Shown piece by piece: positions 1 to 64,000 of a DNA stretch of 64,000 nt (position 1 is its first letter; each line of letters opens with the position of its first letter). The notes beneath the pieces were generated by a model. It saw nothing but the letters and a program-made list of their open reading frames with translations, made no database searches and was not told the DNA's origin. The DNA is from Dioscorea cayenensis subsp. rotundata (lineage: Eukaryota > Streptophyta > Magnoliopsida > Dioscoreales > Dioscoreaceae): assembly GCF_009730915.1 (NCBI RefSeq), contig NC_052494.1, forward strand, positions 310,001-374,000, in the 5' to 3' direction. The position numbers were made by a program, and so were the translations under genes.

Positions 1-20
1 ACACACACACACACACACAG
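1..20. repeat. (AC)n microsatellite at window edge
   Basis: The window opens inside an AC dinucleotide run that continues off the left edge, so its real length is unknown. It would lie in an intron or the 3' part of the COR413 gene. Confidence 0.8.
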
Positions 21-200
21 AGGGGAAAAGTTCTTTACTTCAACTCCTTGATCATTCACTTCAACTAATGAAAATTTCAGTCTATAGGTGATTTGTGTAG
101 TTGACTCTTACTGAAGTTTAAACAGACCTCTTATGGGTCAACATCAATTGTTTATCATGAACTTCGAGCAGAGGAATTGCATACCATGAATAACACTCAC

Positions 201-1468
201 CTTAACAAAGAGAATAATACAGAAGGAAGACTCAAGAAAATGTAAGGAATTAAGAGGGATGTCAGGATGTTGGTCTTCCAGTTTGTGCGATCCAGTATCA
301 ACAGGTATCTGCAGGAGGAAACAACAGTAAAGAAACAAATGAATTAAATTAAACCTTTTTCCAAGAAAGATACAAGCAATAACCACCTACTCTTTTTGTT
401 ACTAGTAAATAATTCATTGTCTAATTGAACAACAAATGCCCTAAATAATCATATAAAACATGAAGAAGCCAAAAATAACAAAGGTGTCCATTTCATACAA
501 AGTCAAATGGCCACCTTCTGACACAAGTTTCTGAACAATATCTACATTTTTCTTTTGTGATGAGCAATTAGATAATTATAATAATAACACACACAAAAAC
601 ACATCAAGATAATTAGAAGAAGAAATTGAAATTTCTTCCTACATGTTTCGTATATCTAGATTCTTACATGAATTTCTTCTAATATTATTTGTTCATTATA
701 CACCAGTTATTGGCTTAACCAAATAATACTGTATAATGCAAAATCCAAAATACATTTAGGAATGTATTAAAACAAAAACATTTGCAGCGGAGGATCAAAT
801 AAATCATTAATACGCATGAATTGCAACAATTAAATATACAAATGAACCACATGCTGGATACCAATTCCATCAAATCCACAAACAAGTAGTTCACAACCAA
901 GCAGAAGAGCAAAAAAACAAAAAAGGGCCCACCAACTGTTAAGCAACAAAGTCGGAACAAAAAGGCGCATCACGAAAAAAAAAAAAAAATTTAACTTTAA
1001 AAAAAGCTCTTTTTTCTTTATCTATTGTTCCGTTTTCCCTTATTACTCAAAACACAACGTGATATACTTTTCCAAAGGCGATATTCAATACATGAGAAGT
1101 CTTAATGTCGAATTTTATACAAATCTTTGAATCCGATGCCTTTTACAACATTTCATCATATAAAAAACACTCATTTTCATGAAAAGAAATAAGAACAAAG
1201 AAAAATTCACAGCTAACAAACAAGATAATCAAATTAAACACAAAAAATAAAAATAAAAAACAAAAAGATAAAGTGAATAGAGAGCTCACATAGCAGCAAA
1301 GGAAGCGAGGAACTTGAAGAAAGTAGTACCAAACCCAAGCCCACTCCCCAGCATAAACGCATGGTTAGCTAGCTTCTTCGCAGCAACACCGAGCTCCTTA
1401 AGATCCGATTCAATGAGATCACTACTCAACCGATCTGTCTTCATCGCCAAATACCCAAATTTCCCCAT
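201..1468 (-). CDS. COR413-PM: COR413 plasma-membrane type cold-regulated protein (5' part, runs off the window)
   Basis: Cold-regulated 413 family multispanning membrane protein, linked in plants to cold, drought and ABA responses; the PM subgroup lies at the plasma membrane. Two coding exons are visible. Exon 1, 1468-1290, starts MGKFGYLAMKT and ends ...KFLASFAA. Exon 2, 308-201, reads YLLILDRTNWKTN then LTSLLIPYIFLSLPSVLF, the family's signature first membrane segments. Exon 1 ends AT|GTGAGC and exon 2 starts CAG|ATAC, so the Ile codon is split by the intron. I chose the Met at 1468 because family members start with MG..YLAMKT; an in-frame Met at 1492 adds eight residues. About half of the usual 200 residues is present; the later exons lie beyond position 1. 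Recognition rests on remembered family sequence and is strong. Confidence 0.9.
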
Positions 1469-1625
1469 TTCCAACCTCGATCTATCAAACAAGAACCCTA
1501 ATTCTCAAGATCCAGCTCCAAATCGATCCAAATCAAGAGAGAAAGAAAGAGAGTGAGAGTGAGAGGTCTTTGATTTGGGGAAGATAGAGATCTTTTGGGG
1601 GTCTGGATGCTTCGACGATGAGAGG

Positions 1626-1634
1626 ACACGTGGC
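1626..1634 (-). promoter_or_regulatory. ABRE/G-box, proximal
   Basis: ACACGTGGC on the plus strand (GCCACGTGT on the gene's strand), about 160 bp upstream of the COR413 start codon. ACGTGGC is the binding core of ABF/AREB bZIP factors, which fits an ABA- and cold-responsive gene. The site is read directly; its function is inferred. Confidence 0.6.
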
Positions 1635-1719
1635 AAGCTTGGAGACGTCCGATTTCATCATGTCGATGAATTCAACGCGTGTGTTATAACGCGGTTGAGC
1701 CATTAAACGGTAACTCGCT

Positions 1720-1728
1720 GCCACGTGT
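1720..1728 (-). promoter_or_regulatory. ABRE/G-box, distal, inverted to the proximal one
   Basis: GCCACGTGT on the plus strand, the inverted twin of the site 94 bp nearer the gene, about 250 bp upstream of the COR413 start. Paired ABREs often act together in ABA-induced promoters. No DRE/CRT core (RCCGAC) was noticed beside them. Confidence 0.55.
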
Positions 1729-1739
1729 GAGTGTGTCAT

Positions 1740-2943
1740 CCATCATATGGAATTTTTAATTTAATAAAAAATTAATTTCATTTTTAAAATGTTTTTATAT
1801 TTAACACGTATCCGGTAATTAGTCAAAGAGATTTTTATTTTTATTTTTTGGTATTTAATATTTATATTTTATATGTGTACTGTGAAATTTTTATTCAAAT
1901 ATTTTTTGGCTTTTTCTTACATGTTATAAATATTTAAAATAAATTTGTTGTCTAATTGAAATGGAAATCCAATTAAATCATGCCACAAGTATTGTAAAGT
2001 ATTTGCACATTGAATTTGTTGTTTTAAAATATTATTTATTTATTGTATACTAAATTTTAGTGTAAATTTCATATAAAAAGAGGCATATTTTTTCTTCTAA
2101 AATTATATAGTAAATTTTTTTTATTATAAAATTATAATCCTTAATATATGATTTTGTGTATACATAACAAGTTTTAATTGTCAGGTATATTAATTTGCTC
2201 TACAATAAATTTTAAAAATTATTAAATCACAATAAATAGTGCATTTTTGTACCATTTTTGTATTTTTGTGAAGCTTGTGGCCTTTGGTCAAAGAAAAAAA
2301 AAACAAATCACATCAAATGTTTCATTTTGAAAACAACCACATATATATACACAAATATATCTTTATCAAATGATGGATTTAGGCTTCATTTGAATTTAAA
2401 CTAATGAGAACTCCAAATCAACAAACAAAACTCACCCAAATCATACTATACAGTGAAATGCATAAACAATATAAGTTTAAATATATTAATTATTTAATAA
2501 TCATCAAACAACTATAATTACAAACTAAACTAAAAAAAAAAGTCTATGAATACATTTATTTTTATCATGTAAAGCACTTAGCAATCACATCATATTTGCA
2601 AAGTCATCTCGTTTGATTCCAAAACCAGATTTATTTTGTGTGTCTCTCAATTACAACATAAAAAAAAATAACATTATACGTGTCCAGATCTGATAGACGA
2701 GAATCATGGAATACCTTGTTTCTGGAACCAAACAAGATTAACACTATATTTGCGAACTAGATTTTTTTTTTTTTTCAATTAAATGAGATTAATATCTAAC
2801 AATCCCACCCTTTAAAAATAAAACTACTTGGTTTTTCTTTTTCTTTTTTTAAATTAAAAAAAAAACTAATTCTAATTCAACCTAAAATACAACAACACAC
2901 CAAAACCCGACCAAAAACCAGACCCCGGGCCCACAAACAAAAT
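1740..2943. other. AT-rich intergenic spacer
   Basis: Spacer between the COR413 promoter and the 3' end of the NPH3 gene. It has poly-A/T tracts and no open frame of note. The part next to 2944 should hold the NPH3 gene's 3' UTR and poly(A) signals; no gene is seen. Confidence 0.6.
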
Positions 2944-5872
2944 CTACGGCGTACGAGGCGTCCCAGGTTTCCTCTCAGACGCCACAACCGTCAGATCACG
3001 CGAATCACAAGCCTGAGCCCCAAACCGACACCCAAACCTCTTCGTGATCAAACCCAACCCTTTCACTCGAGCTCCCCGGCCCATCCTCTCGAGCGCGCGC
3101 TTCATCCGCGCGCACTCACGCTCGAGCTCACGCACTCGCGCGCGCATGCTATCCATGTCCAACTTCAACACTTGGTTCTCTCTCACCGTCTCGCGCCACG
3201 CCACTCCGCCCTCTCGAGCAACAGCGCTGTCTTCGGGCTGCGCGCTCGATGATGCGCCGGCGCGCTCGGGTGTGCGGAGCACGATCGTGTCCGAGGCGAG
3301 CACTGTGCCGGCCACTGCGCGGCGGAGTTGGAGTTGTTCGAAGAAAAGCACTTGGACTACTGCGCGCAGTGGAAGCCTTTCGTTTTGTGCCGCGTGCGTG
3401 CACGCTTCGAGTGTGAGCTTGTGGTAGTCTAACACCGCGCATACCTTTTCCCTCTCGGCCTCTGTTAGCATTGGGTGCGCCTACAGCCAAAATGATTTTT
3501 TTTTTTAATTTAAATATTAATTATAAAAATAATTATATATGATTTTTTTAACAAATATAAACATGTTACAATCAGGAGGCGTGCACAAATGTGAAATTAT
3601 TACCTTCAATACATCTCTATACACTCACTTGTGTGAACTGAGGTTTAAACTAGTTTTTTTAACAGAATATGAATATTTTATATAAAAAACTAAGTGTCGA
3701 TAGACTGAGTTTGTTTGTCAATTACGTCAATGACCTCTACAATGTCAGAGAATTTTCATTCGAACTGCACTGTGCATATAAGTGGTACAATAAAAAAAAT
3801 TAGGATGTGCAGAATTTTGATCAAACTATCAATTTCTAATCATACCAGCTAATCACTTAACTTCTTGTTTTTTTTAGCAAGTACAAAAATTCGACATTGT
3901 TGTTATCACTGTTTATGAGTTTATCAACTCATTTATGGATGTCTCCTTCGATCACTTGCTTTTCTCGTATTCGCAATAAATATTATTATAAAAATTAAGT
4001 GGACTACTAAGTTTAATCTGTTTAGTCCTTTGAAAGTTTGTAAAATCATCACTTAGCATAGTACATGAATCATTAGTGAAAGGACATAAATATAAATAAG
4101 AAATCCACCGTACGTGTCGGCACGTACCAATTATTAAATTATTTTTCTAAAATATAAATTTTTTAAATAGTGCTAGTGATGTAATAAATAAAGGTGTTCA
4201 CATATTTAGTCCTTGCACCAAATGATTGGAAAGGTACACCCTCCATTCTCGAAATCATAACTAAAAAAATAATTCAAACATTAATTTAATAAATATTTAA
4301 ACAAATTTCAGATGAAATTAGCGAAAAACTAATCTATTTATGGTATTTCATGAAAAATTATATACAAAAATAAGAGATTAAATCAGAGCCGTTGATGTGT
4401 GTACCTTCAGATAGAGATCAACGGCGCGATAAAGGCCATCATCGTAAACTCTAGCGTTGTCCGGCAGCACCAACGCCAGATCACAGAACTTCTCAACTTT
4501 AAGATTCGCGTCGGATGCGATCTCGGCGAGATAACCGTCCACGAGTCTCCCCACCGTCATGACCGCGGTATCATTACCGGCCGGTGACTCAATTCCGGCA
4601 CGATCATCCTCGACCGTCGATCTTTCCACGTGGCGCTCGACGAAGTGCCTCACGATCCTCTCCACGCACTCCACGTCATACAGCGTGTCAACCAGGTAAG
4701 AATAACTCGGTATCAAAAGATCATCCAGCGTTGCCTTCTCGAGCTGTGAACCGATCATCATCTCGATCGCTGATCTCGAGGCGTCCGAAGCGCGAAGGAT
4801 GTTCACCGTCCTCAGAAGCCCGAACAAAAACCTTGGAGTGACCCGACCCGATACCAGGCCCGAGCCCTTATCCAGGGGCAAATTCGTAATTACGGTCTCT
4901 AGAAGCTCACGCTGCTCCGTCTCCGATGTCAATGGCGCCGACGAGGGTTTCCGGTTGGAGCGCGAGAGACCGGGAATGGAGCTCTTCGCGTAGGAGATCA
5001 ATGAGCTTTCGATGGCGCTAGGGTTTGGATCTCGAGATTTCATGGCGGCGATCACGCGCTTGTAGATCGGGAGGCTGAGGATGGTGAGGTCTTCGAACCA
5101 GGAGTCGGCCGCTGCGGCGGCGGCGGAGCGGCTGCTGATCTTGCGGCGGGCGCCTGTGTCGATCCCGTTCCAGAGGACACTGGCGGTTTCTGGGTCTTTG
5201 GGATCGGAGCCGTTGGAAATCGGCCAGCCGAAGAGAGAGGTGGGATCGGAGGAGCAGGCGCGGGCGGCGATGGCATCCACACAGCGCTGGGGGATCCCGA
5301 GATCCTCAGCGAGCGGCATGAGATCCTCGCAGGACTTCAGCGCCCTGATCGATTCCTTGATGTTCCGGAGCACGGATTGGGTGAGATATCGCTCCGTCCG
5401 GGAGATGAGGTTCTCCTCCATCATTTCCTCTGTCATCTCGAGGTACTCCGCCGCACAGCGCAGCGGCGCGACGGTCCAAGCGTTGAGCTCCACCTTGACG
5501 CCGTAGCAGAACTTGGCGGCCACCTCGAAGGTCTCGGCGCTGCCGGGGAAGTCCGGCAAGGTAATTCGGTGAAGCTCCTCCTCCCTAATCTCCTCCTCGT
5601 TCTCTTCTCCTCCATTTTCTTGCTTCTGCTCTCTTTGCGCTATCAGTAGGTGAAGCTTCTTGCTTTTCGACATCAATGGAAACTAATGAAATCAAAATCA
5701 AGAAAAATTGTCAGACAATTAGCACTGAGTAGGATTGATAATTGTGATCAATGTGGATTACCTTGTGGAGATGAAAGCTCATCTCGTCAACTTCGATAAC
5801 GACATCGCTGGCCAGTCCAGTTGTGCAGAACCATGCCTGGCCTCCTCTGGCACTAAGCTTCTCGGTCGCCAT
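2944..5872 (-). CDS. BTB/POZ-NPH3 family (NRL) protein, complete
   Basis: NPH3/RPT2-like protein, expected to act as a plasma-membrane-associated scaffold or CUL3 substrate adaptor in phototropin or auxin signalling. Three exons: 5872-5762, 5682-4405 and 3480-2944, all GT-AG, giving 641 residues. Exon 1 encodes the start of the BTB domain (GQAWFCTTGLASDVVIEVD, then MSFHLHK). Exon 2 continues FPLMSKSKKLH, finishes the BTB fold (FEVAAKFCYG) and holds most of the NPH3 domain, starting near WFEDLTILSLPIYKRVI (about residue 225). Exon 3 has the conserved LTEAEREKVC and TLEACTHAAQNERLPLR blocks, then a coiled coil and a basic tail ending GTPRTP. The ATG at 5872 follows AGGAAAA and matches family N-termini. 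Exons 2 and 3 are much more GC-rich than their surroundings. The subgroup resembles At5g48800 from memory, not tested. Confidence 0.93.
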
Positions 5873-8800
5873 TTTTCCTCTTGCTACCTTCCAAACTTTT
5901 AGTTCATTCTCTCAACAGCTCTAATTCCCTAGATCCCACTACAAAGGATTCTGAAAGGGAGAGAAGGGACAAACAGAACGTGAACAAGATAGTTCAACCT
6001 AAAAAGCACTCACAGTCACAGAGCCACAACTTTTCTCATTATCCATTACTTTATTTTCTCATTAGTTTAACTGTTTGATTGCAGGCTTATGGCTTTATTT
6101 AATTACCAGAGAATCTCACTCAGGGAGCTGCTGTGCTGCTGGCTGGTTGGGAGTAGAGAGGAAAATGGTGCATCTTTTTGTTTATGCTAACACTCTCTTC
6201 TCATGATTGTCCCATTCCTACCTGCCTACTGGCTTATTGCTTTTTTTTTTCTTTTTCTCTCTTTTTTTTTTCTCCTATTCTTTTGGCTTGTTTATTTTTC
6301 TTTTCCTGTATTGGATTCCACTCTCTGTTTTGGGGCTTTACTGTTTCAGGAATTAAAGTCATGAGACTTTTGCAGGGCATTCAGAGCTCTTCAATTTTCC
6401 ATCCACCATGATGTGGTGCATTGAAAGGTGACGGAAGGGTTGGGCAGGGGAATAAGGGTGGGTCACTGCAGCCTTTGCTCAGAAACTAGTATTTTCTAGC
6501 ATGTTTTGGTTGTAACTGTTGCTCTTGTTTCTAGTCCAATTCATGGCTGGTTTGTGAATCTCTACATTCTATGGTTTTTTATTGCATTCTTGAAAAGACT
6601 GTTGCTAGTAGACTATATCCTGATTAGTGTCAATATATCATAGGCGGCCACAGAAATAAACATTTGCAAAACAGATTATTTAATTATATCAAAGTTAAAA
6701 ATTATGCCTTCCATGTAGGGTACAATGCAGTTCCATCGATGCCACTCATTATTTTACTAGAGCTAGGTTGTCCTGATTATATTAACTATAATCCAAAAAC
6801 TTGGCCAAATCTATTTGATGTTTTGATATTAGTTTGCTTTGATTATTGATCTAAGCCAGAAAGATGGGCTTATAGCAGTAAAATCCTGGAAGTTACATAT
6901 ACATATACTTGTAGTACACACAAGATTTCTGTTATTTGTTCATGCTGACATTTAATTATCTTGTACAAAATTGGGTGTATTTGGATTATGTAAGTAGAGG
7001 AAGATTAAATGAAAAACAAGAAAGAAATCTTTTTCCTGTGTTTGGTTGCATGAACAAAATGAGATGGAAAAGCAAATGCAATGAAATTTAGTGAGTAGAC
7101 TTTCTTTATATTTCCTTTCATCATTACATTCTTTATTTTCTTTTTCTGTCTTATTCTTCCCTCAACCCAAAAGCACACCAACCGAAGCATGTCTCTTCCT
7201 TTGTGACATAGTTTACAGCATTTCTATAATGGCAAAGTCAGTTAAGAGTGTATCATCTATTGTTTTTGGAGAAAAAGAAAAGGCTGCACTATCTAATGCT
7301 GCTGAGTGGAGCATCTTGTTAGGTGTTACTCTTCTTTCGGATGGGGTTAAACAACATCCCATGAATGAAAGTAAAGCCATATAATAAAAGCAGCCATGAA
7401 ATTTTCTTAGCTTGCGTAAACTATGAACCATGCTGGTTTGGCCCACATTCAAAACAATAAGAGAAAGCAGGTAGCAGGACCAAATCAAGTTTGGACCCTT
7501 ATCACTACTTCTGGAATTGTTGGCGCTTTGAACAGGTTTGAACTACTACCACTTACTGTTCTCCTCTTGTTTCATTCCTAGTTTGTTTCCTTCTAAATCA
7601 ACTGGCAGCACTCCAGTGTGCAGAGGTTGGAGACTCTGGGGTCCAGCTTTTTGTTCATAAGTACCCTGCCCTAATTGTTGTTTTACAATGATAACAAGGC
7701 ATACAACACGAGAAGCATGTTCTATTGGCCATACCTCTTTGTCTCTCTGAACTAACACTCTTGCTTTGGTGATTCCCAATAATTCCGTGTGTATTTTAGT
7801 CTACATGCCATTATGGTCTGTGATGTTCTCCAGGCTTATCACTTGGATTATATTCCATCATGGACCTTGTTCATGATATTAGCATTGGCAATGATGCTTG
7901 ATGGCCCACTTCATGGAACATGTATGGTCATGTGGACTTGTGTGATTTGGGTATGCTTATTAGTGGTCTTAATCCCACACTTTACAGGAGTGAGCTGTGC
8001 GGTTATGGTCTTAAATACTCTATTGGGTTTTTTTAGTTAATTAACAGGTAACAAAATACACTTATTGCCTTGTCCTTAAGCAGCGGTGTGTATATAATAT
8101 TAGAATTATTAGTTATCATGAAATCTTGATGTCAGCACTAAGGTTGCTGGAAGATGAAGCAATGTCATCTCTTATATACTATTAATTCGGTAGGTTAGTG
8201 GGGGTTAGTGTGATATACTACCTGTTCACTCAAATAAAGTGAGGTTTGGCAATTATTTTAGTTTAATTTACACTTCATTATATATGTGGCAAGCACAATT
8301 GTCTTGTTTAGGGCATGATCATCTGTGTTTTTTTATTCATCCTCTGGAATTTTAAAAATTTTGGAGTTTAAGTGTGGTTGATTTGCAGATGGCAAAAGTT
8401 ATTTTTTAGCGATCACTTTGAATCTATAACTAGAATATAAAAGGTAAGTGTACAATTTGAGAATATCTTAGAGAGACAAATGTAGGAGACATTAGAAACA
8501 TATATTGGCACTTTAAACATGTCATAGTTTAGACAACACAAAAGAGTATTTATTCATTAATCCTTAAATATTGGCTCAAACATTAACGAAGACATTAGGT
8601 CAGACCAAGGCCAACAAGGATTGGCCTGTTATAAACATCTAGTTATCACATATTCAAGGGACACATGTACTTTATTGCGGACACAGTGGATGCTTCAGAT
8701 GAAGTAGCATCATAAGGTTTGTTTCTCAGCATAATTTCCTTGAAACTTGTCTCAATTCCTCATTGAGATCAATACCTGTGATTTTTTTTTTATCTGCAAG

Positions 8801-8900
8801 TTTTCATAGAAGAGAAATCAGTGCTACGCCAAATAAAAAAAAAAATCATTATTATTCTATCACTGGTCGATTGGGTTAACAGTCAAATAATGTATTTCAG
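5873..8900. other. Upstream region of the NPH3 gene and gene-poor spacer
   Basis: The first few hundred bases should be leader and promoter of the NPH3 gene. A pyrimidine tract lies near 6240-6300. Short open frames occur around 7091-7384 and 7789-8040, but I recognise no family in them and see no supporting splice structure. A stretch near 7430-7536 followed by a GT could be an exon, but this is weak. Confidence 0.4.
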
Positions 8901-11019
8901 GATACTCAAGTCCACCTTGAAAGTTCACTTCTTGAGCATATGGTCAAGTCAAGACAGGTATTAAGACTGTGGCAGTGTTCAACTTTCGAGGAAAAAGATA
9001 AAAGAAAGAAATCATGACATTGTTGTCAAATCATTGACTATGTGCCAAGTTTTTTAACTGTAAGCACTCACTACTTTGTTTAACAGCATTTAGTATCATT
9101 TACAGCTACACTGTTACCGGGAAACTAGTGATTGGTCGGGAGGTTAAACATGGAATTGAAGTGTAGCCAATCACATATTGAAAGTTTAGTCAAAATGAAA
9201 TTTCTTAGCTATCAATGATACATGAAAAGATGGAACTTTTATTACTCAGAATTTTAGCACCAATGAAGTCTCATACCTGGCGCTGGAGCTGGAGCTGGTG
9301 GAGTTCTTGGAGGATGCGGTGTCGGAAGGCAAGGAGACCCCAGGCCAAGAGCGACACATGCAGTGTTTCCCTTTCTCAACACCATTGTAAACAGATAGGA
9401 CGTGCTTTCCACATCCTCCCCAGGTAACCTTCCCACACTGCTTACAATCCACCTTGTAACACATCCTTGCTTTTGTGTCTCTTTGTATCTTTGTCTTCTG
9501 CTGTTTGTGATGAGATTTATAGCTCAGGGCCATTAGTTTCATCGCTTTGTTCTTATCCTATTGGTTTTGAAAGCTTTTAATTAATGTTGTTGTTGTTGGG
9601 CGTTGTTATTGGTGTTATTAACTAGGCTGGGTCCAAAGGTTTGTGGCGAGGAAACCGCCTCTGTTGTCCTTTTCTGTCACTTTGTTGACAAAAAAGTTGT
9701 TACCTTGCTTAAGCGAGAGATATTTCCTTGTTGATACAGCCATGATTTGGGTCAGAGGGGAAAATTCTGTCTGAATCCTGTGCAATGGTTTGGGTCTAGT
9801 TGGATTGGGTCTAGTCCAACACTAAATTACAATTTTTCTATATGCAGTTTGGGTCTAGTCCAGCACTATATGTGTGCATCTTCTGAAATAAAAATTTAGC
9901 TTCATGGTGATTTACCTTAGATAGTTGAAAATTAGTTCCGGATGTGTCAGTTAGAAATATTTTTTGGATGTGCACATAGAAAGACTTTAATCATCTCATA
10001 TGACGTCTGATCAAGTTAATAAATTTCTGTGGGTCGTTAAGCCATTGTAAATGACTATACTTGCCTGTTCCTTGACAGGCAGCGCTTGCTTTGTCAAAAA
10101 AAAAAAAAACATTAAAAACTACAAATATTAATTTTTTAACTTACTGGTTTTAACTGTAAATGTTTGAAATGGGCGGTTTAATCCTAAAATAGTTTCTCAA
10201 ATTAGGTTATAATAATAATACTGAAGAGTACTGTGTTTTATGGAGAAATTTCATTGGTAGGCGTATAATGTATTGTATCCAGTTTTATGCATATGTATTC
10301 CCTTCAATGTACATTTTTCACAAGCTACAAAGCATGTTATATCTCTGGTTCTACATGTGATTTGGGATATTACTTTGATTTAAATAATAGATTTGAGGGA
10401 TAGAGTTGTTTTTTTTTATAATTATTATTAAAACAAGGTAGGGTTATTGTTGCTTTTGTTTTTTTCTTAATAAAATAGATACGGTTATTGTTGTCTTTTA
10501 AATAAAAGGAGTAGCCGGATAGGGTTGCTCTATACATTAAAAAACTAGTAAAAAATTAGCACATGCGACACACTTATTAATGTTTGGGATTGATCCTTCG
10601 TTGGAATGTTGGATATTGAGTAGATAGAAAAAGGGTAAAAATATAGAAAGGGAAAAATATTATATGATCATAACCATCATTATAATTATATATATTAATA
10701 TAATTAAATATTATATTTGATGTTATTTTTATTATCTGTGCTAGTATTATGATTGGTATCCTTATTATCATCGTTATTATTGTTTTAATTCTAAATATTA
10801 TTATTAATTGTTGTTGTTATTATTATTATTATTCTAACTTTTAAATTATTATTAAAATATATATCATCAGACACACACACGTCTACCTATATGCTTGGCA
10901 CATCTACTAGACTACTACACACTTTCTATGCATTATACATGTATTTCATATCATGTATATATGTAAATACATACATATGCATACATATGCATACATATAC
11001 AAATATATATATAGATATA

Positions 11020-11050
<31 letters not shown>

Positions 11051-11802
11051 CTAAGATATAATTGTAACTTTTAATCTATGTTTTAATCCGGAATTAGTTA
11101 CTCTTGGGATGTGTGAGAGTGGCTTCTTTCTGACTAAGATCTTTTATTCCTTGTAGGAAGGATTAGAGGGGGTGTTTTGGGTTGTTTGGTAAAAATTTGA
11201 GGAATATTGCCTAATGTAATGCATATCACCTACAACTCTTTTATGCAAAACTTGACTATAAAGTTAAGACATTTGTTTTGTTAAATTAATTGAAAACAAA
11301 GGTAGATTGATAAGTTGCTTAATGTAATGCATATCACCTACAACTCTTTTATGCAAAACTTGATTATAAAGGTTCGACATTTGTTTTATTAAATTAATTG
11401 AAAACAAAGGTTGATTATTATCATTTAACATTTTATAATGGTTTGCTAAGAAACACATAAACACAACTTTCATTAGTGTATGGATTATGGTTTTCATCTT
11501 AAAGTTTTTGAGTTACAATTACAGAATTGCGGCCAAGTGAAGAGAACACTTCATCAGATATCAGTCTTCTTTATCCTTCTTCTCCAGTGAGCACTGAGGG
11601 GCTTATACTTGAGGTAAATTTGCCTTGTCACTCCACTCTCCACAGCTTGTAGTTATTGTTTTTAGCGGGGTACAACACACAGAACAGTTGAAAATAAAAT
11701 AAATATGAGACACCTAGTGTTGCTCCAGTGGATGATTGCAGTGGTGATGGGCATAATGTGGGACTCATGGTTGGGAATACAACTAGGAAGCGCAAAAGAT
11801 AG
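8901..11802 (+). CDS. Unrecognised plus-strand gene, three exon-like segments (tentative)
   Basis: Three segments have splice borders and open frames. 8901-8957 lies between TTTCAG and GTATTA and reads DTQVHLESSLLEHMVKSRQ. 11525-11613 lies between ATTACAG and GTAAAT and reads ELRPSEENTSSDIS..., ending STEGLILE. 11710-11802, after ATGAG, reads TPSVAPVDDCSGDGHNVG and ends NTTRKRKR-stop, a nuclear-localisation-like basic end. The last two join in phase. I do not recognise the family. The 5' part was not found, the third acceptor lacks a pyrimidine tract, and the first two segments may not be adjacent exons. If real, the small minus-strand gene at 9.2 kb would sit in one of its introns. The last segment has a degraded relative near 13,445, within the duplication described separately. 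Confidence 0.3.
9246..9464 (-). CDS. Small Cys-rich plant protein, MCYKVxC type
   Basis: Short protein starting MCYKVDCKQCGKVTWGGCG, then KHVLSVYNGVEKGKHCMC and RSWPGV. The paired Cys (CKQCGK, GGCGKH, HCMCRSWPG) suggest a small zinc-binding fold. I remember this as a conserved but functionally undescribed plant family of roughly 70-100 residues. The Met at 9464 is chosen because the family block starts MCYK; an in-frame Met at 9542 adds 26 basic residues. The frame runs to a stop at 9246 (72 residues). A good donor (CCAG|GTATGAG) at 9277/9276 inside the Ser-rich tail means the true C-terminus may come from a downstream exon I could not place. Confidence 0.65.
   Translation of the reverse strand: MCYKVDCKQCGKVTWGGCGKHVLSVYNGVEKGKHCMCRSWPGVSLPSDTASSKNSTSSSSSARYETSLVLKF
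9543..11204. other. Spacer with A/T-rich simple sequence
   Basis: Apart from the tentative gene that may span it, I see no coding sequence. There are poly-A/T tracts, ATT-rich stretches near 10,790-10,835, and a run of ATAC/TATGC-like units ending in a (TA)n tract at 11,024-11,050. Confidence 0.6.
11024..11050. repeat. (TA)n microsatellite
   Basis: Uninterrupted TA dinucleotide run of about 13 units after imperfect ATAC and TATGC units. Confidence 0.85.
11205..11425 (+). repeat. Two-copy tandem repeat, 108-bp period
   Basis: The stretch starting CTAATGTAATGCATATCACC near 11,211 recurs at 11,319 as TTAATGTAATGCATATCACC. Both copies continue through CAACTCTTTTATGCAAAACT and TTAATTGAAAACAAAGG with only scattered substitutions, so the duplication is recent. 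Confidence 0.85.
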
Positions 11803-14800
11803 CTATAGGATGGAATGAATCAATAAGCTGGGGTGTTTTTTTTTTTGAACATTTATACTGAAGAAAAGTAGATAGATGTAAAAAAGATTTTGTATGTTAT
11901 CACCGCCGCAATAATCGAGCGGGAAGACACTTAAGTCTTATGCTGGAGGTTAAGGGTTTGACTCTTTCCTGTGATTGAAATCTAATAATAAAAGGGTGTG
12001 TATATGCAAAATGTTAAAATTGGTGGTGGAGGATAGAAATGCATGATTGCTTGGGAGAAAATAATCAGTAATACTTAAAGAAAGTTTCTAGTGGAGTTAA
12101 AGGTTATATATAACTTTCCTGCTTATGAGTGGGATTGGAAATGAGTTGCAACTCATAAGTTTTACTGTGTTTACTTGCCTAAACAAAGGTAGTTTATGGT
12201 GCTTTTATGCTTATTATTTAATCTTATCATAGTAAGTAAAAGTGGATGAATGAAAAGATAATTTGATATGTATGTATGTATATATATATATATATATATA
12301 TATTATAAAAACTAGGTGGAAGAATATAAAAGATGGGTTTTAATAGTAGCTTTGGGTTTACCATTTTTATCTTACTTTTTTTTTAGAACTTTTTGGAATT
12401 AAGATGAAAAATATAGTTATAAGTAGTGGGTACACAATTGCATGACTGAATTGGAGAATCATTTTAGTCTTTATTGCCTGCCGGCTTATGGTTTAACTAA
12501 TTTTGGGTAGAATTGGAATGTGATTACAGGTCACTCTTTTCTATTTTGTTAACTTGGACTAGTAAAGGAAATGTGTGAGCTGTTCAATGAGCTCTAATTA
12601 GTAATTAGTGTGGAGATGCATGCATTGCAACCACATAGGTGATGACCCCTCAATCACTTCAAAAATATAAATCAATTGAAAGTGCTACTTCAAAAGATAT
12701 AGTATAACCATCCTTTCTTGGTCCCTAGAATTTATCCATGTCAGTCAATTAGTGGCATTTATACTTGGCATGATTTATAATATTCTTAATTAAAAGAGTT
12801 TTAATATTCTTGAACTTGTTTTTCACACTCACACCCTGCACTCGCATGCACGCACGTTTTTGTAATTTTGTTTTCATTTGCATTTTTATGAAAAGTCAAG
12901 ATGCTTGTGTGGGTTAAGATTTTTTTTTTTTTACCCTATAAATAAAGTAGTCATAATTGAGTAGATAGTGGATATTAGTACTCATAAATTTAGAGAACTT
13001 TAGCTTTGAATGTGGAGAGCTGTTTTTATTTTACTCAAAGGATTTGAATTAGCCTCTCCTGATTGCATTTCTTCGGAAATGAAAGAAAAGATGAGAAATC
13101 TGTCTTTTTAAAATTATTATTTTAATAAAAAAATATTTTTGTGATAGATCCCGTTCCGGGTCAAAAATATAGTGAAATCGTTTTCCTATTTAAATTTAAA
13201 TTTTAAAATTGATATTAATTTTTGTAATTTTTGTTCACATATAATTTTGTCAAGTTAGGATGCTTATTATTATTATTATTATTATTATGAAAATTGAGAT
13301 GCTTATGTGCTTGCATGATGTATGTGTATATCCTAAAGTTCAAGATAACTATGGGAATAAATTGAAGTTAATGTTGTTAATGCTAGAGTTTTAGTAGGGT
13401 ATAATTAATAGATAGAATAGTTGTAAATAAATTAATTAGAGGAGACCTAGTGTTGTTCTAGTGGATGATTGCACTGGATGGTTGGGAATAAAAATGACAA
13501 GGATGAAAAGACAAATTTACATTTGCAAAAATGTTATACTTGGTAGTGGAGAATAGAAATACATGACTTCGTAGGAGAATATAATTAGTAATACATAAAA
13601 GAAAGTTTCTAGTGAATGTAAAGGTTATATATAACTTTTTTTTTTTGCTTGTGATCATGATCTAATTAATTTCAGGTGTATTTAGAATTGGTATTGAATC
13701 ACAGCTAATTAGTGTGTTTACTCACTAAAACCATTTGGTTCAAATGATTAATAGTATTATTTTAGGTCTTTTGAGAGGGAAAAAATTGCGAGAATTCAAA
13801 TTCTATATAGAAGAATTAATTCTCCAAGAGTTTAGACTCTTCATATGAATCTCAATAAACCAAAATGAGGGCATATGTGGCACACATCATTTATAGCATA
13901 TTCGTTTATCATTTTTAAAAAAAATAAATAGTAATGGATGAATGAAAAGTAAATTTAATATTTTTATTTTTAATAAATGTGATGATTAATGTGGTTGATA
14001 TACTTACACGACTGAGTGGAAGAATATAATTAGTATAATATTTTTTATAAACCAGGTTCTAGTGGAGGTTTATGTGGGTGAAGCCTTTGCATGATATATA
14101 TATATATATATATATATAAGCTCTGGTTTAAACTAATGGTGGATAGAGCAAGAATTGGATCACAGCTCATTAGTTTGATTTTATTCACTTGGATAAATAA
14201 AAGGGGGTTTTAATACTAGCTTTGCATTTACCATTTTGACTCAAATTATTTAAAATTAAGCTGAAAATAGTTATAAGTAGTGGATGACACAATTGCATGA
14301 CTAATAAGTGGGAGATTGCCTGTCAGCTTATGGTTTAATTAATTTAGAACAGAATTGGAATGGGATTACAGGTCACTAATTTCTATTTTGTTAACTTGAA
14401 CTAATAAAGGAGCTATGTGAGGTGTTCAATAAGCTCTAATTAACTTTGAGATGCATGCATTGCATTGTAGCCACACAAGTGATGACCCTTCAATCACTTG
14501 AATAAATATAAAGTGATTGAAAGTTTTTGATGAAGAGTTGGACCCCATGCTATGATGAGTCACTGTTACAATTTTAATTGGTCCCTTGAATTTATGCTTG
14601 TTAGTAAATTTGTGGCATTTATACTTGGCATGAGTCATATTATTGTTAATTAGAGTTATAATATTCTTACACTTCCACTTTTTAAGCTTTTGTGGGTTTA
14701 AGATTTTTTTTTATATTTTTTTATTTATTTTTTTGTTTTTTATAAATTCCAACAGCCAAAAGAGTTATATTGAAATGGAGTGGATACTGGATATTATATT

Positions 14801-14945
14801 ACTACTCATAAATTGCATATGTATACTTAAATTTTAAAATTAAATATTTATTTTTCTATTTTTTTCAGATGTATTATTGTAAAGTTGAGATGCTAAAGAA
14901 AAAAAGAAAAATTGAGATGCTTATGTGCGTGTATATCTCCAATGA
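11690..14945 (+). repeat. Degenerate direct duplication, units of about 1.6-1.85 kb
   Basis: Matching blocks recur in the same order in unit 1 (about 11,690-13,340) and unit 2 (about 13,430-14,945): CCTAGTGTTG.TC.AGTGGATGATTGCA at 11,712/13,446; AGTTATAAGTAGTGG at 12,415/14,270; GATTACAGGTCACT at 12,523/14,363; GAGATGCATGCATTGCA at 12,612/14,448; and TTGAGATGCTTATGTGC at 13,293/14,912. Offsets vary from 1.6 to 1.86 kb because of indels. Except for the last segment of the tentative plus-strand gene in unit 1, no coding sequence is apparent. Confidence 0.75.
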
Positions 14946-15018
14946 ATCCAATCACATATCATCACTTTGAGACTTGATTCTTTTATATATTCCTTTTTAT
15001 TTTTTTATTTTTCATTTA

Positions 15019-15020
<2 letters not shown>

Positions 15021-15069
<49 letters not shown>
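15021..15069. repeat. (TA)n microsatellite
   Basis: About 24 perfect TA units, among the longest simple repeats in the window. Shorter TA runs lie at about 12,282-12,302, 14,096-14,118 and 15,341-15,357. Confidence 0.9.
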
Positions 15070-15071
<2 letters not shown>

Positions 15072-15500
15072 TGTGAGATTATCATTTGTAAATTTTACAT
15101 CTTTACACATGCTCAAAGTGGTAAAATTCAATAACTATTGTCAATATATATTTTTCCGTCAATATTTCTTGCATGCCCTGCCAAAGTGTGTAACAAAAAT
15201 TAACACTATATATATATATTGCTTTAAATTACAATCAAAATTAACTTTCATTAAGAGTCCGGACCTTGAAAATCATGTGAAAAACTTTTGACCAATACCT
15301 TGCAAATATTTTATCCAAACTTTTCCCTCTGCAAGCAGTATATATATATATATATATTATTTAATGACATATATGTAAATGTATACATTGCACTAAGCCA
15401 CAACAGTACCTTTTACAATAACCCCAAGACCAAATAGATAGATGATAACTATAAGTCACCATAAGGTAATTATTTTCCAAAGCCCAAAAAAACAAAGAGA

Positions 15501-15905
15501 TCAAGGGGAAGAGAAGACATCATGAGCAAGCCAAGAATGGACATGATGATCATCAGTAAAAGTAGCATCCTTGTTATTTTCCGGCAAGACACGGATGAAG
15601 GATTGGAAGACGTTTTTCAACCGGTTGATACGTTTGCGGTGGCGCAGACGGCGGAGAACCACATCTTTGTCCAGTGATCTCTGTGACTGATCAGCAGACC
15701 TAAGAAACAGTTGTGTGGTCACTGCTCTTCTTGTACTTATTAGCCTCTCTGCATCATCCTCTTCTTCTTCCTTAACTTCCTTGTGCTCATGAGACTCATG
15801 AATTATTGGAATATTAGTATTATTATTAGTAATAGAAGAAGAAGAAGAAGAAGAAGAAGAAGAAGAAGAAGAAGAGGTTGTGTTTTCAGGGATGAAGAAA
15901 GACAT
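15501..15905 (-). CDS. Intronless 134-residue protein with Ser homopolymer and basic C-terminal motif
   Basis: Single open frame from ATG at 15905 to a stop at 15501. The N-terminus is MSFFIPENTT followed by about 14 Ser encoded by a microsatellite-like (GAA)n run on the plus strand (about 15,835-15,872). Then come an acidic stretch (KEVKEEEEDD), RRAVTTQLFLRSADQ, the block SLDKDVVLRRLRHRKRINRL, KNVFQSFIRVLP, and a His-rich end (DDHHVHSWLAHDVFSSP). The block around SLDKDVVLRRIRHRKR is, from memory, conserved in small plant proteins of unknown role. It has no signal peptide or membrane segment. A TATA-like run upstream supports transcription. Confidence 0.75.
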   Translation of the reverse strand: MSFFIPENTTSSSSSSSSSSSSSSITNNNTNIPIIHESHEHKEVKEEEEDDAERLISTRRAVTTQLFLRSADQSQRSLDKDVVLRRLRHRKRINRLKNVFQSFIRVLPENNKDATFTDDHHVHSWLAHDVFSSP

Positions 15906-15977
15906 GGAAGGGTGAAAATGACTAAATGAGGTGAGACTGTGAGAGGGAGAAGGAGGTGAAGGAGAGGAGGGGTCCGG

Positions 15978-15999
15978 GGTTTTATATATATATATAGTA
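15978..15999 (-). promoter_or_regulatory. TATA box of the 134-residue gene
   Basis: On the minus strand this reads CTATATATATATATAAAA, about 75-90 bp upstream of the ATG at 15905, the usual spacing for a plant gene with a short leader. TA microsatellites are common here, so chance is possible. Confidence 0.5.
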
Positions 16000-16494
16000 T
16001 AGGGTTTTAAGAGTCTAAAACAAGGTTCTAAGAGGACGTGGTTTCTGCTTTTTCTGGGGTTGTGTTTATGTTATTATATTTATATTTATTATATTTTATC
16101 TTTTGTTTATTTTTATTATTATTAATGGATGTTTAGGCCGGTGTTTGTTTGAACTTTGAAGTGGGAGAATGGAGAAGATTTGTCTTGGTGTGACCGTGTG
16201 ATGAGTGAATTTGATTTTGATCACATATAAAAAAACAAATATTGTGACGTGAGGAATCAACACGAATACTAAGAAAATCACACGAATATTAAGATCTAAG
16301 GTTGTTAATCTCGGAGTTGGTGAGTATTTGTATTGGATTATGAATAGCATTTCACCAAATCAATCGTTACTGAAACAATGGAATGTTGTTTGTTTTTCTG
16401 ATTATAATACCAAAAAAATTGACAAAATTAATGTTATGGCCACAAGGATGGGATGTACATCTCAAAAAAAAAAAACAGCTTTGATATAAGATTG

Positions 16495-16800
16495 ATGAGG
16501 GCCCAACTCTGGGCTTGACTCTGGAGCCTGACTTTGGGACCCACATGGGTTAGCCAGCTCGGCGCCTCCATTCAACACACTTGCTCGGCATCAAATGTTG
16601 ACCCTAGCCCGATCAAATCACACACCGACCACTCTCAACGAAAGCATCATTGTTATATACAATGAGGTAGGATCCACATCCTCAAGAGATTGGTTTAAAG
16701 GTGAGAGTTAACCTCACTCTTATATGCATATGGTACTCTCTCAATTAGTCAATGTGGGACTAAAAGGTTTATTACAATTACACTCTTCCCAATAATAGTG
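16495..16800. repeat. Possible LTR-type repeat fragment
   Basis: This GC-richer island contains AGTCAATGTGGGACTAAAAG, reminiscent of the primer-side part of short plant LTR elements. No clear terminal inverted bases, primer-binding site or coding sequence is visible, so only a degraded fragment is proposed. Confidence 0.35.
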
Positions 16801-17402
16801 TATTTCTCAATAAATAAATAAATAAATAAATAAAACATACTCTAAAGTTTTGATGTTTTTATCAATTTTACATTTTATAATAATAAATTTTACGTTGCAA
16901 TAAAATTTTAACTGGAGAATTTTGTTGTAAAATAAAGTAATATATTTAGGTATTTATTTTGAACATAAAGAAAAACATGGAGAGGTTTTCTAAAATAAAA
17001 ATAGATGTCAACCATTGCTTGTTCTATTAGCAATAAATCTTATGTATAAGGTATTTATATTTTTGTTAAAGACGCAGAAGACAGATTTAAATCTCCGTAG
17101 ATAGATAGAAAGTGAGAGTACAATTGAATTGAGGTGTCAGTTTTCTCAGTAAAAACACAAATGAATTAAAATATTAATTTTAACAAAAATAAAAAAAATA
17201 AAAAAACAAAAGTATCAAATTTCCTTTTTCTTATTCCCCTCCTTTCAGATGAGAGATTTTTTTTAAAAAAATTTGTGGTTTATTTATTTTTATAAAAAAA
17301 AATGTCAATTTTTATGCATGTTGGTCACGAGAGATGCTACTGAACTTCTTTTCAGGAATTTCTTTCTTCCTTTATTTTTTTTTTATTTGTTTTCATAACC
17401 TT

Positions 17403-17491
17403 TAAAGAAAGAGACAAAGGTAAATAAATAAGAGAAAGAATCAATGTAAAGAAAGAGACAAAAGGTAAATAAATAAGAGAAAGAATCAATG
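17403..17491 (+). repeat. Perfect-to-near-perfect tandem repeat, 44-bp period
   Basis: The unit beginning TAAAGAAAGAGACAAAGG at 17,403 repeats at 17,447 with one inserted A; both end GAGAAAGAATCAATG. Confidence 0.9.
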
Positions 17492-17881
17492 CTGGTGATG
17501 TGAAACCATTAACCATTATCCACCAACCATATGATTCGCTCAAATCTAAGGACATCGAATAAACTCAACCAAAAGTTGTTCAATATGATTCGAATCATCA
17601 AAAATACATGGCCCCTCCTTCAACAAATTTCTCAATTCCAAGTATAGTTTCACACAAACACACTCACACTTTAAATTAGTTGTGAACCCTTCAATCATGC
17701 TTAGTGATTTAGACATATTACTATATATATTTCCTGTGAAAGTACCTGCAGTTAAACTAGTAGAATTTGAAGCCATTTAAAGATGTTTATCAGGAAATGG
17801 TTTCCAAATGCAGCATAGCCAAGACATGCATACCTACCTTAAGAATGTAGAATGTAGTGGTTGTCAACACACTGATAAAGC

Positions 17882-17886
<5 letters not shown>

Positions 17887-17929
<43 letters not shown>
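17887..17929. repeat. (TTA)n microsatellite
   Basis: About 14 uninterrupted TTA units followed by TCATGAC. Confidence 0.9.
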
Positions 17930-18604
17930 CATGACTTTTGTTCTCTGTTGGAGGGGACTTCAAAGTGTCACAGATAAAATCTTGTCTACATCCAGTGAAG
18001 AAGTAGAACATAGACCAAAATGGAAGAAATTATATTGAAGTTTTGCCATAGTTGCCACCAAGAATTTGGAAAATTAATCAATGTGTTTGCTCTTTCTTCT
18101 ATGTTTTTAGTTATGTTAAGTTCTTTAATTATTAGTTGCTGTTTTTTTGGGAAGATCATGGAAATATGCTCCATTTAGTTGCTTATTTCTTGGTTTTGTT
18201 AGTTGGAATTTTCTGTATTTAAACACATTCACTAATCAATGAAATTCAAGAGATATCTATATCAAACTCCTATTTATATTTCAATTGGTTTGGCCACTCG
18301 TTCAAGAAGTAAGCAATTCAAGAAGATTTTAAATGATTGATTAGAAAAGTTTAGACTCAAGTTAATCTATGAACGCTCACTCATTGAAAGTGATGACAGT
18401 GTGTCACAATTGAAAAATCTATCATTCAAATTCAAATTTGTAATAATTGAATCTTCAAGCATGCAACATAAAAAGTACAAATCAAAATTAATAATTACTT
18501 ACCATTTTGGCTTTATTAGAGAATCAAATTTAGCTAATCAATCGTTAACACACATCAAGACAAATTCCAGACTCTATAGCATGCATATATACCTTCCTAA
18601 GCAA

Positions 18605-21600
18605 CATCATAACCAGAAGTGAGTTTTGCAAACTTATGTACTACTATTCTTGTCAAGGAAACTCAACAAAAAACCACTGGCAATCCTCCTCAAAATAAGA
18701 CTGGGTAAATGACGGCACAACCAACCATTCACATAAGCGAACATGCTCGACAAAACAAACTTACCAAGAGCCCGTGTCCAAGCATGCCTTTTCCGGCCTT
18801 CTTTGGAAGGCTCGTCTTTGTCTCCATCCTTCTTGGTTTTTGATCTGATGTCAACCAAGAATTTATTTGCTTCTTCATGCAATTTGTGGATTGTGTAATG
18901 AACAAACAGGTGTTCACACAGAGTCCGCACCGTTGGCCAAACTCTCCATTCCTGCAATTCAATCGGCAAAAAAAGCTCAAAAACAATTTTAGCTATGTTC
19001 TGAAGCCCGCATATATGGTACATATTCAGATTACAATTATAGTGATGAAAGAAATTTGCATTCTCAGTTCGTACATGACGGAAAGGATGAGAAGCAGTAG
19101 AACTATTTCCTTCTAACAAATTTTTGCTCACAAGAACGGATTTCACATTTTCCATGATTTCGTTAATGATAGAAGTGTTAGCGGGTAGGTTCTCGAGACA
19201 AACCTGTTAGGTATAAATGGGAATTATCAATGCACTTTTCCCCGGCAATCAATTCTAACGAGGCTTCTTAACATTTAGCTGATACAAATCAATGTTGGCA
19301 GTTGGCACAAGATCAATGCTTACTCAAATCCTTACCTGGTCCTCTGCCACACTCACACGAAGGCGTGCTATTTGGTACCTAGTATCCAGCATGGCCTGCA
19401 GGTACCCTTCGATATATCGTCGTTGCTACATTAATATTTAAACGGCACAGATTAAGATTTTCTCAACCGGCTTTTCAGCATATAATAGATCAGCTATTTC
19501 TTAAACATTGTGAGCTTTTCTTCTAGTTGTGGATGAATGTCATTCATATTTGAACAAGTTAATTATGTAGCCATAAGTTTACCTCATCATCTCTTGGACC
19601 ACAAACAAGTTCAATTTTTCTATCTGAACCTCCTTCCATAAGAGCAGCACCCAATAATAAGGTTGGCTCCATGGCTAATCTAAGTATACCCTGGTGGAAA
19701 CCAGTCACCTGAAAAACAATGGGAAATCCATCACAAGCATTAGAAATGATGATTAATCCTATATTTAAGGTTAAATGTCTCAAATATATTTGCTTTCAAA
19801 ACACTATGATAACCCAACAAGCAACAAGTATTTATTTCTTAAACTAACTTCACCATTACCATGCCATTCAAACCATTTGTCTCTGCCCCACTTAAAACAT
19901 TATCTGAAATCTCCGTGAGAGCAGCAAACAGAGCATTTGAACCTGCTGTTCTAACCTGCCACGAGCACAAAGAACTGCATTTGAAAAGGACACATGATAT
20001 GTATGTAATATCCCCAAAGTTCTCATATATTGAAGCATACAGTTTTCCCAAAATCCCGTTTTGCCCCTGAAAGGCTTTTAGCTTTGGCATACATGCCGAT
20101 AAATTTGAACATACCTGTCCAGAAATTCAGGTCATAAATAATTAGTCCTATCAGGTACATTAGAAAATGGGAACACATAGTAATAAATTGTTCTGATTCC
20201 TTACGGCTACCCAAGCCGAATACTCAACTGACAATCAGATGATAGATGTATGTAGCACTGATGCCAATGTGTCACTCCTATATAACAAATTCATAATAAA
20301 TACATCAGCAAAATATTCAAGGAGAAATGTGCTTGATGTATAAAACTGAAGAGTCAAGGTTGAGTGAGGAAGCTGTCTTGGTAAGTGTCAACTACCCCAA
20401 TTTTCTAGGAATAAATTTAATCATGCAACAAATTATTCAAACACCATACAAGTATGCAAGTGAAAATATTCACTTTGAATCTTTTCTTTGGACCTCAACA
20501 AATTATGCAGAGGCTGAAACTGTGCCAATATTCTTGGTGATTGAGAAGATTAAAATCACTGAAGTTAGTTTAAATAAACTGTTGATCTAAACATGACTAA
20601 AACTTGAAGTCAAGAATTACGCCTGCCATTTTTCTCAAACTAGTTTGAAACACTGTATGTAGTGGAAAGGAACTTTTAACATGCATTTATGTATGGGAAG
20701 GTCAATTGACTTTTCCAAGGCATTATACAAGACATCATAACCGGCCAAACAATAATTTTAAAAACATTAAAAGGAATAAAAAAAAAAACCAACAAAAACT
20801 ATTGAAAGAATTTTACCTAGAGTAATTCCAAGAAGAAGGATCGAGCCATATGAAGGATCAATGAGAACATATAGAGAAGACAAGGCCGTGTCATCTAAAA
20901 TTGAAGCGAAGGCTGGAAGAAGCAGTTGACTTCTTTTGAAAATATATACCTCTTACTACATACCTTGGATGACATGTTTAACAATTTCTTCTTAAGAAAA
21001 GGAAAAAAAGGACTCACTGCCAAAATCGACAATAAATATAATATATTTATTGAGCAAGTATACAGATTAAATTTCACGAAGCCTGCCAAGAATAATGCTT
21101 TGCACACTACACAAGCAACTTGCTGGGGATTACTAAAGCATGGGTTAGGAGGACATTATTCAGCTCCACAACTGCATGCTTTATAGTTGGGACCTACAAA
21201 AAAGAAAGGACTCCATTATCATGTTAATGTGCAGCATGTGGAAAACATAAAGCTAATGGCAAGTTTTGCAGGCAAATCAAAGGGTTTTATACAGTGAAAA
21301 AATGACCTTAAGGCTTAACGTCTCTTGGGTGGAGATATAACTTAAATCTGGATTCCCTGGTAGAAATCTTGCCTTGATCTTGAACAGATCATAAGCACAA
21401 GCCAAACAGGAAAATATGAAGAATGAAAGAAAACATTGAGCATGCAAAACGATACCCTTGCATTTGATAAAATCAATAGAGAAGTAAACCAAACCTTAAT
21501 AGGTGGGTCTCAAAGTGATTAAAATAGAATAGCTGAGTCTGTGCCATAGGACCATTAAGTGATGTTCTCCAGAATGGAACACGCCTCATCAAAGTCTCCT

Positions 21601-21911
21601 CATCAGCATTTAAATCAATTGGCTGAAACAATGTAACATCTCAGATAACAACCAAAGCACGTACTTGAAAATGCATGGTCTCAAATAGTTTTGACAATGG
21701 GAAGCAACAATTTGTGAAATAACAATAATATGGATCGTACACTATGTAATGCAAGAGTTCAAAACAACATTGTGATTTATGGGAGGTACCCTAAAAGCTT
21801 CAATAGCAACTTGGTATGTACCTGTATAACAATAGAGGAGCATTTAACTTGTTTAACTTTACAATTAATTGAATGCAGAACAAAGACTACACAAAGAAAA
21901 TCCTCACTCAA
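18605..21911 (-). pseudogene. Duplicated, broken 3' end of the VPS13-type gene (exons 26-36 equivalents)
   Basis: Eleven exons matching the last exons of the intact gene are present in the same order, introns included: about 21911-21822, 21622-21495, about 21380-21300 (degraded), 21193-21087, 20963-20817, 20114-20041, 19955-19860, 19708-19583, 19425-19336, 19203-19060 and 18951-18634. Against the intact copy it shows a one-base deletion at the end of 21622-21495, a degraded exon near 21,300-21,380, TAG replacing a Lys codon at 21109-21107, a two-base deletion in 20963-20817 that leads into a TGA, a nine-base in-frame deletion in 20114-20041, and GT-to-GC donor changes at 21086-21085 and 19059-19058. 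The last exon stays open to the same stop (SGFLLSFLDKNSST). It could not give the family C-terminus without repair, but exons downstream of the stop remain largely open. Confidence 0.88.
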
Positions 21912-22445
21912 TAAAACAGCAACAAGCAGTAAGATCATCAAAATAGATGTAGAAGTGACTGCTTTCAGTATGTAGAAATTTCATGAAACCCAGATGGCCG
22001 AATAATAGTATAGCTACATTTTATGAAAGTAATTAGAATTATCAAGAATGAAAACATGCTATTTTATAAGTTCATTAACAGCAAACTACAACAAAACAGT
22101 GAACATATAGCTACTTTTTTTTCAATGCAAGGGTCAAGAATAACCATGCAACAGTAACATACTACATTTCCCATCTGGAATAGTATATCTTGTTGTAATT
22201 CCTCTCACAAGGGAATGTAGCAACAAAAGTTACAATTATAGCCCCTACTTTAGACTTTCTTTAATTAGTTCAAATATTCTTTTTTACTATTACAACCCTA
22301 GTATAGTGTTCATACCAAAATAACAAAAATGGAGATGTTTGGTTATTATACCAATAAGCAAGGGTAGTTCGCTCATTCCGCTATATAGAGATATGGAGAT
22401 GTATAATAAAGTTATTTAAGTAATTCATAATTTAATATTATCATA

Positions 22446-22813
22446 TTCCTAATCTCTACACATTTCACCACTCCATAGGAAATTCCCTCTGCCTCTACCA
22501 TATTCTGACTTGGTAGTTTCCACTGCCTAGCCAAGGTTGAGCTATGAGATTTGACGGCGGAGTTGAAAAGCCACCCATTGGCGCTTTATGCCTAATCATT
22601 CCAGATAATACTTACATCCTATCTCACCACGGGTGCTTGCACAGAGTCAACTGATGCTTATTCCTCAAATACCATCATTGCTTCTTCTCCGGAAACAGAA
22701 GAAGTTCACAACCAGTGGGCTTCTACCTCCATACGGCATTGCCCCGTCAAACTTCTGTTCATTGCTAAAAATTCCTCAATGCTGCCTCTCGTAGGAGTTT
22801 AAGCCATGTCTCA
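22446..22813 (-). pseudogene. Nuclear insert of plastid 16S rDNA (NUPT), fragment
   Basis: The plus strand shows the reverse complement of bacterial-type 16S rRNA, about E. coli positions 340-700. Landmarks: AATCTCTACACATTTCACC (site of the universal ATCTCTACGCATTTCACC), GGAAATTCCCTCTGCC, GATTTGACGGCGGAGTTG, the 530-loop region as CACCACGGGTGCTTGCAC, and CTGCCTCTCGTAGGAG (the 341 primer site). The short helix around TTCTTCTCCGGAAACAGAAG looks plastid/cyanobacterial rather than mitochondrial. Many CpG sites of the universal sequence are TpG or CpA here, as expected for old methylated nuclear plastid DNA. It is not a functional rRNA. Confidence 0.92.
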
Positions 22814-25596
22814 CTACTAACAAGCCAAACAAATCAATATAGCAATGTGAACCAAACAAATTAAGATAGCATACCTATCAAAGTGATCCCCATCGTTTAC
22901 CTTCCCAGGCATCTAAATTTATGATAAAATATCACATTCTATGAATCAAACAACCCAGAGTAACCCATCAAAAAGAAGTTGATTTCAGACAGCTGCAGCC
23001 CTTTGGTAAGAAACCAGATGATAACTATGTGCAAATTTTACAGCAAACATGGACAGTCACACAAGACTCATTATAGAAATTTCTGGTAATATTTTGATGT
23101 GATTTTTCAGGGAAGTTCAACAAGTCGAAATTTGAATAATAAACTAATTTTGCGCCTGCTTCTAAGATAGTCAAAATGTTGTGCTAAGATGTACTGCTTA
23201 AATGAATATTTCTAGCAAACTGTTAAACAACATATGCATAAAATCTGCATCACAAAGCATGATTATATATATAGCAATTTAACTAGGCTAATACAAGCTA
23301 ATAAAACAACAATATTTTGTCCACTAATTTTTAACAGCGTACGTTTCCAGGTGATGAGGTCTGCTGCAGAAAACAAATTGAAATTTAACAAATGCTGCTT
23401 AATAAATTGATACTTCCACTTGAAGCTCTGCAAAAATTACAGCTGAGCTTTGCACATCAGTTTTCAAAATCAAGAAAGATGAGCAAATTGTTATTAATCA
23501 ACGGGTTTTCTTGGGAAGGTTAAATTTTAAATTTAAGATTAAATATAGAAAGCAAAATCATGATTAAATTTCTTTCACAAAATTAACAAAAAATAATTAG
23601 AAGATTCTGGGGTTGATTGATTCAAAAAGTGATTGATTTTTTATTTCAAGTCTAAATATAGGAAGTAATTATGATTAAATTTGATTTTCCAAATTTAAAA
23701 ATGAAATTAGAAGATTCAGAAGTTTATTGATTTAAGAGAGAGTATAATCATAACGAGTTCCTATTGTTTATATATATATATATATATATATTCTTGGGGT
23801 GCTATTATTGATACAGATGCTACCATTTTTCTACATACATGACTGTAACTTTCCACTTGCTTGGCTAGGAAATCATATTCAATTTAGTCTGATAAGTTCA
23901 CACACGATGCCGAATTTCACATGCAGAAAGTGAAATCAGATGAAAGAAAAAGTTGCAATCACAGTGATATAAAAATCACAATCTGAAGTTTGTGCACATC
24001 AACCACGATTAATCATTGCTCAGAAATTTCACAGTTGATGTCAGAGATACAAAATGACTTGACTTGCCAAGACTAGCATGTCCAATTAGCAAAAGCTTGA
24101 ACAGGTAAATGACTGGGGGCGAGAGGAAATTATAAAATAAATTTCTTGAGTCAGTGTAAACGAAACATGTAAAACAAAATTACGAGGAACATAATTTTTT
24201 TTTCAACATTCAATTTCTTCAAAGTAAATAGTACATCAGGCAATGAGGACTATGATTCTGATAAATCATGTAAATAATAATGTTATGCTTCATTATATTC
24301 AGATGCACATGATCAACAAAATCCTGACATGTTTAACAAGACACCAATATTATTGACATACACCTACAGAACAATAAAACAGAACAAGGTCAGTTAATTG
24401 CTCTGTTTACTGCATCACTTGTCAGGAAAAAGAATTAGAGGAGATATTGATCAGCATATAAAACAGGTGGAAACCTCCATAAATTTCGAAAAGAAAAAGA
24501 GCAAAGACATGATCCAATCAAATAACTCTTTCTATACATTTCACTTTCTGCATGTGTTATCACCAAATGTGGCAATACCTGGACGGAGAATGGCCATTGC
24601 TTGTTGCTCTCAAGCACAGCCTCACCTACCAATCAAATGATTCACAAAATGAGAAACATGTGTGAATAATAGAAAATGAGGTGATAGCACGATAGTTGCC
24701 TGATATCCAATCTGTGCATGTAATCATTTGTAGTTACCAGTTTTGTATCCTTAGTTACAGATCAATATGTTGATAAAAGAATTGAAGTTATGCCGCAAAT
24801 TATTGAAATACAAAATTAAATACATTTTAATGAATGATTCCTTAGCTGTCCTCATCAACTACCTTATGTTAAGGAACAAATTACTGTGTAGACCAATCTC
24901 ATATAACACAGTAGAGGTCCAAGAGGAGATGGTATGCTCGACTATAAGGATCTTTGATTACATAACTAAAAGTCTAAAACCATAGCACTTATATCCATCC
25001 AAATGCATCTAATGCAGTAATTCTTATTGTGAACGGTGCACGTGCACAATTGTGCGTGTTGTTGTCAGTCTTGTGACTTTCATATTACACATAATTGTGA
25101 AAGAAAATGTATGAAGTAATGCTTATGAAACTAAAATTCTTGGTAGTTCTGAAATTTGGCATATTGCATAACCAAAATGAAGAAAAAATAATGATCCATA
25201 ACCAAAGAAGAGCAGTTCCACGACCACTGTAAATTACATATTAACATTGGAGACACTATATTTATTGCTGCGAAGGTCACAATAATCAATAATAAGATGA
25301 ATATGTTTAGGCAATATATGCTACAAATACAACATGTAGTTCCCTAAGGAACACACTTATGTTGTTGAAACCTATTCTGCTTGTAAGAAATGACAATCCT
25401 GTGGCACAGAGAGGCTTCTCAACAGCAATTTGGCAAATATAACACTTTTTCTAGTAAGATGAATCGAACAAATATCACATTGACACAATGTAATTAAAAC
25501 CTCTTGTAAGCAGTTTAGTTTGGTGTAACCAGCAACAAACATGCACCAACTTTTGTGCTTCTGGCAAATGAGATTATTTGGAAAAAAAAATTTCAA

Positions 25597-25945
25597 CAAA
25601 TAACAAGAAGCAGAATCAGATCAAGCCATTAACTTCAAACTCTAGTTACAGCAATGTGAGATAAAAGCTAACTGAATTGAGTAATTTTTGAACTTTTACC
25701 AGCCTAGCAAACATCAAGTATAGCATTACAAATCATTTTTAGTATATTCACCTCTACATCAGCTATTATTAGGAATAGATTTCAATAAGTAACAATAAGC
25801 AAGCCAAGCCATTAATTTCAAAAATCTAGTTACAGCAATGTGAGATTACAGCTAATTGCATTAAGTCTTTAACTTTCATCACAAGTATACCAGTACAAAT
25901 CATTTTTAGCATGCTTACCACCCCACATCAATAACAGTATCCTTC
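25597..25945 (+). repeat. Two-copy direct repeat, period about 190 bp
   Basis: The block AGCCATTAACTTCAA...TCTAGTTACAGCAATGTGAG (from about 25,624) returns at about 25,812 as AGCCATTAATTTCAA...TCTAGTTACAGCAATGTGAG. Both continue into ACAAATCATTTTTAG. The copies have diverged modestly. Confidence 0.75.
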
Positions 25946-26699
25946 CCATTGATAAACCAGAAGTTTTCAGAAATAATTTTTCTCGTGAGGATGCTTTAGC
26001 AAATTATCAAATACATGGCAATTTTGTATGTATATACATATATATATACTTTATATAATTAAATTTAGTTATCATAAATTTTTGCATATAACACCATAAT
26101 TTTTTTTAAAGTAATATGTATTGCTTATGAGGGTGTTTTCATTAAAAAAATCATATGTATTTAAAAAAATTGCAAAACATACAATAATTTTAAAAAAGGG
26201 AAACCCTTTCATATGATTTAAAAAAGGTACATGATATTTTGCAAGGAAAACCCTAGAAACAGACATCATGGAGCAGAAGAACCATTTTATTACATTCAAC
26301 CCTTTCATCCAAGAATTTTCTGAGAGCAAAACGTGGAGTTTGCTTTCCCAACAGAAAAGAAAGAAACGCAAGAAAAGAAATTCTAATCCCATAAAAGATT
26401 CAAGCATATACACAAGCATCATCAACTATTAGAATTATGAATAACATAAAACTTTCTCATTACCGATTATTAAATAAAACCATACAACCATTAAAGTAAG
26501 ACGTTTGGCAACAAAGTGCGAATATCTATACAAAAAGTAAATGCATCTGGAATTTTTGGAAGCTAATTGTAATGCAAACCCTATTCACTCTGAGAATCTA
26601 GGAAAACAGATTCAAGAACTTCTTTCGAACGGAACAACCACCTAAACACGGATACACATTGACAAATAATAAACCTAAAACCTAACATAAAACACTCAG

Positions 26700-27544
26700 G
26701 TCCAAAAACTGACATCCATAGTTTCAAGAAACTTTCTTTAAATTTGATCAAACACTGGAAAATATTAATCAAACCCAAGGCATTAGCAGCAAAATCATGG
26801 ATATCCATTAGAGAAAAAAAAAAATGAGACTAGGGAGTGGGGATGACAATCTGAGGAATCACATGCAAAGAGACCATTGAAATTTTGAAACAAACCCTCA
26901 TAATAATATGAGAGAATATACAGAAACTCATTCCTCATGCACTCAACTGTGTGGAAATCTGAAGCAATTCTAAAACACAAAAGACAGAAGGACATACCTA
27001 AAGTTCTAAACCCTAGCACCAATCATAAAAAAATAATAATAATAATAATAAAAATAAAAAATAAAAAAAAATAAAAAAATATTCTCTCCACTTGATCAAA
27101 CACTGCTAAACATCCATGAAGCTAATAAAATTATCACTAAATCTTGAGTTTAGAATGATAAACCGCTGGAAATCTCCTAACGTAAAGAGAGTAGATCAGA
27201 ATTTCTAGTTGCAAACTTGAAATTCTCAATACTAAGAAGTCTAGTAGAGTTTGCTCATGCAAGAAATTCTTCAGGATAGGACAAACCCATGAAAATCTTG
27301 AATCATTTAAGCAAGGAAAAAGACCAAAACCCTAAACCTCAACTCTGTAGATTCAAGAAAAATATCTCTCGACTTTTATTAAACACTACTAAATATCGAT
27401 GGAACTAAGAAACTTATAAACAAATATAGTGTTTGGAAATGGTAAACAGTAGAATCATTACGAGTAAGTATTAGAATTTTGAAGCAATTACTAAAGCATA
27501 AAACTAGAGTTGTTCCAAGACATACCTAAATATAATACAAAAGG

Positions 27545-27545
<1 letters not shown>
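26700..27545 (+). repeat. Divergent direct repeats in the spacer
   Basis: TTGATCAAACACTGGAAAATAT (about 26,738) recurs as TTGATCAAACACTGCTAAACAT (27,093) and TTATTAAACACTACTAAATAT (27,377). GAAGCAATTCTAAAACACAA (about 26,961) and a GACATACCTAAA block (26,992) return near 27,482 and 27,518, suggesting old tandem copies of roughly 300-520 bp. Confidence 0.5.
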
Positions 27546-27577
<32 letters not shown>

Positions 27578-27578
27578 C
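27544..27578. repeat. Compound (TG)n(AG)n microsatellite
   Basis: GGTGTGTGTGTGTGTGTAG passes directly into a run of AG dinucleotides. Confidence 0.85.
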
Positions 27579-27859
27579 AATAGTATTATAGATTACTAAT
27601 ACATCAACTCATCATCAATAATAAGAAAGGGTTCACATCAAAACCTGACTAAACTTCATGGAGATGATCTGATTAAATTGCGCTTACACAAAATGAGGCC
27701 CAAATAGACAATGTAGTCAGTAAGTTTTACTGCTAAGCTTCTTGGTGCACCTCAAATTTAACACACTTCTTGAATGTGATGCTGATATAAACTATAATCC
27801 ATTTTCTAGTATACATACCTCACTAAGAGATAACATAAGCGGAAGTGAGTTTTGCAAAC

Positions 27860-30800
27860 TCATTTACTGCTTTTCTGATCAAGGAAGCTCAACAAAAATC
27901 CACTAACAATCCTTCTTGCAATAGGATTGGGTATATGACGGCACAACCTCCCATCCATATAAGCAACTATACCTGATAAAACAAACTTAACAACAGCTTG
28001 TTTCCGAGTATGTTTTTCTGGGCCTGCTTCTGGAGACTCGCCTTCATCTCCATCTTTTTTGGTTTTCGATCTGATGCCAACAAGGAATTTACTTGCTTCT
28101 TGATGCAATATGTGGATTGCGTAATGGACAAACAGGTGTTCACACAGAGTCAGCACTGCTGGCCCAAGTCTCCAATCCTACAATTCAACCCAAAGGTCAA
28201 AGGTACAATACGATGCAAACCTTAGTTTTTGAGTTTATGATGGGATATAGACGAGACAATTATACTTCTTGTTAGTGACTCTTGATGCAAATACACAACA
28301 TTGAGGAAAGATGCACCAAGTAAACAAAGAAAACCAAGAGCTTATAGTTATCCAACATTAAACAATTAACATTTTTAGCTATGGAGCACGAACTCGGTCT
28401 ACCTCACATTTCAAGCTTACACACTTTAGGCATGAAGTCAGTCTACCTTACTTTTCAAGCTTACGCATTTCAAAGAAAACTCTAGGCTAGAAATTCCAAT
28501 TACAATCACAGTGAAAGAAACTTACATGTTCAGCGCGCAAATGACGGAAAGGATGAGAAGTGGTAGAACCATCTCCTTCTAACAAATTCTTGCTCACAAG
28601 AAAGCTTTTCACATTTTCCACAATTTCATTAATGACAGAAGTGTTTGGAGGTAGGTTCTTGAGATAAACCTGTTAGGTAAATGGTAAATATCAATGCAAT
28701 TTTCTGGCAATCAATGCTATTGAGCTTCCCTAACATTTAGCTAATCTCATATCCAATTGCTGCTAAACAACCAACATCCAATGCGAAAGAGGGAAGAAAG
28801 AAATCAACATCTGCACAAGATGAAAATGCTTTCTCAAATCCTTACCAGGTCATCTACCACCCTCACACGAAGGAATTCTAGCTGGTACCTAGTATCCAGC
28901 ATAGCCTGCAGGTACCCTTCGATATATTGCTGCATCATTATTTATAAAGGACACAGATTATAATTTCTTCAAATTTGAGTTTCTTCTAGTTGCGGGTGGA
29001 GGTCATCCACATATGAACAAGTTAATTATATAGCCATAAGTTAAACTTGGGTCATAATTTAAAGTTTTAAACTATACTTGGAGCAAAATTACCTCATCAA
29101 CCCCTGGACTACGAACAAGTTCAATTTTTCTGTCTGGACCTCCTTCCATTATAGCAGCACCCAATAAAGTTGGCTCCATAGCCAATCTAAGTATACCTTG
29201 GTGGAAACCAGTCACCTGAAAAAATTTGTGACATCAATTAAAAGAGTAAGAAATGACGATTAATCCTATACTATACTTAAGGTTAAATATCCCAAATACA
29301 TTTGTTTTCAGAACAGTACAAGGATTCAACAAGCTATAATTATTTATTTCATAAACTAACTTGACCATTACCATGCCATTGAAACCATTTGTTTCTGCCC
29401 CACTTAAAACATTGTCTGAAATTTCCGTGAGAGCAGCAAATAGAGCATTTGAACCTGCCATTTTCATCTGTGGGGAACACAAAATAAGATAGTGACTGCA
29501 TTTGATAGGACACATAATATGTATATATAATCTCTAAAGATTTCAGATGATGAAGTGTACAGTTTTCCCCAAATCACCAAAGTACCGCTTTGTCCCTGAA
29601 AGGCCCTTTGCTTTGGCATACATGCTGATAAATTTGAACATACCTATCCAGCAATTCAGACCATAGATGGTTAGTTCTACCTGATACAATAGATAATGGG
29701 AGTGCATGGTAATAAATTGTTCTGATTCCTTACATCTACCCAAGATGAACGCTCAACTAACAATCAAATGATAGATGTGTGTAGCAAAGAAGCAAATTTG
29801 CCACTCCTATTTAACTTGTTCACAATGATTAGTCCTACAATGCACAATATACAGAAAATATACAACAGGAAAAAGTGCTAAGATTCATGTGCATGTGGCT
29901 TCAGTCTTCAGGTGTCTGATGTTGTAAAGTTGAAGAATCAAGGTTGAGTGAGGAAGCTATCTTATTAAGTGTCACCTATTCAGACTATCTGGCAATAAAT
30001 TTAAGTATTCAACCAATTATTCAAGCACCATGCAAATATTCACTTTGAAACTTTTCTTTGGCCCTGGGCAGGTCATGTAGAGGCTGAAGCTGTGGCAATA
30101 TTCTAGGTGATTAAGGAGATTCAAATCACTCAAGATAGTTCAACTAAACTAATGACCTAAACCTATCTTAAAATTTAAGACAAAAGTTATACTTTTCCAA
30201 AACTAGTTTGAAACACGGTATGCAGATAGTGGGTAGAAATGAACTGTTAACATGCATTTACATGTAGGAAGGTCAATTGACTTTCTAAAGGCACAAGTCG
30301 ATACAAAACATCATAACAGGCCAAATGACAATTAAAACATTAAAAGGGAAAAAGAATTTGAAAATCCAACTAAAAGGATTGAAAGAATTTTACCTAAAGT
30401 AATTCCAGGAAGATTGATTGAGCCATCAGAAGGATCAAAGAAAACATCTAGAGAAGATGAGGCTGTGTCATCAAAAATTGAAGCAAAGGCTGGTGGAAGC
30501 AGTTGACTTCCTTTGGCCATATATACACCTCTTATCACATACCTTTGATGGCAAGTATGACAATTTTTTTTCCAAAATAATAGAAAAAAGAAAAAAAAAT
30601 GACTCAATGGAAAAATCAAAAAGAGAAATGTAATGTATTTGCTGACCAAGTATACAAATCAAATTTCATGAAGCCTACCAAGAGTAATGCTTTGCACACT
30701 TTATAAGCAACTCACGAGAGGTCACTAAAGCATGCGTCAGGAGGATGCCATTCAGCTGCACAACTGTATTCTTTATTGTTGGCACCTAAAGGAGAGAAAG

Positions 30801-33800
30801 AAGAGACAAAGACCCTCCTCTATCAGGTTAACATGCAGCGTGTGTAAAACATAAAGCTAAATGGCAGGTTTTGCAAACAAATCAAAAGGCTTCAGACGAT
30901 ACCTTAACCACACTGTGCAAAAATGACCTTAGTGTTTCTTGGGTGGAGCTATAATTCAAATCTGGATTCCCCGGTAGAAAACTTGCTTTGATCTTGAAAA
31001 GTCAATAAGCACAATGTGAACAAAAAAAAATGGAAGATAAAAGAAAATATTGAGCATCCAATATGATATCCTTGCAATTGATAAAATCAACAGAGAACTA
31101 AACCAAACCATAATAGGGTGGATCTCAAAATGCTTAAAATAGAACTGCTGACTCCGTGTTGTAGGATCACTGACAGAAGTTCTCCAGAATGGAACAAGCC
31201 TCATCAAAGTCTCCTCATCAACATTTAGATCAATTGGCTGAAATGATATAATGTCTTAGCCAACCACTAAAGTACATACTTGAAAATGCATGGTCTCAGA
31301 TAGTTTTGACAATTGGAAGTAAGAATTTGTGAAATAACAGTTATATGGATCATACACATGGAACTACGAAATGCAAGAGTACAAAACAACTTGAATAGCA
31401 GCTTTATATGTACCTGTAGAACAATAGAGGAGTATTTAACTTGTTTAACTTTAGAATTGGTCGACTGCAGGACAAAGACCACACGAAGAATATCCTCATT
31501 CAAGCCAGGATCACTGTGACTTCCTCGAATCATTGATGCAAATGGCGCTCCTTCCCATTTTTCATCCACACTAATTACCTAAAGTGACAAGAAATGAAGC
31601 ACCAATGAACTTCACAATAGTAATTATTGCCTTTCATAACAGTCACCAACATGCCAAAACATAAGGATGTTTTTCCTAGATTTAAAAGTGTCAAGCATTA
31701 CCTGAACTCTTAAATGGTTGTATTTATAGTCATCTGCAATCAAGGAATCCAAAGCTATGTTTTCAAATCTTAAAAGTATAAGAGTGGACCGATCTGGCAG
31801 CTCAGTTCCACGAGCATCCTTCAGCAAGTATAATCAACAATTATGTCAGGGTGAAGAGTGATATAACATCTTGCAGAGAAAAACAGTATACAATCCAATG
31901 ATTATAGTGAAGCCACATATGAATTTCTAGACATTATACTTTCAACTAATGCACCAAGTTTCACTTGTACATGGTTCCCAAACTGAAAAACTCATTTGAG
32001 ATATTCCCACACTATCTTTTCACCCATAGGATAAGATTAGCTTATCAACGCAACAGACCCAAAATTATAAAATTGGAAAGAATTAGTCGTAGTTATAATT
32101 TTCAATTTCCATTATCTCCATCTTGCCCTCATCACCCAGCTAACTTGGTTTACCAACTAAAAGTTCAAATAAATATTGTGATTTAAATTCCATGATTATA
32201 CATGAGATCAAACCCAAGGCACAGTCTAGAACCATGACATCAAACAAAAATAGCATTCCTTTATAAACTGAGTGAAGTAGGACCAGGATTTACTCAGCAA
32301 ACTAGTGAATCAAAATAAGTTATTAAATGATATACAAACATTGCAATTAATAAAAATCTCCAAAGGCAAAACTTGGCATATCCATCTCAAATGTAGTCTA
32401 TACAGATGCATAGCGAGCATCATAAGAAATTCAAATAGGTTGTTACTACTTTTATTTAGTTTCTCCTAAATTCTTGAACTTCTAGATCAGTAATTTCCAT
32501 GAAATCTAGAAAATCCATTTAGATTTTTCAGTAATTAATTTACCAAATAAAAATCATACAAAACATAATAATTTTGAATCATAAACAAGGCCGCTCAATA
32601 TAGAAGCTGGTATAAAAGGTACCAAGGGCATCTAGATGAAATAGAATGACTAGAGAAGAGTCTGACCTGCCTGCCATTCTCAAGCAAGTGAATTGCAAAA
32701 TACGAAACTCTAAATTGCATATTTGAGCTGGGCAGAAGCAACTTCTCCTTTTTATAACCATCAGGACGCTCACAAATTCTTAATACTCTGGTAAACCCAT
32801 CTGTAAACACTTCATAACCCACCATGAAAAGTTCTAATCCACGAGTGCCATCAATGGTTCTTTTTCCAACTTCTGATCTCTTCTCAGATACCAAAGGTAT
32901 AACTGGACCTTTATTTTGCATGATCTTGAAAAATGGCTTCCATGTGCACACCTTGTCAATATTAATTTCTCGTGATACATTCATATCTACAACAGAAAAG
33001 CAGCAGCTCAGCATAAGTTCACAAATCTTCATAAAGCCTATTACAGATGTTATTCAAACCAGGATGAATTCTGCCTCATTACAAATGAAAGGAAAAACAG
33101 TTTAAACATAAAACATACAGACAATGTTGGTTTAACTGGAAATTAAGCAAAATTGGAGAAAGAAGATTTTAGGATGCTTTTTTAGTCATGAGAACACAAA
33201 CATACATTTGAGCACCATAGCAACTAACTGGCTATGGTTTTGGTTTCAAAAATACTCTTCGCTAATTAACCTGCATCATTTCTTCCATTATTATAAACTG
33301 CTGTGAAATCCTTCACAATATCATAAGTTTATGTTATAATCTGCAATAAAGTTCTTGAACTCACCATTTCAGGATACAGGGGATAATCATGAAGGACAAA
33401 TCAGCTCTTAAATCAAGGCAAAAGTGATGATTAAAGCATAAATACAATATACACACTGAAATAATTGTTCATCATGAGTTTGAAATAATTTATAAATAAA
33501 TAAATAAATCAAACATACCAACAATTTGAACCACTAGCTTATGTGGCAAGTTCAAGTCATCCCAAGCATACTCAACTGAATCTCCAGAAAGTAACAAGTC
33601 TGATTCCATAAAATCCTGAAAACGCCAGATAATGAAAACATGTTCAACAGCTGTAAGATTAAATTCTCTTATTCAAGAGGATCAATTATTTTGTGTTTTC
33701 CTCTGAGGGCGCAATTATTACTACCTTTTGATGATACATGATAGATGTACCAGACATGCAATTTTCAATTCGGTAAGGTAATGGAAAATTTGGAGGTCTA

Positions 33801-36800
33801 TAGAAGTGTAAATATAAACTGGAGCTTTCTTCCACAATATGGACAGCAGCAAACTGCACTTTCTGATTGTCCTTCCAAGCAGATGAATCTGACTGAGTAC
33901 CAAGACCAGCTGACGTTCTTCTGAATTTCAAGAAAAACCTACCAAGTGAGGAAACACAAATTGGACCAGACCAGCCATATTCTATTTCTTTTAAGGAAAA
34001 CTGGACAAAGATCAGCGAATCTCCATCCTTGCTTTTGTGCTTTTCAAGAATTGATTGAAAGAAATTAATTTTTCTCCTTTCCGAGTAAATTTTCTTCATC
34101 CAAAATGTAGCTTTGTGTTTGGACTGAACAAGGACGACCCCACTCAACTCATCCTTAAGATATGAACAATCATGGAAGACGGTCAGAATTATAAAATAGC
34201 ATTTTAAAAAAACAAAGAAAGGAAGAAAGAAAGAAAAAATCATATGTATCCTCCATAAAAAAAATTATGCAAAAAAAAGATCCTGACCTCTAGATGGCAT
34301 TGACGAACCATCACTGGTTCCTTTGATTCATTAGATATCAGATATCTAGGGGCAATGCATACTAACTGAGATGGCAAACCTGCTTTGTCAACTTTAGGGT
34401 GTAATGAAACACCGAGCTTCAATATGTGATTGTTATTCCCAGCATCCAAACCTTCCAAGGAAAGCTCAGTAAAGCCAGATAATATATCCAGGTTCAATAA
34501 TGCTTCTGATGTCTTCTTCTCTCCCAAACATTTGATATTCACTTTGTTTGATCTGATTACAAAATACATATCATGCTACAAATTGAAGAGATGCCTATAT
34601 CACTTAGAGAAAATCAAAGACATTTGATTAAAAACAAAGCGTGAATATCAAACGTCAACAAATGATGAGCATTAGAGTAACTAACAGTCCCATATCAGTT
34701 AATCTAGTACATTTGGACTTGAATATATAAATTGGGATTTTTCATCCCATTAGCTTAAGCTTTGAGATGGAATTGAACCCAAATAATACATTCAGTTTAG
34801 TAACATAGTAGTAGAGTTAAGTTCATTAGTTTGTTTTACAACATAACTAACAAAAAGGACAACATGTGTGAAAGGGACATGTAAATGGAGGGATAAAACT
34901 AATCGCTTAAATGGAGGGATTTGGTTAGAAAGTTTTCAGGTTTAGGAGTGATTTACTTTTCTATTTTTCCTATTATAAATTACTATATAATACAGTGGAG
35001 TGTCAATTCATAGGAGATGAAGAATTCAGAAGTCTTTTTCCTTCTCATATTTTTGCTTCATTTTACTTCACGGTTTACAAACATGGTAGTAGAGCTTAGT
35101 TAATCAGTTTGTTTACAACATGACTAACAAAAAAGGTAACACATATGGAAAGGGGCATATTACAGTAACTAATAATCCCACATCAATTAATATAGAAAAT
35201 TTGGACTTGCATATGCCAGTTTGGACCTCTCATATGTTAGCTTAAGCTTTTTGGTTGAAGTGAACTACCTCTAACAGTGAGAACCTAAAATACGCATGCA
35301 ATTAAACATATATATATCTCATACTTACTTCAGGAACCATGATCCACAAGACATAGGTTGTAAAAGACAACCTAGATGAGGAGGAAAGTTGGAGCTATCC
35401 TTTTTAGCTTCAATCTCAGTCCTGCATAAATTTAAAGTTGTAAAACAAGACAACAAAATCACATGAACATCATTGGCAAACATTACCAAGGGAGAAACTT
35501 CTGACTGGAAGCATAGCAGAACAAAGGGAGATCAGTGTTGTTCTGCAGAACATAACAACTAAAAATGGTTGCCTGGAAACAAAACAAGGAAGTCAATGAC
35601 CAAGACAGTAGGTTTTGGGGAAAAAATTCATATTTATGTGTACTCTTTGCCCATCACGCTCTACTTATATATTTAGGTGATGTTGATAAAGACTACAATT
35701 TAAGGAAAGAAAATGAAGTAGGATCTCGCATTGGGATTTCACATTACCTCTAAGATCCCTCTCTCTCCACAAGACAATCTTAGAGAAGCAAAGTACTTCC
35801 CCCCACCAAAATCCAACTCTATGTCAATAAACTGGGCCTCATTTTTTTGTTTATGCAATTTTTTAACACAGTCACCACTGTTTACTGGCCTGCACTTGGA
35901 ACAATGTTCAATCAAAGTTACTGTGAAGTAGACAGCATCAGGATTTGCGTAAAAGTAAGCATTTGAACCACATGGAATGATTGCTTGCTTTCCAAAGTTG
36001 CTAAAAGCACTAGCCATGTCAATATCTGCAAAACTCGGACACAGTTTCAACTTGAAATTTTCTGAATAATGTTAGTCAAGAATAAAGATGTATAGTTTTA
36101 CCTGGTTGATTTTCAGTCATAAGAACCTGAATATCTGATTGCAAGAAATTATAGACCTGAATTGTGGGGTATATAAAAATTTCCTTCTGCATTTGCAATG
36201 CAACTGGTGAAACGATAGTCTCTGATTTGTTCACGCTGTTTTCAGGTTGTATCACAGGCACCTCTCTTCTAAGTGTCTCAATAAGAAAATGTACATTGGA
36301 GACATGCTGACCTTCAACTTTAAGGGGACAACTAACAATGCTGAAGAATGATTTTGTTGCCTCAATACCAAAAGTTTTTCTCAGCTTGTAGTTTAATTTA
36401 TCCAAAATTCCGGATACACGAACAGATTTTTCACCCGTCAATTCTTCAGACCAACTTGTTGAAACTGATGTCATGTCTTCCTTGAGATATTCTGTGACAT
36501 CAGGTCTAATGGATAGTAGAAAATTTCCTGCGTTTACAAACCAAACATTTCCACAAGTCATCAGAAGCAATATTAATGTTAATGCAATCCAAGCAAGCAA
36601 ACTATTGAAAAAGGAAACATCAAATTCATTGATAGATCTCATAACCAAAAGGATAGTTTTTCTCTCTGGTTTGCAATTGAGGCACAGCTCTCATTAAATA
36701 AAAGAAGGATTAGTTCCAAAATTACAAAAAGACGTTATTACCCTTAAACTCTCTAAATGTATAATACCACTCTAACAATTACGACAATATGTAAATGGGC

Positions 36801-39800
36801 AAAAATTTGTGCAAAAAAGACAACCACAATTTTATACCAGGGTAATTCCAGCTTGAAAGAGTAGATAACCTAATACTGCCTATGTAACAAACAAAATCAC
36901 AAACGCATCCACATTTACAGCAAACTAAAAAAAAAATCAACTTAATATTTGATCAAAAACTACATGGTAAAGAAGATAGTGTCTTATCTAAATTAGCTTG
37001 GCAGACCTTGTAAGGCACAACATACATAAACATAAATATATATATATATATATATATACCTAACAAAGGCAGACTTTGAGAGCTAGCTTAGATAGATGCA
37101 GTCTTATTTGGCAAGTCAGCCACCGGATAAGGAAATGGAATTGTCTTTGCCTCTCTGGAGATAAAATATCACCTGCCCTAATAAGTAGTCTTCATAGAAA
37201 CCAAACCTCACTATGCACAGATAAAGCTACCCTTAACTCCACCATTAGAATGGTTCCTAATAGAGTCCCACCAAATATGAGGTTAATGCAAAAGATTTAC
37301 AGATTATAATTGAGAACTCAATTGTGTTATATCACTAAATACCCACAAGAGATGGCATATTTGATATAGAGTACCACATAAAGTACTGCTTGTGTCTCAA
37401 AATTCAGAAACTAGCGATTAGAAGAGACACAAAGAAACTACTTATGTCCTGCAAAGGCCCACTATCTTTAATTGAAATAAAGTTTGTGAAAGCTCTATGC
37501 CACATGTCAATTGTTAGATCAAAAGGCATAAAGCTTCTCGTGAAATTTATATAAATTTTGATGATTCAGTCATTTTAGCAGCCTTCTTGCGTAGAATTTG
37601 ACCTTGAAGCAATGGCGGACAACAATGCTAGACTAAAAGACCATTTTGGATGCACTTAACCATCCTCTACCTCGAGAATGGAATAAATACTTATGTTTCT
37701 TTATGATACTTAGCAGTCAGTACCATGAAAGCTATTAAAACATGAAAAGCAGGCAAGAATGAAAGAATATGGTAATTGCAGCGGGTGAAGCAAATTAGAG
37801 ATACTAGTTTTGAGGATTACTTATGTTCGCATATGCTCTGGAAAGTGACCATAATACCACATTTACTTTATGTTATTCTTATCACTATTATTAGAATCGT
37901 ACGATTCGTGATCCGAATCATGCTATTCAAGCCCATTCTTACATATAACGATATGAATCTTATATATGAATCGGAAATATCATCGAATCGTTACCAGATC
38001 AAACGGATCATTAGTGAATCGTAGGAATCGAAGTGAATTTAACAACTATAATTCAATGATATATATTGTCTATGGATGTTATAACAACCTGCTTCATTGA
38101 AAGCTAACAACAAAAGTTAGAGCTCAAAGGAAACAATGTTACAGTCTTAATAATCTCCTACTGTTTGAAGATTAGAGTGTTATACTCACCAAAGGATAAA
38201 TTTACATCTTACCCAAGAACAGGCTACAATCTAAAGGTTTAGATAGGTTTCTCAAAATTTTCAAGCCTAAACATTTAGACCAATGGAGTGTGTGTGCGCG
38301 TGCACGCGCATACATGAAAGCTTGATAATGAAAAATGAAAACAACGAAGAGAATCCTACTATATATACAAATAAGAAGAACATTACAAAAGGATAATAGA
38401 AGGCAATTATTAGTTCTTTAATATATTCTTGTAACAACAATGCTTTTTACAAACATGTCAACTAGATATCATGATTACAATGAATTATTCACAGTCAGCA
38501 AAAATTTCAGCCATTTTTGTACTTACTTGATAATGCTAATAATTTCCAATTAAGAACACACAGAAGGATGCAAAACTTAAAAATGTGTGCTCACTTAGTG
38601 TATATATATATGACCCTCTAGACAAATCAAATGAAAGAAACCAACAAGGTCTGGTTTAAGTTACCAAGAGTTAAAGACATCAAAGCCCTTTTCGAGCCCC
38701 CTGACAACTTTAAAGCATCAAATGATGCCATACAGTCATCAATTGTATCCCCAGTTCTCAGCATAACAGACGCAGCTTCAGCCTCATCCTCTTGAGGCCT
38801 CCGGAAGCGTAATTCGGTAGGAAATCCACTTTCATTGTGAATCCTTAACAAAGGAGTAACAACTAGTGATAGACCTTCCTGAAAATTACGCCAAAAAAAA
38901 AATGAATGAAAAAAAAAGTACTATATAACTAGTAGAAGCCTATCAAAACTACAGGCACAGTGACAGAGACCTCAGTATTTTTGGAAACCTCAAGCACAAT
39001 AAATGGCCCAGGGAATTTTCCTGCATCTGTTCAACAAATATCAGAACTATGAGGAGAAGAAGAAAGCTAAAAATATAAAAATAAATAAATAAATAAAATA
39101 TTTTTGTAAAGAGCAAAATCACCAAAACTAGATACCATCATATGTGCTTCAAATAAAAGTAACAAAGTTACCCCTTTGGTTGTGTTTCTCCAAAAATAAT
39201 CTGGAGAATAAAGACATAACTAAATAAAATAGTTTGATTCAAAATTGGATCAGTTACCATGATGAGATAAAATTCTTGTCCGCCATGCCAAAAAGGCAGG
39301 TTTGGAAAGTGACAGAGTAATAGGACTAGTAGTAAAAGCATTGTCTCCAACAAGAGAAACTGACACCAAGTTTTGACTTTCAGAAAGCTGACCACTCGAC
39401 GCTATGTAACTTGGGGACATGCAAAAGCAAAGAGTAAACATTTTCAATATTAACAGAAATCAGTAAAATAAAAAATTGTAGCAACAATGCATCTACAGAA
39501 GAGTAATTCCTCTTATAAGTAAGATGATTATGCATATGAAGGAAGAAGCTTTCATAGTATGAAACACATCCAAATCTGGTACTCCACTTCTTACCATAAT
39601 TTAAAAAAAAAAAAAACACAGATTGTAGAAAAGCTTCAAGATAAAAGAATCCATCCACATCCTTCTAAGAACTATTAGCATTGATGTAGCATAAGTTTGT
39701 ATCCAAAACTGCTCTCAGGGCTTAAGTATTTCACATGATGATCGAATTCCTAACAAAGTAGGAGTGAACAGAGTTTAAATCTTTAGTGAACATGATTGAT

Positions 39801-42800
39801 GAGTGACTCAAATTCTCAGAACATCAACTCTCAAAACTCTCCACAATATGTTAAGTAAGATGGCATTATATATGCAAATGCACCAACTCTCTCTCTCTCT
39901 CTCAATCACTAATATGCAAGTGAATCATCCGGTATGAACTTCAATCTCTCTCTTTCTCTCTCTAACAACCACTAATATGCAATTGAATCATCCGGTATGA
40001 ACTTCAATCACAACTGATGAAATTAGTTTTACCACAAATTACACAATACTAAAAGAACAGAAAAACTTATGAAAATTGAACACCTTGGATTCCAGCCATT
40101 TATTCTTTACCCATGTCATCTTGAGATGTATCTTTCATTGTATTTATCAGGAAGTTACTAATAACTCTAATATAATAATATGACACAAGGAAGCATGGGA
40201 TCATTCCAAAGCTTATAAGAGAAATATTTGATATAATCACTACCTTAACAATACCGAACTTGATTGTTTTCCAGGGATTATCGCTTCTTGATTATCAGCA
40301 AAATGGCAAATGAGTCTCAAAACTGACTGATTTTCTAGCTGCAACAGTTAACAATATGTCCATTGAATAACCAGAATAAATCAGCGTCATATCAAAAACA
40401 TGTATGATCTGAATTATCTCCGGGTAGAAATAGTTAGCAACATTCACCTAAAACAACAAAAATTCCATTTGCAAGGATGGTCATTAATTCAAAGAAACTC
40501 AGGATCAACAGCTTCAGCTGATTGAGAATTTACTGCTTTATTTATAATTGAGTATTTCAAACCTGCTAGTGAATGATAAAAGTCTACAGTATATTCATAA
40601 TTAGGAAAGACTGAAGACTCTGAACTAAAGGTAGATCATGCTTTATAAAAATTTAAAAAAAATTAAAAAAAAATAAATTTTTTGTTTTTTTTAAAAAAAA
40701 AAGACATCATTCAGGGGTGTTTTCCTGGATTGTAGTAAAATTGGGCAAACATGCAAATATATTCATGTTAGCAAAATCAACAACCTTACAGCAATTGCCA
40801 AAGATGATTGAGCTTCTTATTGCATATGGACCAGCTAGATTCAACTTCCCCGCAATATAAAGAAGTATATCAAGGGAAAGTGTTGTCAGATGTATCGCTA
40901 CCTGCCAAAACAATAACAAGGTTGCAATTAAGAAATTCATGATCTTAACAGGGCTGGCACCAACTATCATTGAATTAAATGTAAATTAAGGACCACGCCT
41001 TCTGACCTGCTTCATCCTAAAATAGAAATGAACAGGAACTTTTTGATGCAGAGACCTTTCAGGTGTAAATCTAGAATGGTATAGCAAACACATATGAATG
41101 GGAGAAATGAGTTCCCTCCTGCATGCTCAATTTATATTATGAGAAGTTAGATCCTATTCAACAACTCAACAAATTTAAGGAAGCTAGATCTTATTTGACA
41201 ACTTAACAAATTCCGTAAGAGTAATTTGAAAGAAATAGAAAAAACTAAATAAAGATAGTGTGTGCTCTGCAGTCTAGACACTGACCATAGATCTTTTTGT
41301 GCATCAAAATATTGGGTTGCAAAATTTAATAAGCTGATAATTCTGAACTTTGATGGCAACACCTGACCAATTACATTCATATCATTGATGCAGCTCTGAA
41401 GAAGTGGCATTTTGTGATTTTTGTCTGAAACTTCATGAAGAATGGTCAAACTAATACTGTCAATGGTAATATTTATATGTGGGGGATTGTTTTCCAGCAC
41501 TGACTCCTCCCCACTTCCAGAAAATGACCCTCCCTGAACATTGGTTTCAGAAGTTCTAGAAGAGAATTTGTTAGAAACATCCTGTTTCTCAATATCAATT
41601 GTTTGAGAAGTTCTCTTGATCACCTTTGCCTTTAGTGGGTTCCCAGGTTTCTTAACAAATTCTGGACGGCCATCAACAAAAGCGACGGCAGAATTATTCT
41701 TCTTGTTCACAAGGTACAAAGCATTCTTAACAGATATGCCATATGATTTCACAACATTATCATCCTCATAATTATCTGACATGTATGGATAGAATTGCCA
41801 CTGGGCCCAGCTCTTATCGTCACTGCTAGAGATTTCAACAAAGTCAGATCCTGGGCAGAAGTTCAGACGCAATGGTTCACCTTCATCATTCTTTGCATAC
41901 AATGATAACAAAGAAAATGATGAAGCCCTTGACCCCCATCTCTTATAGTAACTCACCTAGAAAAGAGACCAGTTCAATGTAGAAGATATGATTACAAATA
42001 CTCCACAATGACATAATATGAGATTGGAACATTAAATCAACATAAACAAGGAAAGGGCTTAAAAATTACAACAGAACTTCAGTGAGAAGTTAATCAAGAC
42101 CACAAATTTACTTGGAAGTTTCAGCATGGAAAAATGAAAATCAGTTCATGGATTTGACAAGTACAGGAATACTGTCCAAAAAAAGAAAGATACTGTTCTT
42201 AAATTCCCAATCCAAAGTAAGGATGGTACTGCTATAGATTTCAAACATCATAGGAAAAAATTTTCTAGAAGTAAAATCTTAGTAAATAATGATTGCATTT
42301 AAATCCCTAGTGATGTTTTGACTCCCCAACTAAGTTGGTGTTTTAGATAGCATCCGACCTTCCTCATGTGATATTTGATGCATTGCTAACCATTTCCAAT
42401 AGAAAAAAGCATTTTTATGTCAGATAGAAGGATATTTGGAAATAAATAGACAGACCACACACATGCACTCCAGCGCATGCTACGCACCATAACAACAACA
42501 AAAAAACCTAGCATTGCCCAATGCTATGGTATGCCCAAATATCCATGCTCGGTTTGGGAAATATATCAAACAGGTTAAAATACTAGGCACAATTATCTTA
42601 GAGAATACAAAATATCTAGTTAAGACAAAGACAACATAGTTTGAGAACTTAAAATGACAGTAAATGAATTGAAGCATAAAAATTAAGGCCTTTTTCCTTG
42701 AAGATAAGGGAGAAATAAGATGGGAACTAGATACTAGCATACCCTGAAGAGAGCCCGCTCTCCAACAAGAGAATAATGAAGTGTTCCAACCAAACGATAC

Positions 42801-45800
42801 TTTCTACCGACAGCTTCAACGGCAAAATACAAGTGTTGGTGAAGATCCTTGATCGTCACAATTGCTCCTAATAAACAATGTTGCCCAACTCAGCCCAATA
42901 TTTTTTTGAGAATATTAATGTGTTTGATGTGATAAAGGAGATCTTTAAGCATTGATACCATCAGGAACCACATAATCTGGGTTATTGATCTGGCCTTGAT
43001 TCCTAAAAGCAATGTTCTGTTTCTGTTTCTCATTTGCCATTCCACTGGATACCCCAGACAACAACACAGCCAGATCCAAAAGCATCTGAGGAAAATACAT
43101 ACTGAGTTAACCAACAGAAAAGGCTAACAAGATACCATTAAAATTACCAACAAGGGCATCATACTAATTGGATATGGATACTAAAATGAAAAACAAATAA
43201 AAACTATCAAGCTTGTGGATGGCAAGCAATTGATTCATGTCTACACTTGCAAACAAACAAAAAAATAAACAAACAACAACTACAACAAAAATCTACGATA
43301 TGAGCAGCAATTTGGTTTCAGCTTGACCGCGTAAAAGGAGCTGGCAACAGTTTACACTAAGCATTTTACTCAGCTTTTTACTAGAATAGATGGCACAGGT
43401 TTTCTTTGGATCATAGCAGTGGAATGTTTTCTAATGCAAAGTAAATCTAGGCCTCATTTTTGAAGATGAAAAATACAATTAAATGAAAGGAACACTGCAA
43501 AAGGACTGCCTAGGGGTAGGAAAAAGTCCGATTTCTAGCTCCTTATGAAAACAAATATGCAAAAGTATTACTGTCCAGCAAGAAATGAAACTGACTACAT
43601 AACCATCTTTATATCACGAACCAACATAGGCATGCATCTTTCACCTTCATCGAATGGGAAGACTACAAAAAATTTTGCGGTAAGCAGATTACAATCATGG
43701 TATGGTGGTTTGCCTATATTGATTGGCCATGCCTGAAGGTTACTGATCAACATATTTACTTGGAAACACAATAGAGACCAACTATCCATGCCAAGATATC
43801 TTTATGCAGATCAGGTCCCTTAGTGGATGATCTCATAACCAAATTAATTCATTTGGAGCGGTTATTAATCATAATACTTTGCCATATAAACCATTATGGC
43901 AGCTGCAGACAAATCCAAATTTATAATTAAGGAAATCCAAATTAAAGAAGTGATGATCAGCGAGAACCGATCCAGAACTTCTCCAAGTGGATCACATCAT
44001 TGACAACTAGATTAGCATGATAAACAGCCCCCCCAAAAAAAAAAAGACAGACCAGATGGCAACAAGCTGATAAATCACAAAAAATATGAAGGTTAAAATA
44101 TTACAATAGTCATTAATCAAGACCAGGCCTGTAAGAAGTGCAAAAAAAAAAGAGAACCAATTTTAGTTTGATCTATAATTATAGATGCAATAACTAAACT
44201 AACATGGCTTAAAGTGGACAAAATATTCAAGAAGAACTAAAGTTATAACCATTGCCAATGGCAGAAATGCCGCCAAGTTTCTCAGGGAGAAGTGAGAATA
44301 TAACTTAAATTTCCAGTCTGACTATCAGGCAGCAACCCATTAGCAGTTCCACCAGTCATGCATGATTTCTATTTGTTATCTCAGCCACAGATTAGATACT
44401 CGCGGCATTATTTCATCTCTCATCATGTGAATATTGTTATTTTTAATTTCTCAAACATAAAACCAAATGTGGAAGCATGGACAATAAAGAAAACCATATG
44501 CAAAAAGACAAAAAAATAAATACCAATTCCATATTATACAACTCAGATAAAAATAAGACTCCGAATGTTGGAAACAAGATAAGTTGCCATTATGCAAAGC
44601 ACATAATATAGATTGGCAAATGCTTCCAAAGTTCAGAACCACCAGCCATATTACTCGTCAGAACACAAATTTGGTTTTCTTGAATTAACTGGTAATGTTG
44701 TAATCAAAGAAATAAGTAAATTTAAATGTTGAATTAAAATAGAACATCATTGACCTGAATCTCAGATAATGTGATTGTCATGTCAAACCCAGACACAGAA
44801 CCTTTGCCTGCCCAATAGCTCGTTGCTGGAAGAAAGTCTTGTCTATCCCCAGAGTCCAGATTCTCAATTAAAGCAGAAGCAGCCAAATGTTTTAAGATAT
44901 AACTATGATTACCAGAATGAGAAGACTCAAAAACATCATCTTCTGTCAAAATTTCTCCCAGAGAAGTTGTAGCATGTTCGGAGTGAATTCCTCCAAGAGC
45001 AGGAGGCTCATCTCTGACAATTTGAGAAGGAAGAGTACAATTAACTGTAATTTGCAATAGAAAACCAACCAAAGAATGGGCATCGATTAATACCTTGCTC
45101 CATGTAACATATCACTATAAAGATACCCAGTGAAAATCGTCAAGCGATATAAGTCAAATAAGACTTTTCTCCCAAAGTTCATAAGGTTAAAAGTGGCGCC
45201 AACCTCTACAGAAGAAGTTTGAAACCCACCTACAACAGAAAATACAAATGACGATTAACATAACACATCATCAAGCAGGATGATAATTGCAACATAATAA
45301 TTAGAGATCATCATCACCAGATCCATCTTGAACTGCAAGAATAAAAGAAAATTGTGATATATCTACAGCAAGGTCCTCTAAGAAGTTCAATTTGGACTGA
45401 AGGAACCCTTTTTGTGATGTTGAATACAAAGGTGTTGTAGCATGCACCAAATCACAGTGGTCAGTAGGGCCACCAAGACTTTCTTGAAAGACAGGTTTTT
45501 CAGCTTGTCTAGATGATTTTTGAGGCACATTAAATATCCACTGTGAAAAAGTACTGATCAGCAGAGAGTAAGCTTCCAAGCACTCAACAAATGTAGTCAA
45601 TGCCAATGTTTCAAGAAATATATAGCCACCCTGTCCAACACAATTATTATACCTCAGAAAACAAGCATTTGAATACTTCTGTTTCATTAACAGATAAAGG
45701 AAGATTCATAAAGACCAGTACTACAGATTTCATCATCAGATTTTTAGAAAAGATACAGGCATAAAATAGCTACAATCAGCACCTGGATTTTGCAATTGAC

Positions 45801-48800
45801 TGTAGTATGTTCTTCACTGACACGGACAGAGAACTTTAGCTTCATGGCTCGATCCAATTTTGTTTGAAGGATTTTCATGGAGTATTCGACCATCAGCATG
45901 TCTCCAAGCCTGATGTCAACTAAAACTCCACAACCTGAATATAGCATAAGATTGTTTGCAGCAAGCAATTCAATTGTTTCCAGTTTGAGATTAGGGCGAT
46001 GAAATATGTGACTGGGTCCTTCATCCAAACGAGGCTCCTCCACTGTATACAATGTCCTAGGGCTGCAGAGGTCAGAACCATCTACTGAACTACAGGCATC
46101 TGAAGAAGGCATAACACTGCCTTGGGAGCCAGCATATAATGAAAATATAAAATGAGAAAGAGAAAATTCATAAAAATGGTTAAGGGATTGATAGATTGAT
46201 CCTTTAATGTGTGGTACATTAGTGTGGAATTCCTTCAGAATTTGATGCCTGAAAATGACTGACTGAACCCCAGACAAATCCATCACCATTCTCAAAAACT
46301 TTTCTTCCCAAGAAATTTTAATACAAGGTTTCTGAATAAAAACTCCAAGACCATAATCAGGAAGATCAAACATGTCTGTAATAGGCATGCTATGATTAAT
46401 CATGCCACTGCTAGAAGCTGCATCAGACGTCAGTTGAGTCCCAGTAACATGTCTTTGTGAGTCAATGAAAATGACATCTATTGACTCAAACTCAATAATG
46501 GTATCAACCTGAACCTGTGCAGTATTCTTACTGATCATTGTTTTCTCAAGACCCCTGGATTGAATTATTTTCTTTTTTTTTACTTTCTTGGAATAGCTAA
46601 TTAACTTGCCAAGAAAATCTTCAGCATACAAAATACCAAAATCATTGGAATCAATATGGAGACGCGATGCCAATGAAAGAAAGTTTTCAGCAACCTGAAA
46701 TAAGAAAGTTTGAAAATATAGGATTGATAAGCAATGAAATGAATAAATGAAGGAAAAATGTTATGCGCACTGCCCACTCAGCCCATTTTATATGTACGAA
46801 GGAATACCAAAAACAGGACATCAGTATAACCCCAGCCTGGAGGTTGAAGCGACCTAGACAGTGTGTCCAGACAACTTTACCAGGAGATGTGTAAAAATAC
46901 TTGTATAGATAGCAAGGGTCAAGAGTTTTACTGAAAAATAATATTTAGAATGTTAAGAACAGTAGTCATGAACCTCTTGTATCTGTAATCACCACCATAG
47001 CTCTGTTGATTTTCACATTCATATAAAGATCATCAATGTGGGATAACCTTTGATTTGGATCTACTGTTGTTAGGAATGCAAGCCATAGGCTCAATGTTTT
47101 TATACGAATGTTGCTTCACTTTTGTTTTGGTAAGAATTAGCCTATGCTACAAACGGAATCTGATTCCACCTTTTAGATAACTATATCTCTCTATTAATAA
47201 ATAAAAACTCAGAAGCCCAAATTTTCATTGTTAAGGTTCTGTAAGAAAGCATCAGGCCCTTATTCCAAGATTTTCTGCATAGTTGTGTTCTACTTTCTTC
47301 TTGATAATGTCACATATTGAAGATAAGCAGATTTCATAGGGCAGATTTTAATCCTCTTTGAATAGAACAGGAAACATCACCATAGGCTCTCCAGCTTACA
47401 CATACATGCCTATGTAATAAACAGCAAACCTTGCCCTCAAAAAGTGCATCAACACATAATTAACTCCAAGCAACAATTTAATCAGCACTCCATAACTTGT
47501 GTAGATAAATTCTAAGATCAGAGCATCTGCAGCCTATAAACACAGGTAAACTAATGGCTATACAACACTAGCACAATAAATGGAAACAAAATTTTAGCAT
47601 TATTCAGCAACATGAAAAAAAGGCATGTTGATTGATGTGTTACAATATTAAATTATTTGGAAAAACATGATAAAGTTTCCTAGCAGATAATTCAAGAATG
47701 TCTTTGATTAACATCCATGTTCAACTGTAGAAATAGGAAAAGTATGGCCCAATTGACTGAAAAGTCAAGTACTTTACCTTAATGAATTCCCATAAATAAT
47801 TTGTGCATATTAAAGCAGCAGCTCCAGTGGTTAGTCCACTGACAACCAATGATAGGACATTTTCTGTTGTGAATAATGAACAAATATAATCTCTGCAAAA
47901 AAATATGATTTATCAGTCAGCCACTTAAAGAAGAAACTTGGAGTCTTGGCATCATAAAATATGCATGCAAGAACATCCATACTTCTCAATACTAAAAGGA
48001 GAACCATGCAAGTTTCTGCACAGTAATGTCAAAATATCAAGTGAACCAATACAAGCACGTAACACTAACATTAACAAATGAAAAACGTTAAAAAGGTTCT
48101 CCTAGTGCATATCTTTTAGAATTAAATAGCAACAGTACTGGCATTGTAACCAAGACAGAAATGATCTGGTTGGCATGATGCACATAAACCATATTCTGAT
48201 ATCCTATACTTAAGTTAGTGGAATGGCACATTTTGGTGCCCAAAAATTCCATGTTTAAGAAAAGAAAGCTTAATTAAATATAATAGGTGGTAACAACTTG
48301 CACCAAATTTAATACACATGACCAGGTTGCTATCTATTCATTCCATCTAACCTTGTATTTGTCCTTTGACATCTTCAAAAGCTTAAAAGCCTTAAATAAT
48401 TCCAACATTAAAAAAATAAAAATCTAAATTGACAGAAAGCCATTTATAAAATTTTGAATTTATTCTAAGCTATATTTGACAAGTTTTGAATTCCCAACAT
48501 ACACCTTAACAAGGTCTTGGCTATTCAGTAGTACACCACAAAAAAGTTTGGATTCCAGAAATGTGCTTCTAAACTAACAAAATTTTATCAATTCAATTTT
48601 TAAATTCATGATTTCTTACAATACAACATACAAAGAGGTTAGGATTCAAATAATGAAAAACATGAATTCCTACCCAGTATGTTTGTTCCCTTTTTCCATA
48701 TATTGCATCCAAAAAAGTTACGAAGTTAAACAAGGCTACCATGAGATCTACGTTTCCCAAAGGGGGAAAGCGATATAAGGACCACATTTTCTGATCTTAA

Positions 48801-51800
48801 ACCAAACCTTAATTGAATACTAAGAGTGCAATTTTCGTAACATACACTGAAGAGTAATGCAATCAGTTGCCTAGCAGACTACCTTAAGCTCTGATGATAG
48901 CATTTCTTATGGTAGAAGACTACTGATTAGCACAAGGAGGCTTTCCAGGTATAGCATGCTTCAAGCAAGCAAGAAAGGACAATGTGAAATGAATTCACTA
49001 ATTGAGTCCCTGATGTCGCGAATCCCAATATAAAGATTCTTCCATGTACAATATGTTCTTAGAGCATATATGCAAGTAATCATATTCAAAGTAAAAGGAC
49101 TTCACAAAATAATAAAAGATGGCACACAAGGTGCAATGAATTCAAAGAATATTCAAGTGAAGTAAAAATATGATCCGAAGTAAGAAGAGTTATTATACAA
49201 CAGAACCTGCGCATTGATGAATGGGAAGTAATTGACATGGGTCCAACAGAGAGAGATTGTTGGTCTTGTTTTAAATCAGAAACAAAGGCAGTAATTTCAT
49301 ATAACTTTAGGCAGACATTAAGTGCAATACAGCCATGAGATACAAAACTTTCATCTCCATGTGCCTTTGGGGTTTCTACCAACTGAAGTTCTCTTAACCA
49401 AATAAAATCAGCCCCTGCTTCAGCCACACCTGATTTCCCCATCAACTTTGATAAAATGACTTTAGAAGTTGGCCATATAACAAAGTCAATATCCCCCACA
49501 TCAACTCCTACACAATAGCCACCATTCCCCTTATCAATGTTAACAACATGATCTACGGTAATAGGAAAATTTTCTCTTTGAGATGACATTCTAATACAAG
49601 TCCCTGCTATATGTGCCCCAACTTGAATGTTCTTATTAGGAATTATACCAAATATGGCCACTTTCATTCTGTTAGTGTAGAATTCTAATGAATCCTCCAA
49701 TCTGATTTCTGTCGTCATATCAGCATAGCTTGAAGAGGGTGAAAGGCTCCATATCCCAATCACATCAGTCCGATGAACAAAGTGCTGCACCTGCCTAAAC
49801 AGCAGAGTAGCATCGAAAACAAACCCATGATCCAATTCTAAATTCAATTTTCCAAGTACCAAACTACATTTCAAAAGTCCAATATCCCCCATGCTACAAC
49901 TTGAATCAACAAGAAAGCTTTTAATCTCACATAAAAAAAAGGGCTGCCTGACGTGCATAATACCACTCTCTTCATACTCCCCATGAATTTTCATCCAATT
50001 TGACCACAGGGACCTTAGGTTATTTTTCAAAATATAGATGCCATCGCTGGTATAATTAGAAGAATTCATAATATCTGATCTTCCAGGATGATGCATTGGA
50101 GCAGGATCACTCCACAATATGACCTTTTTTGTACTTTTAGCATTGGGAAGCTTTTTAGGAGATTGATTTCTCTGGTGCATCAGATCACTCCCTGTATGAG
50201 AAACAATTAATGAAGAGGAATGGCTAACTTTGAGTTCTTCAAAAGCTATGAACACTGATTTTCCAGCAGATCCAGATACACCAACTATGCACAAAAGGTT
50301 CACCAGAACACAAAATGAAGGAAAGATTTTATCGTCAGGCTTATAGCCAGTACCTGCTTTGTCATTTAGAATAGATTGGCCAGAAAATGCAGGACATAGA
50401 GTGATATTAAGTTTCCCAAGATTTAGACTGAAGGGGAGCTCCTCATCAACATCACCTGAAATACGAGGATGAAAAGGTGAGGATGCTCTGCTGGTTTTAC
50501 ACCACTTTCTTGAAAAACTCAGCATGTCGACAAAGCGACCAACAAACTGCATGACGGCTATGATAGCTTTCCAACAAAGTACAGCCAGAAGAAGAACTTT
50601 ATGTGAGAAAGTAGTAGTGGCCCTGGCATGTGATTCCATGTTCTTAGCGTGCAATTGCAACAAAGTCCTCTTACGTGCTATTCGACGTGCTCGTCCAACA
50701 GCATCAGCAGGCAGTCTCTTCTCTAGTTCACAAACTGCTCTCCACTGATGGTCAACAAGGTTCAATTTTTTTCTATCACTGAATGCACCAGCTAAATTTG
50801 ACTTAAACATCTTTCCAGCAGAGTAGCCAACCAATAATAGCAATGACTCATAAGCATGAACATAGCGAAGCTGGAGGATAACCGTTTCAACTGCCTTCTG
50901 CAAAGAAAACCTACCCAGAGTCAAACAGCCAGCTTTATGCAGTGCTATTCTCCACAGATCCTGGCCATTCCTAGTATCCTCTCTTTCATCTGGAGTTATT
51001 AGATTCAAGACTATCTGAATAATAAGAATGTCTATTAGAGAAAATTTGGAGTCTAAATGTTCAGCTTGAACAACATAGCCAGCAGGTTGAAGTTTATACA
51101 ACTTGATATTTGTAGTTAAACCCCCCAACGACGCCATACAAGTTGGATGGGCATTCTCCTTCAATCCTAGCTCCAAAGTATGACAATTAATCTCCATAGT
51201 GTTTTCCCTTTTGGCAAACGGTAGCAAGTGCATAAATCCTCTTAAAAGAGAGGCTTTCTCAGAAAAATGGGGTTCAACAGTAAATTTGTCAACCTTCAAA
51301 AAGCCCGCATGGGGATCAAAAAGCAGTAACTGCAAGTGTATATCTTCGAGAAGTACCTGACAGCTCCTTAGGAAAACCATGGACAACATTGTCATAAGCC
51401 CGTTTTCAGAAGACATCCCAAGTATCAACTTTTCGATCATTTCATGAAGAGATGCACCCTGAATTTCATGTGAAAACACAATTAAACCCTGACTAGTTGT
51501 CATGCACGTATTACATGATAAAAAGATACTTCATGCTTGCTATAACATCATCAGTAATTCACTTCTATACTTTGAAATTAGTTTATGAATCCAGATGAAA
51601 TTAACTTACTTTAATTTGAATTTTCTGTAAAACAAGGAACCTTCAGTCAACACAATGGAGCTCAAGAATTTACATGGAACTTCCATTGGAATGATAATTA
51701 TTAATAATTTCCGTGATATTTCTAAACTTAGTATACATTCTAGATTAAAAAATTAGAAGACAAAGTTCATGTTAGTACCTCAGGATCAATGGAAGCAATC

Positions 51801-52238
51801 ACCTCCTTCCTTTCTCTATGCCTTCTCTCCCTGAATGCCAAATCTTTCCTGATCAACCGTTCCTCCTCTGCCGTCTCCCTTCAAAAAAACACTAAAATCT
51901 TTCATTCACCTCCAGAATAATAATAAAAACAAGAATTAGCATCAAACAAACCTCAGAGCAAGCGTTACATCAACGCCCCGAACTTCAACAACAATCGAAG
52001 GGCTCGACCAAGGACAAACCCGAACAGAGAACTCCCTGACTCTAACCCGCCTGAAAACCAACCGAGCAGAATCACCAAGAAAAGAATCCAGAGCCGAAGC
52101 TTTAAATACAATGTTCTTGGCGATTCCATGGGATTTGAGAAACCCTAGCTGTAGGTCAATCTCCGGCTCGTCTTCCACCCACGGCCGAAGCCACGAGACG
52201 AGCTTCGATCGAAGAGACGCCGCCAAGAACGACGCCAT
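27860..52238 (-). CDS. VPS13X: VPS13-type bridge-like lipid-transfer protein (At3g50380/VPS13X-like), 36 exons
   Basis: Very large protein expected to form a hydrophobic groove moving phospholipids between membranes at contact sites. Exons: 52238-51952, 51878-51779, 51458-49207, 47892-47778, 46694-45783, 45630-45318, 45229-45094, 45013-44755, 43085-42959, 42867-42743, 41956-41286, 41118-41007, 40901-40785, 40338-40244, 39409-39258, 39026-38971, 38878-38665, 36527-36102, 36025-35748, 35414-35329, 34552-34288, 34153-33725, 33615-33519, 32986-32667, 31818-31702, 31578-31414, 31237-31109, 30992-30903, 30785-30679, 30542-30394, 29643-29561, 29467-29372, 29215-29093, 28929-28846, 28669-28526 and 28177-27860. 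They total 9,549 nt or 3,182 residues; every phase matches. The N-terminus (MASFLAASLRSKLVSWLRPW) is a divergent chorein-like start. Residues about 1940-2690 should be the SHR-BD/VAB-like region (IHNESGFPTELRFRR). Residues about 2850-3080 carry the conserved end: PPAFASIFDDTASSSLDVFF, GLSGTKRYFGDLGKT, GSNALFAALTEISDNVL, GFHQGILRLAMEP and YIEGYLQAMLDTRYQ. Assignment to the X paralogue is from memory; exons 15 and 20 have the least certain acceptors. Confidence 0.9.
34660..35280 (+). repeat. Paired repeat copies in intron 20 of the VPS13 gene
   Basis: Two related copies: AGAGTAACTAACAGTCCCAT at about 34,673, with TTTGGACTTG and TTAGCTTAAGCTTT following, returns at about 35,164 as CAGTAACTAATAATCCCACA with the same followers. 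A second block, GTAGTAGAGTTAAGTTCATTAG (34,808), returns at 35,087. CCCACATCA-type motifs suggest LTR fragments, but no complete element can be defined. Confidence 0.5.
37890..38045. repeat. GAATCG-rich segment in intron 17 of the VPS13 gene
   Basis: AGAATCGTACGATTCGTGAT is followed by repeated GAATC/GAATCG motifs in both orientations (GATCCGAATCATG, TGAATCGGAAAT, CATCGAATCG, GTGAATCGTAGGAATCG). This resembles the AATCGTACGATTC repeats seen in plant TIR elements; the ends could not be set. Confidence 0.5.
39887..40012 (+). repeat. CT-rich tract with a 63-bp tandem duplication in intron 14 of the VPS13 gene
   Basis: AATATGCAAGTGAATCATCC at 39,911 recurs at 39,974 with one substitution. Both copies continue GGTATGAACTTCAATC and are preceded by CT dinucleotide tracts. 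Confidence 0.85.
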
Positions 52239-52259
52239 GGATGAGGGATCAAAGGAATT

Positions 52260-52335
52260 CTATGGATCTATGGGATTGCGCCATTGAATGATCGCCATGA
52301 AAACCAGGGTTTCAAGAACTCTGGATGAAATCCAT
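52260..52335 (-). promoter_or_regulatory. Upstream ORFs before the VPS13 start codon
   Basis: Three short ORFs precede the main ATG at 52238: ATG at 52335 (MDFIQSS, stop at 52312), ATG at 52298 (MAIIQWRNPIDP, stop at 52260), and an overlapping ATG at about 52286 in another frame (MAQSHRSIEFL). If they are in the mRNA they would lower translation of the main frame. The TATA-like site at 52,354-52,363 is so close that the first uORF may lie upstream of the transcription start. Confidence 0.55.
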
Positions 52336-52353
52336 GGCGGGGGTTCAGACTGG

Positions 52354-52363
52354 TATATATAAT
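52354..52363 (-). promoter_or_regulatory. TATA-like box of the VPS13 gene
   Basis: Reads ATTATATATA on the minus strand, about 115 bp upstream of the main ATG, a reasonable core-promoter distance. TA-rich runs are common in this DNA, so this is only a candidate. Confidence 0.4.
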
Positions 52364-52769
52364 GGAGCTCTGGAGTTCTAACTTTTGGGTTTGAAGACGA
52401 AAATGCCCCTGCTATTTGGTGAAAATTACATGAACTTTTTGCAGCTACACCCTTGTGAAATCATAAAATTAAGTATTAATAAATATTTTAATGATTTTAA
52501 TGTTTGATTTGAAGATTATGTAGAGATACTTTATTGTTTCTAATGATTATATATATATATATATATTTATATATTTGGAAATAATTTGAGTTTTTTAATT
52601 GATATTTGTAATGAATTTCCTTTTATTTTCCTTGATTGACTAGTTTAATAGAGTTATTTATGTATCTTAAATTTAAATTACAGATATTAATTATTTCAAA
52701 TATTAATTTCAAGATTGTGGCATCATTGGGTATATATATTTTATATGTTTGATTATTTTTATATCTAGA

Positions 52770-53420
52770 CCTGTTTGGCTGCAAAATAAAAAAATATGGC
52801 ATAATTTTATTATGTAGGAAGTGTAAGTGATTATTACAGAAATTATAACATATTTTATTCCTACAGAATGAGTGTTTGGTTACCGAAATAAAAAAAATAC
52901 GGAAATCGATCGGTATGCAACTAGACCACCGGTGGATCGCCGGTGTGTCCTGGAGGCCAGTCGGCCGGACCACTAGTGGATCGTCGGTGTATCATCAGAG
53001 GCCGGTGGACTGGCGGTTGGACCGGTGACCAGTCGCCGGAAGCCTGCCGGATCACCGGTGGATCGCCGACGTGTCACCGGAGCCCGATGGACCGGTGATC
53101 GGACTGTCGGTAGACCGATGACCAGTCGCCGGAGGCCGGTTGGACCGCCGGTCGGACTGGTGGCCGGTCGCCGGAGGCTGGCCGAGCCACCGGTGGACTG
53201 GTGACCGGTTGCTAGATCAAAAAAGAAAGAGAGACTTTTTACAATAAAAAAATATTCTACTAAGAGTGGAATATTTTTTTATGCCATAATGCGTATATTA
53301 TACTATAATTTTATAGTTTAAAATAAGTACCCAAACAGGCAATATGGCATAATTCTCAGAAAATATTAAATTATGGCATATTGTACAGATTATGCCATAA
53401 TTTTGGCCTATCCAAACAGG
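52770..53420. mobile_element. Non-autonomous TIR element with GC-rich core
   Basis: The left end CCTGTTTGGCTGCAAAATAA is mirrored at the right end, which on the minus strand reads CCTGTTTGGATAGGCCAAAA; both then run into ATGGCATAA. A second pair of ends seems nested inside: TGTTTGGTTACCGAAATAAA at about 52,873, and TACCCAAACAGGC ending at about 53,341. No transposase frame is present, and no convincing target-site duplication was found (flanks ATATCTAGA and CTTTTTG). The superfamily is not assigned. Confidence 0.6.
52923..53215. repeat. CCGG-rich degenerate minisatellite
   Basis: About 290 bp made almost wholly of variants of ACCGGTGGATCGCCGGTGTG, GTCGCCGGAGGCCGG and GACCGGTGACC, with an apparent period near 40 bp. 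GC content is far above the flanks, which are nearly all A and T. It lies inside the TIR-bounded element and has no long reading frame that looks like protein. Confidence 0.75.
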
Positions 53421-54693
53421 CTTTTTGTTTGCATATTTGGAAATATGTTGTCTATTTTATTTGAATTTCAAAATATTAATTTTATTATTGGTAATATATT
53501 TCCTTTTATTTTTCCTTTCCAAATAAATGATTATTTTTTTAAGTCAAAGTTTTGCAAATATGCGCACGTGAAATATGTGAAGTTTTGCATGAGATGGAAA
53601 TCTTATTATTCAAATTAAGAAAAATAAAATATTAACTTTATTATAATTCAGAAAAAATAACTATAAATAAAACTTCTTTTATTCTTTCAAAAAAAAAAAT
53701 TATCAAATTTGATTTCAAATTTAGCATCGTTGCTAGTGATATTTTATATTTTTGTAATGATTTGATATTTAAATTTTTGTTTGTATACATTGGAAATATC
53801 TTGAGTTTCCTGTTTGACTTTTCAAAATAGTACTGTTATTATTTATATTATATATATATATATATATATATCACACCAAATTGTGTACCTATCCAAAATA
53901 TACCCAATAATAATTATTATATATTCAAATATTGATAAATATTAATATTTTTGTATGACCTCATTTTAAAACTAATGACTTTTTTTTTTCTAATGACATC
54001 GAATCACTCCATTGCATATTCGTGTCATTATCAAAAAGAAGGTATATTCAAATCTCATATTACCAAATGAGAGCACAAATAAGTTGTCCCTTTTAAAAAA
54101 AAATAATATATATATAAAAATTTAAGTTTATAGCACTAAAAAAATATTATATTATTATTTATAATATATTATTAAAATAACATTAATGAAGTAAAAACAT
54201 ACTCTAATATCAAAGTGTTTATAGCTCAATAATATTAAGAAGTCTCACGTGTTATCGAATGAGACCATGTTATCAATAATATTAGAAACAATAGCTGTAA
54301 TAAATCATCCGATTGTAAATACAAACTTGCTACCTAAATCACGTGTTATCGAATGAGACCATACGGATTAAATGATCAATGGGTATATAACGCTTTCTAA
54401 AAATAAATCTAAATAACTCATTTGAATTAGTTAATTTAATTAATTAATTAATTAATTAATTAAAGGATCTCATCCATTCTCTCCCTATCAAATTCATCAC
54501 CCAAAGCACAACCACACAAACCCAATTATGTAAAATCAAACAAAACTTCAACCAAATCCATCTTCTTCCACTCTTAATTCAAAACCAAATCAACAAAACT
54601 CAACACATTAAACCCTCCAAACAAAAGAAATATATAATACAAAAAAAAAACCACAACCTATAAACAATATAAACATCACCAAACCAAGCTTAG
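53421..54693. other. AT-rich spacer
   Basis: No gene is seen. It contains TA runs near 53,847-53,870, an ATTA-rich run near 54,435-54,462, and a short duplicated phrase (CACGTGTTATCGAATGAGACCAT at about 54,247 and 54,340). The CA-rich part from about 54,480 should be the 3' end of the small gene that follows. Confidence 0.55.
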
Positions 54694-54871
54694 TTAACAT
54701 GGAGCAAAACGATCAAGAAGAAGAACCAAAGTAGTTTCAGAGATCTCTTCCCTTTTCTCCTTCTTTCCTTCTCCTTTTCCGGCCATCACAAACAAATCCA
54801 TCTTCTCTTTCTCTTCTTCAACCTAAACAATTTAATTACACAACATTACCATAATATTCACATACAATAAG

Positions 54872-54908
<37 letters not shown>

Positions 54909-55033
54909 TCATAAGTTATATATAAATAATAAATAATAAAAACACTTACATGTAATGAAGTATCATTCTTCTTCTTCTCCTTCTTCCCCAACTTCATCAT
55001 CTCCTCTAAAAACACATTCACTAAACCAGGCAT
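54694..55033 (-). CDS. Two-exon gene for a 70-residue Lys/Glu-rich protein
   Basis: Exon 1 (55033-54950) reads MPGLVNVFLEEMMKLGKKEK and KKNDTSLH, ending CAT|GTAAGTG. Exon 2 (54822-54694), after GTTTAG, reads VEEEKEKMDLFVMAGKGEGK and KEKREEISETTLVLLLDRFA, then PC-stop. The join is in phase. A highly charged middle sits between a hydrophobic N-terminus and a closing motif ETTLVLLLDRFAPC, which looks conserved (I recall ETT..LLMDRF.P endings in small plant proteins, unnamed). It has no signal peptide or membrane segment. The ATG at 55033 follows AAGAGAAGG; an in-frame upstream Met leads through unlikely TA-microsatellite codons. Confidence 0.6.
54868..54906. repeat. (TA)n microsatellite inside the small gene's intron
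   Basis: About 18 TA units lie in the 127-bp intron of the 70-residue gene. Length variation here would not change the protein. Confidence 0.85.
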
Positions 55034-56866
55034 CCTTCTCTTATTTATCTTTTCTATATATATATCAATATGAAGATATATATATATAATGATATGAAAA
55101 CTCACTCTCCAAAGATAAAGGAAAAGAGAAAAGGGAAAAGGTATGTGAATATAACAAGAAAGGATATGGGGATGAATATAAATAGAGGAGAAGATAAGCA
55201 AAGAAATAAACTTTTTTAAGTTATAAGTAATCTTGGATTAGTGTTTGTTTAAGTACTTAATTAAATCTTGTGCCGCGGTTATCTGAAACTGTGGATTGTA
55301 TTGCCAATACGTGTTCAAGTTGAATAGTGTTTCATAATGGACCGGGTTATGGGGATGGGCAAGCCCGGCCCGTTTTAATATATGAGATATATATATGAAA
55401 ATTATCTAAGATATTAGAGGAAATTACTTACCCGTATATGTTTTTAAAAAGAAAAAACCAATTCTTTCAATTTCACAATTTTTTCTTTAAATTTATGAAA
55501 CCCTCGAAATATCCACAAGTTACAGAATTTTTTACTCTTTTAAATATAAATTAAATTAAAATTATAAAATTATCTTTACTTTATAATCTAGTTGACACTT
55601 TTGTGCTAGTGTAAAGATGTGAGAAAGCTAGTTTGCTCCCTTTGCATCTACATTGTCACACTCTTTACAAACATTAATATAAATACAAAGAATCATGGTT
55701 CATTTGACAAAAAATTTAAAATAATAAAGATTAAAAACTAAATAAAAAATTTTAAAAATATACAATCGTAATAAAAATACACAAGCTATTTTTTTTAATA
55801 TTCCCTAAAAAATTGAGTCCTCACCACCTCGAGCTTAATTTTCCCATTAATTTAAATATTAACATTTTTTTATTATTCTAAAATCTACAAAGTGATTTAG
55901 AGAAGTTAAATTAATTTAAAATATATTTAAAAAAAATCTCTTCATTACTATTGATAGCCATCCTAGCTAATTTGAAGACTTTTTTATAATTTACATGAAA
56001 TAAATAATAATAATAATAATAATAATAATAAGCTTTGTAAATTATGCCATGTTTTTTAAGTGAATTTATTTCCAATTTCGCCGGCACGACCCGGCCCGGA
56101 AAGGCCCGGTTTGAAAATGTCAAGGTGGATGATTTGAAGCACATATTTGAATAGGAATATAAAGGATATACTTGTGATGTCTTGAATTATTCATAAAATG
56201 ATAATGACAAGGCATGCATGTATATCCTCTTGAATTAATTTGTTTTTATTTGTTTATTTATTTATTTATTTCTATTTGTATTGATATTTTTAGCAGCTTT
56301 GGTAGGATCTCAGGATCTTTATCTTTTTTTCCCATGGGATGATATTTAATTTGACATATTTAATTTATAAATTTTTATTCTATTCACTCAATTCCAATTC
56401 CAAGTTTATATCTCTCTTTTTTTTCTAGATATTTATGACTCATTCAATGCATGGAATATTTTGGATATTTACTTGTGTGCGCACACAGATTACAAACATT
56501 AATAAAAAGCAAATATCATAATTATTAGTTAATTATCACACAAAAATACTGGTCCAGGATATGGCAAACTAAATATGCTATTGAACAAAATATTTTTATT
56601 TATTTTTGTCGGGTGATAAATTAATTTTAGACTTGGTTTAAAAATTATTCACTGCAATGGTTAAAAATAAATTAAACATAGTGATACTCTAGGTCCTTTG
56701 CTATGAGTGCGGTTTGCAGCTTAATCTCTTTGTTAGGTGGGCGAGGGCATCTCAATGGATCATCATTATCTTTTGTATACACACGCTAATTGTATATGTG
56801 TTTGGTGCATTTTGAAGAAATTTTTTTTTCACTCTTTGGAAGATGGATCATTTGTTGATATTTTGT

Positions 56867-56921
<55 letters not shown>

Positions 56922-57002
56922 TTACATATTATATGATATTTATTTATATACCCATCTTAAGATTTTAATTACATACATATCCCTCAAACTACATATGCTT
57001 AT
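55034..57002. other. Promoter of the small gene and gene-free spacer
   Basis: AT-rich. GC-rich patches at about 55,338-55,376 (GGGCAAGCCCGGCCCG) and 56,080-56,112 (GACCCGGCCCGGAAAGGCCC) share a GGCCCGG motif and may be remnants of one element. An (AAT)n run lies at 56,005-56,031. No gene is seen. Confidence 0.5.
56867..56918. repeat. Compound (TA)n(GA)n microsatellite
   Basis: About nine TA units pass directly into about seventeen GA units. Confidence 0.9.
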
Positions 57003-58751
57003 AGGGGCGAGCGACGGGGAGGCGGGGGGCAGCCCGCCTGCCTGCAGGGTCCTGCTGACCCACGCTTGCTTCTTCCCTCCCTTTCGCCCTATCTCGCCCA
57101 GTCGCCCCCTTCTTCCCCTCGCCTCTCCCCTTCCCCTTCGGGGTGTAATCGATCGAGTTTGAGCCGAGCAGTAGCGAGCTCGAGCTCGAGCTCAGCTGAA
57201 AATTCGGTACTCGATACTCGGCTTGAGCTCGATCGAGTATTTATTTTATAGCTCGAGCTCGACTCGGTACACAAATTGAGCTACTCGAGCTCGCTTGATT
57301 AAGCTCGAAAAAGCTGAAAATAACCATAAACATTATACTCGAGCTCGATTTTTCCCCTTGATTTTTATCAAATAAATCTAATGTTATATATATACATACA
57401 TGCTCGATTAAGCTCACAAGCACTCGAGCCAAGTATCACAATACTTGAACTCAACTCGATCGACTACTTGAGCTACTCCAACTCGAGCTCGGCTCGACTG
57501 TGACCGAGTCGAGTTCGAGTTTTCACCGAGTCTAGCTCAAGTAACTTGCAAGTAGAGGTGTATCATTTACACCCCTACTTCCCCTCCATCCTCCCCTTTC
57601 TGCCCGCTTTTATTTATTTATTTATTTTTATTTTTTAAGTATATATATATTATAATTTTAAATTTTTTATCTTTATATATTTTATATTTTCATTATTTTC
57701 TATTTTTTTATTTTTCATTTGAATAATTTGATTTATTTATTGTTTTTCTTTCTCATTCTTTTGTTGAGTTTGCTTATTTTAAACATTTTGAGAAATTTGT
57801 CAAAATATGTATGATTGATTAATGTGCATTGATTTAGGGATTTGAGAAATATTAAACCTTTGATTTAGTAATAAATAATTTTATTTTAAATTATGGTTAA
57901 TTTATATAGAAGTTTAAATGAAAGTTATTATTTTTAAAAAATATTTAAACATCTGTTTATTTTGTATTTACTAAGATCTTAAATGTAAATAATTTAAAAA
58001 ATTATTCAAATGAATTTAGATAAATTATTAAAATACATGTCTTGTAAATGACATTTTTTTTTAATTTAAAATATTATCTATATTTTTACAATTATAAATC
58101 AGAACAATATCAACGGCGAATGAAGGAATTAGTTTAGATCATTTTTTTTAAATCCTCAACTTTAGAAATAATTTAAATAAAATCAAAATTTGAAAGATTA
58201 CCAATAATTATCATAATACAAAAAAAAATTTTAATTTAATATTTAATCAATGTAATTTAATATTATTTATTTTTTAGATTTTAAAATAATATATTAAGAT
58301 ATTAAATATTTTATTTTAATGCTTAATCAGTCATATCTTCTATAACTAACTTTTTAAAATTCTATTGTGATCCTATATACAGGCTTTTCATGCATTTATT
58401 TCTCCAAAATTAATATAATATTTATTTCTTTTAATTATAAATAAGGCCTTTTATAGTTTTTATATTTTTACAACTTTCTTGTTAGATTTTTATTTTGTTG
58501 AGTTTTATTCACAAATTTTAAATATATCATTTTATCATGAGTATAAATTTTAGGGTTTATTCTAAATTTTGATAAAAATATATATTTTTTGATACATTAA
58601 TTAATTTTAATTATTTCTCTTTAATTTAACTTGTTAAAAAAAATGTATTTTTATAATTTTAAATTTTAATTTAAAAGTTTTATTAATTAATAATTTTAAA
58701 ATTTATAGTTCCCCCTTCCCCCTCCTTATATGATTTCTGGCTCCGCCCTTG
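57003..58751. mobile_element. Candidate degraded TIR element with GC-rich ends
   Basis: The left end AGGGGCGAGCGACGGGGAGG is matched by the right end, which on the minus strand reads CAAGGGCGGAGCCAG. Ends of the GGGGCGGAGCC type are common on plant TIR elements. The interior is AT-rich without a transposase frame, and the left part is interrupted by the CTCGAG-rich element. Target-site duplications are not clear, so the boundaries are tentative. Confidence 0.4.
57140..57575. mobile_element. MITE-like element rich in CTCGAG/GAGCTCGA palindromes
   Basis: Bounded by GGGGTGTAA at 57,140 and its inverse TTACACCCC ending at 57,575. Between them GAGCTCGAGCTCGA-type words recur in both orientations near both ends, so a single strand could fold on itself. 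No open frame matters here. The look is that of a short non-autonomous hAT-like element; an 8-bp target duplication was not visible. Confidence 0.6.
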
Positions 58752-59230
58752 ATATATGCATGCAAAATACTGTTGTTCATGATTTTTTCGTGGACAAATA
58801 CACCGTATATATATACACGTGAGTCCTGTCGGTATTTGACTCTTATTTTTTAGGTTGTTTGTTACCATTGTTAAATAATAATAATAATAATAAAATAAAA
58901 ACATTCTATAACTTAATAATTTGAAAAACATGAATATGATTAAAATTTGGGTGTTATTCAATTGATTTAAAAAAAATGATTTATTTCACCTATTAAAAAA
59001 ATTCATTTATTCTAACATTAACTATATATTATTAATTTTTGGCATAAAAAAAATAATAAAAACCCAACCAAAAATAAAAAATAAAAAAAATCAGCCCCAT
59101 GAATTCATTTTTTTTTTAAAAAAAAAATTCAGCCCCATGAATCTCAAATTTTCAATAGTGAACATTTAAAAGAGCATCCTCACCGTGCACATGCCTCGAG
59201 ATTCGTGTCCAAGATCAACTATATAATTCA
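57576..59230. other. Very AT-rich gene-free DNA
   Basis: From about 57,600 to 59,160 the sequence is mostly A and T, with poly-A/T tracts and an (AAT)n run near 58,876-58,892. The outer TIR element covers the part up to 58,751. The last 100 bases are the core promoter of the NFD6-like gene. Confidence 0.6.
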
Positions 59231-59244
59231 AAACCCTAAACCCC
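59231..59244 (+). promoter_or_regulatory. Telo-box in the leader of the NFD6-like gene
   Basis: AAACCCTAAACCCC lies 68 bp upstream of the ATG and is followed by a CT-rich leader (CTCTCTCTCTCTCGC). This combination is typical of plant housekeeping, organelle and translation genes. Confidence 0.7.
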
Positions 59245-59298
59245 CAAATCGAGATCCTCTCTCTCTCTCGCTCCCATTTCCTCCTCGCATCTCCTTCA

Positions 59299-59657
59299 AT
59301 GGCGTGGCGCGGTTCCTTCTCGAGGTCACTGCTTGCGGCCGCGCGATCCTCTTCGGGTGTCCCTCGCCTCCGTCCCATCGCTGGCCCTCGTCTCCTCCGC
59401 CGCCGCCTTTTGGCCTCCCCTCCCAGGCAAAAACCCTAACTTTGTGAAGCCTTCTCTTTGACCTCTTTGGCATTGCTAATTTTTTTCTTGTTGGGTTGTT
59501 CTGCAGGACGTTTGGGGAGCTCGGGTGCGTGCAGTCGCTGTTGCCGTTGCACAGTGCGGTGGCCGGGGCGAGGCTGACGTCCCACCTTTCTATCAGCGCG
59601 AGAGCCTGCTGCGAGCTCTCTCAGGGTACCTTCTGCCGCACTTGTCAGGATCGCTAA
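59299..59657 (+). CDS. NFD6: NFD6-like small organelle protein
   Basis: NUCLEAR FUSION DEFECTIVE 6-type protein of 92 residues, expected in mitochondria or plastids; NFD6 was found in Arabidopsis through karyogamy defects. Exon 1 (59299-59426) encodes an Arg/Ser/Ala presequence (MAWRGSFSRSLLAAARSSSG... RRRLLASPP). Exon 2 (59507-59657) carries the family core ELGCVQSLLPLHSAVAGARL, then TSHLSISARACCELSQGTFC and RTCQDR-stop. The only in-frame junction I can make uses a GC donor (CCCAG|GCAAAA) with acceptor CTGCAG. After the stop a GTGAGT donor at 59,670 pairs with an acceptor ending at 62,279, making an intron in the 3' UTR. Alternative C-termini are known for this family; a donor at CAGG|GTACC joined to 62,280 would end the protein after ELSQGT. 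Confidence 0.78.
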
Positions 59658-59669
59658 GTTGGCTCCTTT

Positions 59670-62279
59670 GTGAGTCTTATTAATTGTTATAACTAGCTTT
59701 GATATCGTAGGATTTGAAGCTAATGGGTGCTTTCAATTGATGATGGTTATGAGGGGTTTGGGTTTTCTTGGTTTTTAGAGGCTGGAAATGTGTTTTATAT
59801 ACTCTCTTTGTTTGAAAGTCGGCTTTTTGGTTGATTATGATATGAGAAAATTGGGACTGGGATTTGATAGGGAGGAGTGGAAAGGATGGTTGATGCAAAG
59901 AAGAATGCGCGAGGATGAAGGGTGCTGTTTCCTAGGCCCTGTAGGTTTCCTCTTTTTCTTAAACTGTTGTTAGGAGAGTTTACATTCAGATAAACGGGAA
60001 CATTGGAACACTGAAAGAAATCTTTTTAGTAGCTTATTTAGTCGCAAATGTTTTATATTTAATTGTTTTCATTTTTAATACATTTGATGTGTATTCACTT
60101 TCTTTGGTGTTTCTTGGCATTGCCTAAATCTTTATTTTGTCAGCCTGTGTATTTATAGGGACTGCAGTTAATTTAATTACCAGGTAAAAAGTACACAAAA
60201 ATATGTATTTACAGTTACAGAACATGCCTCAGTTGCTTGGTGTTCTAATTGCATGGTTTTAATTCCTGATATAGTTAGGTGTCTTGGAAATTATTACTCC
60301 TTGGTTAATACAAAGAATTTGGGATTGAGTTTTGATAGGAAGGAATGGAAAAGATGGGTGATTCAAGAGAAGACAACATTTTGGTGGGAAGGAGGTTCTG
60401 CATCTTTAAGGTTGTGGGTTTCCTATATATTCCTTCCTTAAATATTTAATCAAAACTGCTTAGAGGAATACTGTTAAAAAATATATTTCAAAGCTAGCAA
60501 AATGGGCATTGATTGCGAGTATTGTTAGTGGATCTTGTATATACTATTTTACTCCTATTATTAAATGCTTACTAGGACATAGATCGAGTCAAGTCCTCTT
60601 GTAGAGTGAGTATTTCTTTTAAATGGTTATGTTGATTTATATGTTTTCTTGTCTTTTACATTTTATAGGTTTATAGAGCTTGATATGCATTCTCAACTTC
60701 TCTTATGGCTTCTCATGTATCATAACCAACTAGCATATAAGTATGTCGGTTTCCATCCTTCCGGTGGGAGTTTGAGAAAGTCCTTTTTATTTAGTGTAAG
60801 CACTGGCCGAATTAATTGTACCAATATACAAAATTATTAGCCCCATGGAGTTCAACTCATTATGAAGGTAGTAAACAGATACAAGTCGAAATCATGTTTT
60901 GAATACTGGATCAAGAACAATCATGGTTTATTCTCCTTTTGTTGATTTAGTTCCAGCTAAGATTAGTGGGTGCACTTGACATAGTGCGACTAGAGCATCA
61001 AAGACACCATGTTTGAGAATAGTTGTGTATTACCTTGACAAAAAAGAAAGGGATAGTTGTATTGCATTCAAACCTTATTAGCTTGAGCAGAACTTGTGGG
61101 AAAAAGATGTGTTTGGAGTTCTTAATAAGTTGACCTTACATTTGATAATGCAACTTGACTAAAGTTATTTTGAAATTCCATGCAACATCTATTAATTTGG
61201 GAATTCAATATATCTTGTTTGATTGTGTTTTAAGTTTTGAAAAAGTGTGTAATTGGCTAACAATTCTTTTCACAGATTGTGGCTGCCATTTCTACCTACA
61301 ATTAACTTTAGCTATAAATAAAGTCTTTCGGATGATTAGATTCATAGATCACATCATGCATTGTTTGGTCTAGTTTAGTATTAAATGTTCCTTCTCATAA
61401 ATTTTGTGGTTTGTGGTTAGCAATGTGAAGTCTTTCCAAGAGTTCAGGATTTAATGGAAATGTGTGATGGTTAACCATAAGTTGCTGGAGAAGTTTGCTG
61501 AACTATGGAAGAAAGGTTCCTTTTGATTTAATGTTGAGAGAGAAATAGGGAAGCTAACAAGGCCTTTGCTATTCAGTCTTCTTTGTTGTTAATGTGAAAG
61601 TCTATCAAGTTTTCCATCTGCTTTGCTGATACATCCATGTGCAAGTGTAGCACAAACAAATATTAGTTAATATGATGATGATGAGGAGGAGGATTGAATA
61701 GAGGAACTCCCGAGCATTTGTTGATCTGAGATGTGTCCATATCAATAGAACGTGTGACTCATTATTTCGATAAATCATTTCTTCAGACAGAAGAAGAAGG
61801 ATGATGATGATGATATATTTTGTGCTATTTGAGTGAAAGGATGTAGAAATCATCAATTGCGTATATTATGTAACCTAGTCCAGGTCCACGCCTGTACTAT
61901 AGAATTATAGACTCATCGGGATATTCATTATTTATTTAATGCCTATCTGGCACAACACTAGCAGTGGGTTTCAATTTTGCTGCATCTTTTACCATACTTT
62001 TGTTCTATCATTATGCGCCTTAGTAAAAATAATGGGAACCCTCTAAAATTCTCTAACTGTACTGTCCATTCTTTTATTATGTCACATACAACTGTTACAT
62101 GGCTGCAGAACTTTTGGTCCGTTTATTTGTTGCTATTTACATTGACCGTGTTTATATCATAATGAGGCTGATCATGATCATATAATTTCGCTTATGCCTA
62201 AAGTCGTGTTCATTTGATATGATTATTAGATCATACAAATACTGTTCTGATACATTTTCTTTGCCATTTATGTGCAGGT
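59670..62279 (+). other. Long 3'-UTR intron of the NFD6-like gene
   Basis: Bounded by TTT|GTGAGT and TGTGCAG|GTACTTG. It contains two similar segments (listed separately) and otherwise T-rich intron-like DNA. Since the stop codon lies only about 12 bases before the donor, nonsense-mediated decay would not be expected. Confidence 0.55.
59846..60441 (+). repeat. Two similar segments, 467 bp apart, in the NFD6 3'-UTR intron
   Basis: 59,846-59,965 and about 60,313-60,441 share TTGGGA.TG.G.TTTGATAGG and A.GGA.TGG.TGAT.CAA.G, and end in GGTTTCCT. In one frame they encode LGLGFDREEWKGWLMQ and LGLSFDRKEWKRWVIQ, so similarity holds at protein level as well. Confidence 0.65.
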
Positions 62280-62470
62280 ACTTGAGCACATTCAGATTAA
62301 TGAAGCTCTTGGAAGTCATCTTAGGTTTTTGTGGGACCCTATTATCGGTTAATCTAGCTGGACGATAGGATTATCCCACTAGTCCTTCAGTTATTTGAAA
62401 GAGTTAGGGTGTTCTTCTTGGATAAAAATAAATCAGACCTTGTATAGGAAAAAAGTATAATCATTTCCTA
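62280..62470 (+). other. Probable last (3'-UTR) exon of the NFD6-like gene
   Basis: Starts after TGTGCAG with GTACTTGAGCACATTCAG. An AATAAA-like poly(A) signal (AAAATAAATCAG) lies at about 62,426-62,437. The exact end is not known. Confidence 0.5.
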
Positions 62471-63356
62471 AATGGATTTAGTTGGTATTTTTGAGCTAAT
62501 TGGATTGTGCAATGCAAATTCATGTTCCTTTTGTGCTTCCTACTTTTTTACATGAGCTTCTTATTGACATCAGAAACTCAATTCTGAGTACAATTTGCAT
62601 TTCTGTCAATGTTGAAAATTTTCCTTCTATGTGCCCAAATTCATTATAATGATGTTTTTTAAACAAAGTTTATGGTTTTCTCTTGCCTGATAATGCAATG
62701 AGAGGAGTGAGAAATTTTATATATTTCTTGTATGTCCTGCACTTCCAACCATGAAATATCCTATGAAGGTGTGGGTCTGCCTATGTTTTTATTAATTTAG
62801 TTTTATCGTTGTCATGAAAAAGATTGATTAAAATGCAGCCTTAAAGTGCATATTTACGCCTAATGGTCTTTTGGTCTATTTGGCATTAGAGTTTTTAACT
62901 TAGGTTATTTGTATTTGGTATAGGAAGGGCTTGCACCCCAAAGTTCATGTAAAAAAGATTGTATATGTGTAAAAATTGTATATTATGTCAAAACTCTATA
63001 CTTACGTGGAGGGCTCGTGTTAGTGTAGATTTTTTTATTTATGTGAAAAATGGGATGTACAGTATTTTAATTTAATCGTTTCATCAAATATGTATAATAA
63101 TTGAATTAATTATAATAGTTGAATTTTATTTATGCTACACTTATAATTAGGTTAAAAAAATAAAAATATATTTTATTATTTTGTATTTTGGATATGTTCA
63201 TGAGTAAAAAATTTTTTGCATCTTTTGAATAATAAGAATAGGATTCCTTGTAAAAAAGATATTTATAATGGTGTTAAAAAAAAAAAAATGTGAACTTGTA
63301 AGGGTATACATGCAAATTTCCCTGAAACTCTTCTCTTTACTCAAAAGCTTAAGCCC
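62471..63356. other. Spacer between the NFD6-like and oligopeptidase genes
   Basis: AT-rich with poly-T and poly-A tracts; no coding sequence is recognised. The part near 63,300 should contain the oligopeptidase promoter. Confidence 0.6.
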
Positions 63357-63370
63357 AAACCCTAAACCCT
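63357..63370 (+). promoter_or_regulatory. Telo-box in the leader of the oligopeptidase gene
   Basis: AAACCCTAAACCCT ends 13 bp upstream of the ATG at 63,383. Confidence 0.7.
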
Positions 63371-63382
63371 ATTCCGTCTTCG

Positions 63383-64000
63383 ATGCTCTGTTCCCGAGCT
63401 CCAGTTCCATCGAAGCGCATTTTCTCGGCGGTGCTTCGCCGCCTTTACCGGCGATCGGCGCCACGCCCTCCTCCTCCTCCTCCACCGCCTCCAACGCCGC
63501 CGAAAGCTCCACGAAAGCCAGTGTCTTTCACCGTCCATGGTGTCACCTGGGAGGACTCCTACAGTTGGATGGCGAACCTCTCTGATGCGACTGCAATGCG
63601 GCACATGGATATGTGCATGGAGCAAGAGGAGAAGTATGCCGAAGCGGCTATGGCTGCCGCTGGCGCTGACCGTCTCCAACGCAAGCTTCAGCTTGAGATG
63701 GCCTCCCGCATGGCCTCTGACCCTTGTTCTCCGCCTGTAAAATGGGGCCCCTGGCTCTATTACCGCCGCATTGAGGAAGGGAAACAATACCCGGTTCTTT
63801 GCCGGCGATCGGTGAAGCTTCATGAGGAGTTTGTTTCGTTTAGTGAGCCATCCGCTGGGTTTGATTTTATGGCTGGTAGGAGGATCGAGCAGAAGATTTT
63901 GGATTATAATCAAGAGGCCGAGCGGTTTGGAGGTACCAAAAGGATCAAACTTTCCTCTTCTACACTCTGTTTCTTGCGTTTGATGAGATATTAACAAAAG
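63383..64000 (+). CDS. Prolyl oligopeptidase family (S9A, oligopeptidase B-like), 5' part
   Basis: Serine peptidase of the S9A family. The first exon (63383-63932) encodes about 183 residues and ends at a GGAG|GTACC donor; the frame read beyond it is intron. The N-terminus is basic (MLCSRAPVPSKRIFSAVLRR) and Pro-rich, consistent with an organelle transit peptide. The family propeller start follows: VTWEDSYSWMANL, MCMEQEEKYAEAAM, then WLYYRRIEEGKQYPVLCRR and KILDYNQEAERFGG. The catalytic Ser-Asp-His domain lies beyond the window. Start chosen as the first ATG after the telo-box; an upstream ATG at 63,268 is in a different frame. Confidence 0.85.

Follow-up and report, generated by a model that had tools for sequence, protein, structure and literature searches.

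Partial gene copies are mostly dismissed as debris, and a 64,000-nucleotide stretch of the genome of Dioscorea cayenensis subsp. rotundata (hereafter the window) raises the question whether this description suffices for a copied VPS13-type gene end, which carries an internal contrast in that one half is disabled and the other open. A literature search returned no report of a tandemly duplicated plant VPS13 pseudogene. The features discussed below are listed in Table 1.

The intact gene and its partial copy

The larger of the two loci was recognised by a VPS13 adaptor-binding (VAB) domain (VPS13_VAB, PF25036; E=1.3e-8; 34.3 bits, cut-off 22.6) in the open reading frame at 33,686-34,264. The gene presumably starts near 52.2 kb, where the stop-to-stop frame 51,945-52,259 is tentatively taken as the N-terminus; this frame had no Pfam match of any kind, chorein domain included, at E values up to 1. 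Among solved structures no relative was found, the best of four matches having an E value of 0.39. The intact gene is divergent and probably of the VPS13X type. VPS13X of Arabidopsis (At3g50380) is described as a very divergent plant VPS13 whose C-terminal end lacks the usual PH domain (PMC7613979); the VPS13X subfamily is marked by C-terminal helices in that position. In the intact tail no known domain was found, with neither a Pfam nor a PDB match, an absence that is weak evidence on the PH domain; the tail copy differs from VPS13X in having neither the bridge nor the VAB part.

Table 1. Positions in the window of the intact gene, its partial copy and the spacer between them
Feature	Positions	Strand	Basis
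Intact VPS13-type gene, ~24 kb; N-terminal end tentative	27,860-52,259	-	VAB Pfam match, open tail frame
Intact last eleven exons, E1-E11	27,860-31,578	-	GT-AG introns, single open frame to TGA stop
Intact E1	31,578-31,414	-	
Intact E2	31,237-31,109	-	
Intact E3	30,992-30,903	-	
Intact E4	30,785-30,679	-	
Intact E5	30,542-30,394	-	
Intact E6	29,643-29,561	-	
Intact E7	29,467-29,372	-	
Intact E8	29,215-29,093	-	
Intact E9	28,929-28,846	-	
Intact E10	28,669-28,526	-	
Intact E11	28,177-27,860	-	
Partial copy, from the final 92 nt of E1 through E11, introns included	18,585-21,911	-	blastn and pairwise alignment
Copy E1-E5, disabled	20,817-21,913	-	Pairwise alignment
Copy E6-E11, open, read from ATG in E6	18,634-20,114	-	Open frame
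Pieces of copy E6-E11	20,114-20,041; 19,955-19,860; 19,708-19,583; 19,425-19,336; 19,203-18,634	-	
Spacer of 5.9 kb, not shared, with much sequence present elsewhere in the genome	21,912-27,810	.	
16S rRNA fragment (NUPT), plastid-type, in the spacer	22,446-22,896	-	Rfam and genome matches

Comparison of the window with itself by blastn revealed a collinear direct repeat in two segments (19,024-21,911 versus 28,493-31,503, 74.4% identity, E=0; 18,585-18,962 versus 27,811-28,188, 80.2%, E=1.2e-94), and the copy at 18,585-21,911 is the same-strand counterpart of the end of the VPS13-type gene at 27,811-31,505. Pairwise alignment showed 11 exons and 10 introns common to the copy and the intact tail, with identities of 75-91% in exons and 74-85% in introns, many indels, and 364 of 1,769 aligned intron sites differing. 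The string GTTGAGTGAGGAAGCT, read on the plus strand, occurs exactly twice, at 20,359 and 29,943. Upstream, homology ends inside E1 (31,503-31,505 and 21,911-21,913, respectively); downstream, it ends ~49 bases beyond the stop codons. The first-pass annotation had proposed a tandem duplication of the last eleven exons, made at the DNA level with introns and broken abruptly within an exon, and had paired a sequence block at 29,943 with one at 20,360; all of this was borne out, including the collinear diagonal that it anticipated in a self-comparison. Its further suggestion of antisense-matching RNA was not: the two copies share a strand, and therefore read-through RNA would be sense.

The ten introns in common rule out a retrocopy or processed pseudogene, and the collinear exons and introns, shared strand and proximity are those of a partial, DNA-mediated tandem duplicate, although the copies are not head-to-tail, 5.9 kb of unshared sequence lying between them. 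As judged from the alignments, the duplication is an old, DNA-level event. Further duplicated exons were sought by comparing 206 stop-to-stop frames (at least 30 aa, from 31,506-58,000) with positions 1-27,810, which at E≤0.01 gave two weak matches, one at 5,684-5,842 (E 0.001, 30% over 53 aa) and one on the other strand at 21,097-21,144 (E 0.005, 16 aa), both taken as chance. The control comprised 12 peptides, namely E1-E11 and one further exon from outside the copied stretch; E1-E11 were all recovered and the further exon was not. By this search, the upstream exons of the gene leave no trace in the copy.

Disabled and open exons of the copy

Copy E1-E5, which we take to represent the end of the lipid-transfer bridge in the VPS13 architecture, have accumulated a lesion in each exon: E1 is truncated, E2 has a deletion of 1 nt, the 3′ end of E3 including the donor is rearranged, E4 contains a stop codon and has a GC in place of its GT donor, and E5 has a deletion of 2 nt. 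By alignment, this part has the disabled frame of a dead pseudogene; a frame disabled in every part was not found, E6-E11 being open. The latter exons, presumably the C-terminal membrane-binding helix region, are predicted to yield a product of 276 aa via a cryptic E10 donor, or of 317 aa with the E10-E11 intron retained; the E10 donor of the copy is lost and an in-frame bypass exists. Exonic indels in E6-E11 are limited to -9 (E6), +3 (E8) and +6 (E9), with no frameshift, and 0 stops were counted in 278 gap-free aligned codons. Neutral simulations of this segment, which was picked post hoc with the data already seen, produced a mean of 2.5-3.8 stops, with a probability of 0.02-0.08 for no stop and, under assumed indel rates, of 0.0001-0.006 for neither a stop nor a frameshift. 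The 276-aa protein had no Pfam match above cut-off; DUF6761 (E 0.0009, 19.7 bits versus its own cut-off of 27) and two weaker matches, likewise below cut-off, were taken as chance.

Broken fragments of the same exons elsewhere in the genome provide a control for the copy. A block of E6-E9 with introns and common foreign flanks occurs at three places, two on contig C13 and one on contig C1240; we regard these blocks as captured gene fragments, a kind presumably spread in plant genomes, which they resemble in carrying introns and foreign flanks. All three carry indels of lengths not divisible by three in E6, E7 and E8, and two have a stop in E8. Their branch lengths at codon positions 1+2 (0.11-0.16) show no slowing relative to introns (0.10-0.13), and in a trimmed alignment the C1240 fragment had 0.161 at positions 1+2 versus 0.125 in introns. 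In contrast, the tandem copy is in these exons without frameshifts and without the E8 stop, and their positions 1+2 are slower than its introns.

Branch lengths were estimated with the three broken fragments, from the same genome and covering E6-E9 only, as the outgroup. For E6-E9, the copy branch had 0.028-0.033 changes per site at positions 1+2, 0.069 at position 3 and 0.13-0.17 in introns; the corresponding values for the intact-gene branch were 0.047-0.052, 0.126-0.128 and 0.12-0.14. Of ~286 non-synonymous sites, 7 had a polarised change on the copy branch, versus 67 of 826 intron sites (Fisher p=0.0005). The contrast within exons is weak and not significant (7/286 non-synonymous versus 6/89 synonymous sites, p=0.09; singletons at 5/242 sites of positions 1+2 versus 4/122 of position 3, p=0.49), because position 3 of the copy is itself below the introns. 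With introns as the yardstick, the neutral share of the copy branch at E6-E9 is at most ~40%, and with position 3 it is up to ~75%; full neutrality was rejected with position 3 (P=0.005) and, at a far lower P, with introns. On these rates, copy E6-E9 look conserved and slower than introns. Pairwise dN/dS of E6-E11 (0.43; 0.30-0.64) is not clearly below that of the disabled E1-E5 (0.46; 0.29-0.72), and in E10-E11 constraint is not clear, with 52 of 306 sites at positions 1+2 differing versus 364 of 1,769 in introns (p=0.16). The first-pass reading stands as to the duplication with introns and its edge within an exon; it had overlooked the age of the event, the disabled E1-E5, the open E6-E11 and the apparent constraint on E6-E9.

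Readings of the open exons

We tentatively favour the reading, with a probability only just under even, that the partial duplicate kept a small C-terminal coding unit for a putative protein. An old DNA-level duplication placed the last eleven exons a second time, downstream of the VPS13-type gene and in the same orientation; copy E1-E5 decayed, and E6-E11 remained open with at least E6-E9 changing slowly relative to introns, most likely because E6-E11 still makes protein. The product could be a small autonomous protein translated from the E6 ATG, or splicing of intact E5 to copy E6 could yield an alternative C-terminal tail. We infer that the unit is expressed, and likewise its start site, the identity of its domain and its function, the last of which would be membrane binding without the bridge, perhaps competing with the full protein. 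A further-reaching reading, which taken as a whole we consider rather unlikely, is that the membrane-binding C-terminus of a bridge-like lipid transfer gene was shed to become a separate gene, for a stand-alone membrane anchor or a switchable tail modulating VPS13 contact sites; the copy would have lost the bridge part (E1-E5), and its C-terminal helices would have been retained by selection in E6-E9 and perhaps in the later exons.

The copy could also be a plain decaying pseudogene, constrained earlier (perhaps while it was still a longer duplicate) and now dead throughout, in which open E6-E11 reflect luck and a short final decay; we consider this a serious possibility, somewhat below even. 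The broken E1-E5 and missing 5′ end, dN/dS alike in both halves, the lost E10 donor, the near-intron divergence of E10-E11 and the large neutral share allowed by position 3 (up to ~75%) are all consistent with it, whereas the rejection of full neutrality at E6-E9 by both yardsticks, the lack of stops and frameshifts in E6-E11 where ~3 stops would be expected under full neutrality, and the frameshifting indels in the same exons of the three fragments argue against it. Read-through that joins intact E5 to copy E6 would provide a second isoform of the tail; this form of the first-pass idea overlaps the second route above and would explain open E6-E11 together with the decay of skipped copy E1-E5; the phase of intact E5 fits copy E6, but this fit is expected from homology alone and the splice requires skipping of intact E6-E11 and a ~10 kb intron, so that such a cassette appears improbable. 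An assembly artefact, either a duplicated haplotig or a mis-join, had no point in its favour and is very unlikely indeed because the copies are so diverged, in exons (75-91% identity) and introns (74-85%) and by many indels; moreover, both lie within one 1.0 Mb contig.

A retained small coding unit would have a likeness in HvARM1 of barley, which partially duplicates the E3 ligase HvPUB15 and is reported to have a function of its own, backed by silencing, over-expression and interaction evidence (PMC6092874). Both are partial plant gene copies that retain part of the parent, a class mostly filed as putative pseudogenes; they differ in parent family, and the VPS13 tail copy is known from the sequence of one genome. 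Expression of E6-E11 would suggest that a bridge-like lipid transfer protein has a C-terminal portion useful by itself, and would make the copy a natural separation-of-function gene.

The spacer between the copies

The spacer is rich in repeats. Compared with the rest of the window, it had a sole outside match, a weak one of 58 bases to 322-378 (E=0.004), and is therefore not taken as part of the duplicated unit; it likely arose through later insertion. It contains a 16S rRNA fragment that we presume to be of plastid origin: Rfam RF00177 (bacterial SSU) matched 22,613-22,896 at 63 bits, and 22,446-22,819 was matched at many other places in the genome.

Extent of the duplication and identity of its parent

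Comparison of the window with itself revealed a collinear, same-strand repeat (18,585-21,911 versus 27,811-31,503), and base-by-base alignment showed eleven exons (E1-E11) and ten introns to be common to the intact gene tail and its downstream copy; the two analyses agree on the exon-by-exon and intronic match described in the first-pass annotation. The sequence block it had cited from both copies occurs exactly twice (20,359 and 29,943), and the homology break it had placed inside an exon was recovered at the upstream edge, within E1; the downstream edge lies ~49 bases 3' of the stop codons. In the intact gene, GT-AG introns join E1-E11 into a single open frame that runs to 27,860. Identity between the copies ranged from 75.3% (E3) to 90.5% (E6) in exons and from 74.3% to 84.6% in introns.

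An open reading frame of the intact gene (33,686-34,264) hit PF25036, the adaptor-binding domain of VPS13 proteins, at E=1.3e-8; Pfam searches with the tail and the remaining tested pieces, which sample rather than span the gene, gave nothing above the cut-off, and solved structures searched with the tail yielded no relative. A published analysis (PMC7613979) describes VPS13X as a divergent fourth plant VPS13, shorter than the other plant VPS13s and carrying, in place of the C-terminal PH domain, three amphipathic helices, which may be an extension of the ATG_C region. The intact gene is probably of the VPS13X type. Similar stretches (34,671-34,880 and 35,073-35,265; 76-80%) are repeated inside what appears to be one of its introns.

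In the rest of the window, the 5.9-kb spacer between the copies had a single weak match, 58 bases long and located where the window begins, and no exons of the upstream gene were found in it. Across the genome its stretches gave at least 58 matches, the spacer itself included, among the 40 of 111 candidates scored; some are collinear with two parts of contig C11, where the spacer relatives form two blocks in opposite order. The spacer also holds a 16S rRNA fragment, presumably plastid-type, of which 22,446-22,819 was matched at many further genomic places. The simplest account is that the spacer was inserted later between once-adjacent copies; a matching part beyond the copy may instead have been lost. 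Repeated sequence within the spacer (24,061-25,955) has relatives on C5, C7, C11, C17 and C18.

Features of the partial copy, the spacer and neighbouring genes (window positions)
Feature	Position	Strand	Remark
Copy E1			92 nt left
Copy E2			1-nt deletion
Copy E3			3' end including donor rearranged
Copy E4			stop codon; donor GT -> GC
Copy E5			2-nt deletion
16S rRNA fragment in spacer, nuclear sequence	22,446-22,896	-	
NPH3-family gene	2,944-5,682	-	domain match at 4,378-5,682; presumed last exon at 2,944-3,480
Prolyl-oligopeptidase-type gene, start	63,353-63,994	+	

Disabled and open halves of the copy

The copy is not uniform, E1-E5 being broken and E6-E11 open. Exonic indels in E6-E11 comprise -9 in E6, +3 in E8 and +6 at the start of E9, where the AG acceptor is preserved. 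The E10 donor has changed from GTAAGT to GCAAAT, and two frame-keeping outcomes are predicted: use of a cryptic GT five codons upstream of the lost donor (276 aa), or retention of the E10-E11 intron, which lacks an in-frame stop (317 aa). When the intact E6-E11 was mutated in silico with the substitution pattern of the introns, it acquired 2.5-3.8 stops on average and none in 2-8% of runs, and with frameshifts at two assumed indel rates it stayed open in 0.01-0.6%, values that are optimistic because the segment was chosen after the data had been seen. The same simulation gave 0.2-2.4% for E1-E5, which in the real copy did break.

Evidence for constraint on E6-E9

A search of the species' own genome (584 Mb, 2,249 contigs), in which the window occupies C24:310,001-374,000, gave further matches to E6-E9 and parts of the adjoining introns, two on C13 (5.217 and 5.287 Mb) and one on C1240 (0.379 Mb); with one fragment as query and all 27 first-look candidates scored, no fourth place besides the window was found. 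Foreign flanks common to all three fragments point to a block that was probably captured once and multiplied later. In all three, E6, E7 and E8 contain indels of a length not divisible by three, of which the copy has none, and two of the three have a stop in E8. The C1240 locus also holds additional partial copies of E6 and E7.

With the fragments as outgroup, branch lengths for E6-E9 were estimated for three classes of site, each on its own (codon positions 1+2, position 3, introns), and the fit was repeated with trimmed and alternative alignments. They were 0.028-0.033, 0.069 and 0.13-0.17, respectively, for the copy and 0.047-0.052, 0.126-0.128 and 0.12-0.14 for the intact gene; the fragments gave 0.11-0.16 at positions 1+2 and 0.10-0.13 in introns in the repeat fit, which supersedes a first-fit C1240 intron branch of 0.26 caused by misalignment. 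Polarised exon changes numbered 7 non-synonymous and 6 synonymous in the copy and 12 non-synonymous, 7 synonymous and 1 of mixed type in the intact gene (8 ambiguous); across 826 aligned intron sites, 67 fell to the copy and 59 to the intact gene (53 ambiguous). Non-synonymous sites changed less than introns in the copy (p=0.0005; intact gene p=0.09), as did strict singletons at positions 1+2 (copy, 5/242 versus 48/704, p=0.005; intact gene, 7/242 versus 50/704, p=0.02). By the intron rate, the neutral share of the copy branch at E6-E9 is at most ~40%.

Other results speak against constraint. Position 3 is low in the copy as well, and by that yardstick the neutral share may reach ~75%, though full neutrality of E6-E9 has P=0.005. 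Within the same exons of the copy, non-synonymous changes were not significantly rarer than synonymous ones (7/286 versus 6/89 sites, p=0.09), nor singletons at positions 1+2 than at position 3 (5/242 versus 4/122, p=0.49). Pairwise dN/dS was about equal, with wide intervals, in E1-E5 (0.46) and E6-E11 (0.43). At positions 1+2, copy and intact gene differ at 19/250 sites in E6-E9, a divergence below that of E1-E5 (p=0.01) and E10-E11 (p=0.0009). E10-E11 (52/306) was not clearly lower than introns (364/1,769; p=0.16); E1-E5 (52/364) was (p=0.006), a deficit that could stem solely from constraint on the intact gene. The region-by-region tests (E1-E5, E6-E9, E10-E11) therefore argue for constraint in E6-E9 only.

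Possible roles of the copy and further duplications

Most likely, the open half would provide the membrane-binding helices of the C-terminus while lacking the lipid-transfer bridge. It could do so as a small protein initiated from the first ATG in E6, or by giving the full-length protein a second tail, the latter route being conceivable because intact E5 and copy E6 share the same phase. The presumed assignment of exons to bridge and helices follows general VPS13 architecture and the VPS13X description rather than a structure. HvARM1 (PMC6092874) is a documented partial plant gene duplicate with its own role. Duplicates of this kind are already known, and what distinguishes the present one is its parent family and its split fate; in literature covered mostly outside subscription journals, we found no paper joining VPS13, tandem duplication, plant and pseudogene. 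Elsewhere in the window lie a 102-base tandem duplication (11,207-11,416; 93% identity) and an older local duplication in which pieces of 11,681-12,817 match 13,414-14,674 at 73-86%.
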